Source of the DNA: Pyropia yezoensis
Lineage: Eukaryota > Rhodophyta > Bangiophyceae > Bangiales > Bangiaceae
Direction: 5' to 3'
NCBI GenBank assembly: GCA_009829735.1
Contig: CM020618.1
Coordinates: 25,269,122-25,333,121 of the forward strand
DNA: 64,000 bases
How positions within the stretch are numbered: the first letter of the stretch is position 1; every line of letters begins with the position of its first letter. The position numbers were made by a program, and so were the translations under genes. Under the pieces are notes generated by a model. It was not told the origin of the DNA. It saw nothing but the letters and a program-made list of their open reading frames with translations, and made no database searches. Shown piece after piece: positions 1 through 64,000 of this stretch.

Positions 1-1604
1 CGCCGCGGGTGGCAATTGCCCAGCTGGCAAGCGCGTCGAGGCGGCCGCGGTGGAGCCGCGAACGTCCGAGGGGGGCCCCGCCGCAAACGCCGATGACGGA
101 GCCAGCTGCAGCTGGTATGTTCTGGGGCGTTCTCCCATTCTTTTTTTTTTTTGACGCGTGTGGTCTTCAGTCCCACACTGAACGATACTCGCAGCGACAC
201 GTTTACTTGGCATGCAATTCCCGCTGGCGACCAAAGACCATCACGACACAGACACCACCTGCCTCGCCCCTCTCCATCCTTGCCTTTCCAAACACGTCCC
301 TGTCTCCCGACACGCAGGGGCGCTCCCAAAGTGCCGACACGTGCTAATCAAGCGCGGGCCAAACAAGCCCGACCTGGCTCCACCTCCTCCCACAGTTCCT
401 TCCCTCCATCGCAGCGCTCTCACCGCAGACCCCGCAGCGACACGGAAGGAGCAGCTCCATCGGGGGTCAACTACTGACCGCCGCCGGCCGGCAACGCCCG
501 TCCTGACGCGACCCCAACTTTGCCCATGTTCCGAGCGTCAACGTCCGTGCCCTCGTCGACTGCGGCCAACTATTGGGGTGAGCACGCCTCGCGCGGGCGG
601 CGACGGCGGGCCCGCCGAGGGCCTCTCCACCCACCCCCGGGCGCGGGCACCCCACGGGATGAGTGAACGACGCGGTGGCTATAATGGCCCTTCCAAGTGT
701 GGCAGCACGTACGGCCAGCCGGGGCTCGGTGACGGCGGGTCGGACGTGCCGGAGGGGCCCCGCGGCGGGGTGAGCGGCGGCTGCCCGCCCCACGCCCGTG
801 CACCCGTCACCGCCCAGTCAGGGGAGTCCGTCCAACGAAACTGAGGAGGCGCCGGGAAGACAGGCCGGGGAGGGGTTCGTGCGAGCGGGCGAGGCATCGG
901 TGGCGGCGGCGGCAGCGGCGGCGGCGACCGCGGCGGCGGCGGCGGCGGCGAAGGCGGGGTCGGCGGCGTTGACCTCCACGACGTTGATTGCCACATCGGC
1001 AGCGTGGGCGCAGTCATGTCAATGTAGGCGCAGCCGCAAGCCGGTAGCGTCAGAAGCGTCGCAGTTCCCGCTGCGCTACACGCACGAGTCAGCTGCGCGC
1101 AGGGGGCAAGCACCAAGAACGTCGGTGAGGCGGCCATTGCCACGCGACCAGCGGTGGGGACGAACTGGTGCACACCAGCGGTACTTGTCACATGATGAGT
1201 CCGTAAGAACGAGGGTGTGACACCGACAGCAGCGGGCCAGGCTTGCGTCCAGACCTGAATTGCCTGCGGTAGGACGCCGGCCCCCGCCATCCTACCTGCG
1301 GCACTCCCCATGATTGGCACACGCCACGAAGGAATGCCGCCGTCCACCGCCGCCGCGTCATTCCAGTGCAACCATTGATGGTCCGCGACAGGTACGCCAC
1401 CAGCTTCATCGCGAGGTGCCCTTTCCCCCCAGCCGCCGCTACCACCGTAAGCACCGCTCCGATCAGGGTGCTCCATGTTGCAAAGCAGGGTAGCGGGTGG
1501 GACGGCCTTCCTGACGGCACCCAGGGCGTTTTTTGTCACCCGCCGCTATTGGTGGTAGGCATGGGTGCGTGGACGTGCTGTCGGTGCACTACGCGAAGGT
1601 TGTC
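1..1604. other. No supported gene; GC-rich stretch
   Basis: Several overlapping open frames exist on both strands, the longest being 286 codons on the minus strand at 679-1539. They are dominated by proline, alanine and glycine runs from an imperfect GCG/GGC repeat near 900-955, and I recognise no domain. A short T-run lies near 140-151. I see nothing here that I can call a gene. Confidence 0.5.
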
Positions 1605-3600
1605 AGTCGTTAAGAAAAGTCATTAAACGAAAGTCGTTAAACGATCGTTATAACGATCGTTATATCGTGAAGGCACTCTGCCGAGAACTCCTTGAAGTCG
1701 TTAAGTTCATGGCCTGGCGTATTTACTTGTTAGGCAATGCACTTCTGGAGGACAGCGCTGCTTGTGCTCACAGTCCAAGAAGTCAGGGTCCGGATTGCTT
1801 CCTTTGCCTCTCACCTGCGTGCGCGTCTGCGACCGGCGAGCCCACCGGGACAGGCATCCCCACTGCTTTTCCTTTTTGTCACTTTTGGTCGCATATGAGC
1901 AGCTAGAGGGATCTGTGGTCTGCCTTTCAAATACTTAGCGACCACGTGCTGGACGGCCATGGAAAGGCAACCAACTCTTGGTTTGCAGTCTACCAAACTT
2001 GCGAATCAGCCCACGAGCGGTATCTGCGCAACGTAGACGGCTGCGACGGGGAGGAGGCCGCCAACTGCAATTTTCCAGTTGTTCCAGCCGCCGCCCCGGG
2101 GAACGGCCGCAGCGCAGTGCCCCTTAAAGGGCGACCAAGGAAATCAGTGTGGCAGCGGTGAAACCGGGCTGCAACGATTTATGGACCCCCTTGCATAACC
2201 CTGTGCAAGCGCTTTTTCGCTTCTTTTTTTGCGCTCAGACGTCCTTGTAGGTTGCGCACCTCCGGACAATTGCTGGCCTGTGCCACGTGAAGCGCATATT
2301 GCACGCGTATTCGACCAAGAGAACTCCACAAGAATCTCTGCTGCGAAACCTGCTTTCCCAAAGATTTGTGGGCCTCCGCAGACGACAACCGCAAGGTAGT
2401 GCGGGAGGTCCGCAAAGACGTGTGGCATGGTGTCCGTGGCGGGAAATCTCCCAATAACGCGGTCAAAGTGTTGAGCAGACGTGGTGTCCTAGGAAACGCC
2501 CATGATTGAGACGGGGTACCCGGGCGGCGCTCCCTTCCTCGACGTGCTACGAAAGCGACCGCTTATTGATTCTCTCAGAGGTCGACATCGTTGCGCATCG
2601 CTGTTCAAGACAGGAGATATGGCGCCGCAGAGGCACAAACTGGAGAATCCGCAAAAAAAATGTTGACCCGCAAATCTCCGTGCGGTCGCCACACGGCTCG
2701 TGGCTTGCGGAAGGCGCCTTCTGCAAGTTTCTCGAGCAAATCGGGTCTTGCGTTTGGTCGCTCTGTGAGGGGCACTGCGAAGGGACGGATGCTCCCTCAC
2801 CTGCGAAAGTGTCCGTTCTACTAGCAGACTAGCGGCAGAGGCGCACCGAGTAGAGCTGGCACTGCGACAGTGACGCATCGAGCCTCCCGTGCTGGGACAG
2901 GGTCATCGGCGCGGCCTGCGACTGGCGAGGTGTCAGTTCAACGGGTGGTCGCAGGCTTGTGAGGACTGGGGTGATTGAGTGCAGTTGACAAGGTTGTGCT
3001 CTGAGTACAATGTAAGTATTGCTGTTCTCCCAATTTTGGCCGATCCGGACAAGAACAACACTGCATGAATAACTGTGTGATCCAATCGCGTGCTGGCAGG
3101 TGAGGGCGAGCCAATCGCGTGCTCTAGGGGCCCGATCGCCCAGAGCAGATGTTTGGCTGCAGCCACAGTGGCCCTCTTACCAATCGCTGATTGGTCGAAA
3201 CACTGTTGTTCTCTCGGCTGAGATCGCCGAAGATTCCCCCCACATCGGCTCGTTCCTCTCCAGAACAGTTGTCCAGCTTGTCTTGGTGTCTGTTTCACTC
3301 AGGTTCTCCCCTCCATGAGCTCGGAGTCCCGGGAAAGTCGCAGATCTTACTGTTTGCACAACAATGGAGGCTGATTCGGAGCTCTCATTGGTCAGAGAGG
3401 CATCCTGTGAAGCATGTCATTGGTCAGTGGACTGTTGTTCTTGTTCTTGTCCGTATCGGCCAAAATTGGGAGAACTGCAATAGATCGGTAACAAGGGTCG
3501 TTAAAGTCGTTAAACGACATCGTTAAAGTCATAAGCGATTGTTAACTCGTTAAGGATTTTCTTAACGATCGTTCAATGCCATCCTTAACTCCGCGACCTC
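1605..3600. mobile_element. Candidate decayed DNA element with CGTTAA-rich ends
   Basis: Both borders are AT-rich islands in GC-rich DNA and carry many copies of CGTTAA or its complement, at about 1608-1665 and 3499-3586. Read inward from each border they share an inverted core starting CGTTAAGAAAA, with roughly 18 of 22 bases agreeing. The interior has only short unrecognised frames and contains the separate MITE at 3017-3482. The size of about 2 kb and the inverted borders suggest a dead DNA transposon. I see no transposase and no clear target duplication, so this stays tentative. Confidence 0.3.
3017..3482. mobile_element. MITE with about 42-bp terminal inverted repeats
   Basis: The left arm (about 3019-3060) and right arm (about 3438-3480, read in reverse) match with two mismatches over some 38 bases, including the core CTCCCAATTTTGGCCGAT, then drift apart after a small length difference. 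The arms are flanked by TA on both sides (3017-3018 and 3481-3482), the duplication expected of Tc1/mariner-type insertion. The interior of about 380 bp has no coding frame. It holds a 13-bp direct repeat, CCAATCGCGTGCT, at about 3082 and 3112 and further CCAAT/ATTGG motifs. This is a non-autonomous element. Confidence 0.6.
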
Positions 3601-5330
3601 GCTGAGCTTCCGGCCGTGCGTCTATTTTGGTTTGTCTCGTACGCCGCCTCTTCTGCTCTAGCCGGTGGCCCCTTGCCTCGCCGGCAACGGCGGGTGACTA
3701 GGTCCGTCGCGAGTTGGCGACGCGGCCTCGGATGGTGGGTGTGTCAGCGCGCAATGACGGCGTCAGTCCGCGCACCTCGTGTCTCTTGTCGCGTTTGTCA
3801 CCTGCAGCCCGTGCGTCGACTGCCTGACGATGGCGTCGCCACCGGCGGCGGGCGGGCGGTGGCGCGTGTCACCGCAACGGTCCGAGTAAGGGGGGCGGTG
3901 GGTGGCGTCGCCACCGAGCTGCTACAGGGGGTGGTGTTTTCGGCCAAGGCGGCGCCCCCGTCAACGCCACCAGCCGTCACGGCCGTGTCAGACCGCGAGG
4001 CCACGAGTGGGTATGTGTCCAGGGTGTTTGTCTTCTGGGTGGGGGGTGTGGAGAGTGGTAAGAAGGGAGAAGGGGGTGCAGGAAGGCGGGCGGGGTCAAA
4101 GGTAAAGATGGACCCCTCGCTGCCACGTCTAACGGCATGAGCGCGGGCACTGACATGCGTGTTTGCCGCGGACGAGAAGCAAGGGTGGGTGCGTTTGCGC
4201 GCGGGCTGCCAGCTACCTGCTGCAGCTCTTCCCTGTTTCGTGTCCCTGCAAGATCACGGGAGGGAGGGAGGTGCGAGGAGTGGATTTCTTGGCACGCTGG
4301 TTGTGGCGGCCATATGTCGTCCCTCCCTATCCCCTGGATGTTCTTTGTTTAGGAGGCGGGGTGGGTGGGGAGGCGCGGCGGGCGGCCGCGGCGGGCGGCC
4401 ACCCATGGGTGTGGCCCCTCGTATGGCGAGGGCTCTTGTCCATCCAGCTACGAGAGGGCGCCACGCCTGGCACGCCGCCCGTTTGTGTCTTCCTGTCTGT
4501 CTCAGTCGCCGCTGCGGGCGCCCACTGCAACCGGGCCTGCCCGCCAACACGGCGGCAGTGGGTCTTGAAGGGTGTCCACGCTTTTTTCCTTGCGAAGGTA
4601 AAGTGACTGCCAACAGCTTGCAGCCCCTCACACAGGCATGCTGAGGGCCGAAAAGAGCTTAGAATTTTGCATATGAGGCATTGAAATTGTCATACAAATG
4701 AACTCACGTACTTGCACACAAACTCACATCTTGTATTTCGTAGCCTGCCCCCCCCCTTCGAGTCTTGTGGACACCACGAGTCACATATCGATACACATCC
4801 TCGTATGACGGACGGCACACCAGTGTCCACAGCAGAGTGTGCGCTTTGCGTCTATATGCGTTTTTCATGTATGATAGCGAAAACTCGCCACGTGGTGGTG
4901 TCACTTATGCATCATCCAAGGTACCCAGTTGGCTGTCGCTTGCGTCATCGTCTCTCCACCACTTGTCACCAAATATCGGAGCTAGGCATCAAGATACCTC
5001 CTACAGACCATCCTGTTCTGCTGGTGTAAAATACGCGGTGAGTCTCTATGCTGTGCAGCCACAGAGAGCGTCCTTTCCGAGAACGTGCTGACAAAAACAT
5101 GTACTTTTGCCGCCCCCCCCCTCACAGCCTGGACAAGAATGACGGGGAGGTACTTATGTAGCCCATACTATAGCTTTGTGTCCCTGTAAGCCTCTGAGGA
5201 CACGAAAGTTCCACTGCCAACATCCCAACATGGACGCAGGGGGCGGGGTTTTGCTCATGTCGGACCAGTCCCCCTGAGCATGTAGCTACAAAAAAAGCGC
5301 GTACACACGAAGCGATGAGCAGCTCTGTCT
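3601..5330. other. No supported gene
   Basis: The first kilobase is GC-rich with open frames up to 174 codons (3616-4140, plus) that begin with a hydrophobic stretch but show no domain. From about 4650 the base composition becomes more AT-rich and only short frames remain. A host gene at 3616-4140 cannot be excluded but nothing positive supports it. Confidence 0.4.
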
Positions 5331-5876
5331 AGCCCAGAGTCTCCTTAAAGAGTCCAGTACGGACTCTGGCCAAAGAACCCGGAGATCGGAGCATCTCTGG
5401 GTCATGGCGCGGAGAGCTGGCGATCGCATGCGATGCATTCTCACTTTCGTCACAGAGCGTAGCTGTTCGATGCCGTTTCGAGTCTGGCGCTCCTTCTTCT
5501 CTTCGTCTTGGCATGTAGAGGGGTCGCCAAGACATTTCAGAGCTTTGCGGTGTCAACGGACGCATAGATAACGCAACCTGTTCTTGAAGTCGACGTGATA
5601 CCGCATACTCTGATCTCAATCGATGACACACGGCGCTGCGGTGCATAAATCACACACTGTATACCACAGAAGGACAACGTACAGCACCAGCATCACATCC
5701 AACCCAACTCAGGCGCAGTCGCTTCCAACAAAAACGCACCCAATCCGCCCTGGTGTTCTACGGACATGCTCTGTAGGGCATGTGATGAGCGACTGTCCCG
5801 CAACGACCCAGAGATGCTCCGATCTCCGGGTGTTTTGGCCAGGGTCCGTACTGGATGCTTCAGAAGACTCTGGGCT
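5331..5876. mobile_element. Fold-back/MITE-like element with about 75-110-bp inverted arms
   Basis: Positions 5331-5405 reappear in inverted form at 5802-5876, both ending in AGCCCAGAGTC when read from the outside. About 65 of 75 bases match by eye, and weaker pairing continues inward to about 5440 and 5770. The interior has no recognisable coding frame. Its right end sits directly against the DIRS-like remnant that starts at 5877. I could not find a clear target duplication. It is unrelated in sequence to the MITE at 3017-3482. Confidence 0.55.
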
Positions 5877-6740
5877 TTACTCCTTGCCCTCAGACGCGGG
5901 TGAGCCAGTTGACACAGTTTTAATAGGGTCGCCGTAGGCCGGCACTACCGAAGCCTTCTTGGCTGTCGTGGAGTGCTCGTCGCCGGCTTGGGGTAGCCCT
6001 TGGCGGCGTGCACCGAGTTGACCGCCGTGAGGTGCAGCTTCATAATTGACGCCTTTCACCCGCGGTCGCACATGGACGCGAAGTAACAGGTGACCGCAGG
6101 GGACGCGAAGTAACAGGTGACCGCCGCCTCCGTGGAGGGTAGGGCAGGCCAGCCGTTGCTGTCACAGAAGTCGGCGTACACCAGCCAGCTGCGGTTGTAG
6201 CTGTCCGCCGTGCCGTGGGTTACCGCCGAGAAGAAGATCAGGCGGGTGGAGCCAAGCTTTGATGGCCTCGGTGCCGGGCGACGCCACACGGCTGTTGAAC
6301 CGGCGCAGCTGCGTGTTGTCAGCCGTGGCGAATCGGTCGACCTGCAGCGGGCCTCACGCGCTGTTCAGCACCTGAATGATGACGGGCCGCAGGCGCCAGT
6401 CGGATGTGTCGGTGTCGCGCGACAACTTGTCGGCGTGGCTGTTGGCCACTGAAGAGAGCCTCGTTGCTTCCGCGCGGAGGACCCGCGCTGACAGCTTGTG
6501 CACGACTCGGTCTAGATCCGCCTTGAGCGCGGGGGAGCTTTTTGTGGTCATCTTGTTGACCACCGACACGTTAACCGAGCTGTCGAGCGGTAGGCGGAGC
6601 ACACCCGGCCCTCGAAGGTTGGGCCAACAGTCGAGTGCCTTGTCCAGCGCCATCAACTCCTGCACGTTGATGTGGTCCGCCTGCTCTGCCAACGAGAAGA
6701 ACCCGCGCGCCGGAACGCTGCGGTTGAGGACCGCCCCCCA
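5877..6740 (-). pseudogene. DIRS-like RNase H and tyrosine-recombinase N-terminal region (fossil)
   Basis: Around 6690-6360 the minus strand encodes an RNase H-like stretch with EQADHINVQELMALDKAL followed by a later HADKLSRDTDTSDW, the usual DIRS pattern in which the RNase H ends in an xADxLSR motif. Further along, near 6230-6060, a stretch with GTADSYNRSWLVYADFC matches the helical N-terminal DNA-binding domain of tyrosine recombinases. The catalytic recombinase domain is not visible in the window. Treated as a broken fossil. Confidence 0.7.
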
Positions 6741-6746
6741 GCCGTC

Positions 6747-7109
6747 TGTAGCAATATGGTTGTCCGTATTGTGACCCTAATATTAGGGGGGCTACTTCTA
6801 ATCCTTGGCTTTCAATTTGAGAGTCCGTACTGGTCACGGTATCTATAAGTTACGTATGACCAGAGGGACTTGCATCTTGGGGTGGAGGGTAGTTAGTAGT
6901 GTCTCCGAGGGTTTATAACGAGGGGGCCGGTGGCGAATCCACCGCCGGCCAAGGTAGAACAACAAACCCCTCCCATTTGGGCTCCCATCTTGGTCCCGTG
7001 GCTTGTGCTCCAAGGACAGCAACCTTGGCCTCCCGGTGACGTTGGTGCCGATCCCCCTTGGTGAGTGTTCCCTGAGAGCGGACGTGCGACGGATTCCTAT
7101 TGTGCTACA
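6747..7109 (-). repeat. Solo LTR inserted in the DIRS-like element
   Basis: This 363-bp block starts TGTAGCAATA and ends TATTGTGCTACA, so its termini form the short TG...CA inverted repeat of an LTR. It is flanked on both sides by the identical 5-bp duplication CCGTC (6742-6746 and 7110-7114). It interrupts the minus-strand coding path between the DIRS reverse transcriptase and RNase H. There is no internal region, so it is a solo LTR left by LTR-LTR recombination. A TATAAA motif reads on the minus strand near 6917, which is why I give minus orientation. It matches none of the other LTRs in the window. Confidence 0.8.
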
Positions 7110-7114
7110 CCGTC

Positions 7115-8026
7115 CCGTTCTCAGCTCGGCGACAACGGGCTGCTGCCATAGGGCCCAGCCCACTTTTGATAGATCCAGACGGGCCCATCAGGTCAGCTCC
7201 GTCACTGCCGCGGTGGATAGCTGGAGTTGCGATCGTCGTTGAGTAGGCATGCAACGATACAGGGCGTGAAGTCGGAAGCGCGCCTCGGGCACGGCCGCCG
7301 GGCAGGAGACGTAGAAGCCGCAGAACCGCTGCAGCGTGCGTAGGCACGCCCAGGTGCCGGTGTGAGGAAGCTGCGCGGTGGAGCGACATCGCCGCGTCGA
7401 CGACGGCGTCCAGGCACTTGAGTGGGAGCAACAGCACGCAGCGGACCGTGTCGACCTGGAAGCCGAGGATGTCAAGACAGGTTGGCCCTTCCACCGCGCC
7501 CTTGGACGGGTGGATCTGGAGTCCGATGCGTCGGAAAACGGCGACTGCCCGGCGACGCGCCGCTGTAGCGCGTGCCTTGGAGCCTGGCCTTGCCCCAGTC
7601 GCCACCGAGGCGGAGTCGTCAAGGTACCCCAACATAGGGAGGCCCTTGGAGCGGCAGTAGGCAAGGACGTACCGCAGCGCCTTGGTGAGCGCCCATGGCG
7701 CGGCCGTCAGGCCGAACAGCAGGGAGAGAGGGTAGTACGAGGTGCCGCTGACCACAAACGCCAGGTACTGTTGGTCGCTCTCCTTCATTGGGATGTGATG
7801 GAAAGCGTCGCTATTGTCCCGCGACACCATGTGGTCGCCGGGTCGGCGGGGGGCTACGAAGTACGCCAGCGACTCGAAGCGAAAGGGGCAGTCCTCCAGG
7901 TAGTCGTTCACCGTTGACAGATCGACGACCAGGCGGGGCTTGCGTGCAACGTCGGTCACAAAGGTCGCGGCCACACACGGCGCCTTCCGCGCCTCGGACG
8001 CCTTGGCCTTGCGCACGAAGCCGCGC
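7115..8026 (-). pseudogene. DIRS-like reverse transcriptase, C-terminal part (fossil)
   Basis: Minus-strand coding with RKPRLVVDLSTVNDYLED (finger/palm start), MVSRDNSDAFHHIP (motif A region), LLFGLTAAPWALTKAL (motif B) and the catalytic YLDD at about 7615-7626. These are the ordered motifs of a DIRS/Ngaro-type reverse transcriptase. The upstream end stops exactly where the LTR of chromovirus A begins (8027), and matching upstream sequence resumes at 17760. The open frame continues into the LTR only by chance. Confidence 0.75.
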
Positions 8027-8718
8027 GGTAGGGACCCTATGGGCCCTCCACGTGGGGGGACCTCGTAGAGATCGCGTGGTACCCCTGCGTCCACCCTCCT
8101 AGTGAGGAGGACGAGGCCGACTTGGCCCCTCGGGATTTTACTGGCTTCCGATTGGTCCCCTCCTATGGAGGCGGGACCGGGTCGCCATTGATTCTGGGGC
8201 CCATTTTGGGATTCCCAGTGTATGGGATTTTCCCCTGACCGGAATTGGCCTTTGGCCAATAATCCGGGATGGGATGCATTTGGGGTTTGGATTGTGATTG
8301 TGTATTTTGCGTGATTGTGAGATTGGGGAGATCTTGAGTGTTGGCACTGATGTCCGGCGCGGCTCTTCTCCCCCGTATCCTGGAGATTCCTGCCCCGCTG
8401 GCAGGGATGATCCGTGGGAGAGGGGGCCCTCCGGACATGTTGGAGGGTTTTGATTGGCTCGCACGTGGCCCGGGTTGGAGGGTTGCTGGGTGCGGGTGAG
8501 AGAGGGTAAGAGTGTGCGTGGGGGTGCGCGTTGCTTCCCCCTTCGAAAAAAAAGGAGACTTGCGTGTGCTTGAACACTGTCGTCCTGGTCGCGGATCCCC
8601 GCGTGAACCAGCCAGGCGGTCGGCGGTTTTGTATCTCTCCGGTCTCCCCGCGTTCTTGGTGGGTCGTTTCTCTGTGTGTTCTGGGTGCTAGGCGCCTAAG
8701 GTACGTAAAGCCACTTCA
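8027..8718 (+). repeat. 5' LTR of chromovirus A
   Basis: This is a direct repeat of 17068-17759. The other copy starts TGTAGGGACC; this copy has G in place of the first T. It ends CCACTTCA here and CCACTACA there. An A-run of eight with a following AGGAGACTTGCG lies near 8547-8566 and recurs in both copies. Confidence 0.93.
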
Positions 8719-8720
8719 TT

Positions 8721-8735
8721 TGGTGAATCAGCGGG
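8721..8735 (+). promoter_or_regulatory. Primer-binding site of chromovirus A
   Basis: TGGTGAATCAGCGGG begins two bases after the LTR and starts with TGG, the complement of the CCA end of a tRNA. I could not assign the tRNA from the sequence alone. It differs from the site used by chromoviruses D and E. Confidence 0.65.
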
Positions 8736-8835
8736 GGAGGGGACTAGGTTCCTTCTGGCCAAAGGGGTCTACCCCTTCTTCGTACTCTTTCTGTGGTTGT
8801 GCTCTGTCTTCCCTAAGGGAACGCGGTTGTCGTGA

Positions 8836-10552
8836 TGTCAGATAACGAGCAGAATCCCCCTCGGGGAGAGACGGGAGTCCTTGAGGGCGGTTCGTCCGTG
8901 ACGAGGGAGAGCGCGACGGGAGCTGCTCTTCCGACTCACGCCCTCGGGGCTGGACTGGACGACCTGGCCACCCGTAGGGTGACCACTCGTCTACCCTCGC
9001 TGGAAATCGGTTCGGAGGGCCCAGTGGGCGAACCTTTCTTCCCGCCGCGGACGGGACGGGAGGGGGGGAATTCAATCGGCCTCGGCGACCTCCCTGGGGT
9101 CCATCCCGTGGCGGGATGGGTTCTGAGGGAACGCCCACCCCTCCTGTTCCCGCTGTGGGGGCATCGTCTCCTAAGGAGACCCCCCGAGCGTTTGTGGCTC
9201 CTGGATCGGATACTCCTACGGAGGAATGGAAGAACGCGATGGTGGAAGCTGTTAGCGGCCTCCTGACCCCGCTCATCCAACGGTTGAGTTTTGTGTAACA
9301 AAGCGTGACGAAGCGAGAGCGCCAGCGTGGCCGGCGTCCCAGCTCGTCATCTGAGTCGACTTCGGATTATTCCGGAGGGGAGGCTTCGCCTCCCGAGCGC
9401 CGTCGGCGCTCGCGACCTGTCGTCCGAGGGGTGTCGCTCAGGCAAGACCGGGGAGAGTCCCCCTACGGGTGATTCCCCCGAAGATTATTCCGGCTGATGA
9501 CCGCTATGCGAGTCTTCTGGATTGTGAGACCTATGCTCTCAAGAACAAGGACAACCGAGTATCGGGAACCGAGGCCAAAGGCCTGGGAAAGAAGCGTAAG
9601 GACCTGTCCAGCATATTTGGTCGCGATTGTGAATGGGGGGGAGACCCTCCTCTGGGAGTCTTCGAATTCCTCAACCGCTTCGTGAAGGCGGCGATGATAA
9701 CGGCCTCTCAGAGGGGCGAGCTTTGCTCCTCTTCCCGAATTTACTAAGGATCCCTTGAAGAGGGACCTTTATCGAATCCGCCCGTCCGTCGATCACGGCC
9801 GGCGTACTGGGGAAGTAACTTCCTATTTGGAACTTGTGAACTGGCTTTTGCGCACGTACGCAGATGAGCATCTCCTGAATGAACAGGAGGCCATTGTTAA
9901 TGGCGCCTCCCAAGAGGAGGATGAGACAGAGACGGGGTTTCACCGCCGTCTCATGGAACTCCACGCTAAGTGTGGATACATACAAACTTCGGGCCAGGTC
10001 CGAGCCCGCTTTATGCAAGGCACATGGTGGGAGACTCGGCACGAGGTGCGGAACTACGTAGCTGACCGCCCTCATGCTCCTATTGAGCTGGTGGTGCAAT
10101 ATGCCCAACGGGCAGGGGATTTTCGACGGCGGATTCAGGCCGCCGCGGCAGAGCTTAAGGTTAAGGAAGACGCAGAGCGCCACGCCCGTCGTATGGCGCG
10201 TCGCGCTCTGGCAGCCGTTACGTCGTCCCACCTGGAGGTGGGGGAGGCGTCTGCTTCTTCCTACAGGGAATCACGACCCTCTGGGGGGTCACGGGGGACG
10301 GACGGGAAACGAGAGCCCTTCCCCTGCCATATCTGCAATAGTACTTCACACTGGATGGCAGATTGCCCTCACCTCCCTGAGGAGACTCGGAACCGGATGA
10401 CCAAGGCACGCGCCAAGCGCAGAGCGGCTCGAGCCGCTGCTCGTGCGAGTGGGGCGGTTGCTGCTGTCGTGCCCTCCCCGACGGGGAAGGAAGAGCGAGC
10501 GAGTTCCCCTAAGGGGAGCTCATCTGAGTTATCAACTTCGAGAAACGCCTGA
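8836..10552 (+). pseudogene. gag region of chromovirus A (fossil)
   Basis: The gag core carries TSYLELVNWLLRTYADE and later RFMQGTWWETRHEVR, a pattern shared with elements C, D and E in this window. A CCHC zinc knuckle follows near 10327 (CHICNSTSHWMADC). An arginine/serine-rich segment precedes the core. The region is interrupted. Confidence 0.8.
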
Positions 10553-10605
10553 AGGGCGGTTCCCCTACGGTTTCCCCCAATGCGTCCAATGATGAGGGGA
10601 GACCG

Positions 10606-13600
10606 ATGAGGGTATTGCGCCGCCCTCGGACGAGTAAGCCTGCATTACTGGCACTCCCTAAGGGGGTGAAACGGGAAAATGTTATTTGCGCGTTTATGCC
10701 ATCATCCAGCTATCAGCTGGCTGTACACTTGTTTGCTACTGAAGGGGTGGAGCATGCTCTACATGCTGTCCTGGATACCGGCAGTGGGCCCTCCCTGATT
10801 CGAAGCTCATTGCTCCCTAAGGGATTGAGGCTCCAGCCCGTAGGGGAGCTGGAGAACATATTATACTTTGACCTGAATGGGGGGTGGCTCCCCATTCGAG
10901 GAACTGTGCGCTTAGGCGTACAAGTGGGAGACCAAGTTTCCTACGTCTGCTTTGGAGTGATCGATAATCTGGCGGTACCCGTCATATTAGGTAACTCCTT
11001 CGGAGATACCGAAGTGAAAACCATCTCCTGTGAGGACCAAACGGTCACCCTCAAGACAGGGATGGTCGTCCCCATCCTTCGGGATATGGAGGACGTGGAA
11101 TCCGGCCCCACTAGGTGGAGCTCTGTGTGCGCTTGTCCTAAGGCCAAGACCGCTAAGCTCAGGTTGTGTCACAAGCTGAAGCTGAAGCCTGAGGATATCT
11201 CCCACGTGAAGGTGAGAGGGCAGTTCCAGGGCCACGGGATTATTTCCGGGCAGCCCCGGATCGCCTCCAGGTATGGGGTTCACGTGGCCAACGGCCCTGC
11301 GGAGCTCAACCGGGACGCCCCGTACGCCGTGCAAATGATGCATCCTACGCCAAGGATTGTCCGCCTCCCCGTTGGGGCGGTGGTGGCGTCAATCTCCTCC
11401 TATCAAGGACCTATACTGAGTGTCTCTCAAGAAGAGATGCAAAAGCTGAGCGAAGGTCCCGCGGCGAAGCCGGAGGGCGCCCATTCCGAGGTGGACCTAG
11501 GAGAGATCCCCGAAGCCCTACGTGGCCAGCTCTTGGAGCTGGTGGAGAAATACAAATCCCTATGGGATGGTACTCTTGGGCTCATCAAGAATACCGCACA
11601 ACGTATCCGCTTAAAACCCGGGGCAACCCCGGTGAGGCAACATCCCTACAAGGCGGGGCACAAGCATCGCCAGTTGGAAGGGGAACAAGTGGAACGAATG
11701 CAAAAACTCGACGTTATTGAACCCGCCGAGGGCGAGTGGGCTAGTCCCGTAGTAGTTTCCCGAAGTCGGACGGTACGCCCCGGTTTTGTATTGACTACCG
11801 GCGGCTCAACCTCGTCACGGTGAAGGACGCATATCCCATCCCAAGGATGGATGAATGCTTGGACTCCCTAGGGGAGGCCAGGGTGTTTAGCACCCTAGAT
11901 TGTAACGCTGGATATTGGCAAATTCCTATTGCACCAGAGGATAAGCACCTGACGGCATTTACGTGCCATAAGGGCATACGACAATGTACGCGGTTGCCCT
12001 TTGGGCTCTGCAGTGCTCCAGCGACTTTTCAACGAGCCATGGATATTATCCTGGCCGGCGTGAAGTGGCAGACGTGCCTAGTATATCTAGACGATGTTAT
12101 CGTCTTCTCTCGCTCGGACGAGGAGCATCTGCACCACCTGGAGCACGTATTGAGCCTTCTCAAGGAGAACGGCGTATCGCTGAAGGCGTCCAAGTGTCAC
12201 CTCTTCCAGAGGGAGGTCGAATATCTGGGACATGTCATCCGCCCAGGGCGGGTGGCCGTGAATGAGAAGAACACCAAGGCCCTGAAGGGGCTACATTATC
12301 CGCGTACGCAGACGCAGCTGAAGAGTTTTTTGGGCATGTGCGGGGTATACCGAAGGTTTGTCCCCAATTTCGCCCGTATCGCTCGGCCGCTGAACATGCT
12401 GACTAGTACGCATCTGGCCAAGGAACTACCTCCTCCTACGGGGGAGACTCAAGCCGCGTTCGAGGAGCTCCGCGACTGTCTTCTGAAGCCTCCTATTTTG
12501 GCAATCCCTCGGGGAGGAGCCCATTGTATTGTGGAGGTGGACGCCAGCTATGAGCAGCTGGGCTGTGCCTTGCTGCAACAACAGAAGGACGGGGAGTATC
12601 TCCCCGTCGGGTATTTTAGTCGGGGTCTATCCCCGGCCGAGCGGAACTACTGTGCCACAAAAATTGAGGCACTCGGAGTGGTATGGTCAGTGACCTACCT
12701 GCGTTCCTTCTTGGAAGGGACCGAATTTCTTGTACGTTGTGAACACTCCGCCCTCACTTCGGTGATGACGAATAGTAGTCCCAATCGACGCCTTACGGGC
12801 TGGAGACTCCGCTTGGCGGAATATTCGTACCAGATTAAGCACAAGCCGGGTAAGGACCACAAGGTGGCTGATGCCCTATCGCGCCTTCCTACGGATGGCT
12901 TGGATAAGACGCCTCTGAATGATCAAATCCCCGTTCTAGCGGTGACGAGGTCAGCAAAGGCCCTTACGGACCGGAGCCCTAAGGGCCTCGGCAAGATTAC
13001 GCTCCGAGAGCTCATTGAGGCCCAGGCTTCCGATGAGTTTTGCAAGCAGCGTCGCTTGGAGGGGCCTATGGTCTCTCCGAAGGATGCCCGTTGGCAACGC
13101 AATGCCTTCTTCTTCGAAGATGACGATGGTGTACTGTGTCGCCATTCCCTCCTCAGGGGGAACAACCAATGGGTCGTTCCAGAGTCGCTTCAAAAGCGTG
13201 TTCTGGAAATGTACCATGACGCGCCCACGGCGGGTCACCCGGGGTCTCGGAAGATGTATCGTACGATGCGGCAGTATTTTCACTGGCCCGCCCTAGTGGC
13301 GGACGTATACGGGTATGTTTATAACTGCCCAGGATGCACTCGGAATCGCATAACGGACAAGAGGCACACGTCTCCTATGAAGCTGTTCCCCGCCCGGGAG
13401 CCATTCCAAGCCGTGGCGATGGACTTGTTGGGCCCGCTCCCGAAGACGGAGAATGGTCACACCATGCTCCTGGTGATGTGTGATCGCTTCACCAAATTGG
13501 TGAGGGCCGTCCCACTGTCGGACACCACTGCCCTTAGGGTAGCTTCGGCATTAATTGACCATTGGGTGGCTGCCTACGGCATCCCGGATTCTACGCTCAC

Positions 13601-14558
13601 GGACAACGGACCTCAGTTCGCTGCCGTGTACTTCCAAGGAGTCATGGGGCTCCTGGGGATCGCCACCAACTTCACGACCCCATATCACCCCCAGACCAAT
13701 GGTCAGGTGGAACGGTAAAACAAGACGATTATGCGACAGCTACGGCCGTACTCGTCCGAGCACCCACGGGAATGGGATCGCTATGTGTCCCTACTGACGA
13801 CTGCATATAATATGCCGGTACATTCGAGTACTGGGGTTGCCCCACTGACCTTCGTAAGCCCTCGGCGATTGGAGGCCTCTAATATTGAACGTTTACCTAA
13901 GGTACGCTCAGTGGACACGGAGGAACCCGACGCCGATTCGGCAGCGGTTCAATACGTGAAAGAGTTGCGCAACCTAATCCCAAGGATTAGGACGAACTTG
14001 GATAAGGCCCAACTGGCCTACAAGCGTGTCTATGACGCGGGTATTCGAGAAGACAATGAGGCCATGTCTCAAGGGGATTGGGTTTATGTGAAATCCTATA
14101 CTAAGGGGCGGACCAAGATGTCGTCTCAGGCGAAGGGGCCATATATGGTGCTACGCACTGACGGTCAACGGTTTCTCATTGAAACCCCTACGGGAGAACA
14201 GACCCAGAGTAGTGACAATGTCACACGCGCTCCCCCGCCTAAGGCAGGGGATCCAGTGTGGAAGCGGGCGCGGGAAGCCCGTGACGCATTCAATGAGTGC
14301 CCTGAGGAGACCTCGGGGAAGGATGTGTTCGAGCAGATCGTCGGCCACCAATGGGTGGAAGACGACAACGGGAAACCCGACTTGGACTTCCGGGTCCGTT
14401 GGTTTGGCCACGGACCCGAAGGGGATACTTGGCACCCCAAGCAGGGGGTGCCACGAGCAGTTCTCCTGAAGTATGCCCGGAAGCACAAGCTCCCCATCAA
14501 GGGACGGGACCAAGTGTCCCGACTATGCCCCCAAGGGGGGATCGAAGAAGAAGGATAA
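10606..14558 (+). pseudogene. pol region of chromovirus A with C-terminal chromodomain-like segment (fossil)
   Basis: Domains in order: aspartic protease with VLDTGSGPSLIRS near 10770; reverse transcriptase with FSTLDCNAGYWQIPI and LVYLDDVIVFSR; RNase H starting at IVEVDASYEQLG; integrase with an HHCC-type zinc-binding region, AMDLLGPLPKT, LTDNGPQFAAVYF and YHPQTNGQVER; then a chromodomain-like end near 14318-14480 (FEQIVGHQWVEDDNG). This order, with RNase H before integrase, is that of Ty3-type elements, and the tail marks the chromovirus branch. It stops 80 bp short of the end of the convergent antisense frame. Confidence 0.9.
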
Positions 14559-14637
14559 CAAACTAACTCCCTCAGGGAAATCGGTAAAAGAAACAGACTA
14601 CTACGTGAGACGCCTCTACGAGGCGCCCTACAATGCA

Positions 14638-16428
14638 TCAGTAACCCCGGTGCCCATAGGGCTGGGACCCATCATGGTATCGAGGGCCATGTCCTCCACC
14701 CCCGTATGCGGCTTCGGCTGCGCCCCGGAGGGACAAACTCGGGATCTGCAACATGGTATCCATGTTAGCTCTCCCGAGTTCTCGGTCCAGGCGCTCGGAG
14801 AGCGCCGACTGAGATAGTAGTGGCAACGCCACCGGCGGAATATCCCGCCAGTCCCGACGTGTGGTGACAATCGCCGCCATGTCGTTAGCCAGGCTCGTGT
14901 AGGCCCGACATAGCCCCATGACGAGGGAGTCTTCGACTGCATCCCCAAGGGATGGGGGGGGTGGATCAAAGACCCGCCCCAATGCCGCTACGGTAGTACC
15001 CGGGATAGGTCGAGGCATCGCCAAAGGCGGACCGCCCCAACGGAAGGAAGCCACTGGCTCAGGGACCGTTGCCCGCCGTCTGCTGGGCGACCGAGCCTCC
15101 TCACCGGGGGGATAGTTCCCTCGAGGGGGCGCTCCAAAGGATTGCCCAGAAGATGACGCGCCTTGAGCACGACTCCCCCTCGGAGAGTTCGGCCGCATAG
15201 ACGGGCCATACCGCTCCTGGCCAAACCCTGGGAGACAAGGCCCCTCCTCCTCCATGCGGGGTTCCGGGTTGGGCACCCGCGTGGCGGCCATTAACCCCGA
15301 AGGGTAGGGTAGCTCCTCGTGACCCAACCCCTCTTCCAAGAAGAGGACACCGTCCGCGGACAAAGACTTCGCGCATCGTACCAATGCACGAGCTCGAAGA
15401 GGAAGACCCAGGAAGGAAGGCAAGGCCTGTTGATGGACCTTCCCGATGAGATGGAGAAGTGCACGCAGGTACGCCGCGGAGTCAGGGTTACCCTGACACA
15501 ACACGTCAATGGGGCTCTCTTGGAGAGCCCGCAAAAGGGGGATCGGAACAAGCCAAGCATGTCCGTAGTACAACCCCGAAGACAGCAGGACGTCGGCTAC
15601 CTCCACCATCCAGCAGGCGTTCAGAGCTGCTCTGGCCGCCGAGTCCGGGCCGTCGGCCATCAGCCGACTCCCCCGCACGGCAACTAAGTTGCCAATACGC
15701 GCGGCCATGCCGCGTGGAACCTCGTAGTCGCTCCACCAAGAGGGGATGACCGGGTACAACTTGAGGCGCTCTCCGCGGGAGAAGCACTCTACCTCCCGCT
15801 GCTCTGCGCAGGCGAAGATGCCATGGCGCCGACGGTGCCGATGCTCCGTTAACGCTTGGCGTAGGAAGTAACCGCGAGGGCGTCGCCCAATGACCGGTAA
15901 CGGACCCGGGTAATACGCCAGGTCGAAGACCGGCATTGTCCCCGGTGGTAACGGGGGGCGCGAGCACGCATCATCCAGCTGCTGAGCGAGCTTCCAATCC
16001 TCCGCAAAGCGGAACACGGTGTTGTCCGTCGGCGTCCCAATCGGGACCTCGTAGAGGTCCGGGTAGAGATGGCGGAATGTTGTCCACACCCCCGTCATGC
16101 GGCGTGGATCCACCTGAACCCACCGGTCGGTGACCGCGCCGGGATGCGGGTGAGGGTAGGGCCACTCCTTGTGAAAGGGGATGACTTCCCCGAAGGGGCG
16201 CGGCCCCCGTGAGTCCGCCGACGGCGGAACAGGTACCTCGGCCGGCGAAGCCGGACTGGCATCACCCCGGCCACTCCCGGCGTCGTCCATCGGGACGTCG
16301 TCGGGAGAGGCGGGTGGCAACCCCGTGTCCGAAGGGCCACGGGGGGAGGAAGGAGCCGGAGGGTGAGCGGACCCGCCACCCTCACCCATGGGAGCGGGGT
16401 TGCCCATCTGCCCCGACGGGGTAGCCAT
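14638..16428 (-). CDS. Antisense accessory ORF of chromovirus A
   Basis: An uninterrupted minus-strand frame of about 596 codons from MATPSGQM (ATG at 16428; an upstream ATG in the same frame would give 647). It lies between pol and the 3' LTR and faces pol tail-to-tail. It has no retroviral domain I recognise. It is homologous to the frames at 21620-23546 and 57170-59113: shared features in order are MATP at the start, a TD...F...D.QQ stretch, a PG..P.F turn, A(E/Q)..E....YP..P.WW...EVP.G, a (D/H)G.V.L.EGLG..(E/D)YPY.(S/P)G block near residues 380-405, and a C-terminal helical EL.R region. The N-terminus is Pro/Gly/Ser-rich. Function unknown; no transmembrane segment or zinc finger is evident. 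Confidence 0.8.
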   Translation of the reverse strand: MATPSGQMGNPAPMGEGGGSAHPPAPSSPRGPSDTGLPPASPDDVPMDDAGSGRGDASPASPAEVPVPPSADSRGPRPFGEVIPFHKEWPYPHPHPGAVTDRWVQVDPRRMTGVWTTFRHLYPDLYEVPIGTPTDNTVFRFAEDWKLAQQLDDACSRPPLPPGTMPVFDLAYYPGPLPVIGRRPRGYFLRQALTEHRHRRRHGIFACAEQREVECFSRGERLKLYPVIPSWWSDYEVPRGMAARIGNLVAVRGSRLMADGPDSAARAALNACWMVEVADVLLSSGLYYGHAWLVPIPLLRALQESPIDVLCQGNPDSAAYLRALLHLIGKVHQQALPSFLGLPLRARALVRCAKSLSADGVLFLEEGLGHEELPYPSGLMAATRVPNPEPRMEEEGPCLPGFGQERYGPSMRPNSPRGSRAQGASSSGQSFGAPPRGNYPPGEEARSPSRRRATVPEPVASFRWGGPPLAMPRPIPGTTVAALGRVFDPPPPSLGDAVEDSLVMGLCRAYTSLANDMAAIVTTRRDWRDIPPVALPLLSQSALSERLDRELGRANMDTMLQIPSLSLRGAAEAAYGGGGHGPRYHDGSQPYGHRGY

Positions 16429-17067
16429 GACTGACCGCTCTCCAATGGGGACGGGGGGGGGGAAGAGTGAGGATGCCACCCCCACCCTTAGGGTGAGGGC
16501 GAGGGAGACGCACGCAGACCGGTGGCAGCGAGGAGGAGTAGCGGGAGTGGTGGGGACGGAGGCCGTCCTCGCGGCGAGCACCCGTTGCCGCCCCCCTCGC
16601 TACGATCCACCCCTCTCGGGTGGACAGGCGGCCCTCTTCTACCCCTCAGCCCCCTGACAAGGGGCCGAGGGGGGGGTGCACAAGACGCCCCTAAACCCCT
16701 CGCTCCCGGCTACGCCAGGAGAGCCAGTCCCCTCACGGCCCCACCCAATGCGGGCAGGGCCGTGGGAGGCGACAGGCCCTATCCTTGCTGCGTCCCCCAC
16801 CCCTCAGATGGTGGTTTTGAGGGGGGTGTCTCCACGTATCCCCCCCCCTGTCGTTCAACGGGGGCGGACACGATTGTCCCCCCAGGGGAGAAAACCATGG
16901 GACCGAGCTGACCCAGTGTTATCCACCCCCCCCGTGGGGATGGGTACACTCGGCGGAGGGGACGGCATGCTGCCAAGTGGCATTGCCTCCCCCGCCCGTT
17001 TGGCGCTGGGGGGGAGTTTCCCTCAGTGTCTGGGTCGCGGGTCGCAACCCCCTGGAGGTGTGGGAAG
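16429..17067. other. Spacer between antisense ORF start and 3' LTR of element A, with purine tract
   Basis: About 640 bp with no convincing frame. The last bases before the LTR, GGAGGTGTGGGAAG (17054-17067), form a purine-rich tract of the kind that primes plus-strand synthesis. If the antisense frame is expressed, its promoter should lie here or in the 3' LTR read in reverse. Confidence 0.5.
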
Positions 17068-17759
17068 TGTAGGGACCCTATGGGCCCTCCACGTGGGGGG
17101 ACCTCGTCGAGATCGCGTGGTACCCCTGCGTCCACCCTCCTAGTGAGGAGGACGAGGCCGACTTGGCCCCTCGGGATTTTACTGGCTTCCGATTGGTCCC
17201 CTCCTATGGAGGCGGGACCGGGTCGCCATTGATTCTGGGGCCCATTTTGGGATTCCCAGTGTATGGGATTTTCCCCTGACCGGAATTGGCCTTTGGCCAA
17301 TAATCCGGGATGGGATGCATTTGGGGTTTGGATTGTGATTGTGTATTTTGCGTGATTGTGAGATTGGGGAGATCTTGAGTGTTGGCACTGATGTCCGGCG
17401 CGGCTCTTCTCCCCCGTATCCTGGAGATTCCTGCCCCGCTGGCAGGGATGATCCGTGGGAGAGGGGGCCCTCCGGACATGTTGGAGGGTTTTGATTGGCT
17501 CGCACGTGGCCCGGGTTGGAGGGTTGCTGGGTGCGGGTGAGAGAGGGTAAGAGTGTGCGTGGGGGTGCGCGTTGCTTCCCCCTTCGAAAAAAAAGGAGAC
17601 TTGCGTGTGCTTGAACACTGTCGTCCTGGTCGCGGATCCCCGCGTGAACCAGCCAGGCGGTCGGCGGTTCTGTATCTCTCCGGTCTCCCCGCGTTCTTGG
17701 TGGGTCGTTTCTCTGTGTGTTCTGGGTGCTTGGCGCCTAAGGTACGTAAAGCCACTACA
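17068..17759 (+). repeat. 3' LTR of chromovirus A
   Basis: A 692-bp copy of 8027-8718 beginning TGTAGGGACC and ending CCACTACA. DIRS-like minus-strand sequence resumes immediately to its right. Confidence 0.93.
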
Positions 17760-20474
17760 CGCACGTGAGCCAGCAGTCTATCTCGCAGGCAGCCCACCGT
17801 CGGACTTCCGGGTCTTGGCCGATCGTCCGGGCCTTGTACGGTGGGGGGGTGGAAATCCATGGAAGACAGAGGCTTTGCCGAAGGGAATGCAGGACCCAGG
17901 AAGAAGCCGCGATTGACCGCCACCCCCCCAGTGCGCGGCGGACACCCACGCACGGCGGAGGCAGCCCAGGGTCGGCCGACTTGTTGTGGACGAGGTGGCG
18001 TGGTTGCGCAGGCGCGACAAAGGCCTCGGTAGCCGAGCCGGTTTTGCTAGCGGTAGGAACGCCGCCGGCAGGCAACACAAAGGGTGCTGCTCCTCACTCC
18101 AGTGGAGAAGGCAGCACCCAAAGGCCTGGACGGGCGCCCCTCGGATGAAAACCCGCCTCGTCAGGCGGTTGGCGGCGGCCCCCCCGAGGTCTCTTCGCGG
18201 GGGCCGCCGCGTCTGCGCTTGCGATGACCCAGTTCGCGGCCACGCCCGCGGCCGTGGTCGGGGAGGACGATGCCGCGGCCACTGCCGCGGCGCCAATCGT
18301 GGCCGCGCCCGCCGCCAGCTTCGGCCGCAAGGTTGGCGGCAGGGCCGCCAGGCGGGACGCGGGCGTGTACGCTGCCCTGGTCGCGGATCACGTGGTAGCT
18401 CGGTCCCGGGCGGCAAGCTCGTGGATGCCGAGTGTCTCAGCGTTGGTGAAGTGCGACCCGGCGTCGTTGAAGATTCGTGCATGAAGGCGGCGTAGGAAGC
18501 GTCGGATCGCCAGCGCAGGAGCACTTCTTAGCGGGTAACAAGCATGCTGTACACCTGGTAGATATGGCTGCGGGCGGTAGCGTGCATGTCGAGGGAGGAG
18601 GACAGGGTGGGAGGGTGGCAAACCGCCGCCGTTTCCCAGGCGGAGAGGGTGTTGTTGAGGGACTGCAGCCACGTGCACGACATGTAGAGGATCTGAGCTT
18701 CGATCGCGTTGCGGCGGCCGCCGCACAACCCCTCGGAAAAGTGGGTGTCTCCAGAGGGGCGGAAAGGGACGGGGAGGACTGTGAGGACCCACCTAAAACC
18801 GGGGAGCCCTCAACGTACTCGTGGGGGTGTCAGCGGGCCCTGCGAGCCAATGGGGCGGCGGGGCACGGGGAAGAGGACGGTGGTCTCGACGGGGGTGGGT
18901 CTGGGGAAGAAGATGGGCGAGACGTCGGTGGGGATCGAGGGTACAAAAGGTAAACAGTGTCTTTGGTCTGTCTGTCCTTTCCCTCTCGTCTCCCCCGGTG
19001 GCGCCGACACTCACGCACTTTATACTCGCGTCGGGGCACCCGAGGTGCCCCAAAGCATGCGTTTCCCCATCGCACCGCCGGTAGGCACAGAACGGTCCAA
19101 AAACAAAGCATGTCTCTCAGAACAAAGCATGGGCGGGCGTGCGCACTAACGGAGTGCAGCCCCAGTTTGCCCGAAACGAAGGGGGTCCCGTGGATGGCGC
19201 CCAGCCCGCCCCACCAGTCAGCTCCACACGCCGGTCGGCCAGAAGGTCCGACTGGCTGTAAGGGCCAGCAAGGCCAAATTCAATCAATCCCTTGACCGGC
19301 CAGCCAGTCACCAACCAGCTGGCCGAATTCAATCAATCCAAAAGCCGGCGAGCCAGTCATATCGCACTCAGCCGCCAGCGAGGATGTGCGGTGTCCTCAG
19401 TGTCGGTGAATCATGTGACTGGTCCTTGATGCCAGCTTCCAAGCAGCGCAGGGAATAGAATTCAGGCAGCACAGACGGGGATGTCCGCCCGTGGTTGGTC
19501 GACGATGTCACTCGCTCCTCGTTGTCGAGTTTCGACGTCCATGACAGGGTTCCGACAGTGCGTTGACGGCGGCTTTCGTGCGGTCGGCCGACGTCCGCAA
19601 AATGTCACGGATACAGCGTGGTGTCGCCCAGGGTAGTGGGGAATTGATGTGTCTTGGGGAGAGTTATCGGGGCCGGACATGTAAGGAGAGGTCCCAGTCC
19701 ATATCCCCTGGGTTCCGGGTGGCGATTTAAGGGGCAAATCCTTACAAGGACGCTGGGGTCGGCAAGGCGGGCGGGGAGCACAAAGCCCTCGAAATGGGGG
19801 CCGCCGTAGAACACCGCGTCCACGGCGGCACTTGAAAAAGCAGACTGGACGCCGGGTGCCGCGCCGGTCCCGCCGGCGCTGCTGCTGGCTGCGCCGTGCG
19901 GTGTCGTGCTACCGCCCGCACCGGGGGACGCCGGCTGCGGCGTCTCTGGTGCCCACGCGTCATCGTCGCCCAGATCAATGTTGTCGGCGGGCGGAGGGGG
20001 TGGCGGGGGCGTGAGTGGCATCACCGGGGCCGCCGGGGGCACGGATGGGGTTGGCTGGGAGGCCAGTAAGGCACCTGCCAGCGTGGAAAGAGCCTTGGTC
20101 GTAAGCCCGCTCAACGGTGACGCGACCGGCCGCGGCAGCGTCGGGGCAAGAGCCGGGAGGCTCCGTCGTCGCCGACGGATTGGATGTGCACTCCCCGCCA
20201 GCAGGCTAGCCGCTGGGGTGGTGGGTGCGGGCGGCGTTGACGCCGGTAAAGGGAAGGCGGCCGCTGAGCCCGACTCCAACACGGGGGCCAACGAAGAAGA
20301 GGGAGAAGAGGACGCCGACGGGGCGTCGGCCGACGCCGCTGCGGCAGCGGCAGCCGCGACGACAACCGCCGACCCTTCCGGAGAGCCTCTGGGCGCCGCG
20401 GCAGCCGATACGCCTGAGGCGGCGGCGCCGCTGGCGGCAGAGGCCTTCGGACGCGCGGAGGGCATCGCTCCCAC
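17760..20474 (-). pseudogene. DIRS-like gag and N-terminal reverse-transcriptase region (fossil)
   Basis: Directly right of the 3' LTR the minus strand carries a short segment (about 17760-17860) that fits the upstream edge of the interrupted DIRS reverse transcriptase. Further upstream, 18528-18728 has AQILYMSCTWLQSLNNTLS, a helical pattern seen in DIRS-type gag, and 19605-20474 is a 289-codon Ala/Pro/Ser-rich frame that could be the gag N-terminus. The stretch about 18793-19600 does not fit this and may be a further insertion; it holds two direct copies of AATTCAATCAATCC near 19277 and 19326. Broken in several places. Confidence 0.5.
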
Positions 20475-20798
20475 CCGAGGTGTGGGGGGGTATGCCCCAA
20501 AGAAACACCGGCAGCCGGTGCACCGAAGTGTGTGTCAAACAGCCTCGAAAGAGGCGAGCCAAAGGCCCGAGCGCGAGCCACCCCACGGATAGGCAACTAC
20601 GTCGACTGTCCACAGGTGTGGGGCAACGAACACGCAAGAGCAAACGAACGTGCCGGCCGACGGCGGCCGGCGGGTCCTCGCTCGCGCGACCCCTCATATC
20701 TCCCTCGGGGTGAAAGACAAGTGGCCTCGGAGGGCCGGTTGAAGATCTACCGGCCCGCACCCATCTCCCCAGGAAGTCCAATCCCCAGCATTCCCATC
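20475..20798. other. Upstream flank of the DIRS-like element, no gene
   Basis: GC-rich sequence between the putative DIRS gag start and the LTR of element B. I see no domain. If the DIRS-like element has a terminal repeat on this side it should lie here, but no matching copy at the other end was found. Confidence 0.4.
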
Positions 20799-21266
20799 TG
20801 TGGAAAAACCTGCTCACAGTAACCTCCACCAAGTTGGTGGCAACGGTGAGGTTGCCTCTCGTAACGTTGAGAACCGGAAGGGGTGCAAGTCGCACACACG
20901 CTGTCTCTGTTGTGGGGCAATCCCTCGACAAGTAAACAAGAAATTGGTGTGTGGGCCAACAGTTTCTTGGTCGGGACGGGGAAGCGAGGCCAAGCCCCGC
21001 TGTCCCTCCCCTTATCCCCCCAGGGTCCCCTCAGAATCTCGCCACTCAGAATCTCCCACCCCAGCACCTGCCCACCGGGCCACACGAAAATTCAAGACAA
21101 TAAAATGCAGAAAACCCTCAAGTCAAAGTTGGACTTACTTCGAAGCTCACTATCCCTAACTTAGGGAATATGAACCCAAATGCATGGGGAGAAACGGGTC
21201 AGGCTAGCTGCCTGCCGTCCCTTGCATGGCACATGTTGCCCCCAACCTGGGGTTATTACTGCCACA
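20799..21266 (-). repeat. 3' LTR of chromovirus B
   Basis: Read on the minus strand it starts TGTGGCAGTAATAACCC and ends TTTTTCCACA. It is 468 bp, nearly the same length as the 469-bp LTRs at 54217-54685 and 56362-56830, with a highly similar central part and a diverged left end. Confidence 0.8.
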
Positions 21267-21619
21267 CTCCCCTCTCCTCAGTTCCGACCGACCTGGTCGG
21301 CCCCGAGAAGGGGTATGAGAGCGCGTGTTGCACTCGCAGGGGGCGCATCTCGCTGCCCCCCGGTACGTCACGTCGACGTGGAGGTGGTCACGTCGACCGC
21401 CCCTCTCCTCAAGCTTGCCCACTTGGCAGCTTGCACTCAACATAGCGCATCCATCACCACCTTCCACCACCACCGCACCCACTCGTGCCCTCCACCTACA
21501 CCGGGCCACCATACGCTTGGGAGGCCCTTGGTCCACCGACGATCCAGGTCCCCCTCAACTCGAGGTGGGCCTCGGGCAGTTGCGACCGAGTTGTCTCTCC
21601 CCAACTTGGGGAGCGGCAC

Positions 21620-23546
21620 GGTGTTTTCCGGGGTGGTGTCTGACTCCCTCGATGAGCGCATGGAAGATGCGCCCCGCATTGTAGCACCCGTCGGGACTTC
21701 CGGCGGGAGCTCCGCGGCTTCCCCGGGGGATGGGATGCTTGCGTTACCCGACTGTCTGTTGGCGGCAGGCTCTCCCCCGGAGGCAGGCTCCGTTACTCCA
21801 CGGGGGGCCCTGTGGAGGTGGTTCCACCCACCCTGGCCCCTGTACGAGCAGGGGTTGACGGCTATCCGCTGCGGCCGAGTCGGCATGGCGATGGATCGCG
21901 TCTGGGGCCGCCTACAAAATAAGTTCCCCGGTAGGGTCGGGTTCCCTGCCGACTTCAAGCCTGACCAGTTTGCCTTCCTTGACGACGACGAGGTCGAAGA
22001 CGTGCAGCGGGTCAAGAACTTGTTGACCCGCGGGGGTACCACCGAGGGCCCCGGCGACATGCCGACCTTCACGTGGGACGCGGTGGCAACTCGCTTCCCG
22101 TACCTCCGTAGTTCCAACCGGCTCACCAACCACTTCGACGTGCGGATGGAAAAGGACATCCGGCGAGGTCCCTGCTTGATGACCTCGGCTCAACTTGAGT
22201 TTGCGAAACAAGCGACGGCGAACAAGGAGCTGCTCTACCCCAAGAAACCGGAGTGGTGGCCTCCTTATATGGTCCCTTATGGATTCCCCGCGGTACTACC
22301 GCGGTCGGTGGACCACTTTGGCTCCGTCATGTTGACGGCTAGCTTGGACCACCTAGTGTTTGCCATGTTGGCAACACTCTGGCTTCTCGAGGTCATGTCG
22401 ACCTGGGTGGCCTGCGTTCAGAGACGCGGGATGTTCTGGGGCCTCCCGCCCCGCTTGATTCAAGGTTTGGAGCAGCTCACCCGTCGGCAAGTTCCTGAGG
22501 GGTCCTCTTCGGGTCACCTCACTCTACTCGAGGAGATGTTGAAGCTACATAATCTCAACGAGTGGGAGAGCATCAAGCAAATGTTGCGCCGACCTTCCCG
22601 TGCACCCAAGGACGACGGCACACTTTGCCAGTTCGTCTAGGTCGGCCGTGGACTTCACGACGGCAGCGTGGGACTCAAGGAGGGGTTGGGCATCGGGGAC
22701 TACCCGTATGGCCCGGGAGTGGAGCGCCACACTGCGCCACCTCCAGACAATATCTCAGTGGTGGGCGTAGCTATGCACCTAGAGTACCTGGCGCAAGGCA
22801 CGACGGCGGCCTCAACTCGAGGCCGCGGCTACCGTCGGACTCCGCCCACGCGGCGTCTCCCTTCTCCTCCTTTTGTCCCGTTCCAGCCGCACGGGGACAT
22901 CTCGATCGTCGTTGCGGTTGAGTCATCCACGCCTGTGTCCCCCAACTTGAAAGCTACTCTACTCACGGCCTGTCCCAAGTTTGTGTTGCCGTCCGCGCGC
23001 CTGGCTTCGGAGATGCTATTCACCACGTTGGTGCGCACCCTGTCGTGAATGGCCGTGTCTGCGGTGACACTCCAGTCGTCGAAGACCCCTCAACTTGAGG
23101 ATTGCACTCGTGCGGTCGTCTCGACTGCTAGTTGCGAGTCGGTTGCAGAGTTTATGACGGCCGAGTTGGCTCGTATCGGCTCCATCATGTCTTTGTCGGC
23201 CGCACTTGGACGCGGCAAGCGTCGGGCGAGCCGAGCGTACTCGCCTCGTCGTCGTCGTCGCCGCCACTCGCGACACTCTCCCTCCGTGTCGGAAGACGAG
23301 TTATTTTGCTCCGAGTCGGAGTCATCCACCCCGTCCGAGACCGAGTCGGTCCGGCGTCTGCGTCGCTAACTTGCGCGTCATACCCAGCAGGCTGCCAACC
23401 GCAGTTTTCGTCGTACTCGCGACTGTGCTGGTCATGACGGTTCCGACTTGGATCTGCTGGCTGCGCCTACTTGCGGGGATCGCTATCGACGTGGGTGTCG
23501 CCGTTCCTCTTCACGTGGGGGTGGGGAGTCTAGCATGCGTGCCTAG
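21620..23546 (+). pseudogene. Antisense accessory ORF of chromovirus B (broken copy)
   Basis: A plus-strand reading frame closely related to the intact one at 57170-59113: both contain SDSLDERMED or TDSLDERMED near the start, PTFTWDAVATR, TSAQLEF, WWPPYMVPYGFPA/WWPQVEVPYGFPA, HFGSVMLTAS, LLEVMSTWV and an arginine/serine-rich tail. The first methionine seen in A and C is not evident here. It faces the minus-strand integrase tail-to-tail with roughly 110 bp between them. The frame has a few breaks, as expected for a truncated element. Confidence 0.8.
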
Positions 23547-23656
23547 TTGGCAGTTGCCTTTGTTCAGAGAGTGATAGGTTCAAGGCTGTAGTAAAAGCCT
23601 CATGGCTTTCCACTTCGACTGGAAGCTCTCTCTTGGCACAGCCACTCGACCTTCCC

Positions 23657-25215
23657 TCACGTGGAGGGAGGACGGTCAGGGCCGATATCGTTCCGGGCGC
23701 TGTAAGCCCGGAACTTTTCAGCCGGGATTTCCTCTACATACTCCCAAGTGAAGTCCTTGGCGCGATAGCAAAACCGACGCACTCTCAACATGAGGCGGTC
23801 AGTATCCTCATCCCAGCCGTGGTCGATGAACTTATCAACCACGAACTCCTGAGGCCCATTGTGGCTCGCAGGCAGCGAAGGCAAACGCCGCACTTCCAGC
23901 GCACGTGCCCAAGCTGGGTCGCCTGGAGTAGGTGGTGCAACCTTCACCACGTCCTGCCCGTTAACTGTACGGACCCCATCGTCACTTTCGATGGTGAACC
24001 TTCGTCCACCTGTACGAATGACCTGGTATGGTCCCTTCGTTTGGAAAACCAGCTTACCCCCAGTTGGGGTGTGTGAATGCGCCAGCACACAGTCACCCTG
24101 CTTGAGGACGTGCTTGGCATTGCGAACTTTCTTGTTAAAAGTACGCTTTTACCGCTTCTGCGCCCTGTCAACCTCAGCCCTGACTTTAAGAATGAGGGTT
24201 TCTAGCCAAGCAGCAAACCTCACCTTACTCTCAGTATGAATAGGCTTCCTGCCACCGGTCTCCCCAGTTGGGAGCGGCCGCCGTACAGCAATAGACCGCA
24301 CGCGGCGCGGAGTCACAAATGAAAGGGGTGCTTCCCCCGTAGACGAGTGAACCCGCGGGTTGTAGGCCGAAGTCAACGTAAAATGTATTGGTCCCACGAT
24401 TTCACGTGCTTACTCACGTAGTGGCGTAGCTGCCTAAGAGTAGTTTTGTTGAAGCGCTCCACCTGCCCATTAGTTTGTGGGTGGTAGGGGGTGGCATAGT
24501 TTGCTCGAACCCCCAACATGTCCAGCACTCCCTGGAACAATACGGACGCAAGTTGCGTGCTGTTCTCCGAGAACGTACTGTTGGGGATGCTACACGCGGC
24601 GACCCAGTGAACTAGGAAGCCTGACACGACCAGCTTGGCCGTGGTCTCTGCCAGGAAGATCGCTCGCGTAAGCTTCGTAAGCGATCGCAGATGACAAGGA
24701 GGTGTCGGTTACCATCCTCTGTCACTTGCAGGGGCCCAAGAATGTCCATCGCCAACGCGGCGAAGGGCTCCTGAGCCGGGAACAGCAACATGGCCGAAGT
24801 AGGCCGCCGTTTTATCAGGCGACTCTGCGCACAACTTGTGCAAGCGGGCACCCAACTGTAGATGTCCACCGCCACGAAGGGCCAGTAGGACAGGGTCTTC
24901 AGGGTCTGTTAAAGTTTACTAGACCCCATGTGTCTATCTGTAGGAGCGTAGTGCTCCTGCTCTAGGATACTTTCCTTGAGGAATGCGGAGACGAAAAGTT
25001 GTTCAGTCCCCTGTATTGCCCCCCTCCTCAAGAGGAGGCCTTCATCTCCGATGAAGAAGCGCATCTCCGCCGCTGCGTCGAGCGCCTCCCTCTGCGACTT
25101 CCAGAAGGCATCTTCAGCCTGGGTCCTCACCACTACGGCCAACGTCAGAGACAAGTACTTCTTGTTTTCTGCCGCCTCGGGGTTCAAAGCGTGATCCGAG
25201 CGCGTGGCTACTCCG
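23657..25215 (-). pseudogene. Integrase and chromodomain region of chromovirus B (fossil)
   Basis: Minus strand: zinc-binding ACTSCAQSRLIKRRPTSAM, AMDILGPLQVTEDGN of the catalytic core, YATPYHPQTNGQVERFN, and a chromodomain-like end with FIDHGWDEDTDRLMLRVR and TWEYVEEIPAEK. It matches the 59225-60750 region of element C domain by domain. Several breaks. Confidence 0.8.
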
Positions 25216-25418
25216 GCCTGTCCAATACTCCGTGAAACAGTGCGGACACTAACTACGGTCCGGTCTTTGACAAAGTCCTGTCAGGGGTGCTATACGCAGT
25301 ATGGCAGTGCGGGACATCTCCACGCACCACTTGTGCATACAGCAACCCAACCACATGCGTAACTTTTATAAGGGCCAGAACATCCTGGTCCTCAGGATCT
25401 TGTGTACTGTACTAGACC
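25216..25418 (+). pseudogene. Probable Ty1/copia reverse-transcriptase fragment
   Basis: Plus-strand pieces resemble copia reverse transcriptase: NYGPVFDKVLSG (compare the TYAPVxxKxxxR opening of the family) and IQQPNHMRNFYKG..ILVLRI, which fits the xYMxQPxGF...xVCxLxKxLYGL stretch. It is short and diverged. The LTR of element E begins at 25419 and seems to have inserted into it. Confidence 0.35.
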
Positions 25419-26073
25419 TGTGGGGGTTTACCGCACCCCTCGGACTAGGGGCATCCCCCTTCAGGGGGAGGCGGATCGTGGCGACCTCTGCCCCTCACCA
25501 ATCGGGGGCAGGAGGGGGTCGCTCCTCCCTCGGGAGGGGCACGCCACGTCATCCTCGCTGGATCCCCCCATGAATGGGGGGGGGAGATAGGATAATATCG
25601 GGTCGAGCGAGTACGCCCGCCCGATTGGAATTGGCCTTCTGGCTAGTGAAGGGAAGTTATCTAGGGCGGGCTACTTCCGCCCCAATCTGGCCGAGATTTA
25701 GTGAGATCCCTCCACTGAGCGTGTTTTGCGTGGAGAGATGTGCTGGAGGGTTCTGAGTGTTTTGATTTTGTGTTTAGTGTAGGGAGTGTTGGCCCGCACT
25801 CCGGGGTCCCACAGCGGGCCCTGGACCGGCGGGCCAAAGAGGGAGGAGAGAGAGGATCTGTGCGTGGGGCTGTGCCCGTTGCTTCCCCCTCACAAAAAAT
25901 AAACCTTGCGTTACCCTCGTGTTCCCCGTCCCGGACGCTTCCACCTTCGCGTGGAGCTCTACGTTCCGGCGGTTCTTACTCCAGGGTTTATACCGGTTGG
26001 CTTGTACCCCGAGTGCCCCACCATCTCCTTCTGGAGGATATGGTACCTTCGTTGTACGGGGGGAACCACCACA
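25419..26073 (+). repeat. 5' LTR of chromovirus E
   Basis: Defined by the TG...CA termini and the primer-binding site just downstream. No second copy is present in the window, so the left boundary rests on the TGTGGGGG start and the fading of copia-like similarity to its left. Confidence 0.6.
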
Positions 26074-26075
26074 TT

Positions 26076-26091
26076 TGGTGGAGCAGCAGGG
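26076..26091 (+). promoter_or_regulatory. Primer-binding site of chromovirus E
   Basis: TGGTGGAGCAGCAGGG two bases after the LTR. The same bases are found at the matching position of element D (54688), although their LTRs differ. Confidence 0.7.
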
Positions 26092-26220
26092 AAGGGGATT
26101 CGCCCCGCCTTCTGGTGGAGCCTCCTCTCCTTTTGTTGGGTGGTTTCTTGGTCGTGTGCTCTGTGGTTGGGTTGTAACTTATCGTACCTTTTCTTTCTAG
26201 CCTTTACAGGTGGGTCAAGA

Positions 26221-27699
26221 TGCAGTCGGATACTTCTGCTCCTCCTCACAGAGGAGGTCCTACACCTGTGGAAGCGTCAAACGTGACAGCAGGCACCGGC
26301 GAAGTTCCCGGTGGCGCCTCACGGACCAACCCTGGTGTTGAGTCGGCCGCTCAGCGGGAACGCACGAGTTTATCCCGTTTGGACGTGCCTCCGGGTGGAC
26401 TGCCAGGCGCCGGTGAGGCTCCTGGCCTGGCACAGGCCACTCCAGGCGCGACCCCTGATGGGGAGGCAGCCCACGGCTTCGGCGACCGTTCTACCTTTAC
26501 GTCCCGTGAGTGGGGGGCCTGAGCCGCACCCACGGGTTGGGGTACGTTTGCATCGCCCACCCAGGACCGTATGGTTACGGATAACTTTAGAGGCGCCCCT
26601 TTGGGGGGCGTACCTGCTGTAGGGGGGTCGTCCTCCACGGCTATGGGAACTGTTCCCCCGGCGGCTTTCCGCCAGATGTTGACTGAGGTGGTCTCACCAA
26701 TTTCTGCTCGACTCGAGAAGGTCGAGGGTTCAATCTCTCGATCTGGTCGGCGGACTCGCCGCCGACCCCACGGTTATTCGCAGGCATCTTCCTCTTCAGA
26801 AGCAAGTGATGTCGATCCTGAGAGGCGTGGGGCGAGGCGCTTAAGCGCTTCGACCCACCGCCGGGTGGCCCGTGTGCTATCCCCCGGACGTAACGGGGAA
26901 CCGGAGCGGGTTATCCCGCGCAAGGTAATGCCCGATGATGATACCTTCAAAGGTTTTCTGGATGGCGAGCTCTATGCACTCGCCCACAAGAGCGTACGCT
27001 ATGATGAAGAGATGGCTCACGGCTTAGGCCTGAAGCGCAAATAGATATCCCTCACGTTTGGTCGTGACGCCCTCTGGGACGGGACCCCCCCTCTAGGGGT
27101 GTTCGAGTTCCTGAATCGCTTCCGTAAGACTAGCGATGACAACGACCTCTCAGAAGGTCGGGCTATGTACCTCCTTCCGGAGTTTACCAAAGGGGAACTC
27201 ATGAAGGAGCTCCTCTCCCTTATCTCCGCTAAGGCGGGGGGACAGGCAAGAGAGGTCACTTCGCATCTGGAGCTGGTGAACTGGCTCCACCGCAGTTATG
27301 CGGACGAGGAAATAATATCATCCCAAGTGGCAGCGTTTAATACCGTTGCCCAACAGGAGGATAAAACCGAGACCGCCTTTTACCGGCGCGTCCGCGACGC
27401 AAATGCGCTCTGCGGGTACATACATACTGCGAGCCAGCTTAAGGGCCGCTTCATGCAAGGGGTCTGGTGGGAGGTACGGACTGATGTCCGTGAATTCAAT
27501 ACACCAGACACGCCCATAGAGGCGTTGGTACGATATGCTCAACGCAAAGGCGACATATGTCGCCGCCGCAATGAGGAGCTGCGGGTCCAATGGTCCGCAG
27601 ACGCCGCGGAGCGTCGGGCATGGCGCAATGCCTCTAAAGGCATTGCAGCGGGGGTGGCTACTATCCCCAGCAGTTCCTCCGTACCTTCGTTGTACGGGG
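26221..27699 (+). pseudogene. gag region of chromovirus E (fossil, truncated)
   Basis: Begins near MQSDTSAPPHRGG, passes a serine/arginine-rich stretch (RSGRRTRRRPHGYSQASSSS) and a core with VFEFLNRFRKTSDDNDLSEG, TSHLELVNWLHRSYADEE and GRFMQGVWWEVRTDVREF. The homologous core of A, C and D supports the assignment. The zinc knuckle is not reached. Confidence 0.75.
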
Positions 27700-29150
27700 T
27701 GACCATTCCGATCAGCTGCTGGGAGTACATTTTTAACATGGAAGCCACACCAGACAAAATGCAACAGTATCGGCATGGGAAGCAGCAAGACTGGCCTTTG
27801 TGAAACGAGCCCGGGAAGACTAAAAAGCAGTCTGTCAGTACCCAGGACCAAGGAGCTAACGAAGGACAGCCCGGAAAGCACGTTATTGCTGAGGTTGTGC
27901 TGTGAGAGCAAAAGCGGTAGGAGACTCGTTCGGAGACTTGGTTCATGCGGCGGTGTGTGGCGCAGGCGTACAATGTTTTCTAACCGCGAGGCTCCGCTGA
28001 GAAGTCTCAGCCAGGTCTCGGGCAGGCCACCTTACGGCACGAGTACTGGGCGGGCATGGAAGCCCCACAAGCAGCCTTCGGCTGGCACACGCATCTGTCG
28101 AAGGGGGCAGTAGTGATATGGCCAAGAAGACAGCGCGCAGTGGTTTTTCTGTCCACGACTGAGACAGAGGACAGCACCGCTGCCATTGAGGCAAGGAACA
28201 AAGTGTGGCTCCGGCCGATGAAAGAAGGCCGTGAAACGCCTCGTCTCTAGCGGTATGCCGTGTATTCGCGTTCTGGGCGGGCGCTTTCTGGGAAGGGGCA
28301 TCATCCAAGCACAAGAACAGCCGAGCTGCTTTTTGACTGGCAGTGTGTCTACCTCTCAGCGCCTCATTTACTACATTCGTTAGTCGCCCAATAAGCGGCT
28401 TGCTATGACAGCCGTTTACTCCTCTTGCTACGCGTAATGGCAGCAGAAGTGCCCCGGCCTGGTCCCAGGAACAGGGAAGGGCTCCCTGGCCGGTGACAGC
28501 AAGGGACGCCGGTTCCCACATCGAAGCCCTCATCCCATCCTCCCCACTCCCAACCACAACGCGCCGAGCCATCCTGCCGCCCGTCAGTCCTCCGGTGTAC
28601 TGCCCACGCAGCCCTCCTAGTACTCGTTCACGCCTGGGATAGTCATTTCGAATCATCATATCCCGCTGGGCGCCACAGGTGGCGTTGCAGGCCTCTTCCG
28701 AGAAGAGGCTTGCTTATCCTTGATCAGCCCGCGCAAGAGCTTGTAGCGTAGCTTCATGTCGCTGTTGAGTGCGCTCGAACGTAGCAGAGAAAGATTACTG
28801 AGACGTGCACCAAAGAGAGAAACATGTGCAGGGTGAGCCACGACCAATCTCCTTGTACAAAAGCGCAAGCCCGAGGGCATCCCATGTCCGTGCGTCCAAG
28901 CGCTTGCGTAGATTACGCTTTTAAGTGTGAGCGAGCGGTTGCTGTGGGAAGGTGCACAATGCGCGACGCAAATGTATTGCAAGGCTCAATTGCCCCGCGA
29001 CAACAGTTGAGGGGGCAGAGCGCTGCCGCCACGCTGATTCTGTTCAATCTACGACGCGTAGCGGCTGACAATGGCCTTCTATCTAATAAAGTCTGTAGGA
29101 TTTCTTTTGTACCCTAAAGTTTCTGTTCCACTGCACCCTCCCACTCTCCG
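27700..29150. other. Decayed retroelement sequence and unassigned DNA
   Basis: Most of this stretch has no supported frame. Around 27950-28260 there is a copia RNase H-like remnant (listed separately). The rest, including frames at 27943-28659 and 28656-28982 on the minus strand, shows no domain. An AATAAA motif at about 29086 lies just upstream of element F. Confidence 0.4.
27950..28260 (+). pseudogene. Ty1/copia RNase H remnant
   Basis: The plus strand reads FGWHTHLSKGAVVIWPRRQ, then VVFLSTTETEDSTAAIEA and NKVWLRPMKE. This lines up with the copia RNase H signature in which GGAISWxSKRQ is followed by VALSSTEAEYxAxxEAxKExxWLRxLL. It may belong to the same old copia copy as 25216-25418, with element E inserted between them. 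Only a fragment remains. Confidence 0.55.
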
Positions 29151-29313
29151 TGTGGCTAATTCCACGGCGGCGGCCGTGTGCTGGCGGCCGCGGTTATCCG
29201 GTGTCACATGCGGACCAATGAGTCAGTGACATTGCGCAACGTCCGTGATTGCGTGTCACATAGGAGGCTGATTGGCGTTCCCGAGGCGTGTTGGCCGTGC
29301 CCTGCTCGGCTGT
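29151..29313 (+). repeat. 5' LTR of element F
   Basis: 163-bp direct repeat of 32266-32428. It contains the pairs CGGTGTCACATGCGGACCAA and CGTCCGTGATTGCGTGTCAC in both copies. Confidence 0.85.
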
Positions 29314-32214
29314 GTACCATTCTTGTTTGGCCTCGACGCTCTGGACGCGAACAAGATGTACGTCAACAACGCATCCAGCAAGCTCGTATTTGTCGCCTAC
29401 GAGGTGTCGATCCCCGCTACGCGCAAATACGGGCATGTCTTCCTCAAGTGGGGTCGGGACACGCTTTACTCCATGGTGGAGGCGGAGCGGCTACACCGCC
29501 ACTTTTGCCACCCACCACCTGAGCGTCTGTTTGTTGTGTTGCGGCAAGCAAGCGACCCCCACGCCTACAAGGAGACCTTAAACCGACTAGAGGAGGTGAT
29601 CGCCACGTGTGACACGTGTCAACGACTTGCGAAGGAGCCGACCCGTTTCCGCGTGTCACTGCCATCGGAGGACATCGTGTTGAACAGGACGGTTCTCGTC
29701 GACCTCTTGTGGCTCGAGAGTGAGCCGGGCCTCCATGTGGTGGACAAAGACACGGGCTCTAACGCGGCTGCATTTATGCGCGACGGGGAGACCGCGGACG
29801 CTGCCTGGACCGTGTACCTTAGCATCTGGGTCTACCCCTACCCTGGACAGCCGGACGTGATGCACACGGACCAGGGGCCGCAGCTTACCTCCGCCAAGTG
29901 GCGAGCACTGCTGCAAGTGGTGGGCACGAAGCATATTGAGTCGGGCATTGAATCGCACAACGCTCTTGGATCTTGTGATCGCTATCACGCCTACTTGCGG
30001 CAGATAAATCGCCGCGTTCGGGCAGACCACCCAACTCTCGCCGCGGAGCACTCGCTCTCCCTGGCCGTCTCTTCGATGAACAACACTGCTGGACCTGCTG
30101 GGCTCGTGCCGACCCTGCTTGTGTTTGGCATCGTGCCACGCACGTCGGTTAGCCCTGTTGACCTGCCGGAGCAGAAAGTGCGACTAGAGGCGATGAGGAC
30201 GGCACGGAACAAGATGCTGCGGACCATTGCGCGATCCCGATTGCGAAGAGCCCTGCGCATGCGAGTGCCTCGAGCCACCGACGTCGATATTGCTGCCGGC
30301 ATGGCCGTGCTCGTGTATCGCGAGAAACCGGTCAACTGCTGGGTGGGACCCTACACGGTCGTCAAAGCGGATGGCAAACACGTCTGGCTCGACGTGGACG
30401 GCACCGCCAAGCTGTTCCCCGTCGATAAGAGGGAAGCAGTACCGTCACAGCACCGTTCCTGAAGATGAGGGAGGTGCGAACGAGCCCACCTCTCCGACCT
30501 GCCCTGACAAAGTAGCACCCCCTCTGCCAGACGATGGGGAACTATCTGTGCGCGAGGTGGGCGACGAAGAGCTGGACCAGCTGATGGACGCCATGCCCAC
30601 GGGGGAGCAGCTGCTGTCCGACGTCTGTGTCGGGCTGCACGCTTTCTCACGAACCGACGCACCTCCTGAGCACATCCTTCCTACGTGTGAAGCGCTGTTC
30701 ACTCAGGTGCTCAAGGAGAACGCCGCGCGCGTCCTGTCGGAGCCGCTCCGAGCTTCGACTCAACAGGAAGTGGACGGGCTGATAGAGCGCGGCGCGATAG
30801 AGGTGCTCAAGAAGCGCTCCTTGCCTGAGGGGGCAAGCATTGTTGGTGGACGCTTCGTACATACCCAGAAGCACGTCGGATCCCCCGAGGAGCGGCCGAA
30901 GTCTCGCTACGCTTCACAGGGTCACAAGGGCCGGTATAAGCGGTTGTCTGTCCACAACCTGTCGACGTTGCGGCAGCGCTCGACCAGGATGGTTGTGTCC
31001 ACCAGTGCGGTTCGTTGGCTTCGACTTTTTGCGCACGACGTCAACCATTCCTATCGCCAGAGCATGGAGAAGATGACCTGTGGCGTATACCTGCAGCCAA
31101 GGGCGGCGGACAGAGCATACTTTGGGATTGGTGAGGACGAGGTGTTGCAGCTCGTGCGGCTGCCATATGGGATCTGCGACGCTGGCGACCACTGGGCCGC
31201 CACATTCACTGCCCACGTGGAGGACGACCTGGGCATAGTACCTACGACGGGGGACCCCGCCCTTTACGTGCGGGATGGCACGGATGGTGTGGATGGTCTG
31301 ATGGGCACATATGTGGACGACAGCATCCTCGGCGGCAACGAGAACTTCCAGGTGCTCACGGGCGCAACTCTACGTCAGTTTGACGCCAAGCCCCGGCAGT
31401 GGGACAACTTTGAGTTTCTTGGTGTCACCATCGCTTCAACCCGCGGCGCTGATTGCTCGGCTAAGTTGATCCAGGCGAACTATGTTGCAGCCCTGAGCCC
31501 CCTGAAGTTGTCGGCGACGTACGACGAGTTTGCGTCCGTGCGCGCCGCTGTCGCATGGCTCTCGCACACCCGGCCGGACCTGTGTTGCGCGATCAACCGC
31601 GCAGCTCAAGCTACCCCTAAGTCGTACTGTGAGCGACACATCCGCCAGCTCAAAAATGCCATCAAGAAAGCTAAGAGGACCAGTGATTGGGCGCTGATTC
31701 ATAGGCCCCTCCGACAAGGATCACTGCGCCTCAAGGTGTACGCGGATGCGTCGTTGCGCCTAATGATGACAAATCGTCCCAGCTGGGCTACCTGATCTTC
31801 CTGTGCGGCAACCGCGGGGCCTGTCACGTGCTGTCCTACTCGAGCAAGAAGTCACGTCGAGTGGTGCGCTCCATCATGGAGGGCTAGGTGTACGCGTTTG
31901 CTAACGCGTTTGACGAGGCGTTTGTCATCAAGCATGACTTGGAGCGTATCTACAAGCGACACATCCCGCTCATCATGCTGACCGACGCCCAGCAGCTGTT
32001 TGACGTCTTCACGCGGGCGTCGCACCTAACGGGAAAACGACTTATCATTAACTTAGCGGCGGCTCGAGAGGCCTACAACGACCAGGAGATCTCTAGCGTC
32101 GGCCTGATCAAGTCCGAGCACAACGCCGCTGACGGACTGACGAAACCATACCGCTGCGCTGCGCTCGAGCGCACCCTGACCACTCGGGAGGACAACAACC
32201 CCGTACAGCAATGA
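29314..32214 (+). pseudogene. pol region of element F: integrase, reverse transcriptase, RNase H (fossil)
   Basis: The integrase zinc-binding part is visible as ERLHRHFCHPPPERLF followed by ATCDTCQRL; the core has VLVDLLWLE and MHTDQGPQLTS. Reverse transcriptase shows RWLRLFAHDVNHSYRQS, LVRLPYGICDAGDHW and YVDD at about 31310-31321. The RNase H region ends with KSEHNAADGLTK, the copia ADGLTK signature. The frames are interrupted in a few places. Confidence 0.85.
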
Positions 32215-32265
32215 ATCATCCGTGATGCCGCGGCCCCCCAGCCCTGTGAAGCGGAAGGGGTGGAG

Positions 32266-32428
32266 TGTGGCTAATTCCACGGCGGCTGCAGTGAACTGGC
32301 GGCCGCGGTTATCCGGTGTCACATGCGGACCAATAAGTCAGTGACATGGCGCAACGTCCGTGATTGCGTGTCACATGGGAGGCTGATTGGCGTTCCCGAG
32401 GCGTGCTGGCCGTGCCCTGCTCGGCTGT
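32266..32428 (+). repeat. 3' LTR of element F
   Basis: 163-bp copy of the 5' LTR, directly preceded by a purine tract. Sequence right of 32428 is unrelated to the internal region. Confidence 0.85.
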
Positions 32429-33174
32429 CGGGAACGTGTGTGGAGAGTGTCGCTCGAGTGCCTCCGGGACTCGTCGCGTGCGCGCACCTGCGTTTTCAGT
32501 GCGTGCACGAGAGGGGGGGGCTTGGCCCGGGCGTGCCCGTGTGGATCCGCCTGCGTGCGTATGGGGGCCATGCGTGCACGGGTGTTCGTGTGGGCGCGCG
32601 TGCGTGCCCCTGGCGTGGGGCGCCTGTGCCACCTTTACATGAGCGTGGGCATGGCGCTCGAGGGGGGTGATTGCGCGGAGAGACTAAAAAGAACGACGAA
32701 GAAGGACTCTGGAATTTCTGTGTCTGGGGTGCGCACGGATGTCGGCCGTCCCTACTGCACGGATCCACGGCCGGTTGTAGGCCGTGAGTCTGATACTATT
32801 TCTGCCTGTATGGCCACACTCCGAGAGTTTTAAGTGTGGTTGCGTCGCTGGAAAGCTAGGCCAGGCGCCCTGCGCACGGCGGTGCGCACCCCTGCGCGGC
32901 CATCTGCGTGGAACCTTAGAGGGGGGGGAGGGGCGGCGTGTGGCGGGCGCCTTCCCGGTGCACATGTCCGATATGAACCCCCCGGGCCCAGCCGCCCAGG
33001 CATCTGGGGCATTAGATAGGGAGGCCGGGTTCTCCGCCCCGTCACCGCCCCTCCCCATCACAGCACCTCCTTCGCCATCGTACCTGCCATCACGCCCTCT
33101 TCCCATCTCTCGCCCCCTTCCCACCTCGCACCCTCCCACAATCCGTCCCCCCACTCTCCCCTGGACTTCCAGCC
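32429..33174. other. No supported gene; C/T-rich leader at the right end
   Basis: GC-rich with GTGCGT-type alternations between 32440 and 32640. From about 33040 the plus strand becomes C/T-rich without long purine runs, as in the leaders of the small genes at 36682 and 48823. That suggests a promoter or 5' UTR for the ORF at 33175. Confidence 0.4.
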
Positions 33175-33627
33175 ATGCCACCGTTCCCCCCCCCCCCGTC
33201 CTCCCGACTGGGCCCGCGCACCCCCCCCCCCCCGGCCAGCCGCTTTCCCCCGTTCGACCTGTGCCCCTCCTTTTTGGAGTCTCTCGAGGGGCAGGACTTG
33301 GCGCGGGTCATCCAGCGCGCTACCCTGGCTCAGGTGGCGGCCCTGGCCAAAGCGGGAACGGCGGCGGCGGCGGCGGTGTGCCGCCGCCGCGCCGCGCCGC
33401 GGCGGCAGGTGCTCGCCGCTATCGGCGTGCCCGCCGCCGTGGCGGCCGCCGACATTGCAGAGGCGGCCGCCGCAGAGGCGGCCGCCGCCGCCACCCGTGC
33501 CACGAAGGCTGCCGCCATCGCGACGGAGGCGGCAGCCAATGCCGAGGTGGCAGCGCTCATGGCAACGGTGGCGGCAGCGCCTCCGCCGGCCGCGGCGTCG
33601 GCGAGCGCGCCAGAAAGCTCGGTATGA
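33175..33627 (+). CDS. Alanine-rich hypothetical protein
   Basis: A 150-codon frame starting ATGCCACCG right after a C/T-rich leader. The first 25 residues are proline-rich, followed by FPPFDLCPSFLESLEGQDL and then a long alanine-rich, probably helical region with regularly spaced charged residues (VIQRATLAQVAALAKAG, EAAAAEAAAAATRATKAA). There is no signal peptide, membrane segment or known domain. Short C-runs near 33187 and 33225 could hide length errors. A longer overlapping plus frame (32784-33800) is an alternative reading but is lower in complexity. Existence of the gene is uncertain; function unknown. Confidence 0.35.
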   Translation: MPPFPPPPSSRLGPRTPPPPASRFPPFDLCPSFLESLEGQDLARVIQRATLAQVAALAKAGTAAAAAVCRRRAAPRRQVLAAIGVPAAVAAADIAEAAAAEAAAAATRATKAAAIATEAAANAEVAALMATVAAAPPPAAASASAPESSV

Positions 33628-34138
33628 TCGCAGAGGGGCAGGCGGCAGGTGGGCGGGGCAGGGTGGGGTGCGAGGGGGGGGGGAGGGGGCGCGGCGGGAG
33701 GGGGAGGGGAGGGGGCGCGGCGGGCGTGAGGGCTCGCCCTCGCTGGCACGAGCCGGCTGGTTTCAGTGTTGGTTTCTATTTCATGACTCTATGGTTTTGA
33801 AGCCCTTCCCTGGTGGGGCCCGCCAGGCAGTGTCGCCGACCGCCAGACGTCCCTCCTTTCCCTCGCGCGGGCAGAGGCGCGGGCACGGCGAAGAGGCGGA
33901 AGATCTGTCCCCCCAACCTCCTCATTTCGCTAGGCGGGCGGGGAGCCCTTCCCCCCGCCCCGCGGCTACCCCTCGGAGGAGTCAGCCACGACCCCCGCCC
34001 TGCGGGCCGCCCGTTGACCATGACAAGGTCCCCGACAGTCAGGCGCCCGCCCACCACGTCCCCCGCGGTGTTGGCATCATGGGATGAGCGACAGACAGGT
34101 GGCCATGCCCATGCTCTAGTTCTGTACAGCCCAGTAGG
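33628..34138. other. No supported gene
   Basis: G-rich stretch (33650-33730) followed by mixed sequence up to the left end of the Tc1/mariner element. No recognisable frame. Confidence 0.4.
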
Positions 34139-34140
34139 TA

Positions 34141-34167
34141 CAGTCGGTACCCAAATTTATCCGTACG
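34141..34167 (+). repeat. Left terminal inverted repeat of the Tc1/mariner element
   Basis: Starts CAGTCGGTACCCAAATTTAT and ends with CCGTACG; preceded by TA. Confidence 0.9.
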
Positions 34168-34235
34168 GCCAATAACGAGATTCGTAGGGAGCGATTTGAC
34201 AGTAAGCAAGCCCTCGATTCCACGCACTGCGCCCA

Positions 34236-35294
34236 TCAATACTTGGTGCTGGCGCCCTGAACGGCGATGACATCGCGCACACGACGGGGCATCGACTCGA
34301 CCAGGGCCTTCCAAAAGGTATGTGGGATGGCGTCCCACTCTCGGCAGAGGGCCCCAAACAGCTCGTCCTTGTTCTTGGGAACTGTGCGGCGCTTTCGCAG
34401 GCGCCTCTCCAGCTCGGCCCAAGCGTTCTCGATGGGGTTGAGGTCGGGGCTCTGCCCGACCCAAGGAAGAACCCGCAGCCCAAGCTGTGCCTTGACCTCC
34501 TTCGACGCCTTGGCCGCGTGGCAGGGTGCTAAGTCCTCTTGCAGCCACGCAGCGTCCGGGGTGCCGTAGTCCGCACAAATCTGGTGCATGACGTAGTCCT
34601 CCAGCACACCGGAGCACTTGGCCGCATTCATGGAACCTTCCACGCTCACCACAGGCGTCCGGCCGCGCGCCGAAAACCCCCCCCACACCATCACCATCTG
34701 ACGCCCGCTCTTGAAGGTAGGGCGCAGGCGATGCGGGGCGGACCGCTCGCCGTTGCGGCGCCACACGCGCGACGAGCTGGCGTCTCGCACCACTAACGAG
34801 CTCTCGTCGGTGAATAACACGGAGGCCCACTCAGCCGTCCAGCCCCGGCGCGCTGTCGCCCACACCAGGCGCTTGGAGACGTTCTTCTCCGACAGGAAGG
34901 GTTTCTTCGCGGCCGTCCGAGAGTGGAACCCCAGGGCCCGGACGGCCCTACGGACAGTGGAGGCTGACACTGCGCTCTTTCTGTGCCCGCCCGATGCCTG
35001 AGAGCACGTGGTGTTGATCATCTCCGTCAGGGCGGCCACAGAGGTAAATCCGCTCTCGTCTATCGACCGTTTGATGCCACGAAGCTCACGGTCCGACAAA
35101 ATCTTGGGACGGCCGCGCTTGTCCACCACGGCGCGGGCTGCCGTTGCGCGCATGGCCATAGCCGCGTTGGCGACGGTGCTCTTGGAGCGGCCCAAAGCGG
35201 TACCGATGGCCAGCAGGGACTTGCCCTGTTGCAGGAGGGCCATGATGGCAGCGCGCTCGCCGTCGGACAGGGGGCGACGTGGTGAGCCCGCCAT
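34236..35294 (-). CDS. Tc1/mariner transposase (DD34E)
   Basis: A 352-residue protein, the usual length for Tc1-type transposases, that cuts and pastes the element by a DDE mechanism. The N-terminal part has paired helix-turn-helix-type DNA binding (residues 10-55 and about 70-122) with a GRPK minor-groove linker at residues 61-64. The catalytic triad is D163 in FTDESS, D254 in QEDLAPCH and E289 in SPDLNPIENAW, with exactly 34 residues between the second D and the E. Reading starts at ATG 35294 and the frame is uninterrupted. It fills nearly all of the space between the inverted repeats. With both repeats and the triad intact it could still be active or only recently silenced. Confidence 0.93.
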   Translation of the reverse strand: MAGSPRRPLSDGERAAIMALLQQGKSLLAIGTALGRSKSTVANAAMAMRATAARAVVDKRGRPKILSDRELRGIKRSIDESGFTSVAALTEMINTTCSQASGGHRKSAVSASTVRRAVRALGFHSRTAAKKPFLSEKNVSKRLVWATARRGWTAEWASVLFTDESSLVVRDASSSRVWRRNGERSAPHRLRPTFKSGRQMVMVWGGFSARGRTPVVSVEGSMNAAKCSGVLEDYVMHQICADYGTPDAAWLQEDLAPCHAAKASKEVKAQLGLRVLPWVGQSPDLNPIENAWAELERRLRKRRTVPKNKDELFGALCREWDAIPHTFWKALVESMPRRVRDVIAVQGASTKY

Positions 35295-35455
35295 GGCGCC
35301 TGCCTACCTCGGTGTGGTCCCGGGTGCTGATCTATGGGCTGTTTTATATGAGCCGTGCCGTAGCACTTGGGCGCGGTCACGCGCGGAACGCGGCGATCTC
35401 GCCCCAGATGACTCATTTTCACGCCGTATCTGTCATCTCAAACTTCTCTCAGAAG

Positions 35456-35482
35456 CGTACGGATAAAATTGGGTACCGACTG
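35456..35482 (-). repeat. Right terminal inverted repeat of the Tc1/mariner element
   Basis: Inverse of 34141-34167 with one mismatch; followed by TA. Confidence 0.9.
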
Positions 35483-35484
35483 TA

Positions 35485-36681
35485 CATACTGTACGACGGA
35501 TGGCAGCAGCAGATGGCCAATAGTCCATAAGAAAAAAAAAAAAAACACGGACGCTGCGACCAGCACAGTGCCTTCCTCCCTCCGCTGCCAGTGCAGTGCC
35601 TTCCTCCCGCTTCTACCGTCGGCATGCAGCGACCACCGGGTTCACTGGAGGCCACGAAGAGCCGGCCGCGCTTGCCAATGGCAGCGGGCAAACCCCGCAC
35701 GGCGTCGCGAGGTACACCACGGCAGAGACAGTGGCGGCACGGACTGCCAAGCGGGCTGGGCACGCGCACCAGACCAGTGGACACACGCGGGGGCGGGCAG
35801 AGGCGGCAACGCGGCAGCAGCATAGGCGACCTGCCCGTCGGTCACGGGGCTTCTTCGACGATGACGGGGCAACAGCGGTGGCGGCCTCGCCCGCAAGGCT
35901 GGCGGCCTCGGCGGCGGGCGCTCTCTCGGTCGCCCCTGGGGCGGGGAAGGGGAAGAAACGTTGTACCACGGGACCGGCACATCGAGCAAGGCCGGCCTCG
36001 GCATGCCCGCCACCCATGCGTGTCACCTCCCGATGGGCCCCGCTCATGTTGCTGCGCCGCACACCCCACCCAGAGCTGCGCCTGCAGCCCCTTCTTCCAC
36101 CAGACTGCCGCCGCGGTGATGGCGCGAGTGGCAGAGTACCCCCCCCCTCCCCGGCGAAGCCGGAAGGGGCCGCCGCCGCCGCCGTGACTGGCGGGGAGGG
36201 CGCCCCCCACCTGATGGCCCACCGTCCTGCCCGCCGCACTGGCGCGAGCTGCAGCAGCGGGGAGGGAGACACGTGCCGATGACGCTGCTGAGAGAGAGGC
36301 GGGAGGTCGCCGACCGCCCCACAGCAAAGAGCAACGGCCTACTGTCCTGCCCACGCCGGGGGGCGCGGCTAGAAGCCGCGGCGGGGGGGGGGTGACGATG
36401 TGAGGGCGCCCGCCCACACGGGTGAGAGTGCAGGCGTATGCAAAGCAGAACCGCGCCCCCGTGGGGACCGTTGGCCGAGGGTCCTCTTCACATCCGCAGC
36501 CTTGACCTTGACCTCTTCCGCTGCGCCGCGGTACGGTGACCGCTGCTCGGCACCGTCTTGCCAGTCTCTCCGACGTCCCCCCGTTCTTCCCCCCTTCTCG
36601 CTGCCCTCCCCAGTGGCCGAGCCCCCCTCGTCCCCCCCTTCAACCCCCCCCCCCCTCCTCCCTGCACCGGCGCGCACTACG
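35485..36681. other. No firm gene; C-rich leader of the next gene at the right end
   Basis: A run of 14 A follows 35531. GTGCCTTCCTCCC is duplicated near 35569 and 35599. A 228-codon plus frame (35596-36282) and a 219-codon minus frame (35613-36272) overlap, and neither shows a domain. From about 36540 the plus strand is strongly C/T-rich up to the ATG at 36682, probably the promoter and 5' UTR of that gene. Confidence 0.4.
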
Positions 36682-37107
36682 ATGCACTTTCGAGTGCTCT
36701 TCCTGGCCGTGGCGCTCCTCGCCGCCGCGGCGGCCGTCACCGCGACGGGCGTCAACAAGGCGTGCACCATCAAGGACCCGTGCAACGGCAAGCCCACCCG
36801 CATGACCGTCGGCCGCGTGTACGAAAACTTCCTCTGCCGCGACTGGTACTGGGTGACCCGCGGCTGCACGCTGCTGCTGCTCTGCAAGCACCGGGACGAC
36901 TGCTCGCTGATGCGGCGCGTCACGCCCGTCCGCGGCACCTTCACCGACACCTGCGGCAAGACCTACTACGTCACGGACGACTGCGAGTTTGTCCGCACAG
37001 CAGCGGCGTCACCCCGCCCGACGGCAGCGACGTCACCCCGCCCGACGGCAGCGGCGTCACCCCGCCCGACGGCAGCGGCGTCACCGCGCCCAAAAGCAGC
37101 CGCATGA
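36682..37107 (+). CDS. Small secreted protein with two four-cysteine modules and a repeat tail
   Basis: A 141-residue protein starting after a C/T-rich leader. Residues 1-22 form a signal peptide (MHFRVLFLAVALLAAAAAV, cleavage likely near TATG). The mature part has two copies of C-x5-C-x(16-17)-C-x9-C: CTIKDPC to CRDWYWVTRGC, and CKHRDDC to CGKTYYVTDDC, probably disulfide-bonded. A tail of about four 8-residue repeats (SPRPTAA plus A or T), rich in proline and likely glycosylated or disordered, ends the protein. The same module, also twice, occurs in the protein at 48434-48823. I do not recognise the family. Extracellular or wall role is inference from the signal peptide and cysteines. Confidence 0.8.
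   Translation: MHFRVLFLAVALLAAAAAVTATGVNKACTIKDPCNGKPTRMTVGRVYENFLCRDWYWVTRGCTLLLLCKHRDDCSLMRRVTPVRGTFTDTCGKTYYVTDDCEFVRTAAASPRPTAATSPRPTAAASPRPTAAASPRPKAAA
36998..37093 (+). repeat. 24-bp tandem repeat, four copies, in the protein tail
   Basis: The unit GGCGTCACCCCGCCCGACGG plus four bases repeats in frame, giving 8-residue units. The third base of one codon varies between copies (GGC/GAC). Confidence 0.8.
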
Positions 37108-38380
37108 GGGTGTCGAGTAGGGGGCCTGTGCTGGCACCCCAAGGGCGCACCGAGGGTGCAGCCCGGGGGGGGGGGGGGTAGTGTCCCTGTGAGGGGGGTC
37201 GCCCCGTGAGACGGCCGCGAACGGCCACCGTTCGTATAGTTTGTATTGGCGCCCGCAGACCAAACGCTGCCGCGGGGGGCAGTGGGGGGAGGGACATTTC
37301 TGCTGGTGCACGACAGGGAGGGTGGGGGGAGCTGGCCTCCCGCCGCCGCCGCTCTTTACCCCTTGTACCCACCGCTGGCCGATGCTGTAGGCATGGTCAC
37401 GGCCGCGGTGGGAAAGGAGCCACAAACCGCCCGCCATCTCCTGCAAGACCCCCTCCTCCCCAGCTTGGCCGGGCACTTCCCTCGATCCGAGGACCGGCTG
37501 CTTCCCGCTCCGTCGCTCCCCTCCCACCGCCCGTCCTCTCTCCCTCTTCTTTCCTCCCCTCAGGGTGGGCACATCCATGATAAGGACAGCCCCTGCCCTC
37601 ACCCAACACCACCCCACCACCCCGCCACGACCCCACCGCCACTACCACCACCTCCGCCGGGCCCTCTGGCTCCCTCCCACGCAACATCCACGTGTCGCCC
37701 AATGCACAGGGGCGCAGAGCCGCCCCCCCAAAGCAGTGCACAACCGCCACGGTCGGCCACCCAGCCTGCGGGAGGGGCGGGGGTGAGGAAGCGCAGATGG
37801 CCCAGCGACGCTCCCCCGGCCAGCCGCTGCGGGTCGAGCGCCGCGCTGGGACAGCGCCGCGCCGCCGGCAGGCCGCTGCCGCGACGCAGCTCCGGCACCG
37901 AGGGAGAGGGACGGCCGGCTAGCCGCCACCGGAGGGGCGGGGGGGCATTCCGCCTGCCCGCACCAGGGGTCGACCGACCTATACGGAGGGAGATGCCGCC
38001 GCGGCCACCGCCGAGCGAACGCGGAGATGGGCGAGGGGAAAGGCGGCGCGGCTCAAAAAAACGCGCCGTGCGCAGCAGGTGCGTGACTACAGGAGGGGGG
38101 TGAGGGCAGCGTGGCGGTGGCAGTTTTGGGGGGGGGAGGGGAGGGGAGAGTGTTTGGGCGGGAAGGGGTGGCAGGGCAGGGTCGGGCAGAGGGTGCAGGG
38201 AGGGGCCGAGGGGCATCGCGGGGGAGCAGTGGGGGAGCAGAGTGACATGCCTACACTTTGAAGAGACTCTGACCCTGGCATACAAACGCAAAACGACCGG
38301 CTGCGAGACGGTAGGACGGGCGCGGCTCGGCCGGCCTCCCGTCCCGCACCGAGCGCCCGCGCCGGTCAGTTCAACCCCGC

Positions 38381-38411
<31 letters not shown>

Positions 38412-38417
38412 CCGCCC
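37108..38417. other. No supported gene; convergent 3' flanks
   Basis: Lies between the ends of the secreted-protein gene (plus) and the methyltransferase gene (minus), so it holds both 3' flanks. A 285-codon plus frame (37246-38103) is proline-rich without a domain, and the minus strand frames are G-run artefacts. Confidence 0.4.
38380..38409 (+). repeat. Homopolymer of 30 C
   Basis: An uninterrupted run of 30 C directly before the stop-side end of the methyltransferase gene. The minus strand is G30 and could form a quadruplex. Length in the assembly may be unreliable. Confidence 0.9.
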
Positions 38418-39752
38418 CTATGCACGATCCGACACCCCTACCGACTCGTGGACACACAGCAGGTCGGTGTACCCCCCCTGGGCAACGGCCCAGTCATGAA
38501 AGGCGCCGGCCGTGTCAGCGGTCACGGCCACGCCCGCCCCCCACAGCGGGTGCACCGCCGGCGACGACGTAAAAGCCAGGTGCACGCACCCAAAGTGCGC
38601 TTTCAGCAGGGTTGTCAGCACCTGCAGGCCCGTCTCGCGGCGCCCCAGCAGCCGCGGGTCGTACTCAACGAGCACGTGCGCGACGCGGCCGGCGGCCAGG
38701 GCGGCCGCCGCGCCGGCAAGGACGTGCGCCTCGTAGCCCTGCGTGTCCGTCTTTAGCAGCAGCACCCGCTCCTGTGGGGGCACCCGCTCCGCCAGGAGCC
38801 CGTCAACGGTGTAGACCTCTACCGGGTGGGATACGACCCCCGGCTTCTTCTTGTCCAGGCAGGTGAAGCAGCCCCAGTCGTCCCGGTCCGTGTGGAAGGT
38901 CATGGGCCGGACGCCCCGCTCGTCCGCCACCGCCCCCGCCACGGGGGTGTAGGCGGTCATGCTGGCGTGGACGGGGAGGCCCCGCAGGACCTGCAGGTTG
39001 ACAGGGTTGGGCTCCACCGCCACCACGTGCGAGACGCCCCGCTGCAGCGCCAGCCGCGTGACGGGCCAGCCGCCATTGGCGCCCACGTCCACCACCGCCC
39101 CGGCCGGGGGCGGCGGCGGGGGGGGCACCGCCGCCTTGGACTTGGACGGCGCCGCCGGCAGGGCGGGCGCCCGCCCCCCCCGTGGGCGGAGCACCGCGTC
39201 CGCCGCATCCCGGGGGGAGCACGACGACGCAAGGATGGCGACCGCCCGCATGGCATTGGCGCGCGCGGCGGCCGCCTTTGCCGACGAGCCAGCGGCGCCC
39301 CCTCCCCCCGCCGGCCGCGTGGCGGTCGCGGCGAGCACGTCGAGGGCGGCCCGCAGGGCGGTCGCACGGTCCGCGGGCGCCAGCGCCGCGACCGCCGCCC
39401 GGTCGACCGCCGCGGCGGCCGCCGCCGCTTCCGCCGCCGCCGCCGATGAGGACGCTGCGGCCACCGCCGACAGGGCCGCTGGGGAAGCCACCACCCCGTC
39501 GCCGGCACCCCCCCGGCCGAGGCCGCTGGGTAGCACCCGTCGCAACGCAGACGACGCCGACCCCGCCGTCCAGTTGCCACGGCTTGACGACGACGGGAGG
39601 CGAAAGGAGAGGGTGACGAGCACAAGCACCAGAACCCCCGCCACCGACGCGCCCAGCGTCAGCACTGCCCGTCGGGGGAGCTGCGCAACCTTGCCCCGCA
39701 GCGCGCCGGTTCCTTGCGAGCGCCACCGCAGGGCGCCGCCGGCAGCGTTCAT
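38418..39752 (-). CDS. FkbM-type methyltransferase with N-terminal membrane anchor
   Basis: A 444-residue protein. Residues 30-50 (AVLTLGASVAGVLVLVLVTL) form a single membrane segment after a short basic tail, giving a type II anchor as in Golgi enzymes. Residues about 60-210 are an Ala/Pro-rich linker. The C-terminal half has the FkbM methyltransferase pattern: SAM-binding VVDVGANGGW at 220-229, acidic VEPNP at 246-250, VDGLL at 316-320 and LLLKTDTQGYE at 331-341, followed by VEYDP. FkbM enzymes O-methylate sugars or other hydroxyls, so a role in methylated cell-surface polysaccharide is plausible but inferred. Single exon. It starts at ATG 39752 and is divergent from the Vps39-like gene across a 975-bp spacer. 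Confidence 0.85.
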   Translation of the reverse strand: MNAAGGALRWRSQGTGALRGKVAQLPRRAVLTLGASVAGVLVLVLVTLSFRLPSSSSRGNWTAGSASSALRRVLPSGLGRGGAGDGVVASPAALSAVAAASSSAAAAEAAAAAAAVDRAAVAALAPADRATALRAALDVLAATATRPAGGGGAAGSSAKAAAARANAMRAVAILASSCSPRDAADAVLRPRGGRAPALPAAPSKSKAAVPPPPPPPAGAVVDVGANGGWPVTRLALQRGVSHVVAVEPNPVNLQVLRGLPVHASMTAYTPVAGAVADERGVRPMTFHTDRDDWGCFTCLDKKKPGVVSHPVEVYTVDGLLAERVPPQERVLLLKTDTQGYEAHVLAGAAAALAAGRVAHVLVEYDPRLLGRRETGLQVLTTLLKAHFGCVHLAFTSSPAVHPLWGAGVAVTADTAGAFHDWAVAQGGYTDLLCVHESVGVSDRA

Positions 39753-40727
39753 GCCTCGGCCGTCACGTGACCGCCGTCAGGCGGAGGGAGGATGGGGGGG
39801 GAGGGGAAGGCGGAGGGAGGATGGGGGGGGAGGGGAAGGCGGAGGGGGGGAAGGAGGACGAGTCAGGGGGAAAGGGACAAGGAATAAAGCGACGGGAACG
39901 GGCGGGGCATGGAGCGGCAAAGCGGCTGCGGACGGCAGACGGTCGATGGAGAGAAGACGACACTGGGGGCGGGATCCCGACGTGCGCCCACCACGGGCCC
40001 AACGAGCTGGTGCACCACCCGGCCGCGGGCCTTCGCCACCGCATAGTGGGCGGGCGCACAAGCGCGTGGCCACAGCCAACAGAGGGTGGACCACAAGGGG
40101 GGGGCGGGGGGGGGTCAGGCGTCGCATCACGGACCGTAAGCGCAACTCGGCGCGGCCAAGGACGGCTCGGAATAGGCCCGCCTTATTGGCGGGCGCTGGC
40201 CCTCTCGGTCGACATGGTGTTGCCACCACAAGGGTGAGCCGAATTAGAGCGGCCTGCGAAGCGCAGGATCAGGAGGGGCTTTCACAAATGGGGCCGACTC
40301 GTATCAAGTACGCTTCAAAAGTACCCAAGAGCGGCACACGTGACCTGGCGAACTCCACCATGAATTTCATGCCAATGTACGCTTTCCGCTCTGTGGTTCG
40401 CTTTGTCTTGCAGAGGATTTTACTCCTTTTCGATAGCGATGGTCGGAGGCCACCCTCCTGCCTCGCGTGCCCGCCCTCACCGGGCAGACGCCCACCCACC
40501 AGCCTCCTCCCGCGCCTCCCTCCCCTCCCCCCGCCCCTGCCGTAGATGCCCCTCCCCCTTTGGCTGGAGGAGCCCCTTCCTCATCGGCTGTAGCTGGCGC
40601 CCCCCGCTCTGCTGCGGCCAGTCTCCCCCCTCTCTCCATCTGCTGGTCTTCCTTTTTTCCGCGCTGTCGCCCGGTCCCTTCCCCCCCCCCCCCCTGCCCC
40701 TATCTGCCCCCTCCACGCGGCGACGCC
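39753..40727. promoter_or_regulatory. Divergent intergenic region between FkbM-type and Vps39-like genes
   Basis: Holds the upstream regions of both genes. A 29-bp unit (GGCGGAGGGAGGATGG onward) is repeated twice and partly a third time at about 39779-39850, just upstream of the methyltransferase start. From about 40470 the plus strand is C/T-rich up to ATG 40728, like other leaders here. An open frame continues upstream of 40728 to 40467 but is low-complexity proline/alanine and is more likely 5' UTR. Confidence 0.45.
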
Positions 40728-43700
40728 ATGGCGGCCATCCCCCCCCTGCTGCGCCTCTGCGGCCCGTGGGCGGTCGCGGCCCCAACGCCGGCGGGCGGTT
40801 CCCCCCCTCCCCCCACCCCCCCCTACCTCCTGTCGCCCGCCGTGGCGGTGGCGCCCGCGCCCCCCGCCGTCGCCGCCGCCTCTGGGGAGGGGGGCGGGGA
40901 GCCGCCCCCGCCGCCGCCGCCCCTGCGCGTGGTGGCCGTTCCCTTCGGGGGGGACCGCCTGCTGCTGCTGCGTGAGCCACTCCCCGCCCGTGTCCGTGGG
41001 GGCAGCCGCCGCGACGGCGGCGACGGCGGCGGTAGCACCACCGACAGCGCCGACAGGGACAGTGACAGCAGCAGCAGCAGCAGCAGCGGCGGCGGCAGGC
41101 GTGGCGGCGCCTCTGACAGCGTCGCCACGGGGGGCGACGGCGGCGCTCGCCACGGGGGTGGCGTCGGTGGGTGGGTGGTTGAGGCGGACCTGCCCCTGCC
41201 GCCGCCGCTGCCACCAGGGGCGGCTGGCGGTAGCGGCGGTGGCGGCGGCGGCGGCGGCGCCGGCGTCGGTGGCGGCGGCGCCGGTGCTGCGGCCGGCAGC
41301 GGCGGCGGCGGCGGTGGCGGCGGCGGGAGCGGCGGGCGGCTGCCACCCGCGGGCGGCGGCGGGAGCGGCCGCCCCCCGCCGGCGCGGCCGGTGCACCCGT
41401 CGGCCGCCGCCGGCGGCACGGCTGCTGCCGCCGCCGCCGCGTCGCCGCCGCCGCTGCCGTCGCTGGCGTTTGTCTCTGCCAGCCGGTTGCTGGTGCTGGC
41501 GGCCGGCTCGGGGGTGGTGGCCTACACGCTGGGCGTGCCGCCGGCGGGCGCGCCGGCGGGCACGGCCGCCACGCTCACCCGCGAGGGCGGCTCCTGGGCG
41601 GCGGCGGTGGCGGCCGCCACCGCCGACGCGCGGCGGATGGCGGCGGTGGTGGTGGGGGGGGACGACGCCGCCGCCACCGCCGCCGCGCTGCAGGCAGACG
41701 CCGCGGCGGCGGTGGCGGGGGCGGCGGCAGGCGGGTCCCCCCCCTCCTCCCCCCCCCCATGGGCGGGGGGCGGCGGGTCCCCGTCCCCCCCCCCCTCCCC
41801 CCCCCCCCCCCTGGACGCCCCCCTGGTGCGGCTGGCGGTGGTGGGCGGCGCGTCGGGCGGGCGGGTGTCCCTGCTGGAGCTGTCCCCCCCCGGCTGGGCG
41901 GCACGCGGGGCGGTGGAGGTGCCCCTCCCCGTGACTGCGCTGGCCTTTGGGGGGCGTGGCAGCCGGACGGTGGCGGTGACCGCCGGCGGGGGGCACCACC
42001 TGGTGCGCATCAGCGCGCAGGGGCAGCTGGCCGTTGCGGCGCGGCTGCCCGTGGAGCCCCCTCGGTCCGACGCCCCGGGCACGGGGGGGGGCGCCGCCGG
42101 GATGGCCGCCGCCCGCGCGGCGGGCTCTCGCCGCCACCACCACCACCACGGCGGTGGCGGTGGCGGCGGAGGCGGCGGCGGTGGTGGTGGTGGTGGCGGC
42201 GGGGGGGGAGGAGGCACGGGGGCCGCCGCCGGCGACCGCCACACGTCTGCGCTCGACGTGCGGGCGTCGGCCGCGTCGCTCGGCCGCGCGTCGTCTGCGT
42301 CGCGAGTGTTTGGCGCCCTGTCCATGGTGTCGGGCCTGTTTGGGGCGGGCCGGTCGCCGCCGCCGCAGCCGCCGCCGCGGCGGGTGGCCCCCCCCGGGGG
42401 GGGGGCGCGGGCGGTGGCCCTCCCCGAGGACCGGTGGCTGCTGCTGCCGCCGCCGGCGGGTGGGGGCGCCGCCGCCGCGGGCGCCGCCGCCAGCCGCGGC
42501 TCCCGCGCCAGCACCAGCACCGCGTCGGTGGCAGATGCGGGGGGGGGGGAGGCCCCCGACGCGGTGGGGCCGTCGCGGGTGGTCACGTCGTTTGGGGCGG
42601 GCGTGGCGGCCGAGAGCTACGACGTTGCCGCCGTCGCGGCGACCGCCGCCGCCGCTGCCGACGCTGCAGCGACCCTCGGGGGGGGGGGGGGGGGGGGGGC
42701 GGCGGCCGTGGCGGCGGCGGCGGCAGCAGCAGCGGCGGCGGCGGCGGCCCGTCCCTGGCCCGCCGGTCTGTGTCGGTGGCCGGCGGGCTGACCGACCTGG
42801 CCACCCTCCCGGCGGGGCCGCTGTCGGCCGTGGCAGGGGGGGGCGGGGGGGCTGCCGCCGCCGCCGCCACCACCATCTCGTCGGCGGCGGCTGCCAAGGG
42901 GGGCGGCGGTGGGGGGGGGGGACGCGGCGGGCCCCCCGCCCCCGACGAAGGGATTGGGGAGTTTTCCGACGGCGGCGGCGGGCGGCGGGTGGTGCCGGTG
43001 CCCCCCGCCGCAGCGGCCGCGGCGGGCTCCCTGCTGCTGGTGCTGGGCAGGCGGCTGGCCGCCGCCCCCGTCGACGATGGAGGGGGGGGGGGTGGGGGGG
43101 GGCCCGCCGCCGACGCGGCGGCCGGCGTCGGGAATGCGGCGGCCGGCGGTGCCGACGGCAGTGGCGGCAGTGGTGGCCCGTCCGTGGTCTATGTCTTTCC
43201 GTCTGTCGTTGGCCGCGGCGTCGCGCTGCAGGCGCTCCCCGTGGCCGCCCCCACCCCGCCACCCAACGGTGGCGGGTCGGCCGCGGCGGCTGCGGCGGCG
43301 GGGTACTGCCTGGCAGCGGTGCCACGCCTGTCGGCGGGGGGGTGCCTGGTGGGGAGTGACGGGGAGGACGACGCGGACGCGGACGCGGACGACAACGCAC
43401 CTGGCGCGGCGGCTGTGGGTACTTGGAACGCTGGGGGGGGTGGCTGTGGGGGAGGCGGCAGCCGCAGCGGCGGTGGGAAGGAGGGGGCTCCTGTGACGCC
43501 CACCGGCCGCCCCGTCGGCGGAGCGGGCTGGGGCTCCCCGCCGTCCCCGCGCGCCGACGACAGCGCTGACGAGCTGGTGGCCCTCGCCCGCTTTGCCACC
43601 CCCGGCGGGGGCGCCGCCGCGACGTCACACCGCCCCCGGGGCACGTCTAGCAGCGGCGGCGGCAGCGGCGGCAGTGGCGGCGGCGGCGCCACGAGCGGGA

Positions 43701-46261
43701 GTCTCGTCGACCGCCGCGGCCGGCGCCCGCAGCGGCAGTGGGGTGGCGCGCGGTCCCCCCCGCCCCCCCCCGGCGCCCCCCCCCTGGCCGTCGTGGCCCT
43801 GCACGGCCGGCTGGGCATCCTGTGCCGGGGCACGCCCCTCGCCTCCGCCGTGGCGGCAGCAGAGGCGGCGGGCGACGCGCCGCTGGCGCTCGCCCTCGCC
43901 CCGCGCTCCGCCACCGCCACCCGCTCCCGCCTGCACGCGGGCGCGGCGGTGGCCGCCCTGCGGGCGGGCCGCCACGGTGCGGCGGTGGAGCACCTGCTGG
44001 CGGTGGTGGCGCTGGGTGCCGACGCGGCCGCCCACCGCCGTCGGCGGGCGCGCCGCCGGGCGCGCCGGACGGCCGCGGCCGCGGCGGGGGGCGCCGTAGG
44101 GGGGTACCCAACCGGCAGTGACAGCGACGGTGGGGGTGGCGGTGGCGGTGGGGGTGGCGCATCGTCGTCAGCGGTGGTGGCGGCGGGGCGCCCCCCCCGG
44201 AACGAGGACAAGGCGACGCTCCAGCGGCTGGGCTGGGTGCTCGACGTGCGGGACGCCCACGCGGCGGCCACCTGGGCGGCGACCGTCGGCGTCGCCGCGC
44301 TGTGGGCCGACGCCGCCTACCGTCTCCGCCGCGGCTGTGCGGTCGGCGACGCGGCCGTTGACGGGCGGCTGCTGCACGCGCTGGCGGTCGCCGACGGCGG
44401 CGGCGGGCGCGTCGTGGACCTCCTCGACACCCGCCGGGGGCGCCGCCACGCCGTCTCCCGCGCCGACGCCGAGGCCGTGCTTCTGCCGGCTGGGCTGGAC
44501 GGGGGGGGCGCCGCCGCCGCCGCCGCCCCTGCAGGGGCGGCCGATGCCGGCGGCGGCGGGCGCGGCAGCGGCGGAGACGGGGGGGGCGGCGGCGTGGCGG
44601 TGACCCGCTACGGCGGCGTGGCCTACCCGCTGGCGCTGCCCCCGGCGGAGCGGCGGCGGTGCCTCGTTGCGTTTTACCGCAGCGTCGGCGAGCACGACTG
44701 CGCGCTGCGGATGCTGCAGGCGGCGGTGGTGGCGCCCGCCGCGGTGGCTATGGCGCCCGCCGGCCGCCGCGGCGGCGGCGGTGGCGGCGGCGGCGGCGGT
44801 CGCGAGCGGGGGCGCTCTGGGGCGGGGGGCGGCAGCGGCGCCGCCGTCGCCGCCGCCGACCGTGGCCCCGCCGTGGCGGCGGTCGCCGACTACCTCCGCT
44901 CCGCCCTCTTGCCTCTGCTGCTACGGGGCGGGGACGGTGCCGCCGCGGGGGACGCCGACGCCGACGCCGACGGCGGGGCGCTCCCCCCCCCCGCCGACGG
45001 CACCCCCCCCGCTGCCGTGTACCTGCGCCACGTTCGGTGGCTGGTGGCTGCCGACGGCCGGCCGGCGTTTGCGGCGCCCGCCGCGGGGGCCGACGACAGC
45101 GTCGGCGGCCGCGCCGCGCTGGCCGCCCTCGTGGCCGCCCGCGGGGCGGGGGGGGTGCGCCTGTCGGCGCTGACCGACGTGGCCGCCGCGGGGGGCGGCC
45201 GCCTCGTCGTGGCGCTGCTGCTGGCCGTCCTCGCCGCGGGCGACGCGGACGACGCGGCGGCCGCCGCCGCTGCTGCCACCGCGGCGGCGGCGGCAGCGGC
45301 GGCGGCGACGACCGCAGAGGACGGTGGGGGGGGGTCGTCCCCGTCCCGTTCCGGGGGTGGAAGGGCCGGCAGGGGGGGCGCCGCGTCGGCGGCGTCGCCC
45401 TTCCTGGCCCTATCCCCGGCGTCACGGCTGGGGGCGGCCGACGCGGCCGCCCGCCGCGGGGTGTTGCGGCTGCTGCTGGGGCCCGCCGCGGTGGCGGGGG
45501 GTGGCGGGGGTGGGGGTGGCGGCGGCGACGCCACTGCCGGCTGGCCGTGGTGGGCCCGCCTGGGGAACGCAGAGGGCGCCGCGGCCGCCGCCGCCGCCGC
45601 AGCCGATGCGGCCGACGCGGCCGGCCGGCGGTCGTCGAGTGATGGCAGCGGCAGCGGCAGCGACGGCGGCGGCGGCGGCGGCAGCGGCGGCGGCGGCAGC
45701 CGTCGTCGTCGCCGCCGCCGCCGCCGCCCCACGGCGGCCGCCGCTGCTGCGGCCCACCCCCGCCGTCCCACCGCCGCCGCTGTGGCGGCGGCGGTCGTGC
45801 GGTGCGAGGCGCTCGACGCGGCCACCCGCGCGCTGGGGGGTCACCTCACCCCCCCCGCCCCCCCCCCCGCCGGTGCGCGTGCCGCCGGCGGCGGCGGTGG
45901 CGGCAGCGGCGGCGGTGGTGGTGGTGGTGGTGGCGGTGGTGGTGGCGGTGGTTGGGGTGGCGGCACGCCAGCGTCCCCCGCCGGCATGTCCGCCCCGGCG
46001 GGGGCCGCTACCGGCGGCGGCGGCGGGGGGGTGGTCCCCCCCGCCGACGCGCGGCGGCTCCTCCGATCGGCGGTGCTGCGGCGGGCGACGGCGGCGGGGG
46101 CGCCCGCCGCGGCGGCGGGGGCGGTGCTCGGGGCGCTGCCGGCGGGGGGGGCGGCGGCGGTGGAGCGGGCGGCGCTGCTGGCCACGACGGGGGGGGGGCG
46201 GGCGGGCGCGGCGGTGGCGGCGCTCCTTGCCGCCCCAGACGGTACCACGGTGGGGGCGGAA

Positions 46262-46298
<37 letters not shown>

Positions 46299-47116
46299 GC
46301 GACGGCGGCGGCGGCGGCGGTGGGGACGGCGGCGGGGATGGCGGGAAGGGCGGCGGCGGCGGCGGCGGTCCCTACCGGCGTGGCCGCCCCCTCCCGGCCG
46401 TGGCCTTGTCCCTCGCGGCGGCGATGCGGGCGGGCGCCGACCGGCGGGCGGCCGAGGCGGCGCTCCTCGAGGCGCTCGTCGCGCAGCCCGACCGGTGGGA
46501 CGGGGCGGACCCCCTCTTTGACAGTGACAATGACCATGACGAGGAGGGCGGCGGGGGAGCGGGGGACGACGCCCACGAGGTGGTGGCCGCCGGTCGCGAC
46601 GGCGGCGGTGGTGGTGGTGGTGGTGGTGGTGGTGGTGGTGGCGGCGGCGGCGGCGGCGGCTGGGTGCTCGCCGCCCGCCTCGTTGCGCGCCGCCGCGGGG
46701 CGCTGGACGTGGTTGCCGCCCTGCGGGCGGCCGGCGCGGCCGCGCCCCCCCCCCAGCCGGGTGGCGCGGTCGGCACCCCCCCCCCCCCCCCCCCCTCCCT
46801 CGCGGCGGCGCGCCCCCTGCTCCTCGCCGCCCTCTCCGCCGCCACCGCCCGCGCGCGCACCGCCGCCGGCCGGCGGGGGCTCCTCCGCTCCGACGCGGCC
46901 GCCGCGCGGGACGCGGCCACCCGCCGCCGCCGCGGCGCGGTGGCGGTTGGCCACGAGCGCGCGTGTGGGGGGTGCGGCCGGCGGCTGGGGGGGGGGGCGT
47001 TTGTGGCACTCCCGGGGGGGGGGGGGGTGGCGCACCTGCCCTGCTGGCGGGCCGCCGCGGACGCAGCGGGGGAGGAGGAAGGGGGGCGGGGGGGGGGAGG
47101 GGGGGGGGGGGGGTAG
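40728..47116 (+). CDS. Vps39/TGFBRAP1-like vesicle-tethering protein, hugely expanded, with one frame change in a G-run
   Basis: Predicted as about 2,100 residues from GCCATGG at 40728 to the stop at 47116. Residues to about 650 contain beta-rich segments that fit a CNH (citron homology) domain: LAFVSASRLLVLAAGSGVVA, PLVRLAVVGGASGGRVSLLE, VTALAFGGRGSRTVAV. The middle has helical pieces of clathrin-repeat type (LGWVLDVRDAHAAATWAATV; CLVAFYRSVGEHDCALRMLQ), and the end has a zinc-binding C-x2-C...H-x2-C motif (ACGGCGRRLGGGAFVALPG, HLPC), as in Vps39-class HOPS/CORVET subunits that tether endosomes or vacuoles. Family members are near 850-900 residues; the excess is Gly/Ala/Pro/Asp tracts. The good frame switches at G22 (42678-42699), probably a length error in the homopolymer, or a small intron. 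Family call moderate. Confidence 0.65.
42678..42699 (+). repeat. Homopolymer of 22 G inside the Vps39-like gene
   Basis: Domain-like sequence reads in one frame up to this run (ending near SYDVAAVAATAAAAADAAAT) and in another frame after it (RRSVSVAGGLTDLATLPAGP). One base fewer, or two more, would keep a single frame. Confidence 0.8.
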
Positions 47117-47545
47117 GGGTGGCGGTGGCGGCGTGACGGCGGCGGTTCGGTTATAGGAGGGGTGGGGGGGGGGGATAGTAAAGGTTGGATGGGGGGGGTG
47201 GGTGCGAGCGACCGCTGGTGTGGGGGGGGGCGGGGGGGGGGGGGTGCAAGGCCGTGCGCCTCGGAAGCGTTTTAGGGGGGGGGGGTGGGGCGGGGTGGGG
47301 TGGGGGTAGAGCCATCCACAATGTAGGTACCGACATCCAGACGGTAGGTAGGTACAGAGTGGGGGTGCGGCGGCCGTGGGGCCAGCCGGCTGCTGCAGCC
47401 GCCCGCCGTCGGTCGGCCGCTCCCCCCGCCGCCGGCGCTGCACACCGCCCCGCCGCAGCAGCGCCGCCGGCGGTGGGCCGCGCGGCCGCCGCGCGCCGCT
47501 CCCCTCACCCCCCCGTCGCCTCCCCCCGCCACCCGCCGCCTCCCC

Positions 47546-47589
<44 letters not shown>

Positions 47590-47610
47590 CTCGTTTCCCT
47601 TCCAACCCGC

Positions 47611-47654
<44 letters not shown>

Positions 47655-47820
47655 TTTTGCCGCCGCCGCCGCCGGCCGGCTGCCGCCGCGCCGCGGGGGC
47701 AGAGCCGCGGTGGCCTCCCCTGGCGGGTGGCAGCGGCCGATCCCCGCGCGCCCTCGGGCGGCGGCGATCCAGCCGACGAACCGGCGGTGACGGCGGCGGG
47801 GCGCCGCGTGGACGGCCGGC

Positions 47821-47874
<54 letters not shown>

Positions 47875-48433
47875 TGCGGCGGCGGTGGCGCGGTGGCTGC
47901 GGCGGCGGTGGCGCGGTGGCGGCGGCCCACCTCTGTCGCGTGGCTGGCCCACCCTGGCGGAGGGGCGTTTGCCACGCCGCCACGCCGCGCTCGCGGCGGA
48001 GGTGGGGGTGGGGGTGGGGGGTGGCGGCGGAGCCACCGCTCGTAGCGTTTGTCTGGGCGGTCATGGCCGGCGTGCCGCGCCCGCGGGGGGGCCGCCGCCA
48101 CGGCCGGCGGGCTGGACGGTGCGTGGGAGCGGCCTGTACAGTATGGCGGCGTGGGGGGGGGGGGGGGGGGGTTGGAGGGGACGGGGGCGGTTTGGGGTAG
48201 GCGTGTGCGGCACGCCCAGGGCGTGCACTAGAAGAGCCTGCTCGATTTCTGTCCACCAAGGACGACCTCAGACGTTGCTCACAAACTAAGATTACGGTGC
48301 GGTCCCCGTATCTAATGACACGTCTATTGCCTGCTCCACTTGAAACGTGAGTGCTTCCCCGAGGGCAGGTCTTGAGGTCGTTCACCACCGTTGACGCGCG
48401 GTCGAGTCCATGTCGGCGGTGCCTCCATCTCTC
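47117..48433. other. No supported gene; GGC/CCG trinucleotide tracts
   Basis: Long G-runs up to 47300, then (GGC)n and (CCG)n tracts at 47545-47590, 47605-47660 and 47815-47880. Long open frames on both strands (up to 988 codons on the minus strand) are by-products of these repeats. The 3' flanks of the two neighbouring convergent genes lie here. Confidence 0.5.
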
Positions 48434-48823
48434 TTACTGGCGGAAGGGACGGAGGACGGCTACAAGGTGCTCGTTGCAACCCGGCATCATCTCGAACTGC
48501 GCGCCAAAGCAGGAGTACCTCTCGCGCACCTGCCGGATGGTACGGTCACACGCGTGCTCTTTCTTGCAGCCAGGGCCAGGGCCCCCAACGTTGACAGTCA
48601 TCTGGCAATTGGGCTTGATGATGTACGAGTTGCCGCAGCCGTCGTAGTACGTCGACCAGTGGTTCTTGGTGATGGTCTTGGGGGGGTCCAGGCACTTGTC
48701 CGTGAAGCGGCACCGGTTGCCGACGGCGACGGAATCGTCGGCAAAGTCCAGCAACGTCGCCGACGCGACGGCGGCGGTGGCGGCGGCGACCGCCACCAGG
48801 AGCATCACCCGACGGAGAGCCAT
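48434..48823 (-). CDS. Small secreted protein with two four-cysteine modules
   Basis: A 129-residue protein with a signal peptide (MALRRVMLLVAVAAATAAVA, cleavage likely at ASA). The mature part has two copies of the module C-x5-C-x(12-18)-C-x(9-10)-C: CRFTDKC to CGNSYIIKPNC, and CKKEHAC to CFGAQFEMMPGC, separated by a glycine/proline hinge (NVGGPGPG). This is the same module as in the protein at 36682-37107. Wider matches are T(F/Y)xDxCGxxYxVxxxC against TYYDGCGNSYIIKPNC. It lacks the repeat tail of that protein. The upstream sequence on its strand (48824-48930) is C/T-rich. Single exon. Family not recognised; secretion and disulfide bonding are inferred. Confidence 0.8.
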   Translation of the reverse strand: MALRRVMLLVAVAAATAAVASATLLDFADDSVAVGNRCRFTDKCLDPPKTITKNHWSTYYDGCGNSYIIKPNCQMTVNVGGPGPGCKKEHACDRTIRQVRERYSCFGAQFEMMPGCNEHLVAVLRPFRQ

Positions 48824-49949
48824 TCTCCTTGTCGGGGGGGGGAAGAGGTCGGAAGAGAGGAAGAGAGGGGGAGGGGGTGAGGGGGTGAGGGAAAGCTGCT
48901 GTGCAGACGGGAGAGCGGTGGAGACGTGGGCAGGTGATGATGGGTTGTAAAGCCATCGAGGAGGACGGGGTGTGGCTGACTTGTGTACAGCCGACAGCCC
49001 CGCCTCGCGGCGGGGCTGTGCGGCTGCCCCGTACCAGCTCCAGCCAGCACGGGCGTGCCGCGCACGACCGGGGGCCGTCCCCCGTCAACGCCCCAACTGC
49101 AAGCTGCCGTCGGCCTGCTCCTCTCACGGAGGTGACTTGGTCAGGCCAGCCACACCCACCCCCTGGTGCCTGCCGCTGGGCACAGGCAACGGGGCACGTG
49201 CACAGCCGACCACGACCCCATCGACAACCCCGCTGCGCTGTACATCCACGTCACTACCCGCCCGCCCCCGCCCATCCCGCGCGCCCGCCAACCCGCCCGC
49301 CCACCCGCTCACCCGCCCACCCGCTCGCCCCCCCTCCACTGTGCCCGCCCGTCCGCTGCCGCTCCCTAAGGTCGACCAGACCCACTTGAGCCCACTGCAG
49401 TCATCTGGTATTGCAGTCGCGTCCCCTCAGCGGGTGCTTCAATGGCAGCGGTGCGCCGCTGAAAGTCTCCCACTCCTGGTGCGCATCGACACGCGCCAGC
49501 GGGCCACCGAGGCGGGCGCGGCTCCAAGGCCGTTGGGGGGGCGCGCGTAGGAGTCCCACATCTCCCGATCCCCGCCACAGACTCGGGTCCGTCGGTCGGT
49601 GGCGGCGACTGCTGCCCCCCCTCTCCGTCTTGCTCCCCCCCCCTCCGCCTCCCTCGCCTCCCCCACCGCACCCAGTCTGTTCTTCCACCAAAGGGTGAAC
49701 GGACCCCATGACAGACGATCCACACGCCTCCATCCACCACACCCCGCTGGCCACCTCGGCCATCGCCTCTTGTTTGGCTATGGGCAGCGGGGGGGACACG
49801 GCTGTGGAATGTGGGTGACGACCATGCCCTCACACCGCCCACTCGGCCCTCGTGGCTGGTGGGTCGGACCCACGACCGTTCACGCCAAAGACGTGGGCGG
49901 TAAAAAAAGGTGGGCTGCGGCCGGTCACACGCCGCACCGTCGGCGTGAG
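48824..49949. other. Upstream region of the secreted-protein gene; no other supported gene
   Basis: The first 100 bp are the C/T-rich leader of the minus-strand gene ending at 48823. A plus frame of 200 codons (49599-50201) covers the 24-bp repeat to the right but shows no domain. Confidence 0.4.
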
Positions 49950-50112
49950 GGGTCGGCCCAGCGCCGGGGTGATGGGCGGCCCAACGTCGACGTAAAGGGT
50001 CGGCCCAGCGTCGACGTGAAGGGTCGGCCCAGCGTCGACGTGAAGGGTCGGCCCAGCGTCGCCCAGCGTCGCGGTGGGAACGGTCGGCCCAACGTCGGCG
50101 CGATGGGTCGGC
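49950..50112 (+). repeat. 24-bp tandem repeat, about seven variant copies
   Basis: Unit GGTCGGCCCAGCGTCGACGT plus four bases, giving RPSVDVKG if read in the plus frame that spans it. Middle copies are identical; the outer ones vary, and one is interrupted by an extra GTCGCCCA. Confidence 0.85.
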
Positions 50113-52740
50113 CGAGGGAACGAGATCAGCGGGGGAATCAGCGACTCGGGGATGGTGTCAAGCGCCACGAAAGTCGACGTGTGAATACTCATTTTCACTG
50201 AAACTGAAAGCGCGTTCGCGCAGACTCCCTGGACTTCTTGTCAATCCAGGCCTCACTTATGGAGGCTACTTGTGGTGTGTACAGTACATGCCCGTGGCTT
50301 TTCTTATATCAGTCCTGCTTGACGCCGTGACACACTTCCACACTCCACACACACCCGTGCTGTGCAGCATCGAGCGGCCAACGCCCGCACCTGCGCACCT
50401 CTCGTTCATGCCCGCCCCCACGTCGACACCCCCTCATTCTCCCTCTAACGGTCGTCCCTATCCATGCCACAGGCGGCGGCCACGCGGCGGCAACGCACCG
50501 GCGGCGCAACCCAGACAGAGCCGGCCTCGGTGGCCGTCGCCGTCAGGAGAATGGTTGTTATGATGTTGAGCTTTTGACAATGTCTTCTTTTTCTTCGTGA
50601 CGTACGAGCAGAAAAATCACGTTGCGACACACTGGAAGAAAGCCTTTGCGACGCTCGTATTTATGAGGGGCAGTTTTGGACACGGTCGAGTTTTGTGGCC
50701 GTGAGTCTGTTGCAATACGTGGCGCGATCTGATTGGCCCCTGAGCTTCACGTGTCGGCGCCAGCCACTGCCACAAACTCGATGTGCCGCCACATGCCATC
50801 GGCCCAAGCCATGTGGCGCCGCACTTTGTGGCACTCTTGTCAAAAGAGTTAAGCACCACTCTGTAGTACTTTCTGGGAACTCCTCGAGCGCGCGACCCTC
50901 CCGGTTGGAACCTGGATCAACCACGCTTTCGCAGCCTGAGCGGGAGTGTCGCGTCGGAGGACGCAGAACCAGTAGACGCTACGGCGGACGCTGCGGCAGC
51001 ACGGGCGGGCGCTGCGGCAGCGGCGGTCTTGGCGGGCGCTGGAGACATTCCGGCACCGTACGACTGGCCGAAAGGCCAGTGAGACAAAGCTGCAGTTTCA
51101 ACTGCGGCCTGGCTGCGGAGCCATCTGCAACCACTGCCAGAAGGAGGGCGCGCCATCGGCGGCCTCTGCCGGCGATCCCCCGACGGCGCCCCCACGACCA
51201 CCACTCACCTGGTGCCGCCGGGCGATGGCCGCCAGGGCGGCCAGTGCAGTGCAATGAGCGACAGTTGTTCTGCGCGCAGCAGCGGCAGCGGTGGGTACTC
51301 CGCAGCTTCGCACTCCAGCGAAAGAGTCCTCACTTATCAGGAATTCGTGTCCTTACTGCCGATAAGTGCTGTATGATTAATACGACGGTGGGTTCCGGGG
51401 TTTGATTAATCTATGTTTTAATCTGTGATTTAATTAGAAATTAAAATGCATTCGTTAAACTCGTGACAAGCATGGTTCGCACTGGTCCAATGCGGTCGGT
51501 TTTCGTTGCTTTTCGGTTCACGGGTTTGACGGCGCAGCGCTGCGCCCCCGTGCGCCCCACCCCCCCTTTACTCCACAAACACGACCTCCCCTGCCCCCTC
51601 CCCTGCTCCCCCACCGCCTGTTCACATGCCAGCACCTGTGCGACGCGGTCCAGCGCGCCAACCCTTCCTTTTCTGGCGGAATGAGGTGCGGCCCGGACGG
51701 TTCAGCATCACTCGGGGCGGGCGCAAGCGAGTGATGAGGGTAGGTGGGTGCGGGCGGGCGGTCGCAACCGTTTTGTCTTTTGCCCCCCATTTTTTGAGGG
51801 GTTGGCAGGGAGGGTGGGGGGCGGGAGATTGGGCCGGAGGACCAACTGTGCGACGAGAGCAGGGGGGGTGGGGCGGGGTCAAAGCACTTAACAGAAACGC
51901 GTTAACGAAGGGTTTGAACTATTTTGGCGCCGCTAGAGCGTCAGAAGGGAAATGAAATCGCGTCGCGATCGCCACACGGGTGTGTTCTGCTCTCGTGGAC
52001 CCATATTTTCTTCGATTGATAAGTAGCATACATACGCCCCCACTGGAGTGTGCACCATGGCGCCTGCAGAACGAAGCTCATGCCTGCAGAATCCGCAGGC
52101 CACGCTGCCCTTTTCCAATTTGGAATGTCGCTTCAAAGGCCCTGAGGGAGGGTACTTCTTTCAATCTTATTGGTTGTTCTGTCGGCAGCTTTGGGGGGGT
52201 CTTTTCTTGCCGTGCCGAGCGTCGAATGCGGGCTGGAAACGCGTCGATTCCAGCCCACAAACTCATGTGGCTATTTCTCGTCGCAGAAATGACGGTGCTC
52301 CTTTGCGCGCCCCCCCCCCCGCCAGAGCATTGCCCCCTAACGCCAGCGAGGCGAGTCCCCTCTGCGCTCGTCGCGCTGCCCTCCTCCTCCGGCCGCGCAG
52401 CGCCGTTCCCTGCCCGACCCGCCCTCCCCCGGCGCTGCCCGCTACTCCTCCCCCCCCTCGTGGTGAACGACGAGAGATGCCCCTCCCGGTCAGTGCTGCG
52501 CGTTGCCCCCCCACCCCCCCGACCTGAGCGCTGCCCCTCTCACCTTCACCCTCCCTCCACCGCTCTGCTTGCTGGCGCCTGCCGTCGCCACCTTTATCCC
52601 CCCCCCCCCCCCCCCCCCCCCCGCGCTGCGCGTTGCCGGCTACCGCCGCTTCCGGTTGTCGCCGTCGCCGGCTGCCGCCGCCGGGGGCTGCTGCTGTCGC
52701 CGCCGCCACCGCCGGGCCCGCCAGCTGCCGCCGCCCCGGG
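50113..52740. other. No supported gene; AT-rich islet at 51370-51480
   Basis: Frames up to 236 codons (50695-51405, plus) show no domain. An AT-rich islet with TTAATCTATGTTTTAATC and a CGTTAA motif lies at 51370-51480, and another CGTTAA near 51901. From about 52310 the plus strand is C-rich, which may be the leader or first intron of the P-loop gene. Confidence 0.4.
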
Positions 52741-52900
52741 CTGCCGCCGCCGCCAGCTGCCGCCGCCGCCAGCTGCCGCCGCCGCCAGCTGCCGCCGCCG
52801 CCAGCTGCCGCCGCTGCCAGCTGCCGCCGCCGCCAGCTGCCGTCGCCGCCAGCTGCCGCCGCCGCCAGCTGCCGCCGCCGCCAGCTGTCGCCGCCGCCAG
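52741..52900 (+). repeat. 16-bp minisatellite, ten copies
   Basis: Ten tandem copies of CTGCCGCCGCCGCCAG with single-base variants in copies 5, 7 and 10. The 16-bp period is not a multiple of three, so it cycles frames and argues against coding. It ends 40 bp before a good 3' splice site at 52940 and so probably sits in an intron or leader. Confidence 0.9.
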
Positions 52901-52940
52901 CAGCCATCGCGCTCGTGGTTACCTTTCTCCTCTTTTCCAG

Positions 52941-54216
52941 TTCTTTATGCTGATGGTGGCCCTCTCGGCAGTTCCTGCGTTTGCGGCGCCCTTTACCTTG
53001 ACCTTCGTCGCGAGCGCGCCGTCGACACCGCTGATGCGTGCGCTGTCTTCATTCCGGGGTCGCGCAGGCGGCATCCAGCGGTACCAGCTTAGGTTGCCCT
53101 TTCCGATATCTTGTCGTGCACGTGCCGATGCCGAGAGCACCAGCAAGGATTCCTCAGTAGATGTGCCCCTCGTAGCTGCGGAAGAGATGCGGCTCGCGGA
53201 AAAGGTGGCAGGGCTGGATTCCTCAAGGAGGCTCATTGTCGCAGAGAAGGTGAAGGTGGAGTCGATTTCTCGTGACCTGGAATCCGTTGCGGCTCAGCAA
53301 CAGGACGAGACCCTCTCTGGCGACAAGCGTGCGCGCCTCGAAAAGAAGGAAGATAACCTGCTCAAGTGGCAGAGTATGATCTTGAACGTGTTGGAAGGTC
53401 TCTACAACGATGCATCGAAGCTCAAGCAGGAGATTGAGGAGCTCGATCGGGTATGCTGGCTTGTTCTGTCTCTTTGTCCGTTTCTTTTGTTCTTTACCTG
53501 CTTACCTGACCACCTCGCTGTACACTCTTCTCTAGGCAACCGTTCTGATGCTCATTCGTTTTGCTTTGCGTTACAACACTTGTGTTCGAAGAGATTGGCT
53601 TTTATCATGTCTACACCTCATGGCTCTTCGCACTGTTGACCTTTCTTGCTCCATGTAGGATTTGACGGCGATGCGTGCTACACCTTTAGCAGCGGCGCTG
53701 AGCCGGCTGGGCATTGCGCGGTCGCCATCTGCCTCCCGCGTGGCTGTGTCGGACAAGATTTTCGAGCCCACACCTGCCGAAGGCTTTTTCGGGAAGCCGG
53801 ACGTTGCGCAGGAGTGTGAGCAACTCTGGGCAGACATCAAGACGTACGTGTTGGATCACCATCATCAGGACGGGCATACCGACGACGCCAAGCTATCCAA
53901 GGAGGAGCAGGCGGCGCGGCGGTTCTTGCTCTTTATCTTGGGCTCCCCCGGACGGGGCAAGACCCTTCTCCTGCGAGAGGCGCTGCGGTTCTACTGGAGC
54001 AAGTGCTCCCAGAAGACCGGAGATGAGCGGCTTATGGAGTTGTCACCATTCATTGTGAGCTTCAACGGGCTCCTGACCATCAACCCCGTCGATGCCCGTC
54101 TTGTGAAGATTACTGGCGAGGCAAGCATTTTGCTCTTCACGCAGCTGGTCTTCTGTGCGCAGGCGGAGCTCGGCGATCAACCGTCCCAGAGCTTTGTGTC
54201 GTTTCTAATCGAGGTG
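52941..54216 (+). CDS. Coiled-coil P-loop NTPase, spliced, cut off by chromovirus D
   Basis: Two exons are visible: 52941-53450, preceded by the splice acceptor CCTCTTTTCCAG, and 53659-54216. A 208-bp intron (53451-53658, GTATGC to CCATGTAG) separates them in phase 0. Exon 1 ends in a charged, probably coiled-coil region (SISRDLESVAAQQQDETLSG; DASKLKQEIEELDR). Exon 2 has a Walker A motif GSPGRGKT with following LLLREALRFYW and then SPFIVSFNGLLTINPVDARL, as in NTPases of the RHS/Crinkler sort; that likeness is weak. The first exon and start codon are not identified. The coding path meets the LTR of element D at 54217 and the 3' part is beyond the window. In this genome copy the gene is therefore probably disrupted, unless D lies in an intron. 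Confidence 0.6.
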
Positions 54217-54685
54217 TGTGGCAGTATTGACCCCCAGGTAGGGGGGCAACACGTGCCATGCAAGGCGCGGCAGGCCACTAGCCTGACCCGCTCCTCCCCC
54301 TGCATTTGGGTCCATATTCCCTAAGTTTGGGATAGTTAGCTTTGTAGTAAATCCAACTTGGATTTGAGGGTTTTCTGCATTTATCGTCTTGAACTTTCGT
54401 GTGGCCCGGTGGGCAGGTGCTGGGGTGGGAGATTCTGAGTGGCGAGATTCTGAGGGGACCCTGGGGGGATAAGGGGAGGGACAGCGGGGCTTGGACCTGC
54501 TTCCCCGTCCCGACCAAGAAACTGTTGGACCACACACCATCTTCTTGTTTGTCAGTGGGGGGTTTGCCCCACAACAGGGATAGAGTGTGTACGACTTGCA
54601 CTTCTTCCGGTTCCCCCGACATGGGAGGCAGCCCTTGTACACCGCCCCAACTTGGGTGCCGCGTGTGCGAGAGGTTTTTGCCACA
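54217..54685 (+). repeat. 5' LTR of chromovirus D
   Basis: TGTGGCAGTATTGACCCCC to GTTTTTGCCACA. It is an inverted copy of 56362-56830 with about 98.5 percent identity by eye. Confidence 0.9.
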
Positions 54686-54687
54686 TT

Positions 54688-54704
54688 TGGTGGAGCAGCA
54701 GGGG
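54688..54704 (+). promoter_or_regulatory. Primer-binding site of chromovirus D
   Basis: TGGTGGAGCAGCAGGGG two bases after the LTR, shared with element E at 26076. Confidence 0.7.
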
Positions 54705-54804
54705 ACAGAGGTAAACTTTACCTCCGGATGCACCCGGGTGTAGGGGGCCCTCTGTCTCAGAGGAGCGGTGGACTTGGACCGTGTCATACGGATCGTTAGC
54801 CAAC

Positions 54805-56361
54805 ATGGCTAGTTCGGACCCCCCGTCGTCCGGGGAGTACACGGGTGACGCACGTACTTCAGTGCCTTCGAATACTGGTGAGACACAGGTAGGTTTACCT
54901 GGGGTCGCAGAGGGACTAGAGGTCCCCCAAGCCAGCAGGACTGGAAGTGCGGGCGGGCAACAGGCCACCCCGACTCAGTCGGGAGTTCACTCGGGTGACA
55001 CTTCTGATGTGGGTGGGCCGAAGTCTGGCCACCGTGTGGTACACTCAACGGGAACGTCCCAAGGGGTGAAGACTGTCCCCGCGGGCTCCACTCGGGTTGG
55101 AGCCAACTTTGGCTTGGAGCCGTCGCCAACTAGGCTTTCGGAGGACGGCGGACCTCCGTTGGTCGGCGATGGGCTCGCGCCCATGCCCCCGGTTGAGACC
55201 CCTGAGGAACGTGGTTACCCCTCAGATGGACTCCTGGAGGCGGACCGAGACTCAACTGGAGTCGACAATCCACCCCTCGCGGAAACTGTTTGTCGGGAGG
55301 CGACCAATGTGTTGCGGCAGACTTTGCCGGACCTGGTGGTCACGATGACGAATACTATTCTGAATCAGATTGTGGCGAGTTTGCCAGATGGCCTTAAATG
55401 TCCAGACCGGATTGGGGCTTTCGAGCCCGCAGGCGCAGGGGGAATCCCTCCGCACGCCTATCTCGGGCCGCCCCGAACAGGGGGCGACCCCTGTGACTCC
55501 CAACGAGGGAGCCACACCATTCTCGGTGGGGCGTACGCCCTTCACGGGGGAGTTCCCCTCGGAAACGCCGGCGGCTACACCAAGCTCGCCGCGACAGACG
55601 ACAGGCACTGTGGGTCAACTTACCCCAGTGCCACAGCGGCTTTTCCCTCAACGTGAGGTGCCGCCCAAGATCCAGCTAGCCAACCCGGTCTACCAGAGGA
55701 TCTTTGAGTGCGAGACCTACGCCCTCCACAACACGTCGGTGGCGTATGGTCCTGTCCAGGCCCGAGCCATGGGCCGTGTCAAAAAGAATGCACTTCACTC
55801 TTTCGGGCACAAAGCGGAGTGGGATGGAACTCCCCCCCTCCGTGTCTTTGAGTTTCTACGTCGTTTCACAAAAGCCTGTGACGACAATGCCATAAGTGAA
55901 GGCATGGCTTTCTATATGCTACAGGAGTTTACGAACGGCGACCTGCGGACAGAACTTATGTCCGTCATGCCCAGTTCCTCGAGTGGAGGCGCTGGTGAGG
56001 TGACGTCCTATTTGGAGCTCGTCAACTGGTTGTTGAGAGCCATGATGGATGAAGCAGCGTTGGCTTCTCAAGTTGAGGAGTTTACCCAAGCTCACCAGGA
56101 AGAGGCTGAGGACGAGTTGTCCTTTGCGGAGCGAGTTCGTAAGCTCAACAGTCTTTGTGGGTTTCTTCATCCACAAGCTGTGGTGAAGAGTCGGTTCGTG
56201 GAGGGACTCCATGGGTCAGTCCGGATGGAGACCCGGGAGCATATCACTGCCCGGGCCACCCTGGCCGAGTTGGCTAGGTTCGCCCACCGCAGAGGTGAAG
56301 CCTACCGCAAGTTGCGGGAGGAACAACGCCAGGAGCGTCAGGCCGAGTTGGCCCAGGAACG
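54805..56361 (+). CDS. gag of chromovirus D, cut by insertion of C
   Basis: Open from MASSDPPSSGEYTG (an in-frame ATG at 54781 is an alternative start). The first 230 residues are Gly/Ser/Pro-rich. The gag core follows with KIQLANPVYQRIFECETYAL, LRVFEFLRRFTKACDDN, TSYLELVNWLLRAMMDEAAL and FVEGLHGSVRMETREH. The core is nearly identical to that of element C (63111-64000) and homologous to gag of A and E. The frame runs on into the LTR of C by chance. Confidence 0.8.
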
Positions 56362-56830
56362 TGTGGCAAAAACCTCTCGCACACGCGGCACCCAAGTTGG
56401 GGCGGTGTACAAGGGCTGCCTCCCATGTCGGGGGAACCGGAAGAAGTGCAAGTCGTACACACTCTGTCCCTGTTGTGGGGCAAACCCCCCACTGACAAAC
56501 AAGAAGATGGTGTGTGGTCCAACAGTTTCTTGGTCGGGACGGGGAAGCAGGTCCAAGCCCCGCTGTCCCTCCCCTTATCCCCCCAGGGTCCCCTCAGAAT
56601 CTCGCCACTCAGAATCTCCCACCCCAGCACCTGCCCACCGGGCCACACGAAAGTTCAAGACGATAAATGCAGAAAACCCTCAAATCCAAGTTGGATTTAC
56701 TACTAAGCTAACTATCCCGAACTTAGGGAATATGGACCCAAATGCAGGGGGAGGAACGGATCAGGCTAGTGGCCTGCCGCCCCTTGCATGGCACATGTTG
56801 CCCCCCTACCTGGGGGTCAATACTGCCACA
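56362..56830 (-). repeat. 3' LTR of chromovirus C
   Basis: On the minus strand it starts TGTGGCAGTATTGACC and ends TTTTTGCCACA; preceded (to the right) by the purine tract GAGGAGAGGGGAG. 469 bp. Confidence 0.9.
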
Positions 56831-57169
56831 CTCCCCTCTCCTCATTTCCGACCGACCCGGTCGGCCCTGTGAGGGGGTGCGTAAACGCACGTCTCGGCAT
56901 TGGGGGCGCGACTTGCTGTCCCCCCCCCGAGTACGTAACGCGGATGTGGAGGCGGTCACGTTGACCGCCCCTCTCCTCCAGCTTGCCCACTCGGCAGCTT
57001 GCTCTCCTCGGCTCTCACTTGCCCACCACCACCACATCCCCTTCACCTTCCCCTGGGCCGCCCCACGCTGGGGAGGCCACCCGTATACCCTCGATCCTAG
57101 CCCCCCTCAACTCGAGGCGGTTCTCGTGCCGCTGTAGCCAGGGCGTCTCTCCCCAACTTGGGGAGAGCC

Positions 57170-59113
57170 ATGGCGACCCCGGGGGTGGAGACGGACTCTC
57201 TTGACGAACGCATGGAGGACACCTCCTACGGTGCAGCGCCCGTCGGGACTTCCGGCGGGGGCTCCGCGGTTACTCCGGGGGATGGGACTCCCGCGTCACC
57301 CGGCTTTGGGTTGACGGCGGGATCTCCCCCGGAGGCGGGACACGTTGTCCCGCGTGAGGCCTTGGGGCGGTGGTTCTACCCCGCTTGGCCTCTGTATGAG
57401 GAGGAGTTGACTGTTCTTCGCTGTGGCCGACTTGGCGCAGCGATGGGTCGGGTGTGGGACCGCCTACGGGAGAAGTATCCCCGTAGGTTCGGGTTCCCTG
57501 CCGGCTTCAGGACGGACCAGTTTGCCTTCCTGGACGATGAGGGGGTCGAAGACGTACAGCAGGCCAAGGCCATGGTGGACCGCGGGGGAACTATCCCGGG
57601 TCCCGGCGACTTGCCGACCTTTACTTGGGATGCGGTGGCAACTCGCCCCCCGTACCTTCACGAGGCCGATCCGCATACTCATCACTTTGATGTGCGGATG
57701 GAGAAGGACTTCCGGCGAGGTCCCTACTTGATGACCTCGGCTCAACTTGAGTTTCCGCAGCAGTCCGCTGCCAGTAAGGAGCAGTACTACCCGAAGAAGC
57801 CCGAGTGGTGGCCTCAAGTTGAGGTCCCCTACGGGTTCCCTGCGTTGCTACCACGGTTGCTCGACCACTTCGGCTCCGTCATGTTGACGGCTAGCCCAGA
57901 TCACCTGGTGTGGGCTATGTTGGCCACCCAGTGGCTCCTCGAGGTCATGTCGACCTGGGTGTCGTGTGTCCAGCGGCGGGGGATGCTCTGGCATCTTCCC
58001 CTCCGGCTTATCCAAGGTTTGGAACAGCTCACCCCTCAGCTAGTTGCTGAGGGGCGCTCATCAGGACAACTCACTCTACTTGAGGAGATGCTCCGCCTGC
58101 ACAAGTTTATCGAGTGGGAGAGCATTGAGCACAAGTTGCGCCGCCCCACTCCTGGGCCCAAGGACGATGGCGCACTTCGCCAGTTCGTATGGGTCGCTCG
58201 TGAACTTCACGACGGCCGTGTGGTACTACGAGAGGGGTTGGGCATTGGGGACTACCCGTATGCCCCGGGGGTGGATCGCCACACTGCGCCACCCCCGGAC
58301 AAGGCCACAGTGATGGCCGTGCCCTCTCACTATGACCATATGACTCAACCCACTGCGGGGGCCCCGAGTAGGGGTCGCAGTTACACCCGGGCACCGCCAC
58401 CTCGGCGTGCCCCTCCGCTTCCTCCTGTCCCCTACCAGCCGCACGGGGACATCCCGATAAGCGTGGCCGTTGAGTCGGCCACCCCGGTGTCCCCCAACTT
58501 GGGGGCCACTCTTCTGACGGTTTACCCCAAGTTGGTGTTACCGGCCACGCCTCTGACCTCAGAGATGATGATCACCACGTTGGTGCGCACCATTTCCTGG
58601 TTGGCCGCGTCGACCGCAACCCTTCAAGTCACCGAGACTCCTCAACTTGAGGAGCGCGTTCGTACTGCGGTGGCGACCGCGAGTTGCGAGTCGGTGGCGG
58701 AGTTTATGACGGCCGAGTTGGCTCGCATCGGGGCTATTATGCCCCAGCCAGCCCCACTTGGGCGTGGCAAACGTCGTGCGAGCCGGGCATACGCGCCTCC
58801 TCGCCGTCGTCGCCGACGCTCGCGGCGCTCTCCCTCCGTATCGGAAGACGAGTTGTCTTACTCCGTCTCCGAGTCCTCCACTCCGTCAGAGTCGGAGTCG
58901 ATCCGGCGTCTGCGTCGCCAACTTGCGCGCAAGACTAAGCAGAGGGGTAGCCGCGGTCGTCGCCACTTGCGCGACCGTGAGGGGCGCGACTGTTCCGACT
59001 TGGAGCCGCCGGCCCCGCCGACTGGTGGGGAGCGTTATCGACGTGGTTCTCGCCGCTCGCCTCCACGCGAGGGCGAGGGCCGTGGGGTTGGAGAGTCTAG
59101 CATGCATGCCTAG
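57170..59113 (+). CDS. Antisense accessory ORF of chromovirus C
   Basis: An intact frame of 647 codons from MATPGVETDSLDERMED (an in-frame ATG lies 12 bases upstream). It starts 340 bp inside the LTR and ends 112 bp short of the pol stop, which faces it. The central part is helix-rich and mostly uncharged, with PTFTWDAVATR, WWPQVEVPYGFPA, HFGSVMLTASPDHLVWAMLA, LLEVMSTWVSCVQRRGM and LREGLGIGDYPYAPG; the last third ends in an arginine/serine-rich tail (RRRRRRSRRSPSVSEDE, then RRLRRQLARKTKQRGSRGRR) that looks nuclear or RNA-binding. It shares the block order with the frames in A and B. No known domain is recognised. Strong candidate for a protein conserved with these elements. Confidence 0.85.
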   Translation: MATPGVETDSLDERMEDTSYGAAPVGTSGGGSAVTPGDGTPASPGFGLTAGSPPEAGHVVPREALGRWFYPAWPLYEEELTVLRCGRLGAAMGRVWDRLREKYPRRFGFPAGFRTDQFAFLDDEGVEDVQQAKAMVDRGGTIPGPGDLPTFTWDAVATRPPYLHEADPHTHHFDVRMEKDFRRGPYLMTSAQLEFPQQSAASKEQYYPKKPEWWPQVEVPYGFPALLPRLLDHFGSVMLTASPDHLVWAMLATQWLLEVMSTWVSCVQRRGMLWHLPLRLIQGLEQLTPQLVAEGRSSGQLTLLEEMLRLHKFIEWESIEHKLRRPTPGPKDDGALRQFVWVARELHDGRVVLREGLGIGDYPYAPGVDRHTAPPPDKATVMAVPSHYDHMTQPTAGAPSRGRSYTRAPPPRRAPPLPPVPYQPHGDIPISVAVESATPVSPNLGATLLTVYPKLVLPATPLTSEMMITTLVRTISWLAASTATLQVTETPQLEERVRTAVATASCESVAEFMTAELARIGAIMPQPAPLGRGKRRASRAYAPPRRRRRRSRRSPSVSEDELSYSVSESSTPSESESIRRLRRQLARKTKQRGSRGRRHLRDREGRDCSDLEPPAPPTGGERYRRGSRRSPPREGEGRGVGESSMHA

Positions 59114-59224
59114 TTGGCAGCTGCCTTTGTTGTGAGAGTGTGAGGGTTAGGGCTGTAGTTAAAAGCCACTCTGCGTACCACTTCGACTTGAAGCACTCTC
59201 TTGGCACTGTTACTCGGCCTTCCC

Positions 59225-62200
59225 TCACGTTGAGGGGGGGCTGTTAGGGTCTATATCATTCCGGGCACAGTATGCCCCGACCTTCTCAGCGGGAAGGTCC
59301 TCCACATACTCCCACGTATCATCCTTGGCTTTGTAGCCGAACGAACGCACCCTCAACATGAGGCGGTTAGTGTCCTCATCCCAGCCGTGGTCGATGAACT
59401 TATTGAACACGTACTCCTGCGGGCCATGTTTAGCCGCAGGCAGCGAGGGCAGGCGCCACGCTTCCAACGCACGCGCCCAAGCTGGGTCGCCTGCAGGCGG
59501 TGGTGCAACTTTGACCACGTCCTGTCCGTTCACTGTGCGGACCCCATCGTCACTTTCGATGGTGAAGCGCCGCCCATCAGTACGAAGGACCTGGTACGGC
59601 CCCTTCGTCTGGAATACCAACTTACCCCCAGTTGGGGTGTGTGAGTGAACCAGTACCCAGTCTCCCTGCTCGGGGACATGCTTAGCATTGCGCACCTTTT
59701 TGTCAAAGGTACGCTTGTAGCGCTTTTGTGCTTTGTCCATCTCAGCCCTGACTTTAGGGATGAGTTTTTCAAGCCTAGCAGCGAACCCCGCCTTACTCTC
59801 AGTAGGAGTAGGCGTACTGCCACCATCCTCCCTAGTTGGGAGCGGCCGCCGCACGGCAATAGACCGCACGCGACGGGGGGTCACAAAAGCGAGGGGTACT
59901 TCCCCGGTACATGAGTGAACCTGCGAATTGTAGGCAGTGGTAAGAATAGAAATGTATTGGTCCCACGTTTTCACGTGCTCACTCACATAGTGGCGCAGCT
60001 GCCGAACAATAGTTTTGTTGAAGCGCTCCACCTGCCCATTAGTTTGTGGGTGGTAGGGGGTAGCATAGTTTGCCTTGACCCCCAACATATCCAGCACTCC
60101 CTGAAACAGTACGGACGCAAAATTGCGGTCCATTGTCCGATAGTGTACTATCCGGGATGCCATACGCGGCAACCCAGTGATCTAGGAAGGCTGACACGAC
60201 CGACATGGCCGTGATCTCTGCCAGTGGGATCGCTCGCGTAAGTTTCGTGAAGCGATCGCAGATGACCAGGAGGTACTGGTTGCCCTCCTCGGTCACTTGC
60301 AGTGGCCCAAGGATGTCCATTGCCAACGCAGCAAAGGGCTCCTTGGCCGGGAACAGTAGCATAGCCGTAGTAGGCCGCCGTTCCATCAGACGGTTCTGGG
60401 CACAACTTGTGCAGGCAGCCACCCAACTGTAGATGTCCACCACCATGGACGGCCAGTAGTACCTGGTCCTCAGAGTCTGGTACAGTTTACTAGACCCCAG
60501 GTGTCCACCTGTGGGAGGGTTATGCTCCCTCTCAAGAATACTGTCCTTGAGGGATGCGGGGACGACAAGTTGTTCGGTCCCCTGGAATACCCCCCTCCTC
60601 AAGAGGAGGCCATCGTCTCCGATAAGGAATCGCGTCCCCGCCACCGTATCCAGCGTATCCCTCTGCGACTTGCAGAAGGGGTCCTCGGCCTGGGCCTTCA
60701 CCACCTCGTCCAGGGACAGGGGCAAGTACCTGTTGTTCCCTGGCGCCTCGGGGTCCAACGCCTGACCCGAGCGCGTGACTACCCCCACGATGGGGATGTC
60801 CTCATCGACTGGGTTAGTGTCCAGCCCCTCGGTAGGTACCCGAGAAAGGCCGTCGGCAAGGGCATGTTGCCTGCCAGGTCGATACTCAATATCAAAGTTG
60901 AAGGGTGCCAGTCGCACCCTCCACCGGTTGAGACGAGTGTTCGTGCAATCCGTCTTGAAGATGAACTGCAACGCGCGGTGGTCACAGCGGATGAGGAACT
61001 TCTCACCCTCTAGGTAGTGACGAAGTGACGTCACCGCCCACACCACTGCGAGTCCTTCCAGCTCGGTGACTCAGTAGTTCTTCTCCGCCGAGTTCAGCCC
61101 CTTGCTGAAGTATCCCACCGGCAAGTACTCCTTGTCCGGCTGCTGCTGAAGCAGCACACAACCACGTTGGTCGTAGCTAGCGTCCACATCCAGGATGTAG
61201 TGGCCTCCCAACCCGGGAATAACCAAGACGGGGGGCTTCAGCAGAAGGTCTCGAAGAGTCTCAAAGGATTCCTGCTCCACCCGACTTGGGGGAGGCAGGT
61301 GCTTCGGTAGCGTTGAGCTAACTAGCTCATTCAATGGCTTCGCCACCTTGGCGAAGCCCTTGGTGAAACTTCGGTACACGTTACACATCTCGAGGAAGCT
61401 CCTCATCTGGGTCTGGGTCCGGGGGTGCTGAGCCTTACGGATGGCCCTCAAGTTCTTCTCGGTGACACTGAGGCGCCCCGGACGGACAACATGTCCCAAG
61501 TATTCCACATCTTGAGTGAAGACGTGGCACTTACTCGCCTTCAGTGACACACCGGCGTCAGCAAGTAGCTTGAACACCTGGCCAAGGTGGCCAATGTGTT
61601 CCTCCGGACTTCGGGAGAACACAATGATATCGTCTAGGTACACGAGACAGATCTGCCGCCGTACTCCGGCCAGAATCATGTCCATAGCGCGCTGGAAAGT
61701 TGCCGGCGCGTTGCACAGTCCAAACGGGAGTCGCTTGCACTGGTAGGTACCACAGTGACAGGTAAAGGTAGTTTTATGCCTGTCTTCCGGGGCAATGGGA
61801 ATTTGACAGTACCCTGCGTTACAGTCTAGGGTAGAGAACACGTTTGCCTCCCCCAGAGAGTCCAGACAGTCGTCCATCCTAGGTAGGGGATAACTGTCCT
61901 TCACCGTGCTCTCGTTGAGCTTACGGTAGTCGATACAGAACCGTGGGGTCCCATCAACTTTGGGGACGATAACCACCGGACTCGCGCACTCGGCGTTACT
62001 GGCCTCGATCACATCGAGGGCCTCCATGCGAGCGACTTGCTCCTTAACGAGGGCCCTTGAACGGGGCCCTCCTCTATACGGTTGTTGGCGTATCGGGGGT
62101 GCACCGGGCTTCAACTCGATCCGGTGTTGGGTGGCTCTCATGAGTCCCAATGGACCATCCCACAACTTGTGATATTGGTCCAAGAGGCGTTCAACTTGAA

Positions 62201-63053
62201 CCCTTAACCTGGGTGGAACACCCTCCATGTTCACATGGGGCCGAGGAGAGGCGGCCGTCTTGGCTTGATGCTTCTCCTTCCCGAACTTCGGGTCGCTACT
62301 CGCGCCCGCGTTGAGGGTGACCGCTACTACTGGTCCCTCATGCTGGTCGATATGGCCGAACTTGGCTCCCGACTTGAAGTACTTGGGCGACGAGCTCAGG
62401 TTCATAACCTGGATCCTCCACGGAACCCTGGCTTTGGAGTTCATCGTGCCAAGGGGAACATGCACTTGGTGCTTGCGAGAAAGACGGGGGTGAGGGTGCA
62501 CCAACCCGTTCCCCGTATAATCAGTTACAACGTCAACGTGCGCCACCGAGTTGGGGGGCAACGTGACTTTACGGGCTAAACGCAGGGTAGCAGTAAACCC
62601 TTCTCTCACAGAGCAAACAGGCTTCGACTGTGAGACTGTCACAGGAGCCACAGACTTTCCCTTACCAAGGATGCGGATGGTCTCCCCATTCATCAACTTG
62701 ACCCAATACTCAGGGCCACAAATCAAAGGCACTTGTGTAACAACATAAGGGGTACCCAGAAGCAGGGGTACCGATATATTCTCAACTACTCCATAGGTCA
62801 CGTCGACCTCATGGGTTCCCAACCTAGTTGGTAGGGTCACGGCACCAACGATGGGAAGTACCCCACCATTGATGTCGATCAGATGGTCAGCTTCAGACCT
62901 CCAGCTCTGGAGCTTCATCTCCTTTGGTGATAGCGACTTGCGTATCAAGGAGGCTCCTGACCCGGTATCAAGTACGATACGGGCACAGCAGGCACGGCCG
63001 GGGGCTAGTTGCACCCGTCCAGCTACCTGAAAGTTCTCACCCGTCAGCACCAC
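59225..63053 (-). pseudogene. pol region of chromovirus C with chromodomain-like end (fossil)
   Basis: In reading order: protease with IVLDTGSGASLIRKSLS; reverse transcriptase with FSTLDCNAGYCQIPIAPED and CLVYLDDIIVFSR; RNase H from ILDVDASYDQRG; integrase with ACTSCAQNRLMERRPTTAM, AMDILGPLQVTEEGN, STLSDNGPQF and YHPQTNGQVERFN; then a chromodomain-like FIDHGWDEDTNRLMLRVRS and TWEYVEDLPAEK. Ty3 order, chromovirus branch. A couple of interruptions. Confidence 0.9.
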
Positions 63054-63110
63054 GATGACCCGACGTGGGTTTACGTTCTTGGGGAGTCCTACCCGAGTGG
63101 GCGGACTCGC

Positions 63111-64000
63111 TTAGGTCGCCGCAGTATCCGGCACGGTTGGTTCGTCCTCTTGACCCACTTGGCCGAGGCTGCCGTTGTGAGCTTCGGACGGCCAGCTCGA
63201 ACGGTCATTCGTTTCCCGCCGACTTGGCGTCCAAATCTGGGGGCAAAGGGGAGACGACGAGTCCGAGGACGACGTGTCCGCCTCCTCCGCCGAGGGTGTG
63301 GCGACTGCGACGACCGGTCGAGACCCACCCTCGCGGCGTGAACGTACTTCATTCGTAGCCGACCTCTTACTCGCAATCCTATCAAGTTGTTGGATGCGTT
63401 TACTCAACTTGGGGCAATCACATGCCCAGTGTCCATCGGAGTTGCAGTTCCAACACCGATTGTCAGTTCCCGGAGGGGTCTTCCCGACTGGGGAAGACGA
63501 AGAGGTACCCTGGGAAGTTCCCACGGCAGCTACCACCCTTTTCTTGCGGATTCGGCGCGCCTCCCTCAGCTCTCTGGCCTGGCGCGCCTCCTCGCGATCC
63601 TTGGCCAACTCGGCCTGACGCTCCTGGCGTTGTTCCTCCCGCAACTTGCGGTAGGCCTCACCTCTGCGGTAGGCAAACCTAGCCAACTCGGCCAGGGTCG
63701 CCCGAGCAGTGTTATGCTCCCGGGTTTCCATCCGGACTGACCCATGGAGTCCCTCCACAAACCGACTCTTCGCCACAGCTTGTGGATGAAGAAACCCACA
63801 AAGACTGTTGAGCTTACAAACTCGCTCCGCAAAGGACAACTCGTCCTCAGCCTCTTCCTGATGGGCTTGCGTAAACTCCTCGACTTGAGAAGCCAACGCT
63901 GCTTCATCCAGCATGGCTCTCAACAACCAGTTGACGAGCTCCAAATAGGACGTCACCTCACCAGCGCCTCCACTCGAGGAACTGGGCATGACGGACGTAA
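63111..64000 (-). CDS. gag of chromovirus C, partial at the window edge
   Basis: The minus-strand frame continues past the window. It has TSYLELVNWLLRAMLDEAAL, FVEGLHGSVRMETREH and a basic, glutamate/arginine-rich helical stretch, then a CCHC knuckle (CWNCNSDGHWACDC) near 63425-63460 and a Ser-rich end. Almost identical to gag of D where they overlap. Confidence 0.85.
   Translation of the reverse strand, partial: TSVMPSSSSGGAGEVTSYLELVNWLLRAMLDEAALASQVEEFTQAHQEEAEDELSFAERVCKLNSLCGFLHPQAVAKSRFVEGLHGSVRMETREHNTARATLAELARFAYRRGEAYRKLREEQRQERQAELAKDREEARQARELREARRIRKKRVVAAVGTSQGTSSSSPVGKTPPGTDNRCWNCNSDGHWACDCPKLSKRIQQLDRIASKRSATNEVRSRREGGSRPVVAVATPSAEEADTSSSDSSSPLCPQIWTPSRRETNDRSSWPSEAHNGSLGQVGQEDEPTVPDTAAT

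What the first reader, a model, noticed from the sequence alone, without database searches (positions are those of the whole stretch)
14638..16428. A large antisense protein family carried by chromoviruses between pol and the 3' LTR
Element A has an uninterrupted frame of about 596 codons on the strand opposite to gag-pol. Its product is homologous to antisense frames at the same place in elements C (57170-59113, intact) and B (21620-23546, broken). A and C are diverged: LTR sequence, primer-binding site and gag all differ. Yet the block order is kept: MATP start, TD...F...QQ, PG..P.F, P.WW...EVP.G, and EGLG..(E/D)YPY. Random antisense frames do not keep such blocks, so the protein is probably functional for the element. 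I do not recognise the family. Antisense frames are known in a few plant Ty3 elements and in HIV-1, but I cannot equate them with this one.
Basis: partly seen in the sequence, partly recalled or inferred. Interest (0 to 1): 0.9.

Follow-up and report, generated by a model that had tools for sequence, protein, structure and literature searches.

The report
Conserved antisense gene in algal retrotransposons
Several related jumping genes of a red seaweed carry, on their reverse strand, a large protein gene of unknown type that natural selection has kept, so these elements appear to use an extra protein beyond the standard set.

Summary
At 14638-16428 (-) a 596-codon frame lies opposite and tail-to-tail to pol, between pol and the 3' LTR of a Ty3/gypsy element in what is very probably the Pyropia yezoensis (nori) genome. 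It is homologous to the antisense frame of element C (BLASTP 5e-19; profile comparison 4.7e-31 over 284 columns). At least four element lineages (A, B/C, D, F) carry it; at the loci checked it lies opposite the adjoining pol, and RT and antisense-protein relationships agree. Between subfamilies dN/dS in the antisense frame is 0.15-0.22 (A, dS about 0.9), 0.06-0.29 (C), 0.25-0.40 (F) and 0.27-0.55 (D, 14 of 15 pairs). Freshly inserted F copies give 0.86-1.64, a built-in neutral control. Sense frames opposite A and C hold 11-25 stops each. In one C pair the gene is about as constrained as RT (0.15 versus 0.18); in A it is less so (0.16 versus 0.07). No credible Pfam, PHROGs or PDB match was found. 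A core of about 290 residues is conserved. Antisense accessory genes at this place are a known kind (Grande, Retand, RIRE2, Boty); the protein family appears new. Transcription and function were not testable.

The parts
8027..8718 (+). 5' LTR of element A; its first base is uncertain
   Evidence: 8028-8718 matches 17069-17759 at 99.4%; boundaries read
9755..10552 (+). gag-like frame of element A with a weak CCHC zinc knuckle
   Evidence: the Pfam zf-CCHC score is below its cut-off
10606..14558 (+). protease / RT / RNase H / integrase region of element A, in several frames, ending in a weak chromodomain
   Evidence: RVT_1, RT_RNaseH, Integrase_H2C2 and rve hits; Chromo E 8e-4, below cut-off; protease assigned by position, not by a hit
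14638..16428 (-). antisense gene of element A: 596 codons, tail-to-tail with pol
15253..16140 (-). conserved core (residues 97-392) used for the second structure model; homologous to C, D, F and metagenome proteins
17068..17759 (+). 3' LTR of element A, preceded by a purine-rich stretch (17054-17067)
20871..23546 (+). element B (element on the minus strand): LTR-like end and broken antisense frame
   Evidence: 20871-25214 is 79.5% identical to 56434-60785; tblastn to C with 3 stops
56362..56834 (-). 3' LTR of element C
57170..59113 (+). antisense gene of element C: 647 codons, Arg/Ser-rich tail
59225..63989 (-). integrase, RT, protease and gag region of element C, opposite to its antisense gene

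Best explanation
The frame is a true protein-coding accessory gene of a group of Ty3/gypsy elements in a bangialean red alga. It is encoded antisense to gag-pol between pol and the 3' LTR and was probably inherited together with pol since before lineages A, D, C and F split. Shown here: homology across the lineages, opposite orientation to pol at the loci checked, agreement with RT relationships, and purifying selection on the antisense frame while elements were being propagated. Inferred: an antisense mRNA starts in or near the 3' LTR (the roughly 640 bp between ATG and LTR, or the LTR itself) and runs towards pol. It makes a roughly 600-residue protein with a folded helical core and disordered parts, which acts in trans on the element's own RNA, cDNA or chromatin, most likely in the nucleus, as is reported for Grande gene23. 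I give the coding-gene part about 0.93 and the nuclear regulatory part about 0.35.
For: Homology: 5e-19; probability 99.9%, E 4.7e-31; 15 invariant columns in 16 rows. Antisense place: 19 of 20 A-family loci have an adjoining pol match, and in 19 of 19 it is on the other strand (L024 has no pol match); D at two loci (L032 with L046, L034 with L048), F at one (L056), C at two. Copy numbers are lower bounds and count matches, not elements: 77 with A, spread over A, D and E types; 139 with the C core, none of the 139 with a stop; 82 with F, 69 of 82 without stops. Selection: A against nine A2 copies, w 0.15-0.22 at dS 0.83-0.96; C family, 28 of 28 pairs w 0.06-0.29; D, 14 of 15 pairs w 0.27-0.55; F subfamilies, 5 pairs w 0.25-0.40. 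Frame test: in old pairs the antisense frame has the lowest w, the sense frame sharing its wobble positions comes next (0.27-0.47), the other four lie between 0.82 and 3.07. RT and antisense-protein identities give the same grouping ((A,D),(C,F)).
Against: No transcript or protein evidence exists here. In A the gene is less constrained than the RT-integrase piece (0.16 versus 0.07 for L018), also in the seven close copies (0.50-0.83 versus 0.19-0.32), and in B versus C less than the integrase end (0.31 versus 0.18). Its first 100 residues are nearly free (w 0.59-0.70 in three comparisons). Young F copies give 0.86-1.64 in 6 of 6 pairs and one D pair 1.08; this is expected of dead insertions but means many copies decay. 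In close A pairs the frames are not separated (for L012 two other frames are lower). A basic cluster that stands out is present in C only (12 K/R in 20 residues, 0 of 300 shuffles reach it; A 8, 14 of 300; A2, D, F and E 6-7, 56-176 of 300), so nuclear action is not supported family-wide. No known domain or fold points to a function.
Confidence: 0.8

Rival explanations
1. The antisense frame is a by-product of G+C-rich sequence or of constraint on the sense strand (RNA structure, packaging or a sense protein), and no protein is made.
For: The region is 64-66% G+C and the window holds other very long frames of unexamined status. No transcript data are available.
Against: The three sense frames opposite A and C hold 11-25 stops each. 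Codon periodicity is specific to the antisense frame in old comparisons and absent in a young F pair, where the six frames give 0.78-1.34. Amino-acid blocks persist at 25-35% identity between lineages.
Confidence: 0.04
2. The protein is a structural or particle-associated factor (second Gag-like or Env-like protein) rather than a nuclear regulator.
For: The modelled core is mostly helical, as capsid domains are (recalled); the position between pol and 3' LTR is where env-like genes sit (PMC7264820).
Against: No Gag or Env Pfam match among the members scanned. The highest 19-residue hydropathy mean is 1.23-1.43 in A, A2, C, D and F, so no clear membrane helix (group E reaches 2.15). Foldseek listed no capsid protein. 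Env-like plant genes are in the sense of gag-pol (PMC7264820).
Confidence: 0.2
3. The antisense RNA itself regulates the element (double-stranded RNA and silencing), with the coding capacity secondary.
For: Proposed in the literature for antisense transcripts of LTR elements (PMC7264820). Tail-to-tail genes 79 bp apart would give overlapping 3' ends (inference).
Against: An RNA-level role does not predict low dN/dS in one frame.
Confidence: 0.1
4. The gene was captured from the host or from another mobile element, and the elements merely carry it.
For: A roughly 6 kb repeat (group E) carries a homologue of the core alone, without a pol match in three copies.
Against: No Pfam family was found, and the three protein searches, which score a capped set of candidates and hold few red algae as far as I can tell, returned nine unnamed metagenome or assembly proteins. 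Agreement with RT argues for an old resident. The three E copies look little constrained (w 0.61-0.74), so E is more likely derived than ancestral.
Confidence: 0.12

Closest known systems
Grande gene23 and RIRE2 antisense ORF (plant Ty3/gypsy)
   Same: Antisense gene between pol and 3' LTR, present in most copies; gene23 product reported nuclear and transcribed from a promoter upstream of it (PMC7264820)
   Different: No sequence of gene23 was available to compare; those are seed-plant elements, here red algal ones; no promoter known here
Retand ORF4 / TRP28 (Transposase_28) antisense proteins
   Same: Antisense, conserved across a whole lineage, proposed DNA-binding regulator (PMC11963269, abstract and discussion)
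   Different: Retand is a non-chromovirus lineage; PF04195 matched none of the 16 family members at E 0.1
PvRetro13 ORF2 and Boty brtn
   Same: Antisense additional ORFs between pol and 3' LTR (PMC7264820; brtn named in PMC8365987, passages)
   Different: PvRetro13 ORF2 has an SMC domain per the review; no SMC match here. Neither was compared by sequence
Tekay 5' aORF of sunflower (a chromovirus)
   Same: Additional protein in a chromovirus, present in 500 of 523 elements, long disordered parts and helices (PMC11728184, passages)
   Different: Located at the 5' end of the element; different architecture; function unknown
Antisense genes of HTLV (HBZ) and HIV-1 (ASP)
   Same: Antisense gene near the 3' LTR; works-like analogy only (HTLV antisense promoter in the 3' LTR per PMC7264820)
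   Different: No bZIP or other credible Pfam match and no clear membrane helix here; the features of HBZ and ASP are recalled and no sequence of theirs was compared

Membership tests
Antisense additional ORF between pol and 3' LTR (aORF-3R / eORF-3'R) | Long frame opposite to gag-pol between pol and 3' LTR | tested here: met
   LTRs located for A (both) and C (3' only); orientation to pol at 19 of 19 A-family loci with pol and at D and F loci, whose LTRs were not located
Antisense additional ORF between pol and 3' LTR (aORF-3R / eORF-3'R) | Present in most copies and conserved like other element proteins | tested here: inconclusive
   many copies and selection near that of RT in C, weaker in A; the share of elements that carry it was not counted
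Antisense additional ORF between pol and 3' LTR (aORF-3R / eORF-3'R) | Antisense transcription | not testable with these tools
   no RNA data held
Retand TRP28 family | Transposase_28 domain (PF04195) | tested here: not met
   0 of 16 members at E 0.1
Ogre plant mobile domain ORFs | Plant mobile domain (PF10536) | tested here: not met
   0 of 16 members at E 0.1
Chromoviruses (Ty3/gypsy) | Ty3/gypsy order RT-RH-IN | tested here: met
   A; F
Chromoviruses (Ty3/gypsy) | Chromodomain at the end of integrase | tested here: inconclusive
   E 8e-4 (A), 3.9e-5 (D) and 0.0051 (F), all below Pfam's cut-off; none in C at E 0.01
Env-like proteins | Transmembrane helix | tested here: not met
   hydropathy maxima 1.23-1.43 in A, A2, C, D, F (Kyte-Doolittle only; group E reaches 2.15)
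Grande gene23 homologues | Sequence homology to gene23 | not tested

The most novel reading that the evidence does not exclude
A previously undescribed antisense protein family, with a fold not matched among solved structures, has been an obligatory trans-acting partner of red algal Ty3/gypsy elements since before lineages A, C, D and F diverged. The core-only homologue in the roughly 6 kb E repeats, which show no pol, would be a hijacker or dominant-negative of that partner, so elements compete through it.
Probability: 0.15. Interest if true: 0.82.

Novelty: new variant of a known kind. Interest (0 to 1): 0.62.

Why it matters
A survey of plant LTR elements found extra-ORF proteins so divergent that it asked whether they have any function (PMC6317226, passages). 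Here one homologous antisense family spans at least four element lineages, shows selection comparable to RT in one of them, and comes with a neutral control from dead copies in the same genome. That makes the function question directly testable, in red algae, where the listings of my searches showed no described case (listings only, apart from passages of PMC7423979 and PMC12477816). If confirmed, gag-pol would not be the whole protein set of these elements, and antisense genes near the 3' LTR would look like a recurrent solution in seed plants, fungi, red algae and HTLV.

Tried and rejected

Considered and rejected: a chance frame in G+C-rich DNA (conservation is frame-specific); a sense-strand gene in A or C (stops in each sense frame); a plain host gene (many copies; the A, C, D and F loci checked lie beside pol, except L024). 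Group E was considered as the ancestral source and judged more likely derived, because its three copies show w 0.61-0.74; its ends were not resolved.

Literature searches whose listings gave no direct match on red algal antisense genes. Most subscription papers are not in that library, including the original papers on gene23, Retand, RIRE2 and Boty, which I know only through PMC7264820, PMC11963269 and passages of PMC8365987.

Full report
Where it is. The window lies in a 107.5 Mb genome with three large contigs of 43,592,136, 34,331,705 and 29,385,039 bases. These sizes match the three scaffolds (43.6, 34.3 and 29.4 Mb) reported for Pyropia yezoensis, in which 48% of the genome is predicted repeats, LTR retrotransposons predominant (PMC7423979, passages). 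The host identity is an inference, a strong one.

Element A. Two LTRs (about 8027-8718 and 17068-17759) are 99.4% identical over 691 bp, so the insertion is young. Between them lie a gag-like frame and RT, RNase H and integrase with a weak chromodomain. Pol ends at 14558. On the other strand a 596-codon frame begins at 16428 and stops at 14638, so the two genes are tail-to-tail, 79 bp apart. The three sense frames opposite the antisense frame contain 12, 22 and 14 stops in A and 11, 25 and 19 in C.

The family. A and C share 26% identity over 288 columns (E 5e-19). A profile of three C copies and one F copy against a profile of A, A2, D and two metagenome proteins gives probability 99.9% and E 4.7e-31 over 284 columns. 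In a 16-row alignment 15 columns are invariant. Group D sits opposite a different pol (L032 with L046; L034 with L048), as does group F (L056, whose pol is one open frame of 1208 codons; a stop-free 600-codon F copy is in L057). Of 20 A-family loci, 19 have an adjoining pol match and in 19 of 19 it is on the other strand; L024 has none, and L027 in addition holds an unrelated pol (32% identity) on the same strand, apparently in an insertion that splits the gene. A homologue of the core alone lies in a roughly 6 kb repeat, group E, without a pol or gag match in the three copies examined. Outside this genome the protein searches, each scoring a capped candidate list, returned nine proteins, P0001-P0009, without names or Pfam domains, from assemblies and metagenomes; P0002-P0005 are 31-39% identical to A. 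In the genome the C core has 139 scored matches, none of the 139 with a stop, and F has 82, 69 of them without a stop; only the best candidates are scored, so these are lower bounds, and one copy can give more than one match.

Selection. Nei-Gojobori counts were made on genomic copies as they stand, skipping stops and insertions. For A against 19 other A-family loci (L010-L028; L009 is the window itself): nine distant A2 copies (L018, L020-L026, L028) give w 0.15-0.22 at dS 0.83-0.96; three middle ones (L016, L017, L019) 0.26-0.35; seven close ones (L010-L015, L027) 0.50-0.83. In the nine distant copies the RT-to-integrase piece gives 0.07-0.13 (7 of 9 had it), the integrase end 0.11-0.19 (8 of 9) and the first pol piece 0.15-0.38 (5 of 9); in the seven close copies the RT-to-integrase piece gives 0.19-0.32. 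So in A the antisense gene is less constrained than RT and roughly like the ends of pol. In the C family (the window copy and seven fetched copies, all open through 647 codons) 28 of 28 pairs give 0.06-0.29; the 8 pairs with the broken B copy give 0.27-0.31, where the integrase end of B versus C gives 0.18. For window C against one copy (L042 for the antisense gene, L049 for pol of the same copy) the antisense gene has w 0.15 (0.10-0.22), RT 0.18 and the integrase end 0.14; the middle integrase piece, 0.43, runs across a change of frame and is not comparable, and the second copy of that script failed. D gives 0.27-0.55 in 14 of 15 pairs and 1.08 in one young pair. In F, young copies give 0.86-1.64 in 6 of 6 pairs, while pairs across older subfamilies give 0.25-0.40 in 5 of 5.

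Which frame. Read in all six frames, the old pairs shown (A against L016 and seven A2 copies, B and L042 against C, five F pairs) give the lowest w in the antisense frame (0.15-0.40). The sense frame that shares its wobble positions follows (0.27-0.47), and the other four give 0.82-3.07. One young F pair gives 0.78-1.34 in all six frames. In close A pairs (L010-L012) the frames are not separated, and for L012 two other frames are lower. This is what a protein on the antisense strand predicts and what RNA constraint or a sense protein does not.

Inheritance. In a 156-159-residue RT piece, A and D (79%) and C and F (77%) are closest, other pairs 70-74% (A2 goes with A: 97%). In the antisense core the closest pairs are again A-D (34%) and C-F (35%), others among A, C, D and F 25-31%. 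The simplest reading is one acquisition before these lineages split, with the antisense protein evolving much faster than RT. With four lineages and simple identities this is suggestive, not a formal test.

Protein. Residues about 97-392 of A form the part conserved across lineages. The core model has mean pLDDT 71 and pTM 0.76 and is mostly helical; the whole-protein model is poor for most of the rest, though it suggests a second helical stretch at about 477-575. The first 100 residues of A are nearly free of constraint (w 0.59-0.70), while the last 100 are strongly constrained between A and A2 (0.06-0.10). The C-family tail is rich in Arg and Ser with 12 K/R in 20 residues; A, D and F lack this. 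No credible Pfam, PHROGs or PDB relative was found.

How it probably works. Shown: an open, conserved, antisense frame under selection, old within these elements. Inferred: transcription from a promoter in or near the 3' LTR, as reported for Grande gene23 and HTLV (PMC7264820), and a trans-acting accessory role, most likely nuclear. I commit to that reading at about 0.35; a particle protein is the main rival.

Known or new. [quoted passage not shown] TRP28 of Retand is well documented, being encoded by antisense ORFs in 97% of recently active Retand clusters (PMC11963269, abstract and discussion). The Transposase_28 and plant mobile domains that mark part of the Retand and Ogre elements were tested for and not found. 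I therefore file this as a new variant of a known kind: a new protein family, in red algal Ty3/gypsy elements, with measured selection in at least four lineages. That no such family is in print rests on the searches only, seen mostly as listings.

Noticed in passing
54213-64000 and L045: Element C belongs to an inverted composite: 56362-62165 is 99.4% identical to the inverse of 64095-69898 (window numbering continued), and gag at 55863-56361 is 96.4% identical to the inverse of 63595-64093; no 5' LTR of C was found. This looks like self-integration or joining of two cDNAs (interpretation inferred).
   Followed up: partly
L035, L036, L037 with L047, L051-L055: A roughly 6 kb repeat family (probably eight matches, three examined) encodes a homologue of the antisense core alone, with no pol or gag match; the three copies are about 93% identical and w is 0.61-0.74. 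Its ends were not resolved.
   Followed up: partly
14000-17759 against L018 and L026: Between A and A2 copies the LTR is 89-97% identical in 150-base windows while RT-integrase dS is about 0.5 and antisense-gene dS about 0.9: the elements look like mosaics, perhaps by template switching.
   Followed up: no
7105-8577 (-): A frame running out of the 5' LTR of A contains an RT-like stretch with YLDD that resembles DIRS-type RT (recalled, not searched).
   Followed up: no
27099-27803 (+): A gag-like frame whose sequence resembles the gag of group D (L046), so a D-type element or fragment may lie here (read, not aligned).
   Followed up: no
29272-31795 (+): Integrase-like and Ty1/copia-like RT frames (recognised by eye).
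   Followed up: no
34236-35294 (-): A 352-aa frame that looks like a Tc1/mariner-type transposase (by eye).
   Followed up: no
40467-48388: Very G+C-rich repetitive stretch with overlapping long frames on both strands, the longest 1785 aa, coding status not examined; a caution against judging frames by length in this genome.
   Followed up: no
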